Positions 1 through 46,856 of a stretch of 46,856 nt of DNA are shown piece after piece (position 1 is the first letter of the stretch; every line of letters starts with the position of its first letter). The notes under the pieces were generated by a model. The model was not told the DNA's origin. It did not search any database and worked only from the letters and a program-made list of their open reading frames with translations. Source of the DNA: Pelagibius litoralis (GTDB lineage: Bacteria; Pseudomonadota; Alphaproteobacteria; Kiloniellales; DSM-21159); NCBI GenBank assembly GCA_029287455.1, contig JARFRB010000006.1:1-46856 (forward strand). Direction: 5' to 3'. A program made the position numbers and the translations under genes.

Positions 1-68
1 CCGAAAAATCGGATTTGGCGGCTGGCTGAACCGAAATGATTACGCTATTGTCCCGCATCATGAGTTCG

Positions 69-605
69 ATGTCGAAACTTATCAAAGGGCTGGCGGCGTT
101 CGCACTGGGTGCCAGCCTGCTTGCGCCATCCTGGGCCCACGCCCAGGCGGAGCTGGATGGCAAAGCCTTCCAGGATTGGACCTTGCGCTGCGGCACTGTG
201 AGCGGAACCGATAAGCAAAACTGCCTGATGTTTCAGGAAGTCTTCGCCGACGCGGAAAAGCAGCAGCGCCTCCTATACGTTGAAGTGGCCTATCTCCCGA
301 ATTTGGATGACCCGGCGCTCGTCCTGGTGATGCCCTTGGGCTTCATCCTTCAACCGGGCGTGGGACTGCAAATCGATCAATCGGAGCCAAGAGCCTATCC
401 CGTGCGATACTGCGTTAGAGAAGGCTGCGTCGCGGAGATCTTGCTGGACAGCCAGCAGGTTTCGGCCTTTCGCGCCGGCACCGAAGGAACGGTTATCGTG
501 CAAAACCGCAGAGGCCAAACCGTAAGCGCCGGAACGTTCTCGTTGAGTGGTTTCACCGCTGCGCTGAAGACGCTTCAAGAGGTTAGCCCGCCGTCGACCA
601 ATTAG
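69..605 (+). CDS. IalB-family periplasmic protein (invasion-associated locus B-like)
   Basis: The product is about 178 residues. It starts with a Sec signal peptide (MSKLIKG, then a hydrophobic stretch ending AHAQA) and continues with the pattern of the invasion-associated locus B family: an early FQDWTLRC block, a C...CLMFQE block, then the paired cysteines of the YCVREGC segment. The cysteines suggest disulphides in the periplasm. The reading frame is open from an ATG at 36, and ATGs at 60 and 69 are also in frame. I chose 69 because it puts the basic n-region directly before the hydrophobic core; no start has a strong ribosome binding site. The family is widespread in alphaproteobacteria and its biochemical role is not established; the name comes from Bartonella. 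It converges on recA, so the two share the roughly 100-base gap between them. Confidence 0.8.
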   Translation: MSKLIKGLAAFALGASLLAPSWAHAQAELDGKAFQDWTLRCGTVSGTDKQNCLMFQEVFADAEKQQRLLYVEVAYLPNLDDPALVLVMPLGFILQPGVGLQIDQSEPRAYPVRYCVREGCVAEILLDSQQVSAFRAGTEGTVIVQNRRGQTVSAGTFSLSGFTAALKTLQEVSPPSTN

Positions 606-702
606 GGTCCGGGCTTTTCGGGTTACGGCCGCGAAGTTATTACGATCGCCTCGAGGCGGCCTCTAGGCATTGCCCGGGCCGCGCCCCTTCCAGACCGAAG
701 CC

Positions 703-1794
703 CTAGCCCTCCTCAGTTGTCTCGATCGCTTCTCGCTCCTCTTCCGGACTATCCGGGCCTTCCAGCATGGCGTCCGAAACCAATCCCGCGTTGGCGCGGA
801 TGGCTTGCTCGATACGTTGAGCAACTTCGGGATTGTCGCGCAAGAACTGCTTCCCGTTCTCCCGCCCCTGCCCGATCCGCTGGCCGTCGTAAGAGAACCA
901 AGCACCTGATTTCTCGACGATGCCGGCCTGTACCCCCAGGTCCAAAAGCTCACCCGTCTTGGAGATGCCTTCGCCGTACATGATGTCGAACTCGACCACC
1001 CGGAACGGCGGCGCGAGCTTGTTCTTAACGACTTTCACCCGAGTTTGGTTTCCGACCACGGTGTCGCGGTCCTTGATGGCGCCGATTCGCCGGATATCCA
1101 ACCGTATCGACGAGTAAAACTTGAGCGCGTTGCCGCCGGTGGTCGTTTCCGGACTTCCGAACATCTCACCGATCTTCATACGAATCTGATTGATGAAGAT
1201 CACTAAGGTTTTGGAACGGGAGATCGAGGATGTCAGCTTCCGAAGCGCCTGGCTCATCAGCCGCGCTTGCAGGCCGGGCTGCTGATCGCCCATTTCGCCT
1301 TCCAGCTCCGAGCGCGGCACCAGGGCGGCGACCGAGTCGATCACCAAGACATCGACGGCGCCCGAGCGCACCAAGGTATCGGCGATCTCTAGAGCTTGTT
1401 CGCCGGCATCCGGCTGGGAGATCAAGAGGTCCTCGACATCCACGCCTAGCTTCAGTGCATAGGTGGGGTCGAGCGCGTGTTCCGCGTCCACGAAAGCGCA
1501 GGTACCGCCGTTCTTCTGGGCTTCAGCGACCACATGCAAGGCCAAGGTGGTCTTGCCAGATGATTCCGGCCCATAGATCTCGACGATCCGCCCGCGCGGC
1601 ACGCCGCCGATGCCGAGCGCGATATCCAACCCCAGGGATCCGGTTGGGATCGTTTCCACCTGAACCACTTCACGTTGGCCAAGCTTCATGATCGAGCCCT
1701 TGCCAAAAGCCCGCTCGATTTGTGTAAGCGCCGCGTCGAGCGCCTTGTTTCTGTCCGCCGTATCTTTCACGAGCCGCAATGCCGATTCTGCCAT
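703..1794 (-). CDS. recA: RecA recombinase
   Basis: RecA is the ATP-dependent strand-exchange protein of homologous recombination and the co-protease that triggers LexA self-cleavage in the SOS response. The 363-residue product is full length. The Walker A motif GPESSGKTT lies at residues 75-83, and the core is followed by DNA-binding loop sequence ([17 protein letters not shown]) and the usual acidic C-terminal tail ([13 protein letters not shown]). The ATG at 1794 has a strong AAGGAGG site about ten bases upstream. The upstream gap contains a LexA-type box. recA is on the same strand as cckA, which lies about 160 bases upstream. Confidence 0.98.
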
Positions 1795-1885
1795 GGTTGA
1801 AAACGCCTCCTTATCTCACGGCCACCCCTTGCGCCGCAACGAGAAGATAACGTACGCGATATGTTCTTGTTTGTCGATAAAATTC

Positions 1886-1900
1886 GATCAAAAAGAGAAC
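1886..1900 (-). promoter_or_regulatory. Probable LexA operator (SOS box) of recA
   Basis: Read on the minus strand, this is GTTC-TCTTTTT-GATC, matching the GTTC-N7-GATC form described for Rhodobacter sphaeroides and related to the GTTC-N7-GTTC box of other alphaproteobacteria. It lies about 90 bases upstream of the recA start codon. Its GTTC half is also part of a perfect 9-base inverted repeat, ATATGTTCT at 1859-1867 and AGAACATAT at 1896-1904, with 28 bases between the arms. The operator call is inference from motif and position. Confidence 0.65.
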
Positions 1901-1953
1901 ATATATGGTGCAAAGATGGTTTTTAGTGAGATCAAAGAGCTCTGGCAGCTGCC

Positions 1954-4383
1954 TCAGTGGGACGGCTCGTCCATCACTTCCTTCACTTTTCCGGCAAGCT
2001 GTTTGAGGCTGAAGGGCTTGGGAAGGAAGTGCAGTTCCTCGCCCTCGCCGAGTCGCTTGCGGAAGGAGTCCTCCGTGTAGCCCGAAATGAAGATCACCTT
2101 CATCTCAGGCAGCTGTTCGCGCACATGCTTCACCAAGGTCGGGCCGTCGATCTTCGGCATCACCACGTCGGTGATCAAGAGGTCGATTGCGTCACCGAAG
2201 CTTTCGTTTTCCCCGCCATTTAGCAACTCGAGCGCCGCTTCGCCGGAACGGGCCTCAAGCACGTTGTAGCCCTTATTGCGCAAGGCACGCGCCGAGAAGG
2301 CCCGCACCGCGTCCTCGTCCTCCACGAGCAGAACCGTGCCCACGCCGGTCAAATCCCGGCTCTCCTTCACTTCGACCTCAGCCGGGGCCTGACCGACGGC
2401 CTCGACGAACACCGGCAGATAGATGGAAAACGTTGTCCCGGCGCCCACTTCGCTTTCGACGAAGACAAATCCACCGGTCTGCTTGACGATGCCGTAGACG
2501 GTCGAGAGGCCAAGGCCGGTCCCCTCGCCCACTTCCTTGGTGGAAAAGAAGGGATCGAAGATGCGGTCCATGTTCTCGCGCGGAATGCCACAACCGGTGT
2601 CCTTGACTTCCACCAAGACGTAGTCGCCTCTGGGAACGGTTTCGCCCTTCTTGCGCAAGCCCTCCTCCAGAGTCACGTTTGACGTCCGGATCGTCAGTTC
2701 GCCGCCATTCTCCATAGCGTCGCGCGCGTTGACGGCAAGATTGATGATCACCTGCTCCAACTGGCCCTGGTCCGCCTTGACCGGGCCAAGATCGCGCCCA
2801 TGAACAACCTGCAGCTCTATGCTCTCGCCGATCAGGCGCCGCAGCAGGTGCGACAGCTCCGCGAGGATGTCGGTGAAGTTGAGCACGCGCGGCTGCAAGG
2901 TCTGTTGGCGAGAGAAGGCCAGGAGCTGCCGGACCAGATTGGCGGCGCGGTTGGCGTTCTGCTTGATCTGCATGATATCGGCGAAGGATTGATCCCCCGG
3001 CCGGTGACGCAAGAGCAGAAGATCGGAAAAGCCGATCATTGCCGTCAGCAGGTTATTGAAGTCATGGGCCACGCCACCAGCCAACTGCCCGACGGCCTGC
3101 ATCTTCTGGGACTGCGCGAACTGCGCCTCCAGGGATTTCTGCTCGGTCGCGTCCAACAGATGGGCGATGTAGCCGCTCGGCGCGCCCGCCGCGTCCTCGT
3201 AGGCTGTGAGCGAAAGCTGACAGATTACATCACGCTTGCCCGACAGCCGGATTTCATGCGCCTGCGGCGACACACCCGGTGCAGCGCCCTTGTTGGCCTG
3301 CTCCATGGCGGTCTCGACCGTGGGCCGGCCCTCCTCGCGGACGAAATCCAGGAAAGCACGCCCGACCACCTCGGCGCTGCCGACTCCCGTCAGTTCCAGG
3401 AATGCCTTGTTGCATTCGGTGACCTCCCCGTCCGAGTCGAGCTGGGCAATGCCGACCGGTGCTTCCTCGAAAAAGCGTTTGAAGCGCCGTTCGGAACGCT
3501 CCAACGCTTCGGCCGCCGCCTGCTCCCGGCTGAGGTGATAGACCACCGAGCGGGTGCGCAAGGTGGCCGCGTCCTCGACCTCGCCGGCGTCCTCATCGGC
3601 AGGTTCCGCGTCCGGGCCGCCGTCTTGCACCACGTCCTCGGAAATCAGAACCTTGAAGGCCTCACCGTCGGCGGCACGCAAATCAACCTCTCCCGCCTGC
3701 CCGCCACCGGCGAAGGCTTTATGGGCAGCGGTGCCGCGCTGGGGCGGCGAGGCGAGCAGATCATGCAGGCGCAGCTTCTCGACCAACTCCTCGGGCGAAC
3801 GGCCAAGCCACTCGGCCAGGGTTTCGTTCACGAAAAGGAAGCGCCCCTCGCCATCCACCGAATAAAATCCGATCGGCGCATGCTCCAGCAAATCGACGAA
3901 GCGCTCTTGCTCCTGCTCCACCATGGCTTCGGTCTGGCGGCGCAAGGTAACATCGTCGGCGAACCACAATACCTCGCCAGGCCAGTCCGGCAGTGGGTAG
4001 CAGACCACGTGCCGCCAGACCTCCTCGCCATCGGGGCCTTGTGTGCAAAGCTCGATCTGGCCGGGCAATCCATCACCGGCATTGTCCGCCATGCGGCGCA
4101 GTCGCGCCCGAGTCGCATTGTCATCCTTGGACAAGCTTTCGATCAGCAGGTCGGGAATGGGGCGGTCGGCGCTTCCGAATACCTCCCGAACGAAGGGATT
4201 TGAGTAGCGCACCCGACCCCCGGCGCCGACCACCTGACGCGGGCGCGGAACCGCCGCGATCGCTGCCTCGAGCAAGGCATTGCGCCTGAGTTGGCGGCGC
4301 ACGCTCCACCATGCGCCGGCCATGGCCGCCAAACCCAATACAATCAGAGCAATCGCCAGCGCACCCGCGCCTGGAAACGGCAT
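1954..4383 (-). CDS. cckA: Hybrid sensor histidine kinase CckA
   Basis: CckA feeds phosphate through ChpT to the master cell-cycle regulator CtrA, and acts as a phosphatase in its other state. The 809-residue protein starts with one clear membrane segment (residues 5-26), followed by a degenerate PAS region and two clearer PAS domains (about 160-260 and 300-420). The HisKA domain has the CckA-typical GGVAHDFNNLLTAMIGFSDL block with phospho-acceptor His440. The ATPase domain has NLAVNARDAM, DTGCGIP and GEGTGLGLS. The C-terminal receiver has LLITDVVMPK with Asp739. The ATG at 4383 follows a GGAGAG site. Caulobacter CckA has two membrane segments, so either this protein has one or a longer start was missed. 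From memory, cckA in Caulobacter sits directly after fliQ-fliR-flhB; here it lies about 120 bases after a fliQ scrap. Confidence 0.93.
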   Translation of the reverse strand: MPFPGAGALAIALIVLGLAAMAGAWWSVRRQLRRNALLEAAIAAVPRPRQVVGAGGRVRYSNPFVREVFGSADRPIPDLLIESLSKDDNATRARLRRMADNAGDGLPGQIELCTQGPDGEEVWRHVVCYPLPDWPGEVLWFADDVTLRRQTEAMVEQEQERFVDLLEHAPIGFYSVDGEGRFLFVNETLAEWLGRSPEELVEKLRLHDLLASPPQRGTAAHKAFAGGGQAGEVDLRAADGEAFKVLISEDVVQDGGPDAEPADEDAGEVEDAATLRTRSVVYHLSREQAAAEALERSERRFKRFFEEAPVGIAQLDSDGEVTECNKAFLELTGVGSAEVVGRAFLDFVREEGRPTVETAMEQANKGAAPGVSPQAHEIRLSGKRDVICQLSLTAYEDAAGAPSGYIAHLLDATEQKSLEAQFAQSQKMQAVGQLAGGVAHDFNNLLTAMIGFSDLLLLRHRPGDQSFADIMQIKQNANRAANLVRQLLAFSRQQTLQPRVLNFTDILAELSHLLRRLIGESIELQVVHGRDLGPVKADQGQLEQVIINLAVNARDAMENGGELTIRTSNVTLEEGLRKKGETVPRGDYVLVEVKDTGCGIPRENMDRIFDPFFSTKEVGEGTGLGLSTVYGIVKQTGGFVFVESEVGAGTTFSIYLPVFVEAVGQAPAEVEVKESRDLTGVGTVLLVEDEDAVRAFSARALRNKGYNVLEARSGEAALELLNGGENESFGDAIDLLITDVVMPKIDGPTLVKHVREQLPEMKVIFISGYTEDSFRKRLGEGEELHFLPKPFSLKQLAGKVKEVMDEPSH

Positions 4384-4504
4384 TCAAGACTCTCCGCTTA
4401 CTCGTGTATGTCTTACATTATCTTCCATCGTTCGTCTTCCGCGAAATATCGCTCAAAAGCAGGACTGCGCGCGCCTTGCCTGTGCGTTTGTTGCCGCGAC
4501 CTGC

Positions 4505-4575
4505 CACCGGCGCGCCGATCTTCAAGGTGACGATGATCGCCTCCGCGCGATCTCTATGACGTCGGTGGAGCTCAT
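4505..4575 (-). pseudogene. fliQ: fliQ remnant: first ~22 codons only, with a one-base frameshift
   Basis: Immediately after fliE, an ATG at 4575 (minus strand) opens a frame reading MSSTDVIEIAR. After loss of one base, the next frame reads EAIIVTLKIGAPV. Joined, these give the N-terminus of FliQ, the small membrane protein of the flagellar export gate. Similarity stops dead after GAPV; the rest of fliQ (some 65 codons) is missing, as are fliR and flhB, which follow fliQ in many relatives. The next gene is cckA. The remnant is too short and too shifted to encode a working protein. The assignment rests on recognised family sequence and on the flgB-flgC-fliE-fliQ gene order. Confidence 0.72.
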
Positions 4576-4623
4576 TCAAACAATCGGGCGTGGCAAGGCG
4601 GATCAAGAGCGGTAGGCGGCGGC

Positions 4624-4935
4624 TCAAATCGGCATCCGCAGAACCTCCTGATAGGTCTGTACGGCACGATCTCTCACGGTGACAACGGTTTGCAGGGTCA
4701 ATTCAGCCTTGGTCACCGCGATAACCACATCGTTTATGTCCGCTTTGCCGGCCGCTGCCTCGAGGGTACTGGCCTTCGCGGTTCGCAAAATCTCGACAGC
4801 CCGATCCGCCGCGTCGCGCAGGAAGCTCGCGAAATCGTCGCCGGCTTTGGCGTCCGGTCCCTTCACACCGGCCGCTTGTCCCTTCTCCGCCGCTTTGCGG
4901 TAGGCCGCGATGGCCTGGCCGAAGTTCACGGTCAT
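4624..4935 (-). CDS. fliE: Flagellar hook-basal body protein FliE
   Basis: FliE joins the MS ring to the proximal rod. The product has 103 residues, normal for the family, with the typical C-terminal half (DINDVVIAVTKAELTLQTVVTVRDRAV) that packs into the rod. The start is ATG 4935 (MTVNFGQAI), with AGGAG just upstream; an in-frame extension to 5049 lacks family similarity. It is the third gene after flgB and flgC on the same strand. The reading frame is intact, in contrast to the fliQ scrap that follows it. Confidence 0.88.
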   Translation of the reverse strand: MTVNFGQAIAAYRKAAEKGQAAGVKGPDAKAGDDFASFLRDAADRAVEILRTAKASTLEAAAGKADINDVVIAVTKAELTLQTVVTVRDRAVQTYQEVLRMPI

Positions 4936-4990
4936 CTCCTGCTCCTCATGGGCCGCCCCAATCAATCCTGGCTTGGCTCGGCACCCACGC

Positions 4991-5401
4991 TCATCCGCGC
5001 AGTATGCCAATGGTCTGCTCCAGCATGCCGCGGGTCGTCTGAACGACACGCAGGTTCGCCTCGTAGGACCGCTGCGCTTCTCGCATGTCGGACATTTCGA
5101 TCAACGCATTGACGTTGGCGGTCAACACGTGGCCGTCGCGGTCGGCGGCCGGATGGGCCGGCTGATTGCGGCAGCCAAATGGCGAGGCGTCGTTGCCAAT
5201 GCGCTTGACCTGCGCGAGATCCACCCCGCGCGCGCGATCGAGAACGGTCTCGAAGGTGATTGTTTTCTTGTGGTAGGGCTGTTCGCCGGGCGCCTGCGCG
5301 GTGAAGTTCGCGTTCGCCAGGCTCTCGGAAATCACCCGCAACCGTGCGCCCTGCACCCGCATTCTGGCGGCCGATATGTTGAGCGATTTGAACAAGACCA
5401 T
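4991..5401 (-). CDS. flgC: Flagellar basal-body rod protein FlgC
   Basis: FlgC is a proximal rod component exported through the flagellar type III apparatus. The product has 136 residues. The start is ATG 5401 (MVLFKSLNISAARM), which matches the family N-terminus; the frame is open further upstream only as overlap with flgB. Family landmarks are RVISESLANANFTAQ near the N-terminus, HPAADRDGHV in the middle, and MREAQRSYEANLRVV near the C-terminus. Some middle positions are unusual (GNDASPFGCRNQPAH), which may reflect relaxed selection, but the frame is uninterrupted. Confidence 0.92.
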   Translation of the reverse strand: MVLFKSLNISAARMRVQGARLRVISESLANANFTAQAPGEQPYHKKTITFETVLDRARGVDLAQVKRIGNDASPFGCRNQPAHPAADRDGHVLTANVNALIEMSDMREAQRSYEANLRVVQTTRGMLEQTIGILRG

Positions 5402-5427
5402 CGGTTCGATCCTTCGGTCGGTACCGC

Positions 5428-5838
5428 CTAGCGCGCGGTGCCGGTCAACACGAGGCAAAACAGCTTCACGTGCTTTGTGTAGAGATTCGTGACGAGTTGA
5501 CGATCCCCCTGCGTTGGCGCGACCTTCATCATCTGCTCCTCGACCACGACCGCATTGCCAGAGAGCGCGGTTTCATATCGCTCCCGGCTTTCCTCGCCGT
5601 TGAAGGTCGCGGCCGCGGTGGGGCCCTCGGCGATGTGCTTCGGATTGCTGGATCGCGGCGCGAGAGCCGGAGGGAATTCGGTGCCGAGAGCCCGGGTGAA
5701 AACCGGCTCCTGGAGGTCTAGTGGAACATATCTCGGTGTATCGGCGTTTGAAATGTTCCTTGCCAAGATAGACCGTCGCTGCGTCAGCCAGTCCATGCGC
5801 TTGGCCAAAAGGTCCAAAAGTCCGGGACTGCTCTGCAT
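5428..5838 (-). CDS. flgB: Flagellar basal-body rod protein FlgB
   Basis: FlgB is the most cell-proximal rod protein. The 136-residue product has the rod motif ARNISNADTPRYVP near the N-terminus and SGNAVVVEEQMMKVA in the C-terminal half. The last 15 residues (KHVKLFCLVLTGTAR) and the PTQGDRQLV segment differ from the usual family sequence although the length is kept, so the protein may be drifting. It is the first gene of flgB-flgC-fliE and is divergent from csrA across a 161-base AT-rich gap. Confidence 0.9.
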   Translation of the reverse strand: MQSSPGLLDLLAKRMDWLTQRRSILARNISNADTPRYVPLDLQEPVFTRALGTEFPPALAPRSSNPKHIAEGPTAAATFNGEESRERYETALSGNAVVVEEQMMKVAPTQGDRQLVTNLYTKHVKLFCLVLTGTAR

Positions 5839-5906
5839 TCATTGCTCCAACGGGGTAATGACTCAAAATTCGTTGTCCATCGTGGGCAATGGTGATCGCC
5901 TTCACA

Positions 5907-5921
5907 TTAAGAATCGGTAAA
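5907..5921. promoter_or_regulatory. Possible CtrA-binding site between flgB and csrA
   Basis: The sequence TTAA-GAATCGG-TAAA is a near match to the CtrA box TTAA-N7-TTAA. It sits in the divergent promoter region of flgB and csrA, where a CtrA site would make sense for an early flagellar operon. One half-site is imperfect, so this is only a candidate. Confidence 0.3.
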
Positions 5922-5999
5922 ACTTGTTTTTTCCAAGCGATCAATCATTATGTTGTGTAAAATGTAATTGTAAGTTTATCTTGAGACGGGCGGTGGGCG

Positions 6000-6296
6000 A
6001 TGTTGTATCTGACCCGCAAGATCGGCGAGTCGGTTATTATCAACGACGACATTGAAGTCACGGTCGTGGATATCCGGGGCAAATCGATCAAACTGGGCTT
6101 CACCTTCCCGGCGGATGCGAGCGTGCTGCGCCGTGAGATTTTCGAGCGCATCCAAGCAGAAAACCGCGCGGCGGCGGAGGCCGGGGGCGAAGCCTTGGCA
6201 GCGGCCCTAAGGCGGCCGGGCGGTCTAAAGAAAGACCGGGAGCCCGAGAATGAGCCGGCGCCCGAGAGCGTCGTGTCGAAAGTCGATCAATCCTGA
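6000..6296 (+). CDS. csrA: Carbon storage regulator CsrA, with C-terminal extension
   Basis: CsrA is a small RNA-binding dimer that blocks or stabilises target mRNAs, often those for flagellin and carbon metabolism. The core is complete: MLYLTRKIGESVIINDDI at the N-terminus, then VTVVDIRGKSIKLGF and REIFERIQ. The product is 98 residues, while most CsrA proteins have 60-75. The extra 35 or so residues are Ala/Gly rich, then charged and Pro-containing (RPGGLKKDREPENEPAPES), and probably disordered. The ATG at 6000 is set by the family N-terminus. It is divergent from flgB and upstream of two flagellar-type genes. Confidence 0.93.
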   Translation: MLYLTRKIGESVIINDDIEVTVVDIRGKSIKLGFTFPADASVLRREIFERIQAENRAAAEAGGEALAAALRRPGGLKKDREPENEPAPESVVSKVDQS

Positions 6297-6497
6297 ACTC
6301 GAAAGCCGGCACACATTCGTGTGGTGTTAGCCGCCCCGAAGCGTATTTCTTCCTGAACTTCAATCTTTAGTTAAGCTTGCTGGGCGAAAATGCCTCGAGA
6401 AACTTCCGAATTCGCTTCGGAAGAAATCTGGAATTCGAGGTGGATCGAGCATGCAGCCAAGTAAGAGGTTAGCGGCCCGACGCGCGGGGACCAAGCG

Positions 6498-6836
6498 ATG
6501 ACCGCGCAGCTCGCCGAACGCCTGACCGAATTGAACGAGGACATCACCGCGGCAAAGCTGCGGATCGCGGCCGGACAGCTGATAGACATCTCCTCTATCG
6601 AGGACGAGGTGGTGCGCTTGTGCACCTCGGCGGCTGAATTGCCGCAGCACGAAGGCAGGACCCTGCGCGCCGCGATGGTCGTGCTCTTGGCGGAGGTGGA
6701 CAGCCTCCAGCAAGAGCTTGTCAAAGCGCTAAGTGAAATCACCGGCGAGTTGGCGCGTTTGGGCCGCCAGAAACAGGCGAACTCCGCGTATGGGCGCCGT
6801 TTCGCGCCCTCGCCGATCAGCGGCCGACAGGACTGA
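6498..6836 (+). CDS. Coiled-coil flagellar-cluster protein (FlgN/FliT-like size), unassigned
   Basis: I do not recognise a named family with confidence. The 112-residue product is mostly helical and heptad-rich (QLAERLTELNEDITAAKLRI; LAEVDSLQQELVKALSEI), with a basic, Ser-rich tail. Its size and helical make-up, and its place just before fliO, would suit a flagellar assembly chaperone or export accessory protein; this is inference from context only. The start is ATG 6498. The frame is intact, and the downstream fliO remnant begins 22 bases after its stop. Confidence 0.6.
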   Translation: MTAQLAERLTELNEDITAAKLRIAAGQLIDISSIEDEVVRLCTSAAELPQHEGRTLRAAMVVLLAEVDSLQQELVKALSEITGELARLGRQKQANSAYGRRFAPSPISGRQD

Positions 6837-6858
6837 AGCGATCCGAGCCCAAGTGGCG

Positions 6859-7187
6859 ATGGACGTTTCCACCTACTTCAACTTCGTTGCCGCGCTCGCG
6901 CTAGTCCTGTGCCTTATAGGTATCCTGGCATGGATCGCCAAGCGGCTTGGCCTGGGCGGCCGCTTGACTGCTACCGCCCGAGGAGGCAGCCGGCGGCTTG
7001 GCGTAGAGGAAGTCAAGCCCCTCGATTTCGCCGCAAGCTGGTCCTGCTGCGCTGCGACGACCGTGAACACCTAGTGCTGCTCAATCAAGGCCAGGCTCCC
7101 GACCTCGTGCTGATTAGCCAAGCCCCCGCCAGGTCCGCGGCCGCGCCCGCCGACCAGAATCTCTTCATCCTGATCCAACAGCGCTGA
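6859..7187 (+). pseudogene. fliO: fliO, frameshifted near residue 60
   Basis: FliO is a bitopic membrane protein that helps assemble the FliP ring of the flagellar export gate. From ATG 6859, one frame gives MDVSTYFNFVAALALV with a membrane segment, then LAWIAKRLGLGGRL and RRLGVEEVKPLD, all typical of FliO. Right after PLD (about 7031-7035) the family sequence continues in another frame: RRKLVLLRCDDREHLVLL, ending at TGA 7187. Start to stop is 329 bases, one short of a multiple of three, so a single lost base explains it. The unshifted frame stops at 7074. No fliP follows; the next gene is on the other strand. Confidence 0.8.
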
Positions 7188-7273
7188 CCCAGTGCGCGGC
7201 GCGGTTTAACGGCGTCAGCGTGCTTCCTCCACCCCCAGCGGACCCCCGGTGGCCCCATCGCCTCGACGCAGAA

Positions 7274-10200
7274 TCACTCCGGTGTGGGATCCCCCCTCGC
7301 CTCCAGACCGGCGCGGTAACTGTCCATAAAAGCAAGCGCCGTATCCGACGCCGCCAACTGGGCGGCAAGCGAACCGGAGCGCGCAGTCGCGCTTTCGCCG
7401 GCGACGAGAACGAAGGCCTCCTTATGAGGCCCAAGCGCCATTGCCGATCCGTATGCTCGGCGCAATCCTTCCAGTTCTCCACCTGGATCGCCCGCCAGAG
7501 TCAATGCGATCGCCGTATCAAGAACGAGCCGGCTCGACGCCGCCGTAAGCGTCTCGCCGCTCCACGGTGGGGAAGGCAAAAGAGATGCCATCTCGCTAGC
7601 AACCCGCGGCCAATCGTTCAGCTGCCAGAAGATCCTGGCGCGCAGCGCACGGGTCCGCTCCGAGTCGTCGCCGTCCAGAAGCGCCAGCCCCTCGTTCGGG
7701 CGGCCCAAATCGACCAGCGCGCGCGCGCGCAAGCGGATCCTGCGATCCCGCAGTTCCTCTGGGAAAGCCGTATCGTCCGCACTGACGTCCAGGGCCTCCA
7801 GAGCAGCAGCCGGAAGGCGGTCGAGCATGCGGATCGTGGCAAGCCGCGTGCCCGTCGCCGCTTTCTCCATACCGGAGAGGCGGAACCGGACCTGGTGCTC
7901 CAAGAGGTCACCAGCCCGCTTAAGAAGATCCACCTCGACAAGGCGGTCGGCCAGATGCGCGATGAGGGCGTCGCCCTCGGGCCCGGCGGGCGTCAACTCT
8001 GGAAACTCGTCGTAAAGGGACAGCGACACCAGCGCCGGGAGCGGCGATTTGGCGCCTGGATCGAACGCCGCCAGAAAGACCTCGCACATTCTCGCCCCGA
8101 TCTCCTCGCCGCGCCGGCTGCCCGGAAAGTGCGTAGCCGCTTCCCGAAGGGCGCGCAGGGCCTGACGCGAGTCGCCTTCTGCTTGGTAGAGCTCGCTCAA
8201 GCGCCAAAGCAATGCGAACTCGAAGCCGTCGCCGCGCCACGCGAAGCGAAGCTTCTCCAGGGCGTCGATAGCCTTGCCATGCGTCAGGCTGCCGTTCTCC
8301 AGGCCAAAGCGAACCAGGGCCATCCGCGCACGCGCCGCCGGGGCGCCAAAGCCGTCCGCCGCCACCCGTTCGAATGCCTCGAGGGCGGAGTCCCTGTGCC
8401 CAATCTCCATCAAGCGAGACGCCTGCAGAAAGCCGAAGTGCGCCTTCTCCAAACTGGTTGTCAGCCGCGGTTGGACGTCATCCAGATCTTCCGCCGCGAG
8501 ACTAAGATCACCAACCATGAGGGCCGCTTCGGCGGCCGCCAGGCGCAGCCTAACTTGGACGCCCCGCGCGTAGTTGTCCATCAAGTCGCCAAAGGCCTGC
8601 AGCTTGCTGGCGGCCACGCGCCAATCCTGCCCCGCCGCGGCAAGCATGCCGCGCCAGAGGTCCGCCTCGGCTTCGTCCACCAGCGCGGGATGACCGAGCA
8701 AATCGGCGGCACGCTCGAAGTCGTCGACCAAGACCGCCGAAGCCGCCCGCATGAGCAAGCTGACGGCATCATCAGCGAAATCGGCGTCTTCCCGATCGAC
8801 CAGTTCCAGCAGGCCGAGGGTCTCGCTCGCCATGCCATAGGCGAAAAAGAAGCGCGCCAATTCAAGCCGGGCATGGGTCAGGCGTTCGCGCGGCGCCGAT
8901 ACCACGGCTCCTTGCAGGGTTTTCCGGCGCTCGTTGAAGGATTCAGGCGGCCCCTGCCGCCAGGCGGCCAGATCGAAGAGTCTTGATCGTGACGGCTGTT
9001 CCGCAAACTCTTCCGGTGACTCGTGCATGGCCGACAGGCTTGCTCCCTCGACCAGCACATCTACACTTTGCTTTGCAAGCGCGATCTCCACCCGGTCGCT
9101 CGCCGGTGCCAAGATCAGGCCCTGTGCGGAGGCCAGCACCGACAGGCCCTGAAAGCGCTGCGTCTTCGCCATCGCTTGCCCCGGACCGGACAGGGGCACG
9201 ACGGCGAGTTCTAGGCCAGTCGCCGGATCTTCCAGCGGAACGATCGTCAACGCCCCAAGGGCGGCGACCTTTAGAAATCGCTCGCCATCGCGGGTGACGA
9301 GCTTTGTGGGGATCGAGGCCGGCGCGGGCTCACCATGGGTTCCAAGCTCGATCAGCCAAGCGGTCCGGTCCCGGGCTAGGCGGACCTCGATCAAAGGCGC
9401 GACTTGGAAGCGAAGCACGGAAGCGTCCGCCTGCGTCGTCAGCGTCACCTCCTTGAGCCGGGGCGCTTCTTCAGCCAGACGCGCGTCGAAATTCGGCGGC
9501 AGATCGCGATCGAAGACCAGGATCACCTCGGAGGCACGCTGAAAGGCGGCCACGCCGGTCTCCTGCCCCCAATCGAACCGCAGCAAAAGCGGGCTAGGCA
9601 CAGAGGCCACGTAGCCTGGCCGAGCCTCGCGCGCGTAGGGAACCGGGTCATCCTCCACGCTGAACAGAAACTCCCCACGGTTTCGCCCACTCGCGACCTT
9701 GCTCTTGTGCGGGGCGGGCGCCAGCGGAACTGAAGCCGCCGCTCGCTCAATCGGGCCTACAGGCTCCACAAGGCTTTCAGGGCTCTCATCATCGACCACT
9801 CGTGGTTGTTCGGATTCGATTGCATCCTTTCCACCCGGCGGCCCGGACGAGAGAAGCGGCCCGGGAACTTCCAAGGGCGGGATCGGGGCGCTCGGAATGT
9901 CGTCCATTTCCAGGATCGACACGGTCGGTACTTCCACCTCCGGCGACTTGGCCTGAGGCTTCGGCCCTAGCGGCTCGGGCACCACAGCCGTGACCACCGC
10001 TCCCGAAACTTCTCGTCTGGGCGTGGTGTTCGCGTGCATGAAATCAACGACCACCCGTCCACCCAGTTGAAAGTGCTCTATGCGCGTCGACTTAACGAGG
10101 CCGAACGCGATCGACTTCTGGTCCGCGCCAACCCGCGGCAAGGTCACGTAGGCGGGAAGTTGCGAGCTGATCCTCGAGAGGTCGAAGACGCCCGGCCTCT

Positions 10201-10390
10201 CGAAGGCGACGATAAGCCGGTCGCCTCGCTGTTCGACCGTGTAGGAAAGCGGCCGCGGCCAATCGAAGACCATACGCCCGTGGTCGGAGTGAACCCCGCC
10301 TCGCACCCGCACGCTCTCTTGCGCGCCCGCGTTGCCCACAGCGAGCAGGATCGAGATGGCACAAGCTAGAACCCAGCGAACTCCAGTCAT
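7274..10390 (-). CDS. Large exported helical-repeat (TPR-like) protein of the flagellar cluster
   Basis: The 1038-residue product begins with a signal peptide (MTGVRWVLACAISILLAVGNAGA). Residues about 30-120 form a beta-rich, AMIN-like domain (VHSDHGRMVFDWPRPLSYTV; GGRVVVDFM). A Pro/Glu-rich linker, a second beta-rich stretch and a long C-terminal half of Ala/Leu-rich helical pairs resembling tetratricopeptide repeats follow. The start is ATG 10390, chosen for the signal peptide; the open frame runs to 10585 without similarity. Proteins of this layout sit next to motE and the DUF6468 gene in flagellar clusters of Rhodospirillales. It may act in the periplasm around the motor, but that is inference. 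The long frame has stayed intact among decayed neighbours. Confidence 0.75.
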   Translation of the reverse strand: MTGVRWVLACAISILLAVGNAGAQESVRVRGGVHSDHGRMVFDWPRPLSYTVEQRGDRLIVAFERPGVFDLSRISSQLPAYVTLPRVGADQKSIAFGLVKSTRIEHFQLGGRVVVDFMHANTTPRREVSGAVVTAVVPEPLGPKPQAKSPEVEVPTVSILEMDDIPSAPIPPLEVPGPLLSSGPPGGKDAIESEQPRVVDDESPESLVEPVGPIERAAASVPLAPAPHKSKVASGRNRGEFLFSVEDDPVPYAREARPGYVASVPSPLLLRFDWGQETGVAAFQRASEVILVFDRDLPPNFDARLAEEAPRLKEVTLTTQADASVLRFQVAPLIEVRLARDRTAWLIELGTHGEPAPASIPTKLVTRDGERFLKVAALGALTIVPLEDPATGLELAVVPLSGPGQAMAKTQRFQGLSVLASAQGLILAPASDRVEIALAKQSVDVLVEGASLSAMHESPEEFAEQPSRSRLFDLAAWRQGPPESFNERRKTLQGAVVSAPRERLTHARLELARFFFAYGMASETLGLLELVDREDADFADDAVSLLMRAASAVLVDDFERAADLLGHPALVDEAEADLWRGMLAAAGQDWRVAASKLQAFGDLMDNYARGVQVRLRLAAAEAALMVGDLSLAAEDLDDVQPRLTTSLEKAHFGFLQASRLMEIGHRDSALEAFERVAADGFGAPAARARMALVRFGLENGSLTHGKAIDALEKLRFAWRGDGFEFALLWRLSELYQAEGDSRQALRALREAATHFPGSRRGEEIGARMCEVFLAAFDPGAKSPLPALVSLSLYDEFPELTPAGPEGDALIAHLADRLVEVDLLKRAGDLLEHQVRFRLSGMEKAATGTRLATIRMLDRLPAAALEALDVSADDTAFPEELRDRRIRLRARALVDLGRPNEGLALLDGDDSERTRALRARIFWQLNDWPRVASEMASLLPSPPWSGETLTAASSRLVLDTAIALTLAGDPGGELEGLRRAYGSAMALGPHKEAFVLVAGESATARSGSLAAQLAASDTALAFMDSYRAGLEARGDPTPE

Positions 10391-10770
10391 CGCGCGCGCC
10401 CAACAATCGAGTTCACGGCCCCATCCATCCGCCGGTTCTCCGCATGCACGATGCTGTCCGAAATCCGCACACGTTCCGAGCGCTACCCCGGAAATGCTTC
10501 TTTTGCGGGCAAATTCTTGTATTATCTCTAGAATTGCGATCTGCAATTTCACCCCGATAACCATTCGCCCATACGACTTCAGCAACCCAAGCCACGCGGG
10601 CGAGCGACAATCCCCAGTTGGGTGGCAGACCTGGTCTTTCGGTGGCCATCGCTTCGCCGAGCACTCACACGCAACGGGCGTCGTCCAACTCTAGGTGCGA
10701 CAAGTAAAGACCGGGTAAATTTGCCTGTGCGGAGAGGTGAGCGCCGCACGCGCCAAGCGCGCCAGGGACC
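10391..10770. other. 380-base gap between motE and the TPR-like gene
   Basis: No convincing coding sequence was found on either strand, and I could not match the translated frames to a flagellar gene. It may carry the promoter of the TPR-like gene, or the scar of a lost gene. An AT-rich patch lies near 10500-10560. Confidence 0.4.
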
Positions 10771-11517
10771 TCAGTCGCGCGGGAACGGCAGGTCCCTGCG
10801 ATTGCTCAGTTCCACGGTCACTTCCTTGGCGCGCGAGGGCACCATTTCGGCGAGGATCGGGGCGGTCTTCCGCTCGCTCATCCGTTCGACCACGTCGAGT
10901 AGGACCGGCATTTCGAGTTGCTCGAAGATTCTGGCCGCGTCCTTCGGTTTCATGGTTTCGTAGATTTTGACCAGGCTTTGCAACTGAGCTTCCTCCTCCG
11001 CGTCGTACTGATTGACCAAGTCCTCGATCACGGAACGCAGGCGCTTAAGTTCCTCCAATTTTTCATCGATGCGGGTTTCCGCGGCCGCCAACAAGGCTTC
11101 CCGGCTTTCGACGTCACGCGCTCGGTCGTCCAGCTTCTGCCGCCGTTGAGACAAGGCTTGCAAAAGCTCGATCTCGCTGTCTGTCAGGGAGAACGGATCG
11201 GCCGGGAGTTCCGCGGGCAAAGCAGGTACCGTCGCGGACGACAAGGCTTCGCCGGACGCCGGCAGGGGGCCGTTGGCGGCCCCGGCGGCTTCGGTCTTGC
11301 CCGCCTCTGGCAGTGTCCGCGGTCCGGTTGCGGCACTCTTGGCCGGCTCCGCGTCCGTGGCACGAGGCGCCTTATCCTCGGCCTCCGCCTGGGGCGCGGA
11401 GCCCGTGGCCTGGCTTTCGCGCGCGACCGCCTCAATGCCTTGCATGAGCCCGTCGAGCCTGATCACGAGGGCTAAGGCGGCGACGGCAATAACGAGTGGC
11501 AGCAGCCCGATCCGCAC
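10771..11517 (-). CDS. motE: MotE-like flagellar motor chaperone (MgtE_N-type domain)
   Basis: MotE proteins are periplasm-facing chaperones of the motor protein MotC in Rhizobiales; the related family is common in alphaproteobacterial flagellar clusters. The 248-residue product starts with a membrane anchor (residues 4-21), then an Ala/Pro-rich linker, a coiled coil (about 115-175), and the conserved end: YETMKPKDAARIFEQL, ILAEMVPSRAKEVTVEL, NRRDLPFP. The start is GTG 11517 with a GAGGAGG-type site; the preceding DUF6468 gene stops at 11530, 12 bases upstream. The frame is intact. Confidence 0.82.
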   Translation of the reverse strand: MRIGLLPLVIAVAALALVIRLDGLMQGIEAVARESQATGSAPQAEAEDKAPRATDAEPAKSAATGPRTLPEAGKTEAAGAANGPLPASGEALSSATVPALPAELPADPFSLTDSEIELLQALSQRRQKLDDRARDVESREALLAAAETRIDEKLEELKRLRSVIEDLVNQYDAEEEAQLQSLVKIYETMKPKDAARIFEQLEMPVLLDVVERMSERKTAPILAEMVPSRAKEVTVELSNRRDLPFPRD

Positions 11518-11529
11518 CTTGCCACCTCC

Positions 11530-12189
11530 TCAGCGAATAGAATTCAAGGCGCGAAGAAGCTCGGATGCCGCGCCGCTATCATCCGCGCCAGCGCGCCAGC
11601 GCTTCTCGCCGTCAGGATCCTGGTTGACCGCCGGCTCGGCCACCGCGCTGTCGCGCTTCTTGCCTCTCAGTCGCTTCGCCAACCCGACCGGTTTATAGAA
11701 ATGCGGGCGCTTATCGGTTCCGGCGGACTGGACAGCTGTAGAGGGGGTTGGCGGCTCCACCGTACCGACGACTGTGTCCAGCGGTGCGGAATCACGCCCC
11801 TTCAGCGACGGCATCCTTGGCACTTCGTCTTCGTGCCCGGCGGGGCGGCGGGCTTGCGCGACAGCCTGTTCCAGCCGATCGGCCGCGGCATTGGCCTTGT
11901 CCAATAAGAAGCCCAGATCGTCGGAAAGCCTCTGGCCAGCAACAATTCGCTCCTCGACCAAGTCCACTTGCTTTTGCAGTGTATCGCCCGAACCCTCTGC
12001 CTCTTCCCGCACGGCAGCCAAACCGCGCTCGGCCCGGCTGGTCGCATCGTTGAATTCGGCGATGCAGCTCTCGATTTCTTCTTTTGAGCCTCTGAGCTGG
12101 GAGAGCTTGCGGTTGAGCAAAGCCGCGTAGGCAATCGTAGCGATCAGAAGAAGCGAAAGAAGCCCATCGGCAACGAGAGAAAGCGTCAT
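11530..12189 (-). CDS. DUF6468 flagellar-cluster membrane protein
   Basis: The 219-residue product has an N-terminal membrane segment (LVADGLLSLLLIATIAYAAL), a coiled coil over about residues 28-110 (LSQLRGSKEEIESCIAEFND; LVEERIVAGQRLSDDLGFLL), and a variable Pro/Lys-rich tail ending in SELLRALNSIR. This layout matches the DUF6468 family found between fliM and motE in Rhodospirillales flagellar clusters; its function is unknown. The ATG at 12189 follows GAGGAG. The upstream neighbour is fliL, with no fliM between them. Confidence 0.75.
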   Translation of the reverse strand: MTLSLVADGLLSLLLIATIAYAALLNRKLSQLRGSKEEIESCIAEFNDATSRAERGLAAVREEAEGSGDTLQKQVDLVEERIVAGQRLSDDLGFLLDKANAAADRLEQAVAQARRPAGHEDEVPRMPSLKGRDSAPLDTVVGTVEPPTPSTAVQSAGTDKRPHFYKPVGLAKRLRGKKRDSAVAEPAVNQDPDGEKRWRAGADDSGAASELLRALNSIR

Positions 12190-12321
12190 TTGTTAGTCTC
12201 CTCACCTCGTCTTCGGCGGTCGTAGCTTCCCAATCCGCTATCATGGCTTTTTGGGAGGGATCGGCTCCTTATGGTGTTTAGCCACCGGCATCGGACACGG
12301 CTTTAAGCTCCTTACGGGCGG

Positions 12322-12843
12322 CTACTGGACCAGCATTTCCCTAAAAAGCACGTCGCTGATCTTTGCGGGCCCAACGGCTGAGTTGACCCTAAATAGCAAC
12401 CCCTCTCGCAGACGCTGTATCCCCGCCAAATCGGCGAAATCCTCGATCCTGAGTTCGCGCAGGTATACTTGGAAGCTATCGACGATGCGCGGCTGCAGCT
12501 CGTCTAAGACCACTACGTCCTCCGAACCATTAAGTTCCAAGCTCACGGTAATCTTCAAGAACTGAGACTTACGGCCTTCAGTATTCAAATGCACCAGCAT
12601 TTCGGGCAGGTCATAGAAGACAGTGTCGAGAGAGCGTTCAGCGACGGCTTCCCCGTCCCCGCCAGCTGGAACAATGCTGCTTAGCATCCCGGAAAGGTAC
12701 AGCCCGGTACCACCTATCGTCATGAGAAAAAATGGAAGGAAAATGAATAAAAGAAGCTTGTTGCCGCTCACTTCTTTTCTTTTCGATGCAATACGGAGTC
12801 CGAAATTCTCGCCAATTGCCTCTTGCATGGTGGCGTCAACCAT
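12322..12843 (-). CDS. fliL: Flagellar basal body-associated protein FliL
   Basis: FliL is an inner-membrane protein that rings the stator units and supports motor torque. The 173-residue product has a short cytoplasmic start, one membrane segment (LLLFIFLPFFLMTIGGTGLYL), and the periplasmic domain with the family pattern FYDLPEMLVHLNTEGRKSQF, LKITVSLEL and VYLRELRIEDFADLAG. The start is ATG 12843 (MVDATMQEAIGE) with GGGAG about ten bases upstream; the frame is open to 12927 but that part overlaps flgH-like DNA. fliM should follow but is missing. Upstream, the divergent flgFGA genes known from Caulobacter are replaced by a flgH remnant. Confidence 0.9.
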   Translation of the reverse strand: MVDATMQEAIGENFGLRIASKRKEVSGNKLLLFIFLPFFLMTIGGTGLYLSGMLSSIVPAGGDGEAVAERSLDTVFYDLPEMLVHLNTEGRKSQFLKITVSLELNGSEDVVVLDELQPRIVDSFQVYLRELRIEDFADLAGIQRLREGLLFRVNSAVGPAKISDVLFREMLVQ

Positions 12844-12959
12844 AACCGCGCATCTCCCTGCCAGAAAAACGGAGAAACCGCTTAGATAATGAACGCAATG
12901 AGTTAAAATTTTCTTGAGCGCAAGCACCTAAACCAGCTCCCGCCACGGCAAGGGTCGCG

Positions 12960-13300
12960 ATTCCAAAGAGCCTCGTCGACGACGGATCGCTTCTGCGGTC
13001 CCGATGCAAAGGCAGGGTCGCGAGGGGGCAGGACGTCAACCTTCAGGTCGTAGCAACAGTGATCCATTTGCTGCCCACGGGAAACATGGTGATCTCCGGC
13101 CGACAGGAAATGCGGTGAATTTCGAGGTGCTCGAGCAGCAGGTGCTGATATCCTCCGCCCTGAGGATATCACCAAGGTGAACACCATATCTTTCGAGCAG
13201 ATCACCAAAGCCCGAATCGCCAATGGCGGGCGCGGCTAAGTCACCGACGTGCTTCAGTCGCACTACAGCTGCCAGCAAGTTTCGAGATCTTTTAACGTTC
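12960..13300 (+). pseudogene. flgH: flgH 3' remnant with two frameshifts and a stop
   Basis: FlgH is the lipoprotein of the flagellar L ring in the outer membrane. Plus-strand frames here give its C-terminal half in pieces. One frame reads GQDVNLQVVATVIHLL then PTGNMVISGRQEMR and stops at TGA 13116. With one base restored the text continues VNFEVLEQQVL. After a second shift near 13153 it reads RPEDITKVNTISFEQITKA then RIANGGRG, a TAA at 13237 where the family has Gln (CAA to TAA), and VTDVLQSHYSCQQV. No start, lipobox or N-terminal half was found; possible weaker similarity begins near 12885. The gene is dead. Confidence 0.85.
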
Positions 13301-13382
13301 TAAGCAAATCTCTTGCGTCTCGCGTAAAGGTGGCAGCAGATCAGCGCCGCGCGAGCGTAGCGAGCCTCGTTGCAACGAAACC

Positions 13383-13808
13383 CTAGTCGTCGCGGTGCGT
13401 GCGCTCCATGCGCTCGTGCCGCTCCTGGGCTTCGAGAGACAAGGTCGCGATCGGACGGGCCTCGAGCCGCTTTATGGAAATCGGCTCGCCGGTGTCCTCA
13501 CAATAGCCGTAACTCTTGTCCTCGATCCGGTCCAAGGCTTCATCGATCTTGTTGATCAGCTTGCGTTCCCGATCGCGGGTTCGCAGTTCCAGGGACCGGT
13601 CGGTCTCCAGCGAAGCCCGGTCGGCCAGATCCGGCTCGGCCAAGCTCTCTTCTTGGAGGTGATTGATCGTTTCTCCGGATTCCCGAAGCAACTCCAGCTT
13701 CCAGCGAAGCAGCTTATGCCGAAAATACTCCAGCATGCGCGCATTCATGAAAGTTTCGTTCTCGGAAGGACGGTAATCAGGGGGCAGTGTTGAAGTCATT
13801 TTTTGCAT
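13383..13808 (-). CDS. dksA: RNA polymerase-binding transcription factor DksA
   Basis: DksA binds the secondary channel of RNA polymerase and acts with ppGpp to reset transcription during starvation. The 141-residue product has the coiled-coil arm (YFRHKLLRWKLELLRESGET) with the tip region DLADRASLETDRS, then the globular end YGYCEDTGEPISIKRLEARP. Only one of the four zinc-finger cysteines of E. coli DksA is present, which is usual for the alphaproteobacterial form. The start could be ATG 13808 or the internal ATG 13799 (MTSTLPPDYRPS). From memory, dksA often lies beside flgH and fliL in this group, as here. Confidence 0.95.
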   Translation of the reverse strand: MQKMTSTLPPDYRPSENETFMNARMLEYFRHKLLRWKLELLRESGETINHLQEESLAEPDLADRASLETDRSLELRTRDRERKLINKIDEALDRIEDKSYGYCEDTGEPISIKRLEARPIATLSLEAQERHERMERTHRDD

Positions 13809-13973
13809 GCCATCCCATATCGCCAGGCAATTCGGGGCGGGAGTATAGGCAATTTGCCCTTCCCGGCAAGCCCCGATCGCATTCGCCCAAATCCTTCGAA
13901 TGGCAGAGGTTTTTTGGAAAATTGAGGTATTGCGTAGTGCCTTCGAACGAAGCCCTACGAGATCTGCCTCCTG

Positions 13974-14371
13974 CTAGCGGCCAAGCTTGGCAAGTTCCAC
14001 GGCAGCACGCAGCTCTATTTCGTCGAGAATTCGATCCAAGCCAGGGTCGGCGCAGCTTTGGCGCTGGCGCGCCACCAAGGCGCCAAGCCGTTCCAGCCGG
14101 AACAGCGGCACCCGCCCAAGAAGCAGCGCGTCCCGGAGGCCGTCGGGCTCGTCGAGCAGCAGTTCTCCAGGCTTACGGGCCCGGCTCCGTCGGCAGTGGA
14201 TTGTAAAGCGACGAGGGCCTCGACCGCCGACACCGGGCGGCCAGGCACCGTTCGCACCCGTGGCCCCTGCCCACGCAGCTCGCTGGCGAAGCCTGCGGAA
14301 GACGGTGCGGCCGAGCGCGGTTTTCCACGCGATGCCAATGTCCTGGAAGGTTTGGAGGACTCGATCTTCAT
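13974..14371 (-). pseudogene. fliX: fliX, frameshifted in the middle
   Basis: FliX controls the flagellar regulator FlbD and couples assembly to class II gene expression. From ATG 14371 the frame reads MKIESSKPSRTLASRG and on to VSAVEALVALQST, as in FliX. After about 14205 the family sequence continues in another frame: CRRSRARKPGELLLDE, GLRDALLLGRVPLFRLERL, and ILDEIELRAAVELAKLGR ending at TAG 13974-13976. The span is 398 bases, one short of a multiple of three, so one base appears to be lost. The unshifted frame runs on as unrelated sequence to 14015. Confidence 0.82.
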
Positions 14372-14429
14372 AGCCGAAAGCGATCGAAGCAATGGCGCCC
14401 GCCGCGCCAGAACGCCAGGAGAATTTCGA

Positions 14430-14753
14430 TCAGACGCCGCGCCGCGCGCCACCGGCCCGCTTGGCCGCTTCGTTCCGGATCCGGCTGCGCTGGCGCAAAA
14501 GCTCCGTCACGGCACGGGCCGCCCCCGGCGATTCGTGTAGCCAAACCGTCAAAAAGTTCGCCTCGTCCACGTCGCTGTCGTTGTAGCCAATGGCAATTCC
14601 TTCGCCCGACAGGGACACGACAAGACCGGCAAGCCCCGCTCGCTCCAGCCAAAACGCCGGATCGACGGCCAAGAACCGGGCGGCGGCTTTGGCAACGATG
14701 GCCGGATCGGTGTCCTGCCAGCCCGCTTCGCTGTTCGTCGGGGTATCGCTCAT
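14430..14753 (-). CDS. Conserved-looking hypothetical protein upstream of fliX
   Basis: I do not recognise this 107-residue product. It starts MSDTPTNSEAGWQDTD and has a compact mixed fold (AKAAARFLAVDPAFWLERAG; LVVSLSGEGIAIGYNDSDVD; LTVWLHESPGAARAVTELL) with an arginine-rich tail. ATG 14753 is preferred over an in-frame ATG at 14777. Its stop lies 58 bases before the fliX start on the same strand. No signal peptide or membrane segment is visible. Confidence 0.5.
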   Translation of the reverse strand: MSDTPTNSEAGWQDTDPAIVAKAAARFLAVDPAFWLERAGLAGLVVSLSGEGIAIGYNDSDVDEANFLTVWLHESPGAARAVTELLRQRSRIRNEAAKRAGGARRGV

Positions 14754-15286
14754 TCGTCGTTCTCCCGCAAGGTCCATGAGGTCGAGCCTCCGCCCAAATC
14801 ACGCACAAAGGGTTAACGCCGCCTCGAGAGGTTGGGAATTTCTTGCCCTACCCTGGAATAACTCGCCGCCCTCCCGCCGACCTTCTCTAGCTCCAGAAGC
14901 CCAGCCAGAACCCATAAGCACCTCATTTTATTTAATATTCACGAAGCCACCCACTCTGGCATGGGTCGCGCTAGGCAGTGTTCGGACACAATTGCCACGC
15001 GCCCCAAAAATTTACTCGCTGGGGCAAAAACCATGATTTCAGCTTTCACCGATTACCTTTCGAACATGTTGTCGGCGGGTATCATGGCAGCCGTTAGACG
15101 AGACTATTAGCACCGGATCAAACCGACACCTCAAGATGTGTGCCATTAACTATTTATGCGCGATTTTTTAAGAATTTAAATAACCTATGATTTTACTAAA
15201 TCTTAAGGTATCCCGAGAATATTCGATCGTGCAGGGAGCTGAAATACCAGCCCACTAAACGCAAAATCGGGGAGCAAGGCACGCAG
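14754..15286. other. Intergenic region upstream of sciP
   Basis: About 530 bases with no supported gene. The last 180 bases are strikingly AT-rich for this genome (15100-15210) and probably hold the sciP promoter. I found no flagellar remnant that I could defend here. Confidence 0.5.
15192..15206 (+). promoter_or_regulatory. Possible CtrA box upstream of sciP
   Basis: TTTA-CTAAATC-TTAA differs at one position from the CtrA consensus TTAA-N7-TTAA and lies about 80 bases before the sciP start in AT-rich DNA. In Caulobacter sciP is transcribed under CtrA control, so a site here is expected. This is motif and position only. Confidence 0.35.
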
Positions 15287-15568
15287 ATGTCGAGCAATGA
15301 AATTATTCGTAGAGAGCATTTAATCGGTCCAGAGGGACGTTTTGTGACGCTTGAGGACCTGCCACCGCCCGGCACGCGACGCTGGGTCATCCGCAGAAAG
15401 GCGGAAGTTGTGAAAGGCGTGCGCGCTGGCCTGTTGACCATAGAGGAAGCTTGCGCGCGTTACGCGCTCTCGGTGGAGGAGTTCCAATCCTGGCAAGCGC
15501 TTATCGACAAGCATGGCGTTCGCGGCCTGCGGACGACTCGCTTGCAGCAATATCGTCATTCTGCCTAG
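15287..15568 (+). CDS. sciP: CtrA inhibitor SciP (DUF1153)
   Basis: SciP is a small helix-turn-helix protein that binds CtrA and blocks its recruitment of RNA polymerase, limiting CtrA activity after division. The 93-residue product has the family signature: RFVTLEDLPPPGTRRWVIRR, KAEVVKGVRAGLLTIEEAC and YALSVEEFQSWQALIDKHG, ending GLRTTRLQQYR. The length is normal. The ATG at 15287 gives a complete N-terminus. In this group sciP often lies among flagellar genes; the fragment after it is the end of flhG. Together with intact cckA this suggests the CtrA circuit still works. Confidence 0.93.
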   Translation: MSSNEIIRREHLIGPEGRFVTLEDLPPPGTRRWVIRRKAEVVKGVRAGLLTIEEACARYALSVEEFQSWQALIDKHGVRGLRTTRLQQYRHSA

Positions 15569-15659
15569 GAACCGCAGACTTCCTCCAAGTAACCTAGTGA
15601 CGATCAAATGGCGGAAGAGCAGTTGCTCTCCGCCCAATTCTCACACCGTAGCTCACTAG

Positions 15660-15908
15660 CCTTCCAGATACCTTCGGATTGTCTTTTACATGACGACCTC
15701 AGAGAACGAGGCGCGGCCCACCGACGGCACCCTTGCGAGGGCCTGCGAAACCTTTCTCCAAGTTCGGCCACCGCTCGCGGCGATCGTGCACCGGGATCCC
15801 TTGGTCAAGGACTGCATTCGCCACCAAGCGCCCATGCTGACCCGCCACCCCAACGCCACCGCCGCGACGGATATCCACAACCTTGCCCGCGCGCTCGCCG
15901 CCGAGTGA
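15660..15908 (+). pseudogene. flhG: flhG (MinD-like flagellar number regulator) 3' remnant
   Basis: After an in-frame stop at 15657, the frame reads RYLRIVFYMTTSENEARP, then LARACETFLQVRPPLAAIVH, then KDCIRHQAPMLTRHP and ends TDIHNLARALAAE. This is the C-terminal end of the MinD/ParA-type ATPase FlhG (also called FleN or YlxH), which sets flagellar number with FlhF. The Walker motifs and the N-terminal two thirds are missing. An ATG at 15690 could give a 72-residue peptide, but it falls inside the conserved core and so is not a natural start. Confidence 0.72.
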
Positions 15909-15912
15909 GGCT

Positions 15913-17115
15913 TTATTCGAGCGGCGCGTTCTCCGTGACACCGCTCTGCCGCAGGATGCCGCGATAGATTTCCCGGTCGCCGCAGACGCCGACTAGGCGG
16001 CCGTCCTGGAGCAGCGCCACCGGATGTCCGCTTGCCTGGCGCAACTGGATCGCCATGCGCATCGACATTTCGACCGGTGCGGCGATCAGGACCGCCTCTT
16101 CGAAATTCGGCGGAAGGCCGTCATTCTCCTGGACGGCAATGCGCCCCGGCCTGCCATCCAGCGTGACTCCCAGGGGCTTGCCAGCCTCGTCGAGCGAAAT
16201 TCTGAAGCGGCCCTCTTCGTCCAGGAGGACGGCCCCCTCGACACGGGGCAGATCCGCCAAGGGCGTCATCAAGGACCCGCCACGCAGTACGTTGAGTGGA
16301 TTCATGTGCTGAACGAACTCCGCCACGTAAGCACTTACGGGATTAAGTACAATATCCTCCGGCTCGCCGTACTGTACGATACGCCCGCCCTCCATGATCG
16401 CGATATGGCTGCCGATTTTGAGAGCCTCGTCTAGATCATGGCTGACGAAGAGAATCGTCTTCTTCAAACGCTGTTGCAGCTCTAGAAGCTCGTCCTGCAG
16501 CTTCTCCCGGATCAGCGGGTCGAGGGCCGAAAAGGGCTCGTCCATAAGCAGGATGTCCGCGTCGGTAGCAAAGGCCCGCGCCAGGCCGACACGCTGTTGC
16601 ATTCCGCCCGAGAGCTCATGGGCGTACTTATCGCCCCATTGGGAGAGGGCCACCATCTCCAGCTTCTCCGAAACGATGCGCTCCCGCTCGGCCTTGGCCA
16701 ACCCGCGCAATTCCAACCCAAAGCCGACGTTCTCCCGGACGGTGCGCCAAGGCAGAAGCGCGAATTGCTGGAAGACCATGGCGATCCGCTCAGTGCGCAA
16801 GTGGCGCAGGGTCGCCGGATCACAGCCCGCCACGTCGATGACGCGGTCTCCGTCCTCCACTCGAACCTCGCCTCGCGTCACCTTATTCAGGCCGTTGACC
16901 GCGCGCAGCAGGGTGGATTTTCCGGACCCCGATAGTCCCATGAGCACGCAAATTTCGCCTTCCTCGATGGCCATGCTGGCTCCGGCGACGCCCAACACGT
17001 TTCCTGTCGCCTGCAGGATCTCATCCCTGCCCTGCCCCGCGTCGATCAGGGGAAGGGCCGCTTCCGGCCGTTCGCCGAAGACGATATCGACGTTCCTGAA
17101 CTCGACGATAGCCAT
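15913..17115 (-). CDS. choV: Choline/glycine-betaine ABC importer, ATP-binding subunit
   Basis: This ATPase drives choline uptake with the permease and binding protein encoded upstream. The 400-residue product has Walker A GLSGSGKST at 60-68, the Q-loop QQFALLPW, the signature LSGGMQQRVGLARA and Walker B ILLMDEPFSALD. A long C-terminal part (about 290-400) resembles the regulatory CBS-like tail of ProV/ChoV proteins (RLVGVCGDREIYRGILRQ). The ATG at 17115 overlaps the choW stop by one base (TGATG), showing translational coupling. The frame remains open upstream but only as a shadow of choW. Confidence 0.9.
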   Translation of the reverse strand: MAIVEFRNVDIVFGERPEAALPLIDAGQGRDEILQATGNVLGVAGASMAIEEGEICVLMGLSGSGKSTLLRAVNGLNKVTRGEVRVEDGDRVIDVAGCDPATLRHLRTERIAMVFQQFALLPWRTVRENVGFGLELRGLAKAERERIVSEKLEMVALSQWGDKYAHELSGGMQQRVGLARAFATDADILLMDEPFSALDPLIREKLQDELLELQQRLKKTILFVSHDLDEALKIGSHIAIMEGGRIVQYGEPEDIVLNPVSAYVAEFVQHMNPLNVLRGGSLMTPLADLPRVEGAVLLDEEGRFRISLDEAGKPLGVTLDGRPGRIAVQENDGLPPNFEEAVLIAAPVEMSMRMAIQLRQASGHPVALLQDGRLVGVCGDREIYRGILRQSGVTENAPLE

Positions 17116-17981
17116 CAGCCGTCCTGCCTTGGTGCACGGGGGGCGCGCTGCTCCGGCCGCTTGCAAACCCGGTCGAGGACGATAGCGACGATTACGATGG
17201 CAAGCCCCGCCTCGAAGCCCATGCCGATGTTGACGGTGTTGAGCGCCCGCACCACCGGCGTGCCCAGGCCGTCGGCGCCGACCAGGGCCGCGATAACCAC
17301 CATTGAGAGGCTCAACATGATGCATTGGGTGAGCCCTGCCATGATGGTGGGCATGGCATGAGGGAGCTCGACTTTCCAAAGCAACTGAGAGCGAGTGGCG
17401 CCAAAGGCCTCCCCCGCCTCGATCAACTGCTTGGGCACGGAGGAGATGCCGAGATGGGTTAAGCGGATCGGCGCGGGTATGGCGAAGATCACCGTGGAGA
17501 TCAGGCCTGGCACCACGCCAAGCCCAAAGAGAATCAGCGTCGGAATCAAGTAGACGAAGGTCGGAATCGTCTGCATCAGATCCAGGACCGGGCGCAGGCC
17601 GGTGTAGAGCCAGGGCCGGTGCGCCGCCGCGATGCCCAAGGGAACCCCGACAAGCATGCATGACAAGGTGGCGAAAAGCACCAGCGCCAGGGTCTCGATC
17701 GTCTCTTCCCAGTATCCAAGATTGATAATCAGCAGAAGCGAAAGCGCGATCACAGCGGCGAGCTTCCACGAGAGGTGCAGCGCATAGGCCCCGGCTGCGA
17801 AGAGACCTACGAGCAAGAGCGGCGGGAACCAAGCGAGGATGTCGATCAAGCCTTCGATCAAAAACCCCAAGACGTCGGATATCAGATTGAATACCCAGGC
17901 CGCGTGCGCGTTCAAAAAGTCGACGAAATCGCGCATCCACTTGCCAAGTGGAATCTTGTAGGGCGTTACCCAGTCTTCCAT
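17115..17981 (-). CDS. choW: Choline/glycine-betaine ABC importer, permease subunit
   Basis: This is the membrane subunit of a ProU/Cho-type importer. The 288-residue product has six or more hydrophobic segments, an N-terminal helical stretch typical of ChoW/ProW (WMRDFVDFLNAHAAWVFNLI), and the EAA loop that contacts the ATPase (LIEAGEAFGATRSQLLWKVEL). The start is ATG 17981. It lies between choX and choV on the same strand and is coupled to choV by a one-base overlap. Substrate assignment rests on the binding protein and on the divergent choline dehydrogenase. Confidence 0.9.
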   Translation of the reverse strand: MEDWVTPYKIPLGKWMRDFVDFLNAHAAWVFNLISDVLGFLIEGLIDILAWFPPLLLVGLFAAGAYALHLSWKLAAVIALSLLLIINLGYWEETIETLALVLFATLSCMLVGVPLGIAAAHRPWLYTGLRPVLDLMQTIPTFVYLIPTLILFGLGVVPGLISTVIFAIPAPIRLTHLGISSVPKQLIEAGEAFGATRSQLLWKVELPHAMPTIMAGLTQCIMLSLSMVVIAALVGADGLGTPVVRALNTVNIGMGFEAGLAIVIVAIVLDRVCKRPEQRAPRAPRQDG

Positions 17982-17992
17982 GCCGCCCCCTT

Positions 17993-18034
17993 CACGCCAG
18001 CGCCATCACACCAGCGCCTTCACACCAGCCCTGG
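17993..18034. repeat. Three tandem 14-base units between choX and choW
   Basis: The units are CACGCCAGCGCCAT, CACACCAGCGCCTT and CACACCAGCCCTGG, end to end. They lie between the choX stop and the choW start, directly next to a strong hairpin. Decay of identity toward the third copy suggests an older duplication. Confidence 0.6.
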
Positions 18035-18035
18035 A

Positions 18036-18057
18036 GCCCCGCGCCCGAGCGCGGGGC
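18036..18057 (-). promoter_or_regulatory. Intercistronic GC-rich hairpin after choX
   Basis: GCCCCGCGC and GCGCGGGGC form a perfect 9-base stem around a 4-base loop. No T-run follows on the minus strand. Placed 20 bases after the binding-protein gene, it could stabilise the choX part of the transcript or act as a partial terminator, so that binding protein exceeds permease. That role is inferred from position and from known ABC operons. Confidence 0.55.
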
Positions 18058-18077
18058 CCCGGCCGGCGCCAACCTCC

Positions 18078-19022
18078 TTAGAGGCCCAAATCCGCCTTCA
18101 CCGCAGGCAGGCCTGGCTCGCCGGAGAAGGTTGTGACACCGTCCAGCCAGCTTTCCAGCGTGCCGGGATTGGCTTTCAGCCAGGCCGTCGCTGCTTTTTC
18201 CGGATCCTCGCCATCGTTCAGGATTGCCCCCATGATCTCGTTTTCCATCGCCAAGGTGAATTCCAAGTTTTCCAGGAGCTTGCCAACGTTCGCGCATTCG
18301 GTGGTGTAGCCAGCGCGGACGTTTGTGTAGACCGTGGCCCCGCCAAAATCAGGCCCGAAGACATCGTCGCCACCCGCGAGGTAGGTAATGTCGAAGTTGG
18401 CGTTCATCGGGTGCGGCTCCCAGGCCAGAAAGACAATCCCCTCGTCCCGGCTCTGGTTCCGGCTCACCTGGGCCAGCATGCCTTGCTCGCTGGATTCGAC
18501 CAGTTCGAACCCGCCCAGGCCAAAGGCATCGGTATCGATCATATCCTGGATCAGACGGTTGCCGTCGTTGCCGGGTTCGATGCCATAGATCTTGCCGTCG
18601 AGCTGGTCCTTGAACTTGGCAATGTCCGCGAAGTCCTTCAGACCGGAATCAGCGGTCGGCTTCAGGGTGGCCAGGGTGTATTTGGCGCCGCGCAGGTTAA
18701 CGCCGACCGACTCCACGCTCTTGTCCTCGAGATAGGGGGCGATATCCGCCTCCATGGTTGGCATCCAGTTGCCGAGGAAGATATCGATGTCCCCGTTCTT
18801 CAAGGATGCATAGGTGACCGGCACCGAGAGAATGGTTGTCTCCGGCTCATAACCTAAACCCGCCAGCACGACGGAGGTCGCCGCCGTGGTCGCGGTGATG
18901 TCGGTCCAGCCGACGTCCGAAAAGCTGACTTCCTTGCAGGACTCCGGTTCGGCCGCGAGGGCGGACGGTGCGGCGAGCAAGACGACGCTTGCCGCCACGG
19001 CGATAAGTGCGGAATTACGCAT
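18078..19022 (-). CDS. choX: Choline ABC importer, periplasmic substrate-binding protein
   Basis: ChoX captures choline in the periplasm. The 314-residue product begins with a signal peptide (MRNSALIAVAASVVLLAAPS, then ALA) and has the OpuAC/ChoX fold: FSDVGWTDITATTAATSVVL, DIFLGNWMPTMEADIAPYL, IEPGNDGNRLIQDMID and FLAWEPHPMNANFDITYL. The tryptophans and tyrosines in these blocks are the type that form the aromatic cage for quaternary amines. The start is ATG 19022, chosen for the signal peptide. It is the first gene of choXWV and is divergent from the choline dehydrogenase. Confidence 0.92.
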   Translation of the reverse strand: MRNSALIAVAASVVLLAAPSALAAEPESCKEVSFSDVGWTDITATTAATSVVLAGLGYEPETTILSVPVTYASLKNGDIDIFLGNWMPTMEADIAPYLEDKSVESVGVNLRGAKYTLATLKPTADSGLKDFADIAKFKDQLDGKIYGIEPGNDGNRLIQDMIDTDAFGLGGFELVESSEQGMLAQVSRNQSRDEGIVFLAWEPHPMNANFDITYLAGGDDVFGPDFGGATVYTNVRAGYTTECANVGKLLENLEFTLAMENEIMGAILNDGEDPEKAATAWLKANPGTLESWLDGVTTFSGEPGLPAVKADLGL

Positions 19023-19175
19023 GATTTCGGCCTCCCAAAGCCATTGTTCTCGACGGCCTTGGCCATCGATGTTGCGGTTTGCGGCTCCTTTACACCGCCC
19101 CTCCAACGGAGGATGCCGGACGGCCGGGCGAGGAAGCGCTTCGTTGAGGCCGTTATGAAAGACTTTTTTCAGTGA

Positions 19176-19202
19176 CTGTTCAACCAAGCCAAGCGCTGTT
19201 CA
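19176..19202. repeat. CTGTTCA direct repeat in the choX/betA divergent region
   Basis: CTGTTCA occurs at 19176-19182 and again at 19196-19202, exactly 20 bases apart, about two helical turns. The pair lies between choX and the dehydrogenase gene and could be an operator for both. The GTTCA core recalls one half of BetI-type operators, but the full palindrome is not present. Confidence 0.35.
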
Positions 19203-19234
19203 CGGACAGGCGGTATTGCTAGACATGGAATGAA

Positions 19235-20917
19235 TTGGGCAATCGGCGGAGCAAGAAGGCCTTGGAGGAGTTCGACACCATCATCGTGGGCGCTGGCTCG
19301 GCGGGCTGCGTTCTGGCGAACCGGCTCTCGGAGGACTCCGGCTATCGGGTCCTGCTTCTGGAGGCGGGGCCGAAGGACCGCTCGATCCTCTTGCACATGC
19401 CCGCGGCTCTGGCCCATCCGCTGGCCAACGACCGCTTCAACTGGTTCTACGAGAGCGAGCCCGAGCCCCACATGGATGGCCGGCGCATGTACTGCCCTCG
19501 TGGCCGGGTGCTTGGCGGATCGTCGTCGATCAATGGCATGGCCTACGTGCGCGGCCATGCCCGCGATTACGACCGCTGGGCGCAAAGCGGGTTGGTCGGC
19601 TGGGATTACGCCCACTGCCTGCCCTATTTCCGACGTGCAGAGACCCACGAGCTTGGGGCGGATGCCTATCACGGCGAGGATGGGCCGTTGAAGGTCACAG
19701 CCGGCAAGATGCGCAATCCCCTGTTTCAAGCCTGGATCGAAGCAGGGCGGCAAGCCGGTTACCCGATTACCGAGGACATGAACGGCGCCCAGCAGGAGGG
19801 CCTTGGCAGGATGGACCAAACCTGCTGGGGCGGCGAGCGCTGGTCGGCGGCCAAGGGCTACCTCAAGCCGGCCAGATCCCGCGAGAATCTCACCGTGCGT
19901 ACAGGCGCGCTCACTCTGCGCGTCACTCTCGATGGGCGGAGGGCGACCGGCGTCGACTATGCGGTGAACGGCGAAACCCGAAGCGCGCGGGCGACTCGCG
20001 AAGTCATCCTCTGCGGTGGTGCCATCAATTCGCCGCAGCTTCTCATGCTCTCGGGCATCGGCCCGGCCGACGAGCTTCGGGCCTTGGGGATCGACGTCGT
20101 GGCTGATCTGCCGGGGGTCGGCGAAAACCTGCAAGACCATCTGGAAATTTATATCCAGCACGCTTGCACCCAGCCGATCACCCTCTATTCCGCCTTGAAG
20201 CCGTTGAACCAATTGAAGATCGGGGTGGAATGGATTTTGTTCCGTCGGGGCCTTGGCACCTCCAGCCATTTCGAGGCCGGCGGATTCATCCGTTCACGGG
20301 CTGGCGTGGAGCACCCGGACCTGCAGTATCACTTTCTGCCTATCGCCATGAACTACGACGGCAGCAACCCAGCGAACTCTCACGGCTATCAAGCCCACGT
20401 CGGCCCCATGCGCCCGACCAGCACCGGCACCGTCAAGCTGCGCTCGGCCGACCCCCGGCAGGCGCCCTCGATCCTGTTCAACTACATGGCCACGGAACAG
20501 GACCGAAGCGAGATGCGCGAGGGCGTGCGCTTAACCCGTGAGATCCTGGCGCAGCCCGCCTTCGATCCCTTCCGTGGGCCCGAACTCGCCCCCGGCCCCG
20601 ATGTGAAGACGGACGCGGAGATCGACGCCTTCGTGCGTGCCCACGGCGAAAGCGCCTATCATCCGTCGTGCACCTGCAAGATGGGGCCGGAGACGGACAA
20701 CACCGCCGTGGTCGATGGGCAAACGCGGGTGCATGGGCTGGAAGCCTTGCGGGTGGTCGATGCCTCCATCATGCCCTCGATCGTATCGGGGAACCTCAAC
20801 GCCCCAACGATCATGCTGGCGGAAAAGGCCGCCGATATGATTCTGGGCAAATCCCCGCTTCCCGCCGCCGACGCCGAGGTCTGGATTCATCCGGAGTGGG
20901 AGACGGCCCAGCGCTAG
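19235..20917 (+). CDS. betA: Choline dehydrogenase (GMC oxidoreductase)
   Basis: The enzyme oxidises choline to betaine aldehyde at the inner membrane, the first step to glycine betaine. The 560-residue product is full length for BetA. It has the FAD-binding [16 protein letters not shown], the GMC signature region [19 protein letters not shown], the second signature [16 protein letters not shown] and the catalytic HPSCTCKMG block near the end. No ATG fits; TTG 19235 is the longest start, and TTG 19262 ([10 protein letters not shown]) with GGAG ten bases before it is equally possible. No betaine aldehyde dehydrogenase gene is in the window. Other GMC alcohol dehydrogenases look similar, but the choline importer beside it supports betA. 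Confidence 0.87.
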
Positions 20918-20932
20918 CGCTGAGGCCGTGAT

Positions 20933-22513
20933 TTAACCGGCACCGCCCTCCACCATCGCACGCAGGGTCTCCACCCGATCCGCTTCCTCCACGGGCTTGT
21001 CCCAGCGGATGCGGTGGACGCGGGGAAAGCGCATGGCGAGGCCGGACTTGTGGCGGGTGGAGGGGTGCACCGCGTCGAAGGCCACCTCGACAATCAGGCC
21101 CGGCCGCACGGCGCGCACGGGCCCAAAGCGCTCGACAGTGTTGTCCCGGACCCATTTATCCAAGCGCTTGAGTTCGTCGTCGGAAAAGCCCGAGTAGGCC
21201 TTGCCGACGGGCACCAGTTCCGACTCCTCCGTCCAAGCCCCGAAGGTGTAGTCGGAATAGAAGGAGCTGCGCCGGCCATGTCCGCGCTGGGCATACATCA
21301 GCACAGTATCGAGGGTGAGCGCGTCGCGCTTCCACTTATACCATGGGCCCTTGGGGCGGCCGGAAAGATAGGGACTGTCGGCCCGCTTCAGCATCAGGCC
21401 TTCAATAGAGTTGGCCCGCGCGGTTTCGCGAAGTCCCTTGAGCGCCGTCACGTCGGATACCCGGATCAATTCCGAAAGGTCCATCCGCTGGGGCCTGGCT
21501 TCGGCATACCAGGCCTCCAAGCGCTCCCGCCGCGCGACGAAGGGAAGGGCGCGCAGATCCTCACCCCTCTCGAACAAGATATCGTAAAGCCTTACGTGCG
21601 CCGGGTAGTCAGCCAGCATACGCGCGGTCACGGTCTTGCGGCCCAAGCGTTGCTGCAAGTCGTTGAACGGCGCGACCTCCCCGTCACGCGCCACCAGCAA
21701 CTCGCCGTCTAGCACCGCATCGAATTCCATCGCTTCGAGGAGTTCGGGAAAAGCCCTGCCGATATCGTCGCCGGTGCGGCTAAACAGGCGACGCGCGCCC
21801 TGCCGCGCCACCGCCTGCACCCGGATGCCGTCCCACTTCCATTCGTAGCGATAGGCCTCGACCCGCAAGGACTCCAAGGCCTGGTCGTCGAGCGGTGTTG
21901 CCAGCATCAAGGGGCGAAAAGCCGCGCGGTCGTCTATGAGGGGACGCGGCCCCTTCCCTTCCAACCAGGCGAAAAGAGGTCCGTAGGGCGGTTCCAGCCC
22001 ATGCCAAAGCTCTTCGATGTCCGCCACAGGCCGGCCACCGAATTCCGCCAAGGCGGTTTTGGCGAGACGCGCCGACACACCCACCCTCAGCCCGCCCGTA
22101 ATCAGTTTCAGCAGGGCCCAGCGATCGGTGGCGTCGAGGGCATCGAGCCATCCAGCGATCAGGCCAGGGATCTCCGGGCGCTTGGCGTTCAGAAGCGCGG
22201 AAACCACCTCGTTCAGCTCCGGCGCGCGATTGGCGCCCGGTTCCTCAGGCCAGATCAAGGCGAGGGTCTCGGCAAGGTCTCCAACGAAGTCGTAGGACCA
22301 GCGAAAGAGAACCGGGTCCACACGCTCCTCCACAAGCGCCCGCACAACCGCCGGCTTGGCGCCCTTGAAATCCAGACCGCCGGTCAGAGCAGCGAGTGCC
22401 CAACCCCTGTCCGGATCGGGGGTTCGGGCGAAATAGTCCGCTATCAGCCGCAGCTTACCGTTGCGCGACGGCATGAAGATCAAGCGGTCGAGCAAGGCGG
22501 AGAAGGCCTTCAT
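20933..22513 (-). CDS. ATP-dependent DNA ligase of the ligase-associated damage-response cassette
   Basis: The enzyme seals nicks using ATP, in addition to the NAD-dependent LigA that bacteria normally carry. The 526-residue product has an N-terminal helical domain, motif I EWKWDGIR with the adenylated Lys226, motif III DGELLVA and motif IV EGLMLKRADSPY, ending with the OB-fold part (AVRPGLIVEVAFDAVHPSTR). It matches the type annotated as cisplatin damage response ATP-dependent ligase, which travels with an exonuclease, a DEXH helicase and PdeM. ATG 22513 is preferred; the frame is open to 22663 within the upstream exonuclease gene. The exonuclease stop is only 13 bases away, so the two are one operon. 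Confidence 0.93.
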   Translation of the reverse strand: MKAFSALLDRLIFMPSRNGKLRLIADYFARTPDPDRGWALAALTGGLDFKGAKPAVVRALVEERVDPVLFRWSYDFVGDLAETLALIWPEEPGANRAPELNEVVSALLNAKRPEIPGLIAGWLDALDATDRWALLKLITGGLRVGVSARLAKTALAEFGGRPVADIEELWHGLEPPYGPLFAWLEGKGPRPLIDDRAAFRPLMLATPLDDQALESLRVEAYRYEWKWDGIRVQAVARQGARRLFSRTGDDIGRAFPELLEAMEFDAVLDGELLVARDGEVAPFNDLQQRLGRKTVTARMLADYPAHVRLYDILFERGEDLRALPFVARRERLEAWYAEARPQRMDLSELIRVSDVTALKGLRETARANSIEGLMLKRADSPYLSGRPKGPWYKWKRDALTLDTVLMYAQRGHGRRSSFYSDYTFGAWTEESELVPVGKAYSGFSDDELKRLDKWVRDNTVERFGPVRAVRPGLIVEVAFDAVHPSTRHKSGLAMRFPRVHRIRWDKPVEEADRVETLRAMVEGGAG

Positions 22514-22526
22514 GCTTTTGCCCTCT

Positions 22527-23558
22527 TCACGCGGCGCCCTCCTGCTCCTCCTCGCCTCGGCCAACGAGCGCGAGCGCGCGTGCGCGAAAACCCCGGGCGC
22601 GGGCGTGGTGGACCAAGGCTTCTTCGCTGCCATGAGTGACCCAGATCTCCGGCGCACCCACATCCTCTAGGGTCTGAGTCAATTCGTCCCAATCGGCATG
22701 ATCGGAAACCACCAGCGGCAGCTCCACACCCCGCTGCTTGGCTCGCTGGCGCACCCGCATCCAGCCGGAGGCCATAGCGGTAACGGGATCATGCAGGCGC
22801 CGCGCCCAACGGTCCGCAATGGCCGAAGGCGGGGCCAGAACCAAGGCGCCCACCATCTCTGCCTTGGCCGCGGCACTCGCCGGTCGCAATTCGCCGAGCG
22901 GCACGCCCAAGGACTCGTAGAGAGCGCAGAGGCCTTGTAAGGCGCCGTGGATATAGATGGGCTCGTCGCAGCCGGCTTCCCGCAAGATACGGATCAGCCT
23001 CTGCGCCTTGCCCAGGGCATAGACCCCGACGACATGGGTCCGCTCGGGAAACAACGCGCGCGAGCGGAGCAGCTTCCCCACCTCCTCCTCCGCAGGCGGA
23101 TGGCGAAAGACCGGGAGGCCGAAGGTGGCCTCGGTGATAAACACGTCGCAGGCCACCGGCTCGAAGCCCGCGCAGGTCGGATCGCGCCGGCGCTTGTAAT
23201 CGCCGGAGACCACTACCCGGCTGCCGCGCCATTCCAACACCGCCTGAGCGGAGCCGAGCACGTGGCCGGCCGGCGCGAAGGAAACGGTCACATCGCCAAG
23301 CACAACGCGTTCGCCATACCGCAACGCTTGATGCTCTCCCCCCGCCTGCTCCCCGTAGCGGGCGGTCATGATCGCCAGAGTTTCCGGTGTCGCGAGAACT
23401 TTCCGATTGTTCGGGCGGGCGTGGTCGGCATGGCCGTGGGTAACCACTGCGCGCTCCACCGGCCAGGCGGGATCGACATAGAAGTCGCCGGGCACGCAAT
23501 AAAGCCCCTTGCCGGTGACGCGGAGCCAGGTTTCCGGATGCGGTGCGCTAGGTTTCAT
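22527..23558 (-). CDS. Ligase-associated DNA exonuclease (metallo-beta-lactamase fold)
   Basis: This 343-residue protein is the partner nuclease of the ligase downstream. It has the metal-binding motif THGHADHA (His41, His43, Asp45, His46), FAPAGHVLGSAQAVLEW, the VSGDYKRRRDP block and the beta-CASP-like end VVSDHADWDELTQTLEDVG with WVTHGSEEAL. Family members resemble Artemis/SNM1 and mRNA 3'-end nucleases. ATG 23558 fits the family N-terminus (MKPSAPHPETWLRV); upstream sequence in the frame is a shadow of the HIT gene. It is first in a two-gene operon with the ligase and divergent from the HIT gene. Confidence 0.9.
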   Translation of the reverse strand: MKPSAPHPETWLRVTGKGLYCVPGDFYVDPAWPVERAVVTHGHADHARPNNRKVLATPETLAIMTARYGEQAGGEHQALRYGERVVLGDVTVSFAPAGHVLGSAQAVLEWRGSRVVVSGDYKRRRDPTCAGFEPVACDVFITEATFGLPVFRHPPAEEEVGKLLRSRALFPERTHVVGVYALGKAQRLIRILREAGCDEPIYIHGALQGLCALYESLGVPLGELRPASAAAKAEMVGALVLAPPSAIADRWARRLHDPVTAMASGWMRVRQRAKQRGVELPLVVSDHADWDELTQTLEDVGAPEIWVTHGSEEALVHHARARGFRARALALVGRGEEEQEGAA

Positions 23559-23636
23559 GGCATGACAATATGGTCCGGCGGGAAGCGGGATCCAAAGCCC
23601 TTCATTCCGGAACGCGAAGCGCTTAGCTTGAGACTC

Positions 23637-24053
23637 ATGATCGACTCCTTCGAACTCCACGCTCAACTCGCCGCCGATTGTATCGAAGTCGGGCGCCTGC
23701 ACCTCTCCAAGGTGCTGCTGACCAACGATTCGACCTATCCTTGGCTGATCCTCGTGCCAGAGCGTCCCGGCTTGACCGAGTTCTACGAGCTCGATCCCAT
23801 GGACCGTTATCGCCTGAGTGATGAGATCGTCATCGCCTCCGATGTGCTGAGAAACCTCTATAGCCCGGACAAGATGAATGTCGCCGCGCTGGGCAACCAG
23901 GTCCCGCAATTGCATGTCCACGTGATCGCCAGGAAGAAAACCGACCCTGCCTGGCCCGGGCCGATTTGGGGCAAAGTCCCTGTCGCGCCCTATAAGGCTA
24001 AAGATCTCGAGCGCCGCTTAGCGGACCTTCGGTCGGCCTTCGCCGGCCCATGA
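23637..24053 (+). CDS. HIT-family nucleotide hydrolase
   Basis: HIT proteins hydrolyse or transfer nucleotides from phosphate-linked substrates. The 138-residue product has the PWLILVPERPG strand, the N-terminal half common to the family, and the active-site segment NQVPQLHVHVIARKKTDPAW, followed by PGPIWG. The substrate is not known. The start is ATG 23637. Its stop overlaps the psuG start (ATGA at 24050-24053), so the two are translated together. It is divergent from the exonuclease, inside the repair cassette. Confidence 0.88.
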   Translation: MIDSFELHAQLAADCIEVGRLHLSKVLLTNDSTYPWLILVPERPGLTEFYELDPMDRYRLSDEIVIASDVLRNLYSPDKMNVAALGNQVPQLHVHVIARKKTDPAWPGPIWGKVPVAPYKAKDLERRLADLRSAFAGP

Positions 24054-24970
24054 GTTCCGCCCTCTACGTAGCGCCGGAGGTCGCCGCCGCGATTGCTGAA
24101 AACCGGCCTGTTGTGGCTCTCGAGTCGACCGTGCTAGCCCACGGCCTGCCCTTTCCGGACAATCTGGAAACCGCGCGAGCGATGGAAGCGGCCGTGCGCG
24201 CGGGAGGTGCGGTTCCGGCCACCATCGGCATCGTCAAGGGACGACTCGTCGCGGGGATGGAAGCGCGTGAACTGGAACTTTTCGCCGAGGAAGGCGCCGC
24301 GACTCGAAAGGTCAGCACCCGCGATTTCGGGGCGGTGTTGGCGGCGGGGGGCGATGGGGCGACTACCGTCGCCGGCACCTTGGTCGGCGCCCGAATCGCT
24401 GGAATTCGTGTCTTCGCCACAGGCGGGATCGGCGGTGTGCATCGCGATGGCGAGGCCACCCTGGATATCTCGGCAGACCTTGACGCCCTAGCGCGCAACC
24501 CCGTCGCGGTCGTTTCGGCGGGCGCAAAGTCGATCCTCGACCTTCCCCGCACGCTCGAAGTTCTGGAGAGCCTCGGCGTCCCGGTGGTGGGCATCGGAAC
24601 CGAGGATTTTCCGGCGTTTTTCACCCGGTCAAGCGGTCTAAAGCTTGTCAGCTCGGTTGCGGACGCCCGCCAAGCGGCCGCGCTCTTGCGGGCGCACTGG
24701 GAGCTTGGCCTTGAGAGCGGAGTCCTGCTGGCCAATCCGATCCCCGCCGAAGCCGCTCTGTCGGAACCGGAAGTTGAAGCATGGATCGCGCGGGTCCTCG
24801 GCGAAGCCCGTGCCGAGGGCATTCACGGCAAGGCGGTGACACCTTGGGTTCTGGGCCGGCTCCACGATCTGAGCGGCGGGCGGACCCTCGCGGCGAATCG
24901 AAGCCTCTTGCTGCATAACGCCGCGGCGGCGGCGGAGATCGCTTCGGCCCTAGCCCAGTTGGAAGCTTAA
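24050..24970 (+). CDS. psuG: Pseudouridine-5'-phosphate glycosidase
   Basis: PsuG cleaves pseudouridine 5'-phosphate to uracil and ribose 5-phosphate, the second step of pseudouridine catabolism. The 306-residue product has the family blocks VALESTVLAHGLPFPDN, GAVPATIGIVKG, FATGGIGGVHRDGEATLDIS and VSAGAKSILDLPRTLEVLE, with Lys160 in GAK matching the Schiff-base lysine of the family. The C-terminal part has the VLLANPIPAEAAL segment. It overlaps the HIT gene by four bases. The usual partner kinase psuK is not beside it, so pseudouridine phosphate must come from a kinase elsewhere or from RNA turnover. Confidence 0.94.
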   Translation: MSSALYVAPEVAAAIAENRPVVALESTVLAHGLPFPDNLETARAMEAAVRAGGAVPATIGIVKGRLVAGMEARELELFAEEGAATRKVSTRDFGAVLAAGGDGATTVAGTLVGARIAGIRVFATGGIGGVHRDGEATLDISADLDALARNPVAVVSAGAKSILDLPRTLEVLESLGVPVVGIGTEDFPAFFTRSSGLKLVSSVADARQAAALLRAHWELGLESGVLLANPIPAEAALSEPEVEAWIARVLGEARAEGIHGKAVTPWVLGRLHDLSGGRTLAANRSLLLHNAAAAAEIASALAQLEA

Positions 24971-24993
24971 TCCCAATAGCCCATCTTCAAACG

Positions 24994-27453
24994 GTGACAC
25001 CGCCAAGCACGGATATCCTGCCCCCCGCTTTTGAGGCCTGGTTCGACCGGCGGGGCTGGTCGCCGCACCGCCATCAGTTGGAGATGCTGGAGGCGGCGCG
25101 CGCGGGCGAGTCCGCGCTTTTGATTGCACCGACCGGCGGCGGCAAGACGCTGGCTGGCTTCCTGCCCTCCCTCATCGACCTTTCCATCCAGGGCCGCCCG
25201 GGCCTCCACACCCTCTACGTCTCCCCCTTGAAGGCGCTCGCCGTCGATATTCAGCACAATCTCACCGCGCCCTTGAAAGAACTTGGCCTCGATGTTTCGG
25301 TCGAGACACGCAGCGGCGACACGCCCCAGTCCAAGCGGCTTCGCCAGCGCAGCACGCCGCCGAATATACTTCTCACGACCCCCGAATCGCTGTCCCTGAT
25401 GCTGAGCTATCACGATGCTGCCGAGGTGTTCAGTTCGCTTTCCGCCATTGTCGTCGATGAGCTGCATGCCCTCGCGTTCAACAAGCGGGGCGATCTCTTG
25501 GCGTTGGCGCTGTCACGCCTATCGGGGCTGGCACCTCGCGCACGCAGGGTTGGTCTTTCCGCGACGGTTCACGAACCGGACGCGCTGACCGCCTTTCTCT
25601 CCCCAACCGGCCGGGCGGAGGGCGCACCCGTCCGCCGCGTCTTCGGCAGCTCCGGCGCGGAACCGGAGGTCGAAATCCTGAAAACCCGCGAGCGCTTGCC
25701 CTGGTCCGGTCACATGGCGGCCCACGCCGTGCCGGAAATCTACGAACGTATCCAGGGTGCCGGCACGACCCTGGTCTTCGTCAACACCCGCGCGCAAGCC
25801 GAGATCGTCTTTCAAGAGCTTTGGCGTGTGAACGAGGACGCGTTGCCGATCGGCCTCCACCACGGAAGCCTCTCCGCCGAACAGCGCCGCAAGGTGGAAG
25901 CAGCCATGGCACGCGGCGCGTTGCGGGCCGTGGTCGCCACCTCGTCCCTGGACCTTGGGGTCGATTGGGCTTCGGTGGACTTGGTGGTGCAAGTCGGCGC
26001 GCCGAAGGGCGTGTCCCGGCTGCTGCAGCGCCTGGGGCGGGCGAACCACCGCCTCGACCAGCCTAGCCGGGCCTTGCTGGTGCCCGGCAACCGCTTTGAG
26101 GTCTTGGAATGCCGCGCAGCCCAAGATGGCGTGAAGGCGTTAACCCTCGATGGCGATCCGCCGCGTGCCGCCGCCCTGGACGTACTTGCCCAGCACATCT
26201 TGGCGACAGCCTGTTCCTCGCCCTTCGAAGCCGACGAACTTTATGACGAGGTGCGCCGCGCCGCGCCCTACGCCGCCCTACCCCGGCGCGACTTCGATGA
26301 CGTGCTGGCCTTAGTCGCGACGGGCGGATATGCGCTTAGAGGCTACGAGCGCTTCCGCCGCCTGAAGCAGGACACGGCCGGGCGCTGGCGGGTGGCAAGC
26401 CCGGCGCAAGTCAGGAGTTACCGAATGAACGCCGGTGTGATCGTCGAGGCGCCGACCCTCAAAGTCCGCCTTGGCCGGGGCCGCGCGCTGGGCGAGGTGG
26501 AGGAATACTTCGCCCAAGGCCTGAGGTCTGGCGACACCTTCGTCTTCGCGGGTGAACTGCTTCGCTTCGAGGGCATTCGCGAGACCAGCGTCGTGGTCAG
26601 CCGCGCGACCGGCGGCGGCGATCCAAAGGTGCCGGCTTACGTGGGCGGGCGCTTGCCCCTGTCCACGCATCTGGCCGAGCGCGTGCGCGCGATGCTGGAG
26701 GACCCGGCGGATTGGGGCGGATTTCCCGACGCGGTGTCGGAATGGCTCGACCTGCAGCGCTGGCGTTCGATTCTGCCGCCGCGCGACGGCTTGTTGATCG
26801 AAACCTTTCCCCGGGCGGAAAAGGAATTTCTCGTCGCCTACTGCTTCGAGGGACGAAATGCGCACCAAACCCTGGGGATGCTCCTGACCCGCCGCATGGA
26901 ACGCGCGGGCCTCTCGCCGCTGGGTTTCGTCGCCACCGACTATGTCATCGCAATCTGGAGCCTTAAGCCAGCGCGCGACCTGGACCAGCTTTTCGATCAG
27001 GACATGCTGGGCGATGACCTGGAGGAATGGATGGCCGAATCCTCCATGCTCAAGCGCACCTTCAGAAATGTCGCGGTTATCGCCGGATTAATAGAGCGGC
27101 GGATGCCCGGCCAGGAGAAGAGCGGCCGGCAGGTCACCTTTAGCGCCGACCTGATCTATGACGTTTTGCGAAAGCACGAGCCCAATCACGTCCTGCTGCG
27201 CGCCACACGCGCCGATGCGGCCGGCGGCTTGACAGACATCGCGCGCCTCGCCGCCATGCTTGCCCGGATCCAAGGCCGGATCCTGCACCGAAGCCTGGAC
27301 CGGGTATCGCCGCTAGCCGTTCCAGTGCTTCTGGAAATCGGCCGGGAACAGGTCTACGGCAGCGCAATCGAAGAGCTCTTGGACGAAAATGCCGAGGCCT
27401 TGATCCAGGAGGCGACCGGCCGGGAGACGGAGCAAGCGAGCCTGCCCCTTTGA
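24994..27453 (+). CDS. Ligase-associated DEXH-box helicase (Lhr-like)
   Basis: This is the helicase member of the ligase-associated damage-response cassette, related to Lhr-Core. The 819-residue product has Walker A APTGGGKT (Lys51), motif Ia YVSPLKALA, motif II DELH (155-158), motif III SATVHEP, and the second RecA domain with LVFVNTRAQAE, GLHHGSLSAEQR and QRLGRANHR. A winged-helix and Lhr-type C-terminal part follow. The GTG at 24994 starts 23 bases after psuG. It is followed by pdeM on the same strand. Biochemistry of Lhr-Core homologues is 3'-5' unwinding of DNA and RNA:DNA duplexes. Confidence 0.93.
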   Translation: MTPPSTDILPPAFEAWFDRRGWSPHRHQLEMLEAARAGESALLIAPTGGGKTLAGFLPSLIDLSIQGRPGLHTLYVSPLKALAVDIQHNLTAPLKELGLDVSVETRSGDTPQSKRLRQRSTPPNILLTTPESLSLMLSYHDAAEVFSSLSAIVVDELHALAFNKRGDLLALALSRLSGLAPRARRVGLSATVHEPDALTAFLSPTGRAEGAPVRRVFGSSGAEPEVEILKTRERLPWSGHMAAHAVPEIYERIQGAGTTLVFVNTRAQAEIVFQELWRVNEDALPIGLHHGSLSAEQRRKVEAAMARGALRAVVATSSLDLGVDWASVDLVVQVGAPKGVSRLLQRLGRANHRLDQPSRALLVPGNRFEVLECRAAQDGVKALTLDGDPPRAAALDVLAQHILATACSSPFEADELYDEVRRAAPYAALPRRDFDDVLALVATGGYALRGYERFRRLKQDTAGRWRVASPAQVRSYRMNAGVIVEAPTLKVRLGRGRALGEVEEYFAQGLRSGDTFVFAGELLRFEGIRETSVVVSRATGGGDPKVPAYVGGRLPLSTHLAERVRAMLEDPADWGGFPDAVSEWLDLQRWRSILPPRDGLLIETFPRAEKEFLVAYCFEGRNAHQTLGMLLTRRMERAGLSPLGFVATDYVIAIWSLKPARDLDQLFDQDMLGDDLEEWMAESSMLKRTFRNVAVIAGLIERRMPGQEKSGRQVTFSADLIYDVLRKHEPNHVLLRATRADAAGGLTDIARLAAMLARIQGRILHRSLDRVSPLAVPVLLEIGREQVYGSAIEELLDENAEALIQEATGRETEQASLPL

Positions 27454-27497
27454 GTCCAATTTCACGCTAGCGAAAAAGCAGCTAGTCTGCCGTTACC

Positions 27498-28229
27498 ATG
27501 AGCGATTCGGACAGCATGCCCCAAACGGCAACGCGCTTTCGCATCAACGGCGCGGACTTGCAGGCCGACCCCTCCGGCGCGGCCTTTTGGCCGGCCGAGT
27601 CGACTCTGATCGTCGCCGATCTGCATCTGGGCAAAGGGGCCTCACTCGCCCGCAGGGGCAGCTTGCTGCCTCCCTACGACACAGCAGCAACCTTGATCGA
27701 GCTAAAACGCGCGATCGAGCGCCTTCAGCCGAGACGCGTGATTTGCCTGGGCGATTCCTTCCATGACCGCCATGCGGCGGCCAGTCTGCCGCGAGAGAGC
27801 CGCGCGACACTCTTTCGGCTCGCGAAGGGGCGGAGGTGGATTTGGATCGCCGGGAATCACGATCCCGACCCGCCAGCGGACTGCGGTGGGGAGTTAGCCG
27901 AGGAGATCGTCGTCGGCGGGCTGGTGTTCCGGCACGAAGCGCGCGATCCACGAGCAATTCATCCGAGCCATGCGGCCGGAGAGGTGTCTGGACATTTCCA
28001 CCCTAAGGCGAGCGTGCGGCTTAGAGGCAGGCGGATTACCCGCCGCTGCTTCGTCGAGGATGGGCGCCGCCTCGTCATGCCGTCCTTCGGCGCCTACACG
28101 GGCGGCTTGGACGTGCTGACGCCGAACATCTCGGCGCTTTTCCCAAAAGGTTTCGTGGTGCGCATGCTTGGCCGCGAAACGGTTCATGCCTACGCCAGGG
28201 CGGCCCTCTCACCAATCGCTTCGGGCTGA
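27498..28229 (+). CDS. pdeM: Ligase-associated endonuclease/phosphoesterase PdeM
   Basis: PdeM is a calcineurin-like metallophosphoesterase found with the ligase, exonuclease and DEXH helicase. The 243-residue product has the two-metal site motifs in order: VADLHLGKG (Asp41, His43), LGDSFHD (Asp86), AGNHDPD (Asn120, His121), FRHEA and SGHFHPKA. The start is ATG 27498, 44 bases after the helicase stop. The cassette order in the window is ligase and exonuclease on the minus strand, HIT-psuG-helicase-pdeM on the plus strand. Confidence 0.92.
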   Translation: MSDSDSMPQTATRFRINGADLQADPSGAAFWPAESTLIVADLHLGKGASLARRGSLLPPYDTAATLIELKRAIERLQPRRVICLGDSFHDRHAAASLPRESRATLFRLAKGRRWIWIAGNHDPDPPADCGGELAEEIVVGGLVFRHEARDPRAIHPSHAAGEVSGHFHPKASVRLRGRRITRRCFVEDGRRLVMPSFGAYTGGLDVLTPNISALFPKGFVVRMLGRETVHAYARAALSPIASG

Positions 28230-28310
28230 GCCGCAGAAAAGCGATGGGCCGGCGCGGCCTTCGCCACACCGGCCCAGCAAACGACGCGAGGGGAAACGCG
28301 TCGGCCCGAA

Positions 28311-28802
28311 CTACATGCTCGGGGGGAGGATGACCTCGTCAATCACGTGGATGATGCCGTTGGACGCCTCGACGTCGGTGGCCACGATGTTCGCGCCATT
28401 AATCATCGGATTGCCGTTGATGGCATCGATTGTCACGGTTTCGCCCTCGACGGTCTGCGGCATCACAACCTGGCCGGCAATGTCGTCCTTCATGACCTTG
28501 CCGGGCAGCACGTGATACGTAAGCACGGCAACTAGCTTGTCCTTATTCTCCGGCTTCAACAACGTTTCGACGGTGCCGGCGGGCAGCTTCGCGAAAGCTT
28601 CGTCGGTCGGGGCGAACACAGTAAAGGGACCGGAACCCTTGAGGGTATCCACCAGCCCGGCGGCCTGAACAGCGGCGACAAGGGTCTGGAACTGGCCGGC
28701 GGACACGGCGGTGTCCACAATGTCGGAGGCCTTGGCGGCAACGCTGGAAAGCGCGAGGGGAACGGCGAGCGCCGCGACAGCGGCAATGCGGAAAAGCTTC
28801 AT
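28311..28802 (-). CDS. Exported fasciclin (FAS1) domain protein
   Basis: The 163-residue product has a signal peptide ([20 protein letters not shown], then VAAKA) and one complete FAS1 domain: [51 protein letters not shown] and [16 protein letters not shown]1 domains mediate adhesion or bind small hydrophobic ligands. In R. sphaeroides, single-FAS1 secreted proteins are common; role here unknown. The start is ATG 28802, set by the signal peptide. It is divergent from the photolyase operon across about 270 bases. Confidence 0.92.
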
Positions 28803-28968
28803 GGCGAAACATCCTCGATTGTTGAACCTATCGGCGAAGCAGCCGGGGCGGCGCTTCGACATTTTTTGACCGCATTAATGTAATTTTCTGCGTTCGGGTG
28901 AGGAGGTATGACGGGCCAACAGTCCGGCAACCCCCTGAAAGAAAAAATAAAAACTTTACGCCCTATGG

Positions 28969-28998
28969 TGATCCATTTGAATGCAAGCGTCGTATCAA
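28969..28998 (+). promoter_or_regulatory. Candidate sigma-E (RpoE/ChrR-type) promoter of the photolyase operon
   Basis: TGATCC at 28969-28974, an 18-base spacer, then TATCAA at 28993-28998. TGATCC is, from memory, the -35 element of sigma-E promoters in Rhodobacter sphaeroides, where sigma-E answers singlet oxygen and controls a photolyase gene. Transcription from it would start near 29005 and leave a leader of about 70 bases before the GTG at 29073. The -10 match is less certain than the -35. Confidence 0.5.
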
Positions 28999-29072
28999 GG
29001 TTTATCAAAAGCCTTCGTACCGGCAGTCCCACCCCTCTTTCTCGGCATTGTTTTTCCCGCAAAGGTTCAGGC

Positions 29073-30527
29073 GTGACAGCTCAAAAATCCGCTCTTGTTT
29101 GGTTTCGCCAAGACTTGCGCCTTGCAGACAATCCTGCCCTTGCCCGCGCGGCCGAAACCGGTTTGCCGGTTATTGCTATATTCGTTTTGGATGACGATGC
29201 GGCTGGCGCTTGGGCTCACGGGGGCGCATCGCGTTGGTGGCTGGAGGGATCGCTCTCCGCGCTGCGAGGCGCGCTGACGGAACAGGGGGTCGTATTGATC
29301 TTGCGCCAGGGCAGCGCCGAAGCGATCGTGCCGGAACTGGCGAGCGAAATCGGTGCCGCTACCGTCTTTTGGAACCGCTGCTACGAGCCTTGGCGGATCG
29401 CGCGGGACACCCGGATTAAGACGGCGTTGCGCGAACGCGGCATTGCCGTGGATAGCGGTAATTCCGCCCTGCTCCATGAGCCCTGGGTCCTTAAGACCAA
29501 GTCGGGCGACCCCTTCAAGGTCTTCACACCTTTCTGGAAAGCCTTGCAAGCCCTCGAAAGCCCGCCGCGACCGCTGCCGGCGCCAACCCAGATGCAGGGC
29601 CTCGACGCCAGCATCCCATCCGACGACCTGAAGTCCTGGGGCTTGCGCCCGGCCCGGCCCGATTGGGCGAAGGGCTTGCGGGACACCTGGCAGCCTGGCG
29701 AGGCGGCCGCTCGCGAACACCTTTCATGCTTTCTTGACGAGGGTTTGCGGAGCTACGCATCCCATCGCGACTTTCCCGGGATACCTTCGACGTCGCGATT
29801 GTCGCCTCACCTGCACTTCGGCGAGATCGGGCCGCGCCAGATCTGGCACGCGACCTTGCACCACCTCGAAGCGAATCCAGATGCGCAAAAGAGCGGCTGG
29901 AAGTTCTTGAGCGAACTCGCTTGGCGCGAATTTTCCCATCACCTTCTGTTTCACTGGCCAAGCCTGCCGGAAACCACGTGGCGAGAGAATTTCCGTGCCT
30001 TTCCCTGGCACGATAACGAGGACGGCTTTCTGGCCTGGACGCGCGGCGCGACCGGTTATCCGATCGTCGACGCCGGTATGCGCGAGCTCTACGCCACCGG
30101 TTGGATGCACAACCGCGTGCGAATGATCGTGGGGTCCTTTCTGGTCAAGGACTTACTGGTGCCATGGCAGCAGGGTGAGGCCTGGTTCTGGGATACCCTC
30201 GTGGACGCGGACCTGGCGAACAACGCCGCTTCCTGGCAGTGGGTCGCCGGCTGCGGGGCGGACGCCGCCCCTTACTTCCGGGTCTTTAATCCGATCACTC
30301 AAGGCGAAAAGTTCGACCCCGAGGGCGATTATGTTCGCACTTGGGTGCCGGAATTGGCGAAACTGCCGAACGAATTCCTTCATCATCCGTGGGACGCGAG
30401 CGAAGGCACGCTGCGGGCCGCGGGTGTGGAGTTGGGGGTGAACTATCCGAAACCGATCGTCGATCACGGCGCCGCGCGAAAGCGGGCTCTTGCGGCGTTC
30501 GAGGAAATCAAGAAGGGGGCTGCATGA
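29073..30527 (+). CDS. phrB: Deoxyribodipyrimidine photolyase
   Basis: The enzyme reverses cyclobutane pyrimidine dimers using blue light and reduced FAD. The 484-residue product has the N-terminal antenna domain (ALVWFRQDLRLADNPALARA) and the C-terminal FAD domain: FPGIPSTSRLSPHLHFGEIG, LAWREFSHHLLFHWP, TGYPIVDAGMRELYATGWMH and NNAASWQWVAGCGADAAPYF. These are class I photolyase marks and make a repair role more likely than a signalling cryptochrome. GTG 29073 fits the family N-terminus; the frame is open to 28908 but that would place the candidate promoter inside the gene. The stop overlaps the next gene (ATGA). Confidence 0.93.
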   Translation: MTAQKSALVWFRQDLRLADNPALARAAETGLPVIAIFVLDDDAAGAWAHGGASRWWLEGSLSALRGALTEQGVVLILRQGSAEAIVPELASEIGAATVFWNRCYEPWRIARDTRIKTALRERGIAVDSGNSALLHEPWVLKTKSGDPFKVFTPFWKALQALESPPRPLPAPTQMQGLDASIPSDDLKSWGLRPARPDWAKGLRDTWQPGEAAAREHLSCFLDEGLRSYASHRDFPGIPSTSRLSPHLHFGEIGPRQIWHATLHHLEANPDAQKSGWKFLSELAWREFSHHLLFHWPSLPETTWRENFRAFPWHDNEDGFLAWTRGATGYPIVDAGMRELYATGWMHNRVRMIVGSFLVKDLLVPWQQGEAWFWDTLVDADLANNAASWQWVAGCGADAAPYFRVFNPITQGEKFDPEGDYVRTWVPELAKLPNEFLHHPWDASEGTLRAAGVELGVNYPKPIVDHGAARKRALAAFEEIKKGAA

Positions 30528-31849
30528 AAATCGCGGTTGTGGGAGCTGGAGTGACCGGGCTGGGGGCGGCCTGGCAGCTCTCTCGGAAACATGACGTTAC
30601 GCTTTACGAGTCCCATCGCAAGCTTGGCGGGCACGCGCATACCGTAACGGTCAAGCGCGACGGCCGCGACGTTCCGGTCGATGTGGGCTTTATCGTCTAC
30701 AACGAGCCCAATTATCCCAACCTGACACATCTTTTCGACGCCCTAGGAGTGGAGACCGAGTTTAGCGAGATGTCCTTCGCCTTCTCTGGCAACGGCGGGG
30801 ATTTCGAGTATTCCGGCAGCCTCGCCGGGCTCTTTGCCCAGAAGCGCAATCTGCTGCGCCCGCGATTGTGGGTCATGCTGCGCGATCTGCTGCGCTTCTA
30901 CCGCGAGGCGCCGCGCTTCCTGGACCAGCCCGAACCGGGCATGACGCTTGGCGGCTATCTGGAAGCAAACGGCTACTCGCGCGGATTCCTTTACGACCAC
31001 CTCTTGCCTATGGCCGCCGCCATCTGGTCTTCGCCTTTGGAAGAGATCCTGGATTTTCCCGCCGAGAGCTTCATGCGCTTCAACGATAACCACGGCTTGC
31101 TGCAAATGAACGGTCGCCCGGAATGGCGGACGGTTAGCGGCGGCAGCCGCAACTACGTCGAGCGCATGGCCGAGGAGATCACGCGGATTCGTGTCGCCAC
31201 GCCGGTTAGCGGGATCTCCCGCGAAAAGCAGGGTGTGACGGTGTTCGACGCCCACGGTGACTCCAGCCAATACGACCAAGTGGTCTTCGCAACCCACGCC
31301 GACGTCACGCTTTCGATCCTCGGCAAGGAGGCGACCCAGGAAGAGAGAGCGATTCTCGGCGCCTTTTCCTACCAGCGGAACTTCGCGGTGCTGCATCAAG
31401 ACCCGAGGCTCATGCCCAAGCGCAAGGGGGTCTGGTCAAGCTGGAACTACATCAGTCAGAGCCGGGATGCAGCCGATCCGGTGGTTTCCGTCACCTACTG
31501 GATGAACCGGCTGCAGAATCTCGACCCCGAGTTTCCACTCTTCGTCTCCCTGAATTCGCTGACTCCGCCGGCGCCGGACCTGACCCTAAGGTCCTTCATC
31601 TACGATCACCCGCAGTTCGACTTGGCCGCTCTTACCGCACAACGGCAGCTTCCCACTATCCAAGGGGTGGCGGACACTTGGTTCTGCGGCAGCTATTGCG
31701 GCTATGGGTTCCACGAGGACGGCCTGCAGGCAGGGCTGGCCGTGGCGGCGGCCTTGGGCTGCCCGCCGCCTTGGGCGGACAAGATCGTGCCGCGCTCGCC
31801 AGCGGCCGAGATCGCCAAAAGCTTGCAACCGGCCATGGCTGCGGAATAA
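30524..31849 (+). CDS. FAD-dependent amine-oxidase-like oxidoreductase
   Basis: The 441-residue product starts with the dinucleotide-binding motif VVGAGVTGLGAAWQLSRKH followed by LGGHAHTV, typical of the NAD(P)/FAD amine oxidase group, and ends with an FAD-contacting stretch (CGSYCGYGFHEDGLQAGLAV). The family is repeatedly found between photolyase or sigma-E genes and DUF1365 plus a cyclopropane-synthase gene, so a lipid substrate is likely, but no reaction can be read from sequence. The ATG at 30524 overlaps the photolyase stop by four bases. Confidence 0.88.
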   Translation: MKIAVVGAGVTGLGAAWQLSRKHDVTLYESHRKLGGHAHTVTVKRDGRDVPVDVGFIVYNEPNYPNLTHLFDALGVETEFSEMSFAFSGNGGDFEYSGSLAGLFAQKRNLLRPRLWVMLRDLLRFYREAPRFLDQPEPGMTLGGYLEANGYSRGFLYDHLLPMAAAIWSSPLEEILDFPAESFMRFNDNHGLLQMNGRPEWRTVSGGSRNYVERMAEEITRIRVATPVSGISREKQGVTVFDAHGDSSQYDQVVFATHADVTLSILGKEATQEERAILGAFSYQRNFAVLHQDPRLMPKRKGVWSSWNYISQSRDAADPVVSVTYWMNRLQNLDPEFPLFVSLNSLTPPAPDLTLRSFIYDHPQFDLAALTAQRQLPTIQGVADTWFCGSYCGYGFHEDGLQAGLAVAAALGCPPPWADKIVPRSPAAEIAKSLQPAMAAE

Positions 31850-31859
31850 GAAGGTTGCA

Positions 31860-32651
31860 ATGGAGTCTTGCCTCTATTTCGGCCGTGTGATGCACAAGCG
31901 GTTGCGCCCCTTCGCGCACCGCTTCGTGTATCGTATTTTCTCCATCTGGCTGGATCTTGACGAGCTTTCAGCGCTCGACCGCCGGCTGCGGCTGTTTTCC
32001 GTCAACCGCTGGAACTTGTTCTCATTCCATGAGGCCGACCACGGCGGGCGGGACGGCGGCAAGCTGCGCGATTGGATTGACGCACGCTTGCGGGCGGCGA
32101 ACATCGACCTTGAAGGCGGGCGAGTGCGCCTGCTCTGTTTCCCACGGATTTTCGGTTTCGTCTTCAATCCCTTGACTATCTGGTTTTGCTACCACCGGGA
32201 TGGCCGGCTGTTGGCGGTCCTGCACGAGGTGCGCAACACCTTCGGCGAAAAGCACGGGTATCTAATCGACGTTCCTGAGGGAAAAGATCCGGCGGCGCCA
32301 ATCCGCCAGAGCTGCGACAAGGCCTTCTACGTTTCCCCCTTCATCGGCATGCAGGCGCGCTATGCCTTCAAGTTCAGAACGCCGGGCGAGAAGCTATCCA
32401 TCGTCATTCAAGAAGACGTGCCAGAAGGCCAATTACTCGTGGCAACCCAGACCGGCGAACGCGCCCGCTTGTCCGACGCGGCTCTGGCTCATGCCCTCTT
32501 CGCCTATCCGCTGTTAACGGTTAAAGTGGTCGCTGCCATTCATTGGGAGGCCTTGCGCCTTTGGCTAAAGGGCGCACGCTATCACGCGCGGCCCCGGCCG
32601 CCCGAGCAGGATGTGGAGTTGGTCCGGCGCGTTCCGGAGCCAGCGGAATAG
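31860..32651 (+). CDS. DUF1365 protein
   Basis: The 263-residue product has the family start SCLYFGRVMHKRLRPFAHRF and the blocks LDELSALDRRLRLFSVNRWN, FGFVFNPLTIWFCY and DKAFYVSPFIGMQARYAFKF. DUF1365 proteins are found next to FAD oxidoreductases and cyclopropane-fatty-acid synthases; function unknown, with lipid modification suggested by context. ATG 31860 lies ten bases after the preceding stop. The methyltransferase gene begins ten bases downstream. Confidence 0.92.
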   Translation: MESCLYFGRVMHKRLRPFAHRFVYRIFSIWLDLDELSALDRRLRLFSVNRWNLFSFHEADHGGRDGGKLRDWIDARLRAANIDLEGGRVRLLCFPRIFGFVFNPLTIWFCYHRDGRLLAVLHEVRNTFGEKHGYLIDVPEGKDPAAPIRQSCDKAFYVSPFIGMQARYAFKFRTPGEKLSIVIQEDVPEGQLLVATQTGERARLSDAALAHALFAYPLLTVKVVAAIHWEALRLWLKGARYHARPRPPEQDVELVRRVPEPAE

Positions 32652-32661
32652 GGAACGAGCG

Positions 32662-33873
32662 ATGAGTGCGAACACCGAGGCTCTTGGCACCGAAACCGTG
32701 CAACCCAAGTCGTTGCGGCTTCTTCAGGGATTGGCCAAGCACATCTTGCGGGGCCGCTTGATGTTGCGCCTGCCGGACGGCAGTCAGCAGGTCTTCGAAG
32801 GCCCCGAACCCGGCCCGAGCGCCGAATTGCACGTGATCCGGCCCCGCTTCGTGCGGCGTGTCCTGACCGGCGGTTCCACGGGGTTCGCCGAGACCTATCT
32901 CGACGGCGACTGCGATACGCTCGACCTGGCGGCCTTTCTGGAACTCGCGGCGCTGAACTACGATGCATGGGAAAGGATCGTCGACAGAAAGCCGGTCTAC
33001 CGGTTTGCGCTGCGGCTTCTGCATATCATGCGCCCGAACACCCGCAGGGGCGCAAAGCGCAACATCGCCAAGCACTACGATCTTGGCAACGACTTCTACC
33101 GCCTCTGGCTAGACGAGACCATGACCTACTCCTCGGCCGTATTCGACGCGCCGGAAACCAGCCTGAACGAAGCTCAGCACAACAAGTACCGCCGCATCGC
33201 CCAGTCGGCCGGCCTGCGGCCCGACGGCCACGTGCTTGAGATCGGTTGCGGCTGGGGGGGATTCGCGGAGTTCGCGGCCCGGGAGATCGGTGCCCGCGTG
33301 ACCGCGGTCACAATCTCCGACGCCCAGTTCGCCTACGCCAAGGAACGAATCCAGCGTGCCGGCCTAAACGAAAGGGTCGAGATCCGGCGCCAGGACTATC
33401 GCGATATCGATGGCACCTACGACCACATCGCCTCCATCGAAATGTTCGAGGCGGTTGGCGAGCGCTATTGGCCGGTCTTCTTCTCGAAACTGCGCGAGCG
33501 CTTGAAGCCAGGGGGGCAAGCGGCCTTGCAGGTCATCACCATCGCCGACGAATTCTTCGAGCAATACCGCCGCAGCACGGATTTCATACAGCGCCACATC
33601 TTCCCGGGCGGCATGCTGCCCTCCCCGGACGTGCTCAAGCGGCAAGTGCGCCAGGCGGGCTTGGACGTGCGGCAAGACAACGGCTTCGGCCTGGATTACG
33701 CGCGCACTCTGGCGGATTGGCACCGGCGTTTCGACGCCGCCTGGCCGCAGATCGCCACCCTGGGCTACGACGAGCGCTTCGCCCGGATGTGGCGCTACTA
33801 TCTCGCCTACTGCAAGGCAGGGTTCCTGACTGGCCGGATCGACGTGCGGCAGATCGCGCTGACTCACGGCTAA
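32662..33873 (+). CDS. cfa: Cyclopropane-fatty-acyl-phospholipid synthase family methyltransferase
   Basis: Enzymes of this family move a methyl group from S-adenosylmethionine to the double bond of an acyl chain in a phospholipid, giving a cyclopropane or methyl-branched chain. The 403-residue product has KHYDLGNDFYRLWLDETMTY, the SAM-binding VLEIGCGWGG (191-200), the Glu-containing IASIEMFEAVGERYW and the late blocks QRHIFPGGMLPS and RMWRYYLAYCKAGF. ATG 32662 gives the usual length. With DUF1365 and the FAD oxidoreductase it could make an oxidised or furan-type fatty acid instead of a plain cyclopropane; this is inference. Confidence 0.9.
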   Translation: MSANTEALGTETVQPKSLRLLQGLAKHILRGRLMLRLPDGSQQVFEGPEPGPSAELHVIRPRFVRRVLTGGSTGFAETYLDGDCDTLDLAAFLELAALNYDAWERIVDRKPVYRFALRLLHIMRPNTRRGAKRNIAKHYDLGNDFYRLWLDETMTYSSAVFDAPETSLNEAQHNKYRRIAQSAGLRPDGHVLEIGCGWGGFAEFAAREIGARVTAVTISDAQFAYAKERIQRAGLNERVEIRRQDYRDIDGTYDHIASIEMFEAVGERYWPVFFSKLRERLKPGGQAALQVITIADEFFEQYRRSTDFIQRHIFPGGMLPSPDVLKRQVRQAGLDVRQDNGFGLDYARTLADWHRRFDAAWPQIATLGYDERFARMWRYYLAYCKAGFLTGRIDVRQIALTHG

Positions 33874-33888
33874 GGGAAACCCCTCTTC

Positions 33889-35229
33889 TTGAAACCGGCC
33901 AAGGATCCGGCGCGGCTGCCGGCGCGCGAGCTGCTGGCATACGGTCTGCCCGGCCTACCGCTGGCGGCCTTGCAGCTTCCGCTCTTCATTTTTCTGCCGG
34001 CCTACTACGCGGAAGGCCTGGGGGTTGGCTTCGCGGCGGTGGGGGCTGTCTTGCTGGCCGCACGCCTCTTCGACGTGGTGACCGATCCCCTGGTGGGCCT
34101 GCTTTCGGACCGCTTAAACAGCCGCATCGGGCGGCGCAAGCCGTGGATTTTGCTGGGCACGCCGGTCTTACTGGTCGCGAGCTGGGCCCTCTTCGTGCCA
34201 CCCGAGGGAATTGCCTGGCCCTACCTCCTGATCTGGACCATGGCGATTTACCTCGCCGGGACCTTCGTGTTGCTGCCCTATCAGGCTTGGGGGGCCGAGC
34301 TTTCGCCCGATTATCACGAACGCAGCCGCATTAGCGCCGCCCGCGAGGTCTGCGTCGTCATCGGCACCTTGGCGGCTGTGGGCATACCCCCGCTGATCGC
34401 CGGCGATCCGGGCGGCTCCCTCGAGTTGATCGCTTGGGGCCTGACCTTCGCCCTGCCGGCCGCCGTCGCCATTGCCCTTTGGCGGGTGCGCGAGCCCGCG
34501 CAGCCCGCGCGCCTGGCCCAGCCGCGGGTGCAAACCTGGCGGATTCTGCTGTCAAACGGGCCGTTTCGGCGCCTGATCGCCGCCTATCTCTTGAACGGGA
34601 TCGCGAACGGTCTGCCCGCGACCCTCTTCATCCTCTTCGTGACGCGGGTTCTGGAGCTTCCGCAAGAGGTCTGGGTGGGGCCGCTGCTCGCGATTTACTT
34701 TCTCTGCGGGATTCTAGCGGCCCCGGTCTGGGTGCGGCTGTCCGCGCGGTATGGCAAGCACCGGGTCTGGATCGGCGCAATGATCTGGGCCTGCTGCATC
34801 TTCGTTTGGGTGCCGCTGCTCGGGCCCGGAGACGCTTGGTGGTTCCTTGCGATCTGCATCCTGACAGGAATTAGCCTGGGGGCGGATTTGGTCTTGCCCG
34901 CCTCCATGCAAGCCGATGTGGTCGATCTCGACACACTTCGCTCGGGCCGCCGCAGGGCCGGCCTCTACTTCGCGCTTTGGGGGATGGCCACGAAGCTGGC
35001 ACTCGCCCTGGCGGTGGGTATTGCCTTCCCCATCCTCGGGCTGGCGGGCTTTGACGAGCAGAGCGGGGCCTCCTCGCCTTTCGGGCTTCTGGTGCTCGCC
35101 TTGCTCTATTCCATTGTGCCCGTGGCCTTCAAGCTTGCGGCCATATGGCTCACCGCCGGCTATCCGCTGACAGCCGCCAAGCAAAAACAGATCCGCGTAC
35201 TGATCGAAAAGCGCGCCGCCCGCGTATAA
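33889..35229 (+). CDS. MFS transporter of the MelB/GPH type
   Basis: The 446-residue product has about twelve membrane segments and the cytoplasmic loop motif DVVTDPLVGLLSDR followed by GRRKPWILLG, typical of glycoside-pentoside-hexuronide/cation symporter relatives (MFS_2), a group that also contains lipid transporters. The start is TTG 33889 (MKPAKDPARLPARE), 15 bases after the methyltransferase stop; no ATG fits. Its place in a lipid-modifying operon makes a lipid or lipid-precursor substrate plausible, but nothing in the sequence proves it. Confidence 0.88.
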   Translation: MKPAKDPARLPARELLAYGLPGLPLAALQLPLFIFLPAYYAEGLGVGFAAVGAVLLAARLFDVVTDPLVGLLSDRLNSRIGRRKPWILLGTPVLLVASWALFVPPEGIAWPYLLIWTMAIYLAGTFVLLPYQAWGAELSPDYHERSRISAAREVCVVIGTLAAVGIPPLIAGDPGGSLELIAWGLTFALPAAVAIALWRVREPAQPARLAQPRVQTWRILLSNGPFRRLIAAYLLNGIANGLPATLFILFVTRVLELPQEVWVGPLLAIYFLCGILAAPVWVRLSARYGKHRVWIGAMIWACCIFVWVPLLGPGDAWWFLAICILTGISLGADLVLPASMQADVVDLDTLRSGRRRAGLYFALWGMATKLALALAVGIAFPILGLAGFDEQSGASSPFGLLVLALLYSIVPVAFKLAAIWLTAGYPLTAAKQKQIRVLIEKRAARV

Positions 35230-35274
35230 GCCTTTAGTTAGGACGAACCACGCTTCAAGTCGCGAGGATAACAA

Positions 35275-35856
35275 ATGCGGCGACGCCTATTCGTATGTGG
35301 GCTTGTAATCGGCTTATTGGCAGGATGCACAGAGATGAAACCAGAGGATTTCGCAGGTAAAGAACCGAAATTGGTGCTTGAGGAATATTTCGCCGGGCAC
35401 ACCAAGGCCCATGGAATATTCGAGGATCGCTTTGGGACGCTGCGCCGCCAGTTCGTTGTCGACATCAACGGTACCTGGGACGGCGAAACCCTGGTGCTGG
35501 AGGAAGACTTCGTCTACTCCGACGGCGAAACCGACCGCCGGGTCTGGACCCTGCGCAAGCAGGACGACAACACCTACATCGGCACCGCCAACGATGTGCT
35601 GACGCCGACCACCATGAAGGTCTTCGGCAACGCCATGAACTTCCGCTACAACGTCGATCTGAAGACGAGTGACGGCACGCTGAACGTCCGCTTCAACGAC
35701 TGGATGTTTTTGCAGCCGGACGGGGTGATGATCAACCGGGCGCGCGTCAGCAAGTGGGGCATCGCCCTGGGCGAGGCAACGATCACCTTCAGCAAGCCCG
35801 CCCAAAGCAATCAGGAAACCGCCGAACTGGAGGTCTCCCGGACAGCGGCAGAGTAG
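35275..35856 (+). CDS. DUF3833 lipoprotein
   Basis: The 193-residue product has a lipoprotein signal with lipobox LLAGC at residues 15-19, so it is probably anchored to a membrane. The body follows the DUF3833 pattern: YFAGHTKAHGIFEDRFGTLR, FVVDINGTWDGETLVLEEDF, DGETDRRVWTLRKQ and NDWMFLQPDGVMINRARVSK. Function unknown; it is a regular member of photolyase and cyclopropane-synthase gene clusters. ATG 35275 is the only start giving the signal. It is the last gene of the plus-strand operon, and a terminator follows. Confidence 0.92.
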   Translation: MRRRLFVCGLVIGLLAGCTEMKPEDFAGKEPKLVLEEYFAGHTKAHGIFEDRFGTLRRQFVVDINGTWDGETLVLEEDFVYSDGETDRRVWTLRKQDDNTYIGTANDVLTPTTMKVFGNAMNFRYNVDLKTSDGTLNVRFNDWMFLQPDGVMINRARVSKWGIALGEATITFSKPAQSNQETAELEVSRTAAE

Positions 35857-35888
35857 CTAAAGCACCTTACTTCCCCATCCAAAACCTT

Positions 35889-35918
35889 AAAGGCCCCCTT
35901 CATCGGGGGCCTTTTTTT
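35889..35918 (+). terminator. Rho-independent terminator of the photolyase operon
   Basis: AGGCCCCC, loop TTCATC, GGGGGCCT, then a run of seven T. The stem is perfect. It lies about 35 bases after the DUF3833 stop and closes the plus-strand operon. Confidence 0.95.
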
Positions 35919-35972
35919 CCGTGCTGTAGGTCTGGCTTTACCGGATTTTCCGCGGGATGCCTCCCCCCATCC

Positions 35973-36743
35973 CTACTTGTTCGGGATCAGCCGCCGGGTG
36001 ATCAGGAAGAGGAGGCCGTAGGGCAGCGCGCGGAGCAGCTTCATGATGTAGGCGAAGCGGCGGGGGAAGATAATCTCAAAGCGGTCCTTGCCCAGGCCCC
36101 GGTAAAAGGCCTCTGCTGCGTCGTCCAATTCCATCAGGAAGGGCATGGGGAAGTCGTTCTTGTCGGTCAAGGGCGTGCGGACGAAGCCCGGATTGACGAG
36201 TTGCAGCGCCACGCCCTTGGCCTCGAGCTCCGGGCGCAACGCCTCGCAAAGGTTGATGACGCCGGCCTTGGTGAGGCCATAAGCGGCCCCGCTGGGAAGG
36301 CCGCAATAGCCCGCCAAGGAGGCCACCACCGCGATCCGCCCGCCGCCGCGCGCGATCATGCGGGACATCATGGGCGTCAAGCAGTTGGCGGTGCCCATGA
36401 CATTGAGCTCTACCAGGGTGCGCAAGCCCTTCAGGTCGAAATCGTCGGCACCCATGGGAATGTGGGTCCCGGCATTCAGCACCGCTTGGCCGATCGGCCC
36501 CAGACCCGCCTCCAGCTCCTCGACACAAGCTTCCACCGCCTCGGCGTCCGTGACGTCGAGCGGTGCAGGATGGATGACGCCCGGCAAGGTTTCGGCTTCG
36601 GCGGCAAGAGCCTCCAAGGCCTCTTTGCCCCGGGCCGAGGCGGCAACCGTGGCGCCGGCCTTCGCGTAGCGCAGCGCGAGCGCGCGCCCGATGCCGGTGC
36701 TGGCGCCGGTGATCCAGACGATGTCGCGGGAATCTTGGGACAT
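35973..36743 (-). CDS. Short-chain dehydrogenase/reductase
   Basis: The 256-residue product has the Rossmann motif TGASTGIGRALALRYAKAG, the NAG motif (VLNAGTHIP), and the catalytic triad with Ser in VVASLAGYCGLP and YGLTKAG (Tyr and Lys). The C-terminal end is hydrophobic and basic (LLRALPYGLLFLITRRLIP), which suggests membrane association, as seen in SDRs acting on lipids. The start is ATG 36743 (MSQDSRDIVW); an in-frame ATG at 36770 is possible. It converges with the photolyase operon and is the last of three minus-strand genes. Confidence 0.9.
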   Translation of the reverse strand: MSQDSRDIVWITGASTGIGRALALRYAKAGATVAASARGKEALEALAAEAETLPGVIHPAPLDVTDAEAVEACVEELEAGLGPIGQAVLNAGTHIPMGADDFDLKGLRTLVELNVMGTANCLTPMMSRMIARGGGRIAVVASLAGYCGLPSGAAYGLTKAGVINLCEALRPELEAKGVALQLVNPGFVRTPLTDKNDFPMPFLMELDDAAEAFYRGLGKDRFEIIFPRRFAYIMKLLRALPYGLLFLITRRLIPNK

Positions 36744-36757
36744 GTCACTCTCTTTCG

Positions 36758-36781
36758 CGCGGCGGGTCACCCGGCCGCGCG
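36758..36781 (-). other. GC-rich hairpin between the DUF6134 and SDR genes
   Basis: GCGCGGC and GCCGCGC flank an inner GGGT/ACCC pair, forming an imperfect hairpin just upstream of the SDR start. No T-run follows, so a terminator role is doubtful. Confidence 0.35.
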
Positions 36782-36810
36782 CTTAGCTCGAAACTAAAGG
36801 TTGGCGGGGC

Positions 36811-37560
36811 TTAGCGGTTGGCGCTTTGGACCTCGTCGAGGGGGCTTTCGAGAACGTACTCGACCTCGCTGCCCTTTGCCTCGAAAGCTGTTTTCACCCA
36901 GGCCCCGGATTCGGTGTACCAGGTTTCCAGCGCAAGTTCGCCAGTCGTGCCGTAGCGGGTGGCGAGAACGCTGCCGTCCACCACCTCCACCTGCTCCTCC
37001 GCGACGGGGCGGGTTTCCACCTCGATCAGGCGGCCGTCTTGTGTGTTCAGCACTTGGCTCTGCTCGACGAAACGGGGGTTCCAATAGCTGGTCGGGATAA
37101 CGTCGGCCGGGGCCGTGTAGCTTCCCGAAGTTGACGCGACGGCAAAGCCCTCGGCGGTTGCCTCGCCCTTCACCCAGAAGCGGTCGCCATCGTTGTCGGT
37201 CGCCGTCTCGATCGAGATCAAACGCCCGTCGCGCCAAACCTCATGATTTCGGTGCTCGTAGCGAAAGAGCGTGACGAAGGCGAGGCCCACTTCCAGGTCG
37301 ATCGCGATTTTGACATGCAGGTCCTCGCCCCGCTCCTCGAACGCGATCGAGTGCCTGCCCATCGGCGAGCCTTCGCGCAGAACCTCGAAGCCGATCTCGC
37401 CCAGGCCCGGAACCTTCGCCATCAGGCCAGCCGTCGTACCGCCCAGCATCGCGGCGGCCAACAATCCCATACCGGCCGCGCCAAGCAACCGGCACCGCGG
37501 CAGTTTCTTCTCATAAGAGATCATTGTATCGGACCCTCTCATGCTCTTGCTGATGTTCAT
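36811..37560 (-). CDS. DUF6134 exported protein
   Basis: The 249-residue product has an N-terminal hydrophobic segment after a basic start (LLGAAGMGLLAAAMLGGTTA), so it is exported or membrane anchored. The rest is beta-rich: GEIGFEVLREGSPMGRHSIA, VGLAFVTLFRYEHRNHEVWR, VIPTSYWNPRFVEQSQVLNT. This is the DUF6134 pattern, of unknown function, perhaps a lipid or polyketide-type binding barrel. ATG 37560 overlaps the stop of the upstream SDR gene by four bases. Confidence 0.8.
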   Translation of the reverse strand: MNISKSMRGSDTMISYEKKLPRCRLLGAAGMGLLAAAMLGGTTAGLMAKVPGLGEIGFEVLREGSPMGRHSIAFEERGEDLHVKIAIDLEVGLAFVTLFRYEHRNHEVWRDGRLISIETATDNDGDRFWVKGEATAEGFAVASTSGSYTAPADVIPTSYWNPRFVEQSQVLNTQDGRLIEVETRPVAEEQVEVVDGSVLATRYGTTGELALETWYTESGAWVKTAFEAKGSEVEYVLESPLDEVQSANR

Positions 37561-38279
37561 GTTCTCAACACTCCGCGCCCGCCATCGACAGAAATAACCT
37601 GTCCGGTGACGTAGGAGCCCCCAGGCGAAAGCAACAAAGCGGCCATGGCCGCGACGTCGTCCGCTTCGCCAAGCCGACCCAAGGGGTGCATCCGGGCCAG
37701 GCCTTTGGCCATGGCTTCATTGCGTGTTAGCGGCTCGGCGAGCGGCGTGCGCGTCAGGGTGGGCGCGATGGCATTCACCCGGACCTTGGGCGCGAGCTCC
37801 GCTGCCAAGGCATGGGTCAGCCCCTCGATCCCGCCCTTCGCGGCCGAGATCACCGAATGGGAGGCAAAGCCCTGGGCGACGGCCACGGTGGAAAACAGCA
37901 AAATCGCGCCGTTCGCCTTCGCCAAGGCCGGCGCCGCCGCCTTTGCGGCCATGGCCGCGCCGAGCACGTTAAGCCGGAAGGCGTCCAGGTAATCCTCCGC
38001 CCTCGCCTGCTTCAGGGGCTTCAAGGCAATCGACCCGACGCAATACGCCAAACCGGCCAAGCCATCGGCGGATTCCGCTTCGCCAACCACCCTCTCCACC
38101 TGCGCAACATCCATCACATCGCAGGTCGTCCAAGAGCAACCAAGCTCCGCGGCCAAGGCGGCCAAGCGAGCCTCGTCACGCGCGGCGATATGTACGTTCT
38201 CGCCGGCCGCCACCAGGCGGCGCGCAAGCGCCGACCCAATGCCGCCGGTCCCTCCAAAGATCAAAATCGCTGGTTTCAT
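37557..38279 (-). CDS. Short-chain dehydrogenase-like protein lacking the catalytic tyrosine
   Basis: The 240-residue product has the nucleotide motif IFGGTGGIGSALARRLVAAG and the overall SDR layout to the C-terminal SYVTGQVISVDGG. In the active site the Lys is present (ISAAKGG), but the residue four places before it, normally Tyr, is Ile (codon ATC). The Ser site is STVAVAQGF. Without Tyr, ordinary SDR catalysis is not expected; it may use another acid or act as a binding partner. The start is ATG 38279. It heads a minus-strand set with DUF6134 and the other SDR. Confidence 0.88.
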   Translation of the reverse strand: MKPAILIFGGTGGIGSALARRLVAAGENVHIAARDEARLAALAAELGCSWTTCDVMDVAQVERVVGEAESADGLAGLAYCVGSIALKPLKQARAEDYLDAFRLNVLGAAMAAKAAAPALAKANGAILLFSTVAVAQGFASHSVISAAKGGIEGLTHALAAELAPKVRVNAIAPTLTRTPLAEPLTRNEAMAKGLARMHPLGRLGEADDVAAMAALLLSPGGSYVTGQVISVDGGRGVLRT

Positions 38280-38493
38280 ATCGATACCTACGACATTGGC
38301 GGCGAGATAGATTTGTCGCGGTGAAAATATCCTTGCCGCGCATCACTTAAGGAGGAAGCGAGGAGCCAAGGCGAGGCGGGCGGAGCGACGCGGACGGCAA
38401 CATGGAAGCTTCATACTCTGGTAACACGAAGGTCAAACGCCGGCTCTATTGGAAAGGCCCGGATTCAACCCGCTCTAGGGGAGCATTAGACAG

Positions 38494-40494
38494 ATGGATA
38501 AGTTGGACTTGAACCAATTCTCCTGCCGTGCTGAGGCCTTCGAAGAGGCAGAGAACACCCCCAGCAATCCGACCGAAAACCTCACGTTCGGCGACATCGT
38601 GAACCGTCGCTTCGGCCGCCGCGACGTTCTGCGCGGCGCCTTGGCGGTGGGTGCTATCTCCACGCTCGCCGGCAGTATGGGCTTGCTCAGCGCCAAGAAA
38701 GCGCTGGCCAGCCAGCCGACCTTCAATTTCACCGAGATCGAGCACGGCGTGGACGAAACCCACCATATCGCGCCGGGCTACGACGCGGACATTCTGATCC
38801 GCTGGGGTGATCCCGTGGTGCCGGGCGCGCCTGCCTTCGACCCGATGAACCAGACAGCCGACGCGCAGGAAATTCAGTTCGGCTACAACAACGACTTCCT
38901 GGGCTACCTTGGCCTGCCCTACGGCTCGGACAGCTCCGAGAACGGCCTGCTCTGTGTTAACCACGAATACACCAGCGAAGAGGTCATGTTCCCGGGCATC
39001 GACCGCCAGGACAAGGACAAGGACTTCGCCGACATGACGCCCGAGCTGATCGCGATCGAGATGGCCGCGCACGGCGGCAGCGTCATCGAGATCAAGCGCG
39101 AGAACGGCAAGTGGGCCGTGGTCCCGGACTCCAAGTACAATCGCCGCATCTCGCCGCGCTCGACCGCGGTGGCCCTGACCGGTCCCGCCGCCGGCCACGA
39201 TCGCATGAAGACTTCCGCGGATTCCGAAGGGCGCACGGTGATCGGGACCCTGAACAACTGCGCCGGCGGTATGACCCCCTGGGGCACCTATTTGATGGCC
39301 GAGGAGAACTTCAACGGCTACTTCATGGGCGACCTGGAGGGCCACCCGGAAGCGCGCAACTACGACCGCTATGGACTGCCTGGCGGCTGGTATGCCTGGG
39401 GGCGCTTCGACAAGCGCTTCGACATCAATCAGGAACCGAACGAAGGCAACCGCTTCGGCTGGGTGGTCGAGGTTGATCCGCTTGATCCGACGTCGACGCC
39501 GCGGAAGCACACCGCCCTTGGCCGCTTCAAGCACGAAGGCGCCGAGACCATCGTCAACGGCGACGGCCGCATCGTGGTCTACATGGGCGACGACGAGCGT
39601 TTCGACTACCTCTACAAGTTCGTGACCGAGGGGACCTACGATCTCAATAACCGCGAGGCGAACTTCGACCTCTTGGAAAGCGGAACGCTTTATGTCGCCA
39701 AGTTCGACGAAGGCGGTGGCATGACCTGGATGCCGCTGATCTTCGGCGAAGGCCCGCTGACGGCGGCCAACGGCTTCGAAAGCCAGGCCGATGTTCTGAT
39801 CGAAACCCGCCTGGCCTCGGATCTCTTGGGCGCCACAAAGATGGACCGTCCGGAAGACGTGGAGCCCAACCCGGTCACCAACCGCGTCTACGTGATGCTC
39901 ACCAACAACACCAAGCGCAAGCCCGGCGACGAGAACCCGCCGAACCCGCGGGCGGAGAACGCCTTCGGCCACATCGTCGAGATCACTCCGCCCGACGGTG
40001 ACCACGCGGCCACCACCTCGGCATGGGAAATCCTCGTCAAGTGCGGCGATCCGAGCGTCGCGGAAATCGGGGCTGCCTGGAACCCGGCAACCAGCGAAAA
40101 CGGCTGGTTCGCGGCACCGGACAACAGCGCCGTGGATGCCCGCGGCCGCCTGTGGATCACCACCGATCAAGGTAGCGGCTGGTCCAAGAGCGGCACCGCC
40201 GACGGCGTCTGGGCTCTTGAAACCGATGGTGAGCTCAGGGGGACCGGCAAGATGTTCTTCCGCGTGCCCTTGGGGGCGGAGATGTGCGGTCCGCGCTTCA
40301 CGCCGGACAACACCGCCCTCTTCGTGGCGGTTCAGCATCCGGCGACGGACGGCGTCAAGAATTATCCGGGCTTCGAGCGCAACTCGACCTTCGAGGACCC
40401 GGCCACCCGCTGGCCCGACTTCAAGGACGGCATGCCGCCACGCCCCTCCGTCGTGGTCATCACCAAGCAAGGCGGTGGCGAAATCGGCGTCTGA
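38494..40494 (+). CDS. phoX: PhoX-type alkaline phosphatase (DUF839)
   Basis: PhoX is a Tat-exported, calcium- and iron-dependent phosphatase that frees phosphate from organic esters. The 666-residue product has the twin-arginine signal at residues 42-60 (RRDVLRGALAVGAISTLAGS). The mature protein has the family blocks LLCVNHEYTSEEVMFPG, LNNCAGGMTPWGTYLMAEEN, VNGDGRIVVYMGDDERFDYL and LWITTDQGSGWSKSG. The start is ATG 38494 with AGGGGAG eleven bases upstream. Phosphate control is expected, but I could not see a convincing Pho box. A hairpin terminator follows. Confidence 0.94.
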   Translation: MDKLDLNQFSCRAEAFEEAENTPSNPTENLTFGDIVNRRFGRRDVLRGALAVGAISTLAGSMGLLSAKKALASQPTFNFTEIEHGVDETHHIAPGYDADILIRWGDPVVPGAPAFDPMNQTADAQEIQFGYNNDFLGYLGLPYGSDSSENGLLCVNHEYTSEEVMFPGIDRQDKDKDFADMTPELIAIEMAAHGGSVIEIKRENGKWAVVPDSKYNRRISPRSTAVALTGPAAGHDRMKTSADSEGRTVIGTLNNCAGGMTPWGTYLMAEENFNGYFMGDLEGHPEARNYDRYGLPGGWYAWGRFDKRFDINQEPNEGNRFGWVVEVDPLDPTSTPRKHTALGRFKHEGAETIVNGDGRIVVYMGDDERFDYLYKFVTEGTYDLNNREANFDLLESGTLYVAKFDEGGGMTWMPLIFGEGPLTAANGFESQADVLIETRLASDLLGATKMDRPEDVEPNPVTNRVYVMLTNNTKRKPGDENPPNPRAENAFGHIVEITPPDGDHAATTSAWEILVKCGDPSVAEIGAAWNPATSENGWFAAPDNSAVDARGRLWITTDQGSGWSKSGTADGVWALETDGELRGTGKMFFRVPLGAEMCGPRFTPDNTALFVAVQHPATDGVKNYPGFERNSTFEDPATRWPDFKDGMPPRPSVVVITKQGGGEIGV

Positions 40495-40520
40495 CCCCGC
40501 GGGTTAGCGCTTAGGGTCGA

Positions 40521-40552
40521 GGGCGGTCGCCCAGGAAGCGGCCGCCCTTTTC
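40521..40552 (+). terminator. Rho-independent terminator of phoX
   Basis: GGGCGGTCGC pairs with GCGGCCGCCC (one G-U pair) around a 7-base loop and is followed by TTTTCTT. It lies about 30 bases after the phoX stop. Confidence 0.85.
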
Positions 40553-40554
40553 TT

Positions 40555-40632
40555 CGTCAATGCGAGGAGAAGCTGCCCCTTCTTTCCGTCATCGCGAGCC
40601 GAAGCCCGCCTTTCGTCATTGCGGGCCGAAGG
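40555..40632 (+). repeat. Three short interspersed copies of a CGTCATTGCGAG-type element
   Basis: CGTCAATGCGAGGAGAAGC (40555), CGTCATCGCGAGCCGAAGC (40587) and CGTCATTGCGGGCCGAAGG (40614) share most positions, spaced about 30 bases apart. Similar CGTCATTGCGAG strings are common intergenic repeats in proteobacteria. They lie between the phoX terminator and hspQ. Confidence 0.6.
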
Positions 40633-40693
40633 CGCGGCAATGACTGAATGGGGGGGTCCCTCGCAACGAGGGTGGAGATGCCGCCTTGAAAAC

Positions 40694-41011
40694 CTACTGT
40701 GGCGCCTTTCGCAACAGGTAGCGGCCCTCGACGAAGCGGTCGAAGAAGCGGCCAAGAGCCGGATGATCTACCTGGGTGCGCACCTCGTCCGCATCCAAGT
40801 GCCGCTCGGCAACATAGGTCATGTGGGTCGCCCCATCGACGAGCACGTGGTACCAGGGGCTGTTCTTGGGCGGGCGCGAGCGCGCCATCATGTCGTACCA
40901 GTCCTCGGTCCCATCGAAGACCGGATCCACGTCCACCACGACCCCGCGATAGCCAAACTTGCGATGTTCGACCAAATCGCCGACCCGGAAGCTGGGCTTG
41001 GTGACGGTCAC
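40694..41011 (-). CDS. hspQ: Heat shock protein HspQ (hemimethylated-DNA-binding family)
   Basis: HspQ modulates proteolysis and was first described as a hemimethylated-DNA-binding protein. The 105-residue product has the family pattern: FRVGDLVEHRKFGYRGVVVD, VDPVFDGTEDWY, PWYHVLVDGATHMTYVAERH and LDADEVRTQVDHPALGRFF. The start is GTG 41011, overlapping the stop of the small gene upstream (GTGA), with GGGGAGGG before it. Confidence 0.93.
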   Translation of the reverse strand: MTVTKPSFRVGDLVEHRKFGYRGVVVDVDPVFDGTEDWYDMMARSRPPKNSPWYHVLVDGATHMTYVAERHLDADEVRTQVDHPALGRFFDRFVEGRYLLRKAPQ

Positions 41012-41220
41012 GATCCCTCCCCCTTATCGAAGCGGCGGCGCATGCGGCCGACCATCCGCCCAGCGAAGCGCGCCGGGTCCGACAGCGGGCTCTGGGTCTC
41101 GGCGATTTCGCGCCAATCCTGTCCCGCTCCCTTGGCGAGGTCGACCGCGCGGGCGCGGACCTTCGGATCGTTCGCGGCGCGGCGCGCGGCCTCGCGCAAG
41201 AGCAATCGCAAAATCGCCAC
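41008..41220 (-). CDS. Small hypothetical protein coupled to hspQ
   Basis: A 70-residue, very basic, helical protein (AILRLLLREAARRAANDPKV; RFAGRMVGRMRRRFDKGEGS). Family not recognised with certainty. It starts at GTG 41220 with a clear AGGAGG seven to ten bases upstream, and its stop overlaps the hspQ start, which supports it as a real gene. It may bind nucleic acid or a membrane surface; that is a guess from charge. Confidence 0.7.
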   Translation of the reverse strand: MAILRLLLREAARRAANDPKVRARAVDLAKGAGQDWREIAETQSPLSDPARFAGRMVGRMRRRFDKGEGS

Positions 41221-41633
41221 TAGGCTTCCTCCTTCCCGTCACCTGAATTCTTCGCCTTTCCAGGCCAGGTTTCAAGAAGTGCTAATTCAAGCGGAAATTA
41301 CCGTAACACGAACGATCCGACTAACGCACTGATAAATATAAACAATACTCTCGTATTGCAGGGCCGCGGCGCGAAACGGATCGTAAGAAAATCCGCCGCC
41401 CGGGAGCGGGCGAAGCTCTTCCAAAAGCCCGTCGCCGATATTCGAACACATGGCAAAGCGAACGCCAAGCTGCAACGCGCCCGCGCGCCGGGACATTCCA
41501 CCAAGGACCGGCAAGCATTCAATTTCCCTTCCCGCTGGGAAGTGCTAACCATTAACAAAGACGGCGCCGGGACGGTGGCATGCCCCGCGAGCAGGCGCCG
41601 ACGGAAAACAAAAACACGATTGGGAGGAAGAAG
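41221..41633. other. Intergenic region upstream of the TRAP transporter
   Basis: About 410 bases between divergent transcription units. An AT-rich stretch at 41285-41365 could hold promoters. No gene is supported: the open frames here overlap each other and lack ribosome binding sites. Confidence 0.45.
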
Positions 41634-42665
41634 ATGAAGTGGTTGCCCTTGAAGGCCTCGATTTTGGGCGCGGCGATGGTATCGCTGGCGACACCAGCCT
41701 TGGCGCAAGAGGTCACCTTGACCCTGGCGCACTTCCTAAGCCCGAAGTCGCCGCCGCACGTTAAGTTCATGGAGCCGTGGGCCCGCGCTGTCGAGGAGCA
41801 ATCGAGCGGGCGCATCAAGGTCGAGATCTTTCCCGCCATGACCATGGGCGGCAAGCCGCCGGAACTATACCGCCAGCTTCGCGACGGGGCGGCGGACATC
41901 GTCTGGACGGTGACCGGCTACACACCGGGCGTCTTCCCGCGCAGCGAGGTCTTCGAGCTGCCGACGGTTCATGAAGGCTCAGCCAAGGCCACGAACCTGG
42001 CGATCCAGGATACCTTCGACATGCTGGCCGAGGATTTCACGGACGTGAAACCGCTTCTGGTCCATGTCCACGCGGGCAACGCGCTGCACTTAGTGAACGG
42101 CTGTGTCGAAAGCGTCGACGAACTCAAGGGCGTCAAGCTGCGCACACCGACCCGCACCGGCGGCTGGATGATCGAGGCCTGGGGAGCCGAGCCCGTGGGC
42201 ATGCCCGTGCCGGCCTTGCCGCAGGCTCTGTCCAAGGGGGTCATCGACGGAGCGCTGGTGCCCTTCGAGGTCATGCCGCCCTTCAAGCTCAACGATTTGA
42301 CCCAGTGCTCGGTGACCGGCGCGGACGACAGCCGTTTCGGCACGGCGGTCTTCCTCTTCGCCATGAACAAGGAGCGCTACGATAGCCTGCCTGACGATCT
42401 AAAGGCGGTCATCGACGCGAACTCAGGCGGCGCCATCGCCGGAGCGGCCGGCCAGCTTTGGGACGATGTGGAGCTTCCGGGCCAGGAAATGCAGAAGAAG
42501 ACCGGCTCGCCCATCTCCGCCTTGACTCCCGAAGCCACGGCCGCCTTCGACGATCTTGGGCAAACCGTTGTGGACCGCTGGATCGCGGAGTCCGCCGACA
42601 ACGGCGTCGACGGTGCGGCCTTGGTGGAAGCGGCGCGGGCCGCGGTGGCCGCGAACGCCAAGTAA
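41634..42665 (+). CDS. dctP: TRAP transporter substrate-binding protein (DctP family)
   Basis: This periplasmic protein binds an organic acid and delivers it to the DctQM membrane pair. The 343-residue product has a signal peptide (MKWLPLKASILGAAMVSLAT, then PALA) and the family pattern: HFLSPKSPPHVKFMEPWARA, KVEIFPAMTMGGKPPELYRQ, GVKLRTPTRTGGWMIEAWGA and GVIDGALVPFEVMPPFKL. The Arg in KLRT is the usual carboxylate-binding residue. The substrate cannot be told. The start is ATG 41634 with GGGAGGAAG upstream. It is first in dctPQM. Confidence 0.94.
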   Translation: MKWLPLKASILGAAMVSLATPALAQEVTLTLAHFLSPKSPPHVKFMEPWARAVEEQSSGRIKVEIFPAMTMGGKPPELYRQLRDGAADIVWTVTGYTPGVFPRSEVFELPTVHEGSAKATNLAIQDTFDMLAEDFTDVKPLLVHVHAGNALHLVNGCVESVDELKGVKLRTPTRTGGWMIEAWGAEPVGMPVPALPQALSKGVIDGALVPFEVMPPFKLNDLTQCSVTGADDSRFGTAVFLFAMNKERYDSLPDDLKAVIDANSGGAIAGAAGQLWDDVELPGQEMQKKTGSPISALTPEATAAFDDLGQTVVDRWIAESADNGVDGAALVEAARAAVAANAK

Positions 42666-42730
42666 TCCAATGCCGGAAGGGAGGAGTCGGTGCGCCCGGC
42701 GGCTCCGCCCACCATCTTGGAAAGAAGCCC

Positions 42731-43228
42731 ATGTCCGGGATAGCTGAAAGAGTCTCGGCGGCTTGGGCGGTCGCGGGGGGCCTGGTGATCCTGGCGATCA
42801 TGCTGGTCACCTCGGTCAACGTTGGGGCTTTCGCCCTGGACCGTTTGGCCCGGCTTTTCGGGGCGAATGTCGGCGCGCTGCCCGGCTACGAGGATTTCGT
42901 GCGGCTGGCGGTTTCCTGCGCGGCGCTGATGTTCTTTCCCTACTGCCAGCTCCGGCGCGGTCATGTGGCGGTCGATCTTTTCGTCTCGCTGTTCCCAAGG
43001 GTCGTGAAGCGGGCGCTAGACCGGCTCTGGCTTGCCACCATCGTGGCCCTTGCCCTCTTCCTGGCCTATTGGATGTGTCTGGGCATGCTGGAGACCCGGG
43101 CCGACCGGGCGCTCTCACCAGTTCTGGGCTGGCCGGAATGGCCGTTCTATCTACCGGGCGTAATCTCTCTCCTGCTCTGGGCCCTGGTCGCGGCCTGGCA
43201 GATCTTCGAAACGGGCGAGCATGTTTGA
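42731..43228 (+). CDS. dctQ: TRAP transporter small permease (DctQ family)
   Basis: The small membrane subunit of the TRAP system, 165 residues with four hydrophobic segments. Typical features are YEDFVRLAVSCAALMFFPYC, QLRRGHVAVDLF and the C-terminal FYLPGVISLLLWALVAAWQI. The start is ATG 42731. Its last eight bases overlap the start of dctM. Confidence 0.93.
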   Translation: MSGIAERVSAAWAVAGGLVILAIMLVTSVNVGAFALDRLARLFGANVGALPGYEDFVRLAVSCAALMFFPYCQLRRGHVAVDLFVSLFPRVVKRALDRLWLATIVALALFLAYWMCLGMLETRADRALSPVLGWPEWPFYLPGVISLLLWALVAAWQIFETGEHV

Positions 43229-44612
43229 GCGGGAGGTTATCGGACTTCTTGGGCTTGCCGCCCTTTTCGGCCTGCTGATCCTGCGGCTTCCGGTGGGATT
43301 GGCCATGATCGGTGTGGGCATTGGCGGCAACTTCCTGCTGTCGCTGGTGGTGCCCTATCTGCGTTTCGACCCTTATCTGAAGCAGTTCAAGACCCTGCTT
43401 TGGGGCGTGGTGGCGAACTACGAACTTTCCGTTGTGCCGCTGTTCATTCTGATGGGGCTGCTGGCCAGCCACGCGCGGCTGAGCAACGACCTCTTTCAAG
43501 GCTTCAACGCCATGGTCGGGCGGTTTCGCGGCGGTGTCGCAATGGCCGCCATCGGGGCTTGCGCCGGCTTTGGAGCGGTCTGCGGCTCCTCGCTCGCCAC
43601 AGCCTCCACCATGGGGCGGGTGGCCTTGCCGGAATTGCGGCGGCTCAACTACGCCGCAAAACTTGCCACCGGAACTCTGGCGGCCGGCGGGACGCTGGGG
43701 ATCCTTATTCCGCCTTCAGTGGCGCTGGTGATCTACGCGATCATCGTGGAGGCCTCGATCATCGAGATGTTTCAGGCCGCAATCCTGCCGGGCCTGATCG
43801 CTGTAGCCTTCTTCATTCTGGTGATCGCTGTCGTGGTGCGCGTCAATCCCGACGCAGCCCCCCAGACCGCGGCGCTGACCGGCGACGAACGGCGGCGAGC
43901 GCTGCTGCGTCTGCTGCCGGTGGTCGCTATTTTCGGGGCGATTATCCTGGGCCTGGGCATGGGGCTATTCACGCCGACCCCGGCGGCCGCGGTCGGCGCC
44001 ACGGTGATCCTGATCTACGGCATCTTGCTGCGCTTTAAGGACCCGGAGGCGGGATTGTCCCTGGCCGGCATTCGCGGCTCATTGCTCGATACCGCCGTCA
44101 CCAGCGGGATGATCTATTTCATTCTATTCGGCGCCGAGGTCCTGAAGACCTTCTTCGCGCGGGCCGGGCTACCCGCCGCCATGGCGACCTGGACCGCCAA
44201 CGCGGGGATCGATCCCTGGCTGCTGTTGATCGCCATGCTGTTAATCCTGATCGTGTTGGGCTGCGTGATGGATTCCCTGGCGATGATCCTGGTCATCGTG
44301 CCCTTCTTCTGGCCGGCCCTGGTCGATCTCAACGGCGGCGACTACGCGCTGGCGGAAACCGCCGCCTTCGGTCTCAACACCGAGGAACTCAAGATCTGGT
44401 TCGGCATCATCGCGCTGGTCGTTGTCGAACTGGGGCTGATCACGCCGCCGGTGGGCTTGAATGTCTTCATCATCGCCGGCCTCTCTCAAGGTGTGCGCAT
44501 GGCCGAAGTCTTCGCCGGCGTGATGCCCTTCTTCGCCATCGAGATCCTGCGCATCGCGCTGCTGCTGGCGCTACCGGCGCTTTGCCTCTTCTTGCCGAGA
44601 TACCTTTCGTGA
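43221..44612 (+). CDS. dctM: TRAP transporter large permease (DctM family)
   Basis: The sodium-dependent transport subunit. The 463-residue product has many membrane segments and DctM motifs: LRLPVGLAMIGVGIGGNFLL, SVVPLFILMGLLASHA, CGSSLATASTMGRVALPEL, AAGGTLGILIPPSVALVIYA and ELGLITPPVGLNVFIIAG. ATG 43221 overlaps dctQ by eight bases, so the two are translated together. Confidence 0.95.
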   Translation: MFEREVIGLLGLAALFGLLILRLPVGLAMIGVGIGGNFLLSLVVPYLRFDPYLKQFKTLLWGVVANYELSVVPLFILMGLLASHARLSNDLFQGFNAMVGRFRGGVAMAAIGACAGFGAVCGSSLATASTMGRVALPELRRLNYAAKLATGTLAAGGTLGILIPPSVALVIYAIIVEASIIEMFQAAILPGLIAVAFFILVIAVVVRVNPDAAPQTAALTGDERRRALLRLLPVVAIFGAIILGLGMGLFTPTPAAAVGATVILIYGILLRFKDPEAGLSLAGIRGSLLDTAVTSGMIYFILFGAEVLKTFFARAGLPAAMATWTANAGIDPWLLLIAMLLILIVLGCVMDSLAMILVIVPFFWPALVDLNGGDYALAETAAFGLNTEELKIWFGIIALVVVELGLITPPVGLNVFIIAGLSQGVRMAEVFAGVMPFFAIEILRIALLLALPALCLFLPRYLS

Positions 44613-45304
44613 CGGCCCCTGGCCCAGGTTGATTCAACCGGCGACTTCTGCGCGAAGGCTCTCGACGACTCTGCAAGTGATGGCTCGCTTCGGCGCCGTC
44701 TCCGCTGCTGTCGCGGCGACCTGTGGATTGTTCGAGCCGAGCGCCATCGGCACGGCTTGAGGATCATCGACTGTCGTCGTGGCGCTTTGCTCGCACGCGC
44801 CGGCCTGACCTTTCCAGCTTGATCCCTAGGCCCAAGAAAACCCAGAACCCGGCAACTCGGCTGACGGCATGAGGCGGCGGAATAACTAAAGTCAATATAT
44901 ATCATATGGTTAGTTTCCATCGGACGATTCGCGTGGGTGCACACCATTTCCCGGCTCCGACTTGTGAGGACCCGGACGCTCAGAACTTTCATCTAAAGGT
45001 GCAGACCTCGCCAGTTGTCCAAGCCCTGCCCGAAAGTCCGGCTTCGATGGGGGTAACTACTCTTTTCTCGGGAACCGCCTGTTTGTTTCCGTCAGGGATC
45101 GCGAAGGCTCTTGTAAAGTCTTCCAGGGTCGTCGCAGCGACGGCCCAGGCGGCTTAGGGTATCAGGGGGAAGGGCTTCCGGCCATGCGGCAGGGAACGTC
45201 AAGGCGGCTCGAAAATATTTTGGTTTACGAGGGTCCACCAGGGTCGGCTGGACAGGAGGCAGCAAGAACGCGCAAAACACGCTCATTGGGTACGAAGGAC
45301 GCCG
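44613..45304. other. 690-base gap between dctM and the LuxR-type gene
   Basis: No gene could be supported. The frames on both strands have low-complexity, Arg/Pro-rich translations typical of shadow frames in GC-rich DNA. An AT-rich patch at 44880-44910 and the last 100 bases before 45305 are the likeliest promoter positions. Confidence 0.5.
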
Positions 45305-46024
45305 ATGCAAAAAAAAATGATGGATAACGTCATCGAGCGGCCGACCGAAATATTGGTGGCTGTGAACAACCCGATCATTGAAAGTCAGCTCACGGCTGCT
45401 CTCGATACACGGTCAAAATTGTCATTTACCCGCCTGGACCGCGTCAGCGGTTTGGACGATGCGCGCCTACCCAGCGGGGCCGTGTTGATCGTCTGGTACG
45501 ATCTACTGCGCCGCTTGCGCGATACGGATCCGGCGGGTCTGGTCCAGCTTTCCCGGCGCATGCCAGTGATCGTGGCCCTGTCCAGAAGCAATCTGCTGGA
45601 AGCCGCCGGTGTGCTGGCCCTGGCCGATGCCTGGCTGTTCGTGGACACGCAGCTCGATCGCCTGGAAGACGTGATCAGCCTGGGCAGGCGGGGATATAGC
45701 CTTCTTCCCGATTTCATCGAGCCAAGCTTTGGGGCGGACGAACTGCGCCGCAATCTCATCGCCGACCTCAGCCGCCGGGAACGCCAGGTCCTGCGGGAAC
45801 TGGGCCGTGGAAGCAGCAACCGCATCATCGCCGAGCAACTGAAAATCAGCGAAGCGAATGCGAAATCCCTCGTGCGCAATGTGCTGGGCAAGCTCCATTT
45901 CCGGAACCGGACGGAAGCCGGCGTCTTCATGGCCCGCTATGCCGACCCGGCGACTGGAGAACTGTCCGCGGCCGTTCCGCCGCCGCACATCACGGCCCCC
46001 CACGACACCACCGTGAGGCAATAA
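45305..46024 (+). CDS. LuxR-type regulator with a degenerate receiver domain
   Basis: The 239-residue product has a receiver-like N-terminal domain (about 15-125) and a LuxR-type helix-turn-helix (about 155-220: LSRRERQVLRELGRGSSN, then ISEANAKSLVRNVLGKLHFR). The receiver lacks the usual acidic pair: the position of the Asp-Asp in ILIVDD-type starts is Asn-Asn (LVAVNNP). The third strand reads VLIVWYDLL, with Trp or Tyr where the phosphorylated Asp is expected. It probably does not work by ordinary phosphorylation. The ATG at 45305 is followed by a run of nine A; ATGs at 45317 and 45320 are also possible. It converges with the regulator at the window end. Confidence 0.85.
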   Translation: MQKKMMDNVIERPTEILVAVNNPIIESQLTAALDTRSKLSFTRLDRVSGLDDARLPSGAVLIVWYDLLRRLRDTDPAGLVQLSRRMPVIVALSRSNLLEAAGVLALADAWLFVDTQLDRLEDVISLGRRGYSLLPDFIEPSFGADELRRNLIADLSRRERQVLRELGRGSSNRIIAEQLKISEANAKSLVRNVLGKLHFRNRTEAGVFMARYADPATGELSAAVPPPHITAPHDTTVRQ

Positions 46025-46183
46025 GGCCAGCACCCACGCGTTGGCGCCAGACCAATCTGCCCGATTGCCGGATCGGGCAGCGTTGGGCGCCCGTGGGCAA
46101 TACCCATTGTGACCCCTGAAAGCTGCTCGCTCGCCAAACAAACGGCCCGCGAGCCCAGCGGCAGGTCAAACCTACAAAAGGAA

Positions 46184-46210
46184 ACCGGCGATCCTCAGTG
46201 GATCGCCGGT
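46184..46210. terminator. Hairpin between the two convergent regulators (first)
   Basis: ACCGGCGATC and GATCGCCGGT form a perfect 10-base stem with a 7-base loop. On the minus strand it is followed by TTCCTTTTG, on the plus strand by no T-run, so it fits the minus-strand gene better. Confidence 0.6.
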
Positions 46211-46272
46211 GTCTGGCTAAGGCATAGCCTCAACTTCAATTTATAACCTTATGCCCTAGAACCGAAAACAAT

Positions 46273-46298
46273 AGACGAGCCGCGTATCTGGCTCGTCT
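46273..46298 (-). terminator. Hairpin between the two convergent regulators (second)
   Basis: AGACGAGCC and GGCTCGTCT form a perfect 9-base stem with an 8-base loop. Read on the minus strand it is followed by ATTGTTTTC, a weak T-tract, about 40 bases after the stop of the minus-strand regulator. Confidence 0.6.
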
Positions 46299-46340
46299 AA
46301 CGTTTTCCGTCGGGCCTAGAGAAGTTCTAAGCCCCTCTGG

Positions 46341-46856
46341 TTACTGAACGCTCTCCGTGCCCACATTCTCGGGCGCGACCGAAGAGAAGCCTTGATTCAG
46401 AGCCCAGATCGCGGCTTGCGTCCGGTTGGACACGTCGATCTTCCGCAGAATGGATTTCAAGTGAACCTTGACCGTCGCTTCGGTGATGCGAAGCCGGTTG
46501 GCGATGACCTTGTTCGAATTGCCCTCGACCAAGCACTGAAGGATCTCGATCTCCCGCTCCGACAGCTTGTGCCCCTCGAGCTTGCGCCGCGGCGGCATGG
46601 TCGTCTGACCGGCATTATTTACGATCAGGGTCGCCAAGTAGGTCGGGAACACCTTCTCCCCCAAAAGGACGAGGCGAAGGGACTCCAGCAAGGCATCACA
46701 GGAGATGTCCTTGAGAAGATAACCGTCGATACCCGCCGCGAAGCAGCTCGCAAGCCGCTCGGAGCACAGTTCGCTGGTCAGAACCACGATCCGTGCGTCG
46801 GGCATCATGGACCGCAGACGCTCCAGGTCTTCGAAGCGGTTTTCCGGATCGGCCGG
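46341..46856 (-). CDS. LuxR-type response regulator, partial (5' end beyond the window)
   Basis: The frame is open through the right edge, so the start is outside. The visible 171 or so residues hold the second half of a receiver (DARIVVLTSELCSERLASCF, then DGYLLKDIS with the conserved Lys) and a complete LuxR helix-turn-helix: LSEREIEILQCLVEGNSNKV, then ITEATVKVHLKSILRKIDV. The ATG at 46808 falls inside the receiver and cannot be the natural start. The phospho-acceptor Asp would be in the missing part. Confidence 0.92.
   Translation of the reverse strand, partial: PADPENRFEDLERLRSMMPDARIVVLTSELCSERLASCFAAGIDGYLLKDISCDALLESLRLVLLGEKVFPTYLATLIVNNAGQTTMPPRRKLEGHKLSEREIEILQCLVEGNSNKVIANRLRITEATVKVHLKSILRKIDVSNRTQAAIWALNQGFSSVAPENVGTESVQ

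Follow-up and report, generated by a model that had tools for sequence, protein, structure and literature searches.

The window analysed here, a stretch of 46,856 nucleotides from Pelagibius litoralis, carries broken flagellar genes side by side with open ones, and we wondered whether it is what remains of a larger cluster in a lineage that gave up motility, and why some of its genes are still open. The genome under study is a draft of 141 contigs and is 96% complete.

The remains of a flagellar cluster

Lesions were mapped by frameshift-aware alignment to the proteins of relatives, against a single reference for each gene except flgH, which had two, and with three shuffled controls each. The initial annotation had proposed such an alignment as a check, and the lesions could be located with it. 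The features are listed below, with alignment scores followed by the range of the shuffled controls; G001 is a motile relative.

703..1794, minus strand: recA, intact, left anchor; 87% identity to recA of G001, in the same place
1954..4383, minus strand: intact histidine kinase gene cckA, bordering the ancestral cluster on the left; CckA identity 58-62% with nine motile family members
4508..4575, minus strand: fliQ remnant, a weak case, first 23 residues with one frameshift before the truncation; score 41 (shuffled 23-27)
4624..4935, minus strand: fliE, open; PF02049 76.4 bits, sole FliE match in the genome
4991..5401, minus strand: flgC, open; 65% to G001, PF06429 48.2 bits (cut-off 23)
5428..5838, minus strand: flgB, open; 50% to G001 by alignment, PF00460 only 15 bits, below the cut-off of 20.7
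6000..6296, plus strand: csrA, intact; NCBIfam NF002469 76.8 bits (cut-off 73)
6498..6836, plus strand: 112-aa ORF, intact; 38% to a 114-aa ORF of G001 in the same place upstream of fliO
6859..7127, plus strand: fliO, near full length, one frameshift; score 168 (shuffled 25-31)
7274..10390, minus strand: 1038-aa beta and TPR protein, predicted to be exported, open; 42% to the G001 homologue
10560..10625, minus strand: motB C-terminal fragment, 22 residues; score 51 (shuffled 27-42), modest
10771..11517, minus strand: motE (E-ring type, MgtE_N domain), open; PF03448 26.4 bits (cut-off 25.9), 57% to G001
11530..12189, minus strand: DUF6468 gene, open; PF20072 61.7 bits
about 12200..12253, minus strand: fliM N-terminal remnant; score 50 (shuffled 25-30)
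12322..12843, minus strand: fliL, open; PF03748 62.1 bits (cut-off 24.6)
12966..13281, plus strand: flgH, C-terminal half, two frameshifts and one stop; score 213 (shuffled 29-36)
13383..13799, minus strand: dksA, intact; PF21157, PF01258, 82% to G001
13980..14350, minus strand: fliX, near full length, one frameshift; score 193 (shuffled 36-49)
14430..14777, minus strand: orphan 115-aa ORF between the fliX remnant and sciP
15287..15568, plus strand: sciP (CtrA inhibitor), intact; NCBIfam NF051866 132.6 bits (cut-off 100)
15660..15908, plus strand: flhG C-terminal remnant, no frameshift, right border of the ancestral cluster; score 98 (shuffled 26-32)

From cckA to flhG the supercluster measures 11.5 kb in P. 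litoralis versus 52 kb in G001, with the same gene order; about four fifths of the cluster DNA is gone, as separate pieces. Measured on the map of G001 there are seven separate deletions, each of about 1.1 to 18 kb. At the fliQ remnant a gap, sized on G001, has taken what followed of fliQ together with fliR, flhB and two small genes; fliO has lost fliP and one further gene behind it, and flgFGA and most of fliM are missing at other joints. Two blocks, flgI to flgE and fliF to flhF, are absent as well, one on each side of sciP; they had been missed by the initial annotation, which also lacked csrA, the 112-aa ORF, dksA, sciP, the motB fragment and the fliM remnant. Frameshift-aware alignment was applied at a single place each to flhB, the two small G001 genes, fliP, cheY, flgG, flgA, flgI, a 161-aa ORF, flgE and flhF, and none of them yielded a remnant that clearly exceeded the shuffled scores. 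For flhG this alignment spans 15660-15776, with a reference shortened to end at residue 223, and a tblastn match with the relative G007 extends to about 15908. The general regulators embedded in the cluster (csrA, dksA, sciP and cckA, with recA beside them) are untouched, and cckA adjoins flagellar genes in motile family members too. We took as the mark of an eroded cluster that it is collinear with the intact clusters of relatives and carries truncations, frameshifts or stops, and this is what was found.

The breaks in fliQ, fliO, flgH, fliX and flhG that had been read from the sequence alone were borne out, in that all five remnants scored above their shuffled controls (fliQ weakly, and flhG truncated without a frameshift). 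The neighbours reported as missing at the joints are indeed gone, except that the N-terminus of fliM is left, and the seven genes reported as intact (flgB, flgC, fliE, motE, the DUF6468 gene, fliL and the 1038-aa ORF) are all open. The proposal of a recent, stepwise loss by small changes stood only in part: a flagellum was lost, piecemeal and by no single excision, but the deletions were not all small, since two of the seven span about 10 kb and 18 kb when measured on G001, and the word recent is not supported, everything else flagellar or chemotactic that we searched for being already gone genome-wide.

It is very improbable that the flagellum is normal and that faulty sequencing or assembly produced the frameshifts and gaps. 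This reading would suit the fragmented draft and the several lesions that are single frameshifts, but all seven gaps follow one another on a single contig in an otherwise collinear cluster, flgH is multiply lesioned, and a genome of this completeness yielded no match for key genes that are missing. A simple assembly artefact is also not expected because, wherever the contigs of nine relatives allow a comparison, the surviving parts are collinear with them. Six ORFs beyond 22.5 kb of the window were scanned; each scored above its Pfam family cut-off, nearly the whole profile being covered in only two of them, and the last (46341-46808) starts within a receiver domain, near the contig end.

Flagellar genes elsewhere in the genome and in relatives

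Searches of the P. litoralis genome returned no match for flagellin, FlhA, FliP, FliG or CheW, and none for Flg_bb_rod at E 0.001. Four named control genomes were positive in each search for flagellin, FlhA, FliP and FliG, relatives were positive for FlhA, FliP and FliG, and 9 of 12 family genomes were positive in each of the Flg_bb_rod, FliG and CheW searches. Of the set that we took to define a functional flagellum (FlhA, FliP, FliG and flagellin), no member was found. Matches for FliE and FliL fell only within the window, and in a comparison of 58 genomes of the order, this one alone has FliE but neither FliP nor FlhA. With these matches lacking in a genome that is 96% complete, a non-motile cell is expected, and judged from its genes the strain should be non-motile.

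Some alphaproteobacteria carry two flagellar systems, so that the locus could be an old duplicate with a working copy elsewhere in the genome. We regard this as barely conceivable, since the search for second copies, which had been suggested with the first reading, found none for FlhA, FliP or flagellin, nor any match for FliG or CheW, and the scar occupies the ancestral position, next to recA and cckA.

With genes missing, genes broken, the order of the survivors kept and no key flagellar match elsewhere in the genome, the locus very probably marks where an ancestral flagellar supercluster, once about 52 kb long, was eroded by at least seven deletions plus small lesions in a lineage turned non-motile. 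Deletions crossing the embedded regulators would not have been retained, so that the loss would have advanced one joint at a time with these genes as fixed points, as the arrangement suggests. Most of the open flagellar ORFs (fliE, flgC, flgB, motE, the 1038-aa gene, DUF6468 and fliL) would then be leftovers that have taken no lesion so far and probably have no present job.

In further lineages of the order, non-flagellated and separate from this one, the neighbourhood is likewise found in collapsed forms. Seven loci with sciP, dksA and cckA side by side (L019, L023, L024, L031, L040, L041 and L046) were considered as an end state of erosion and not counted, because a flhF match in L041 adjoins sciP and the comparison covered the loci only.

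Flagellar decay as such is an already known kind of event. In the parts of the literature used here, Xanthomonas fuscans 4834-R and other xanthomonads likewise became non-motile by partial loss of the flagellar cluster, and 81 of 137 pseudogenisations in 4834-R are frameshifts; there, however, a single deletion of 33 kb is described and motile strains remain in the group, whereas P. litoralis has seven gaps interleaved with spared regulators (PMC3826837). Non-flagellated Caulobacteraceae are a convergent loss in alphaproteobacteria, but their genomes are entirely without flagellar and chemotaxis genes and the portion consulted describes no intermediate cluster (PMC12700997), while P. litoralis retains part of one. 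A tree-wide survey of flagellar loss discusses partial protein sets as possible remnants and, in the sections drawn on, states that the order of loss events is not ascertainable from its presence/absence data (PMC12199754); it uses protein presence and counts, whereas at the present locus, caught between intact and gone, each lesion can be located and its kind recognised. Another survey, as far as its consulted part goes, finds flagellar genes lost gene-wise, with Rhodospirillales among the orders named, and according to its authors the pipeline, being without synteny, cannot separate complete systems from degenerate remnants.

The genes that stayed open

MotE exceeds the MgtE_N cut-off, which we took as the E-ring criterion, and its score with the FlbB equivalog model (36.5) lies below that model's cut-off of 110; similarly, FliL matches its family (PF03748) and scores 107.4 with the NCBIfam equivalog NF009420, below 197. 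The 112-aa ORF resembles FliT below threshold (PF05400 15.5 bits, cut-off 29.5), the DUF6468 gene has 220 codons with the stop versus 149-176 in nine relatives, and the orphan 115-aa ORF had no match among 58 other genomes of the order and no Pfam match.

For the 1038-aa protein we looked for the features of a MotK/PflA-type motor scaffold, namely export (judged by eye), an N-terminal AMIN-like beta domain, a long TPR solenoid and a gene near motE. Its AlphaFold2 model (mean pLDDT 80.9) has beta domains up to residue 447, followed over 474-1031 by a helical solenoid; for an AMIN domain there was no Pfam match at E 1. The best Foldseek match in the PDB was the C. jejuni motor scaffold 9hmf_K with E 3.7e-11, but with a TM-score of 0.14-0.18, and this entry was not among the 50 VIA-align matches listed, in which the partners are solenoids, mostly over 476-813. 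From its model, the protein resembles a MotK/PflA-type scaffold and might have been the partner of MotE. In the consulted parts of two reports, MotE/FlbB/FlgY E-rings have TPR partners (MotC/MotK/PflA/FlcB), comparable to motE and a gene for a putatively exported beta and TPR protein in one flagellar cluster here; unlike in those systems, the P. litoralis pair would have outlived its motor (PMC13023049, PMC10954123).

Alternatively, some open ORFs may have been retained because they serve a purpose outside the flagellum; FliL and the MotK/PflA-like periplasmic scaffold, for instance, could act at the cell wall. We consider this possible but rather doubtful. In its favor, lesions are confined to four short genes, and 6.5 kb of neighbouring ORFs are lesion-free. 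Under one uniform rate such clustering had P 3.5e-5, 0.0017 and 0.010 when counting 7, 5 and 4 events, and 0.0012, 0.020 and 0.080 without the scaffold, in a post hoc test with event counts read by eye from the alignments; this hints that some open genes may still be protected.

Columns invariant in motile relatives were changed in P. litoralis at 59 of 437 positions in seven flagellar genes versus 21 of 754 in the controls (recA, cckA, dksA, csrA and sciP), a ratio of 4.85, while eight motile genomes gave 1.42-3.14. The high ratio is largely due to slow controls: the flagellar fraction (0.135) falls inside the motile range (0.074-0.197), and none of the nine genomes has a smaller control fraction than P. 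litoralis (0.028). The reference, G011, was not tabulated as a target, and its partial fliE and scaffold were left out; the 112-aa ORF had too few orthologues, and the fetched stretches were without recA in G009 and without dksA and sciP in G002. The control sciP is itself fast. The most relaxed gene was fliL (14 of 61 columns), which speaks against its retention, whereas the scaffold, like fliE, motE and DUF6468, was not clearly faster than in motile genomes. Relaxed selection appears clear for fliL and slight for flgB and flgC. Synonymous sites were saturated against the nearest relatives, and in the codon model the P. litoralis branch grew to 10 for the flagellar genes and 7.7 for the controls, which makes its dN/dS values (0.065 and 0.036) unusable; a separate value for this branch gave LRT 0.5 and 3.6, respectively, under the same saturation.

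The best lead to a non-flagellar role comes from genus g23, of which the two genomes (G038 and G041, only 69 and 72% complete) gave no match for FlhA, FliE or FliP. Here fliL, cheY and scaffold persist, all open, near csrA, fliW and cckA, in an arrangement common to both genomes; the junctions without fliM, flgI and flgK are common as well, which would indicate that the motor was lost before the two split, and this loss appears separate from that in P. litoralis. The YN00 dN/dS between the two (0.23, 0.05 and 0.18 for fliL, cheY and scaffold) would point to purifying selection. The older NG86 estimate is higher (0.44, 0.20 and 0.31), the dN/dS of fliL is about four times as high as in motile pairs (0.055-0.066; three of four pairs computable, YN00 giving no value for 11 of 26 motile pairs tried), the G038 scaffold is without its TPR half, and FliL is absent from the six remaining genomes that lack FlhA, FliE and FliP. 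It is only a tentative idea that FliL, a CheY-type receiver and an AMIN/TPR scaffold belong to one module, retained beyond the flagellum for another cell-envelope task, with P. litoralis at an earlier stage. The locus raises a testable question, whether FliL and a MotK-type scaffold do anything in a cell without a motor. Retention of the same genes in g1 and g23 beyond chance was also considered and dropped, two shared genes not being striking.

Reduction of the flagellar cluster

The window is best read as carrying an eroding flagellar cluster from a non-motile lineage, in which the regulators are the fixed points and most of the open flagellar ORFs are leftovers. The draft genome under study (G000; 3.63 Mb in 141 contigs, 96.3% complete, with the window as its entire contig C20) shares 57-60% CckA identity with its nearest named relatives, namely Pelagibius, Kiloniella, Fodinicurvata and unclassified Kiloniellaceae and Rhodospirillaceae, and a search of the family gave no second genome from its genus. 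These identities suggest a position close to Kiloniellales. The ancestral gene order was taken from the motile, single-contig relative G001. The majority of its gene names are presumptive, being assigned from position and sequence; Pfam matches support FlhA, FliE, FliP, FliG, FliL and the rod proteins.

Gene order in G001
recA, cckA, two small genes, flhB, fliR, fliQ, fliE, flgC, flgB, csrA
114-aa ORF, fliO, fliP, 156-aa ORF, exported scaffold, two motB-like genes
cheZ-like gene, cheY, motE, DUF6468, fliM, fliL, flgF, flgG, flgA, flgH
dksA, fliX, flgI to flgL, fliW, fliD, fliS, flagellin, flgE
sciP, fliF to flhF, flhG

Within reach of their contigs, what is left of the cluster in the window is collinear with G001, G006, G002, G007, G009, G004, G003, G008 and G011. 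The distance from cckA is 52.3 kb to the flhG start in G001 and 11.5 kb to the flhG remnant in the window. Seven gaps, sized on the G001 map with limits placed by eye, sum to 40.8 kb.

Gaps in the window, sized on the map of G001
fliQ 3' end to cckA: 3.6 kb
fliP and the next gene: 1.3 kb
motB to cheY: 2.8 kb
fliM: 1.1 kb
flgF through the 5' half of flgH: 3.2 kb
flgI to flgE: 18.3 kb
fliF through the 5' part of flhG: 10.5 kb

Frameshift-aware alignment identified remnants of fliQ, motB, fliM, flgH and flhG at the joints, and nearly full-length fliO and fliX with one frameshift apiece; the lesions are concentrated in four short genes of the cluster. The initial annotation had proposed stepwise loss by small deletions instead of a single excision. 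The gaps are indeed separate, but several of them are large.

In a search of the rest of the genome, flagellin, FlhA, FliP, FliG and CheW had no match, and no rod-domain protein was found at E 0.001, a limit that the window's own flgB scores under. FliE and FliL are each present once, within the window. Across the order, FlhA was found in 47/58 genomes, FliP in 50/61, and FliE and FliL in 53/61 each. All three of FlhA, FliE and FliP were looked for in 58 genomes; eight lack all three, and G000 is the only one with FliE but without FlhA and FliP.

Further features of the window were observed as follows.

6498-6836 (+): intact 112-aa ORF upstream of fliO, with a below-threshold resemblance to FliT
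11530-12189 (-): DUF6468 protein, longer than those of nine relatives by 44-71 residues, the extra length being a C-terminal tail
14430-14777 (-): orphan 115-aa ORF within the reduced cluster; a search of 58 other genomes from the order gave no match
15913-20917: ABC transporter genes and a GMC-type oxidoreductase gene immediately after the flhG remnant (by eye only)
46341-46808 (-): LuxR-type regulator ORF whose start falls within a receiver domain, at a distance of 48 bases from the contig end; either the contig stops inside the gene or the gene is broken

Constraint on the open genes

Columns invariant among the other genera were considered, and those changed were counted in G000 and in eight motile genomes. 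In G000, 59/437 were changed in seven flagellar genes versus 21/754 in five control genes. The resulting ratio is 4.85, compared with 1.42 to 3.14 in the motile genomes. The G000 ratio is high because the controls of G000 are the slowest; at 0.135, its flagellar fraction is within the values seen in motile genomes (0.074-0.197).

Changed invariant columns in G000
fliL: 14/61
flgB: 6/32
flgC: 7/62
fliE: 5/33
DUF6468: 3/28
motE: 5/63
scaffold: 19/158
sciP (control): 6/53
recA (control): 6/256
cckA (control): 8/307
dksA (control): 1/91
csrA (control): 0/47

That selection maintains a few of the open flagellar ORFs of G000 seems rather unlikely. The values for flgB, DUF6468, motE and the scaffold were equalled or passed by some motile genomes; G000 was highest for flgC, fliE and sciP by narrow margins, and for fliL it reached about twice the top motile value. 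Relative to the distances among motile genera, the G000 distance was 1.52 for fliL, 1.42 for sciP, 1.27 for flgB, 1.22 for flgC and 0.76-1.00 for the remaining eight genes. Codon models of G000 against its relatives were saturated.

The putative exported scaffold and a reduced locus in another family

The 1038-aa exported protein (7274-10390, -) was modeled from 26 sequences, which predicted a helix (6-18), beta domains up to residue 447 and a helical solenoid (474-1031) at a mean pLDDT of 80.9. Its top Foldseek match, with low TM-scores, was to the periplasmic motor scaffold of Campylobacter jejuni (chain K). Cereibacter MotK is described as combining AMIN and TPR regions and as partnering MotE, and a structural resemblance among MotC, MotK and PflA is reported (PMC13023049, PMC10954123). 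We take the exported protein as a putative MotK/PflA-like scaffold, by context and predicted architecture.

A second partly collapsed flagellar locus was seen in genus g23 of another family (L126, L128 and L129, from genomes G038 and G041), where fliL, cheY, scaffold, fliW, csrA, dksA and sciP are retained. The order in G038 is fliW, dksA, a peptidase-like ORF (by eye), fliL, cheY, scaffold, csrA and cckA, and its scaffold is without the TPR half; in G041, one contig carries sciP, fliW and dksA, and a different contig carries fliL, cheY and scaffold. A FliJ-family gene adjoins sciP in G041 (L128:8927-9355, +; PF02050, 37.4 bits). Since the two genomes are alignable across these stretches, and since L131, a locus from a genome of the same family, has fliM next to fliL and fliX-flgI-flgK next to dksA, g23 must have lost fliM, flgI and flgK before G038 and G041 split. 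Between these genomes, dN/dS was 0.23 (fliL), 0.05 (cheY) and 0.18 (scaffold) by YN00, and 0.44, 0.20 and 0.31 by NG86; motile pairs gave 0.055-0.066 for fliL (3/4 pairs) and 0.09-0.14 for the scaffold (2/4 pairs). The g23 genomes are 69 and 72% complete, and the absence of other genes therefore rests on two partial genomes and a collapsed locus. Flagellar loss has been treated in published work; our search of the open PMC literature found no description of the present cluster and no FliL-CheY-scaffold set without flagella.

Other flagellar losses in the order

In a placement tree of RecA, part of CckA and DksA, in which deeper nodes are weak and G013 and G020 land within another family, genus g6 (G005, G010) clusters with Fodinicurvata-type genomes bearing FlhA and FliP (100% support), and G000 with genus g5 (72% support). 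Given these separate groupings, the losses in G000 and g6 look independent. In g6, cckA adjoins recA with none of the queried flagellar genes in the stretch; dksA adjoins recA in G016, and in G013 and G020 kinase-like matches lie in between. At seven further loci (L019, L023, L024, L031, L040, L041 and L046), sciP, dksA and cckA are direct neighbors with no queried flagellar genes between them, and these loci may mark the final stage of such erosion or may go back to a different ancestral arrangement.
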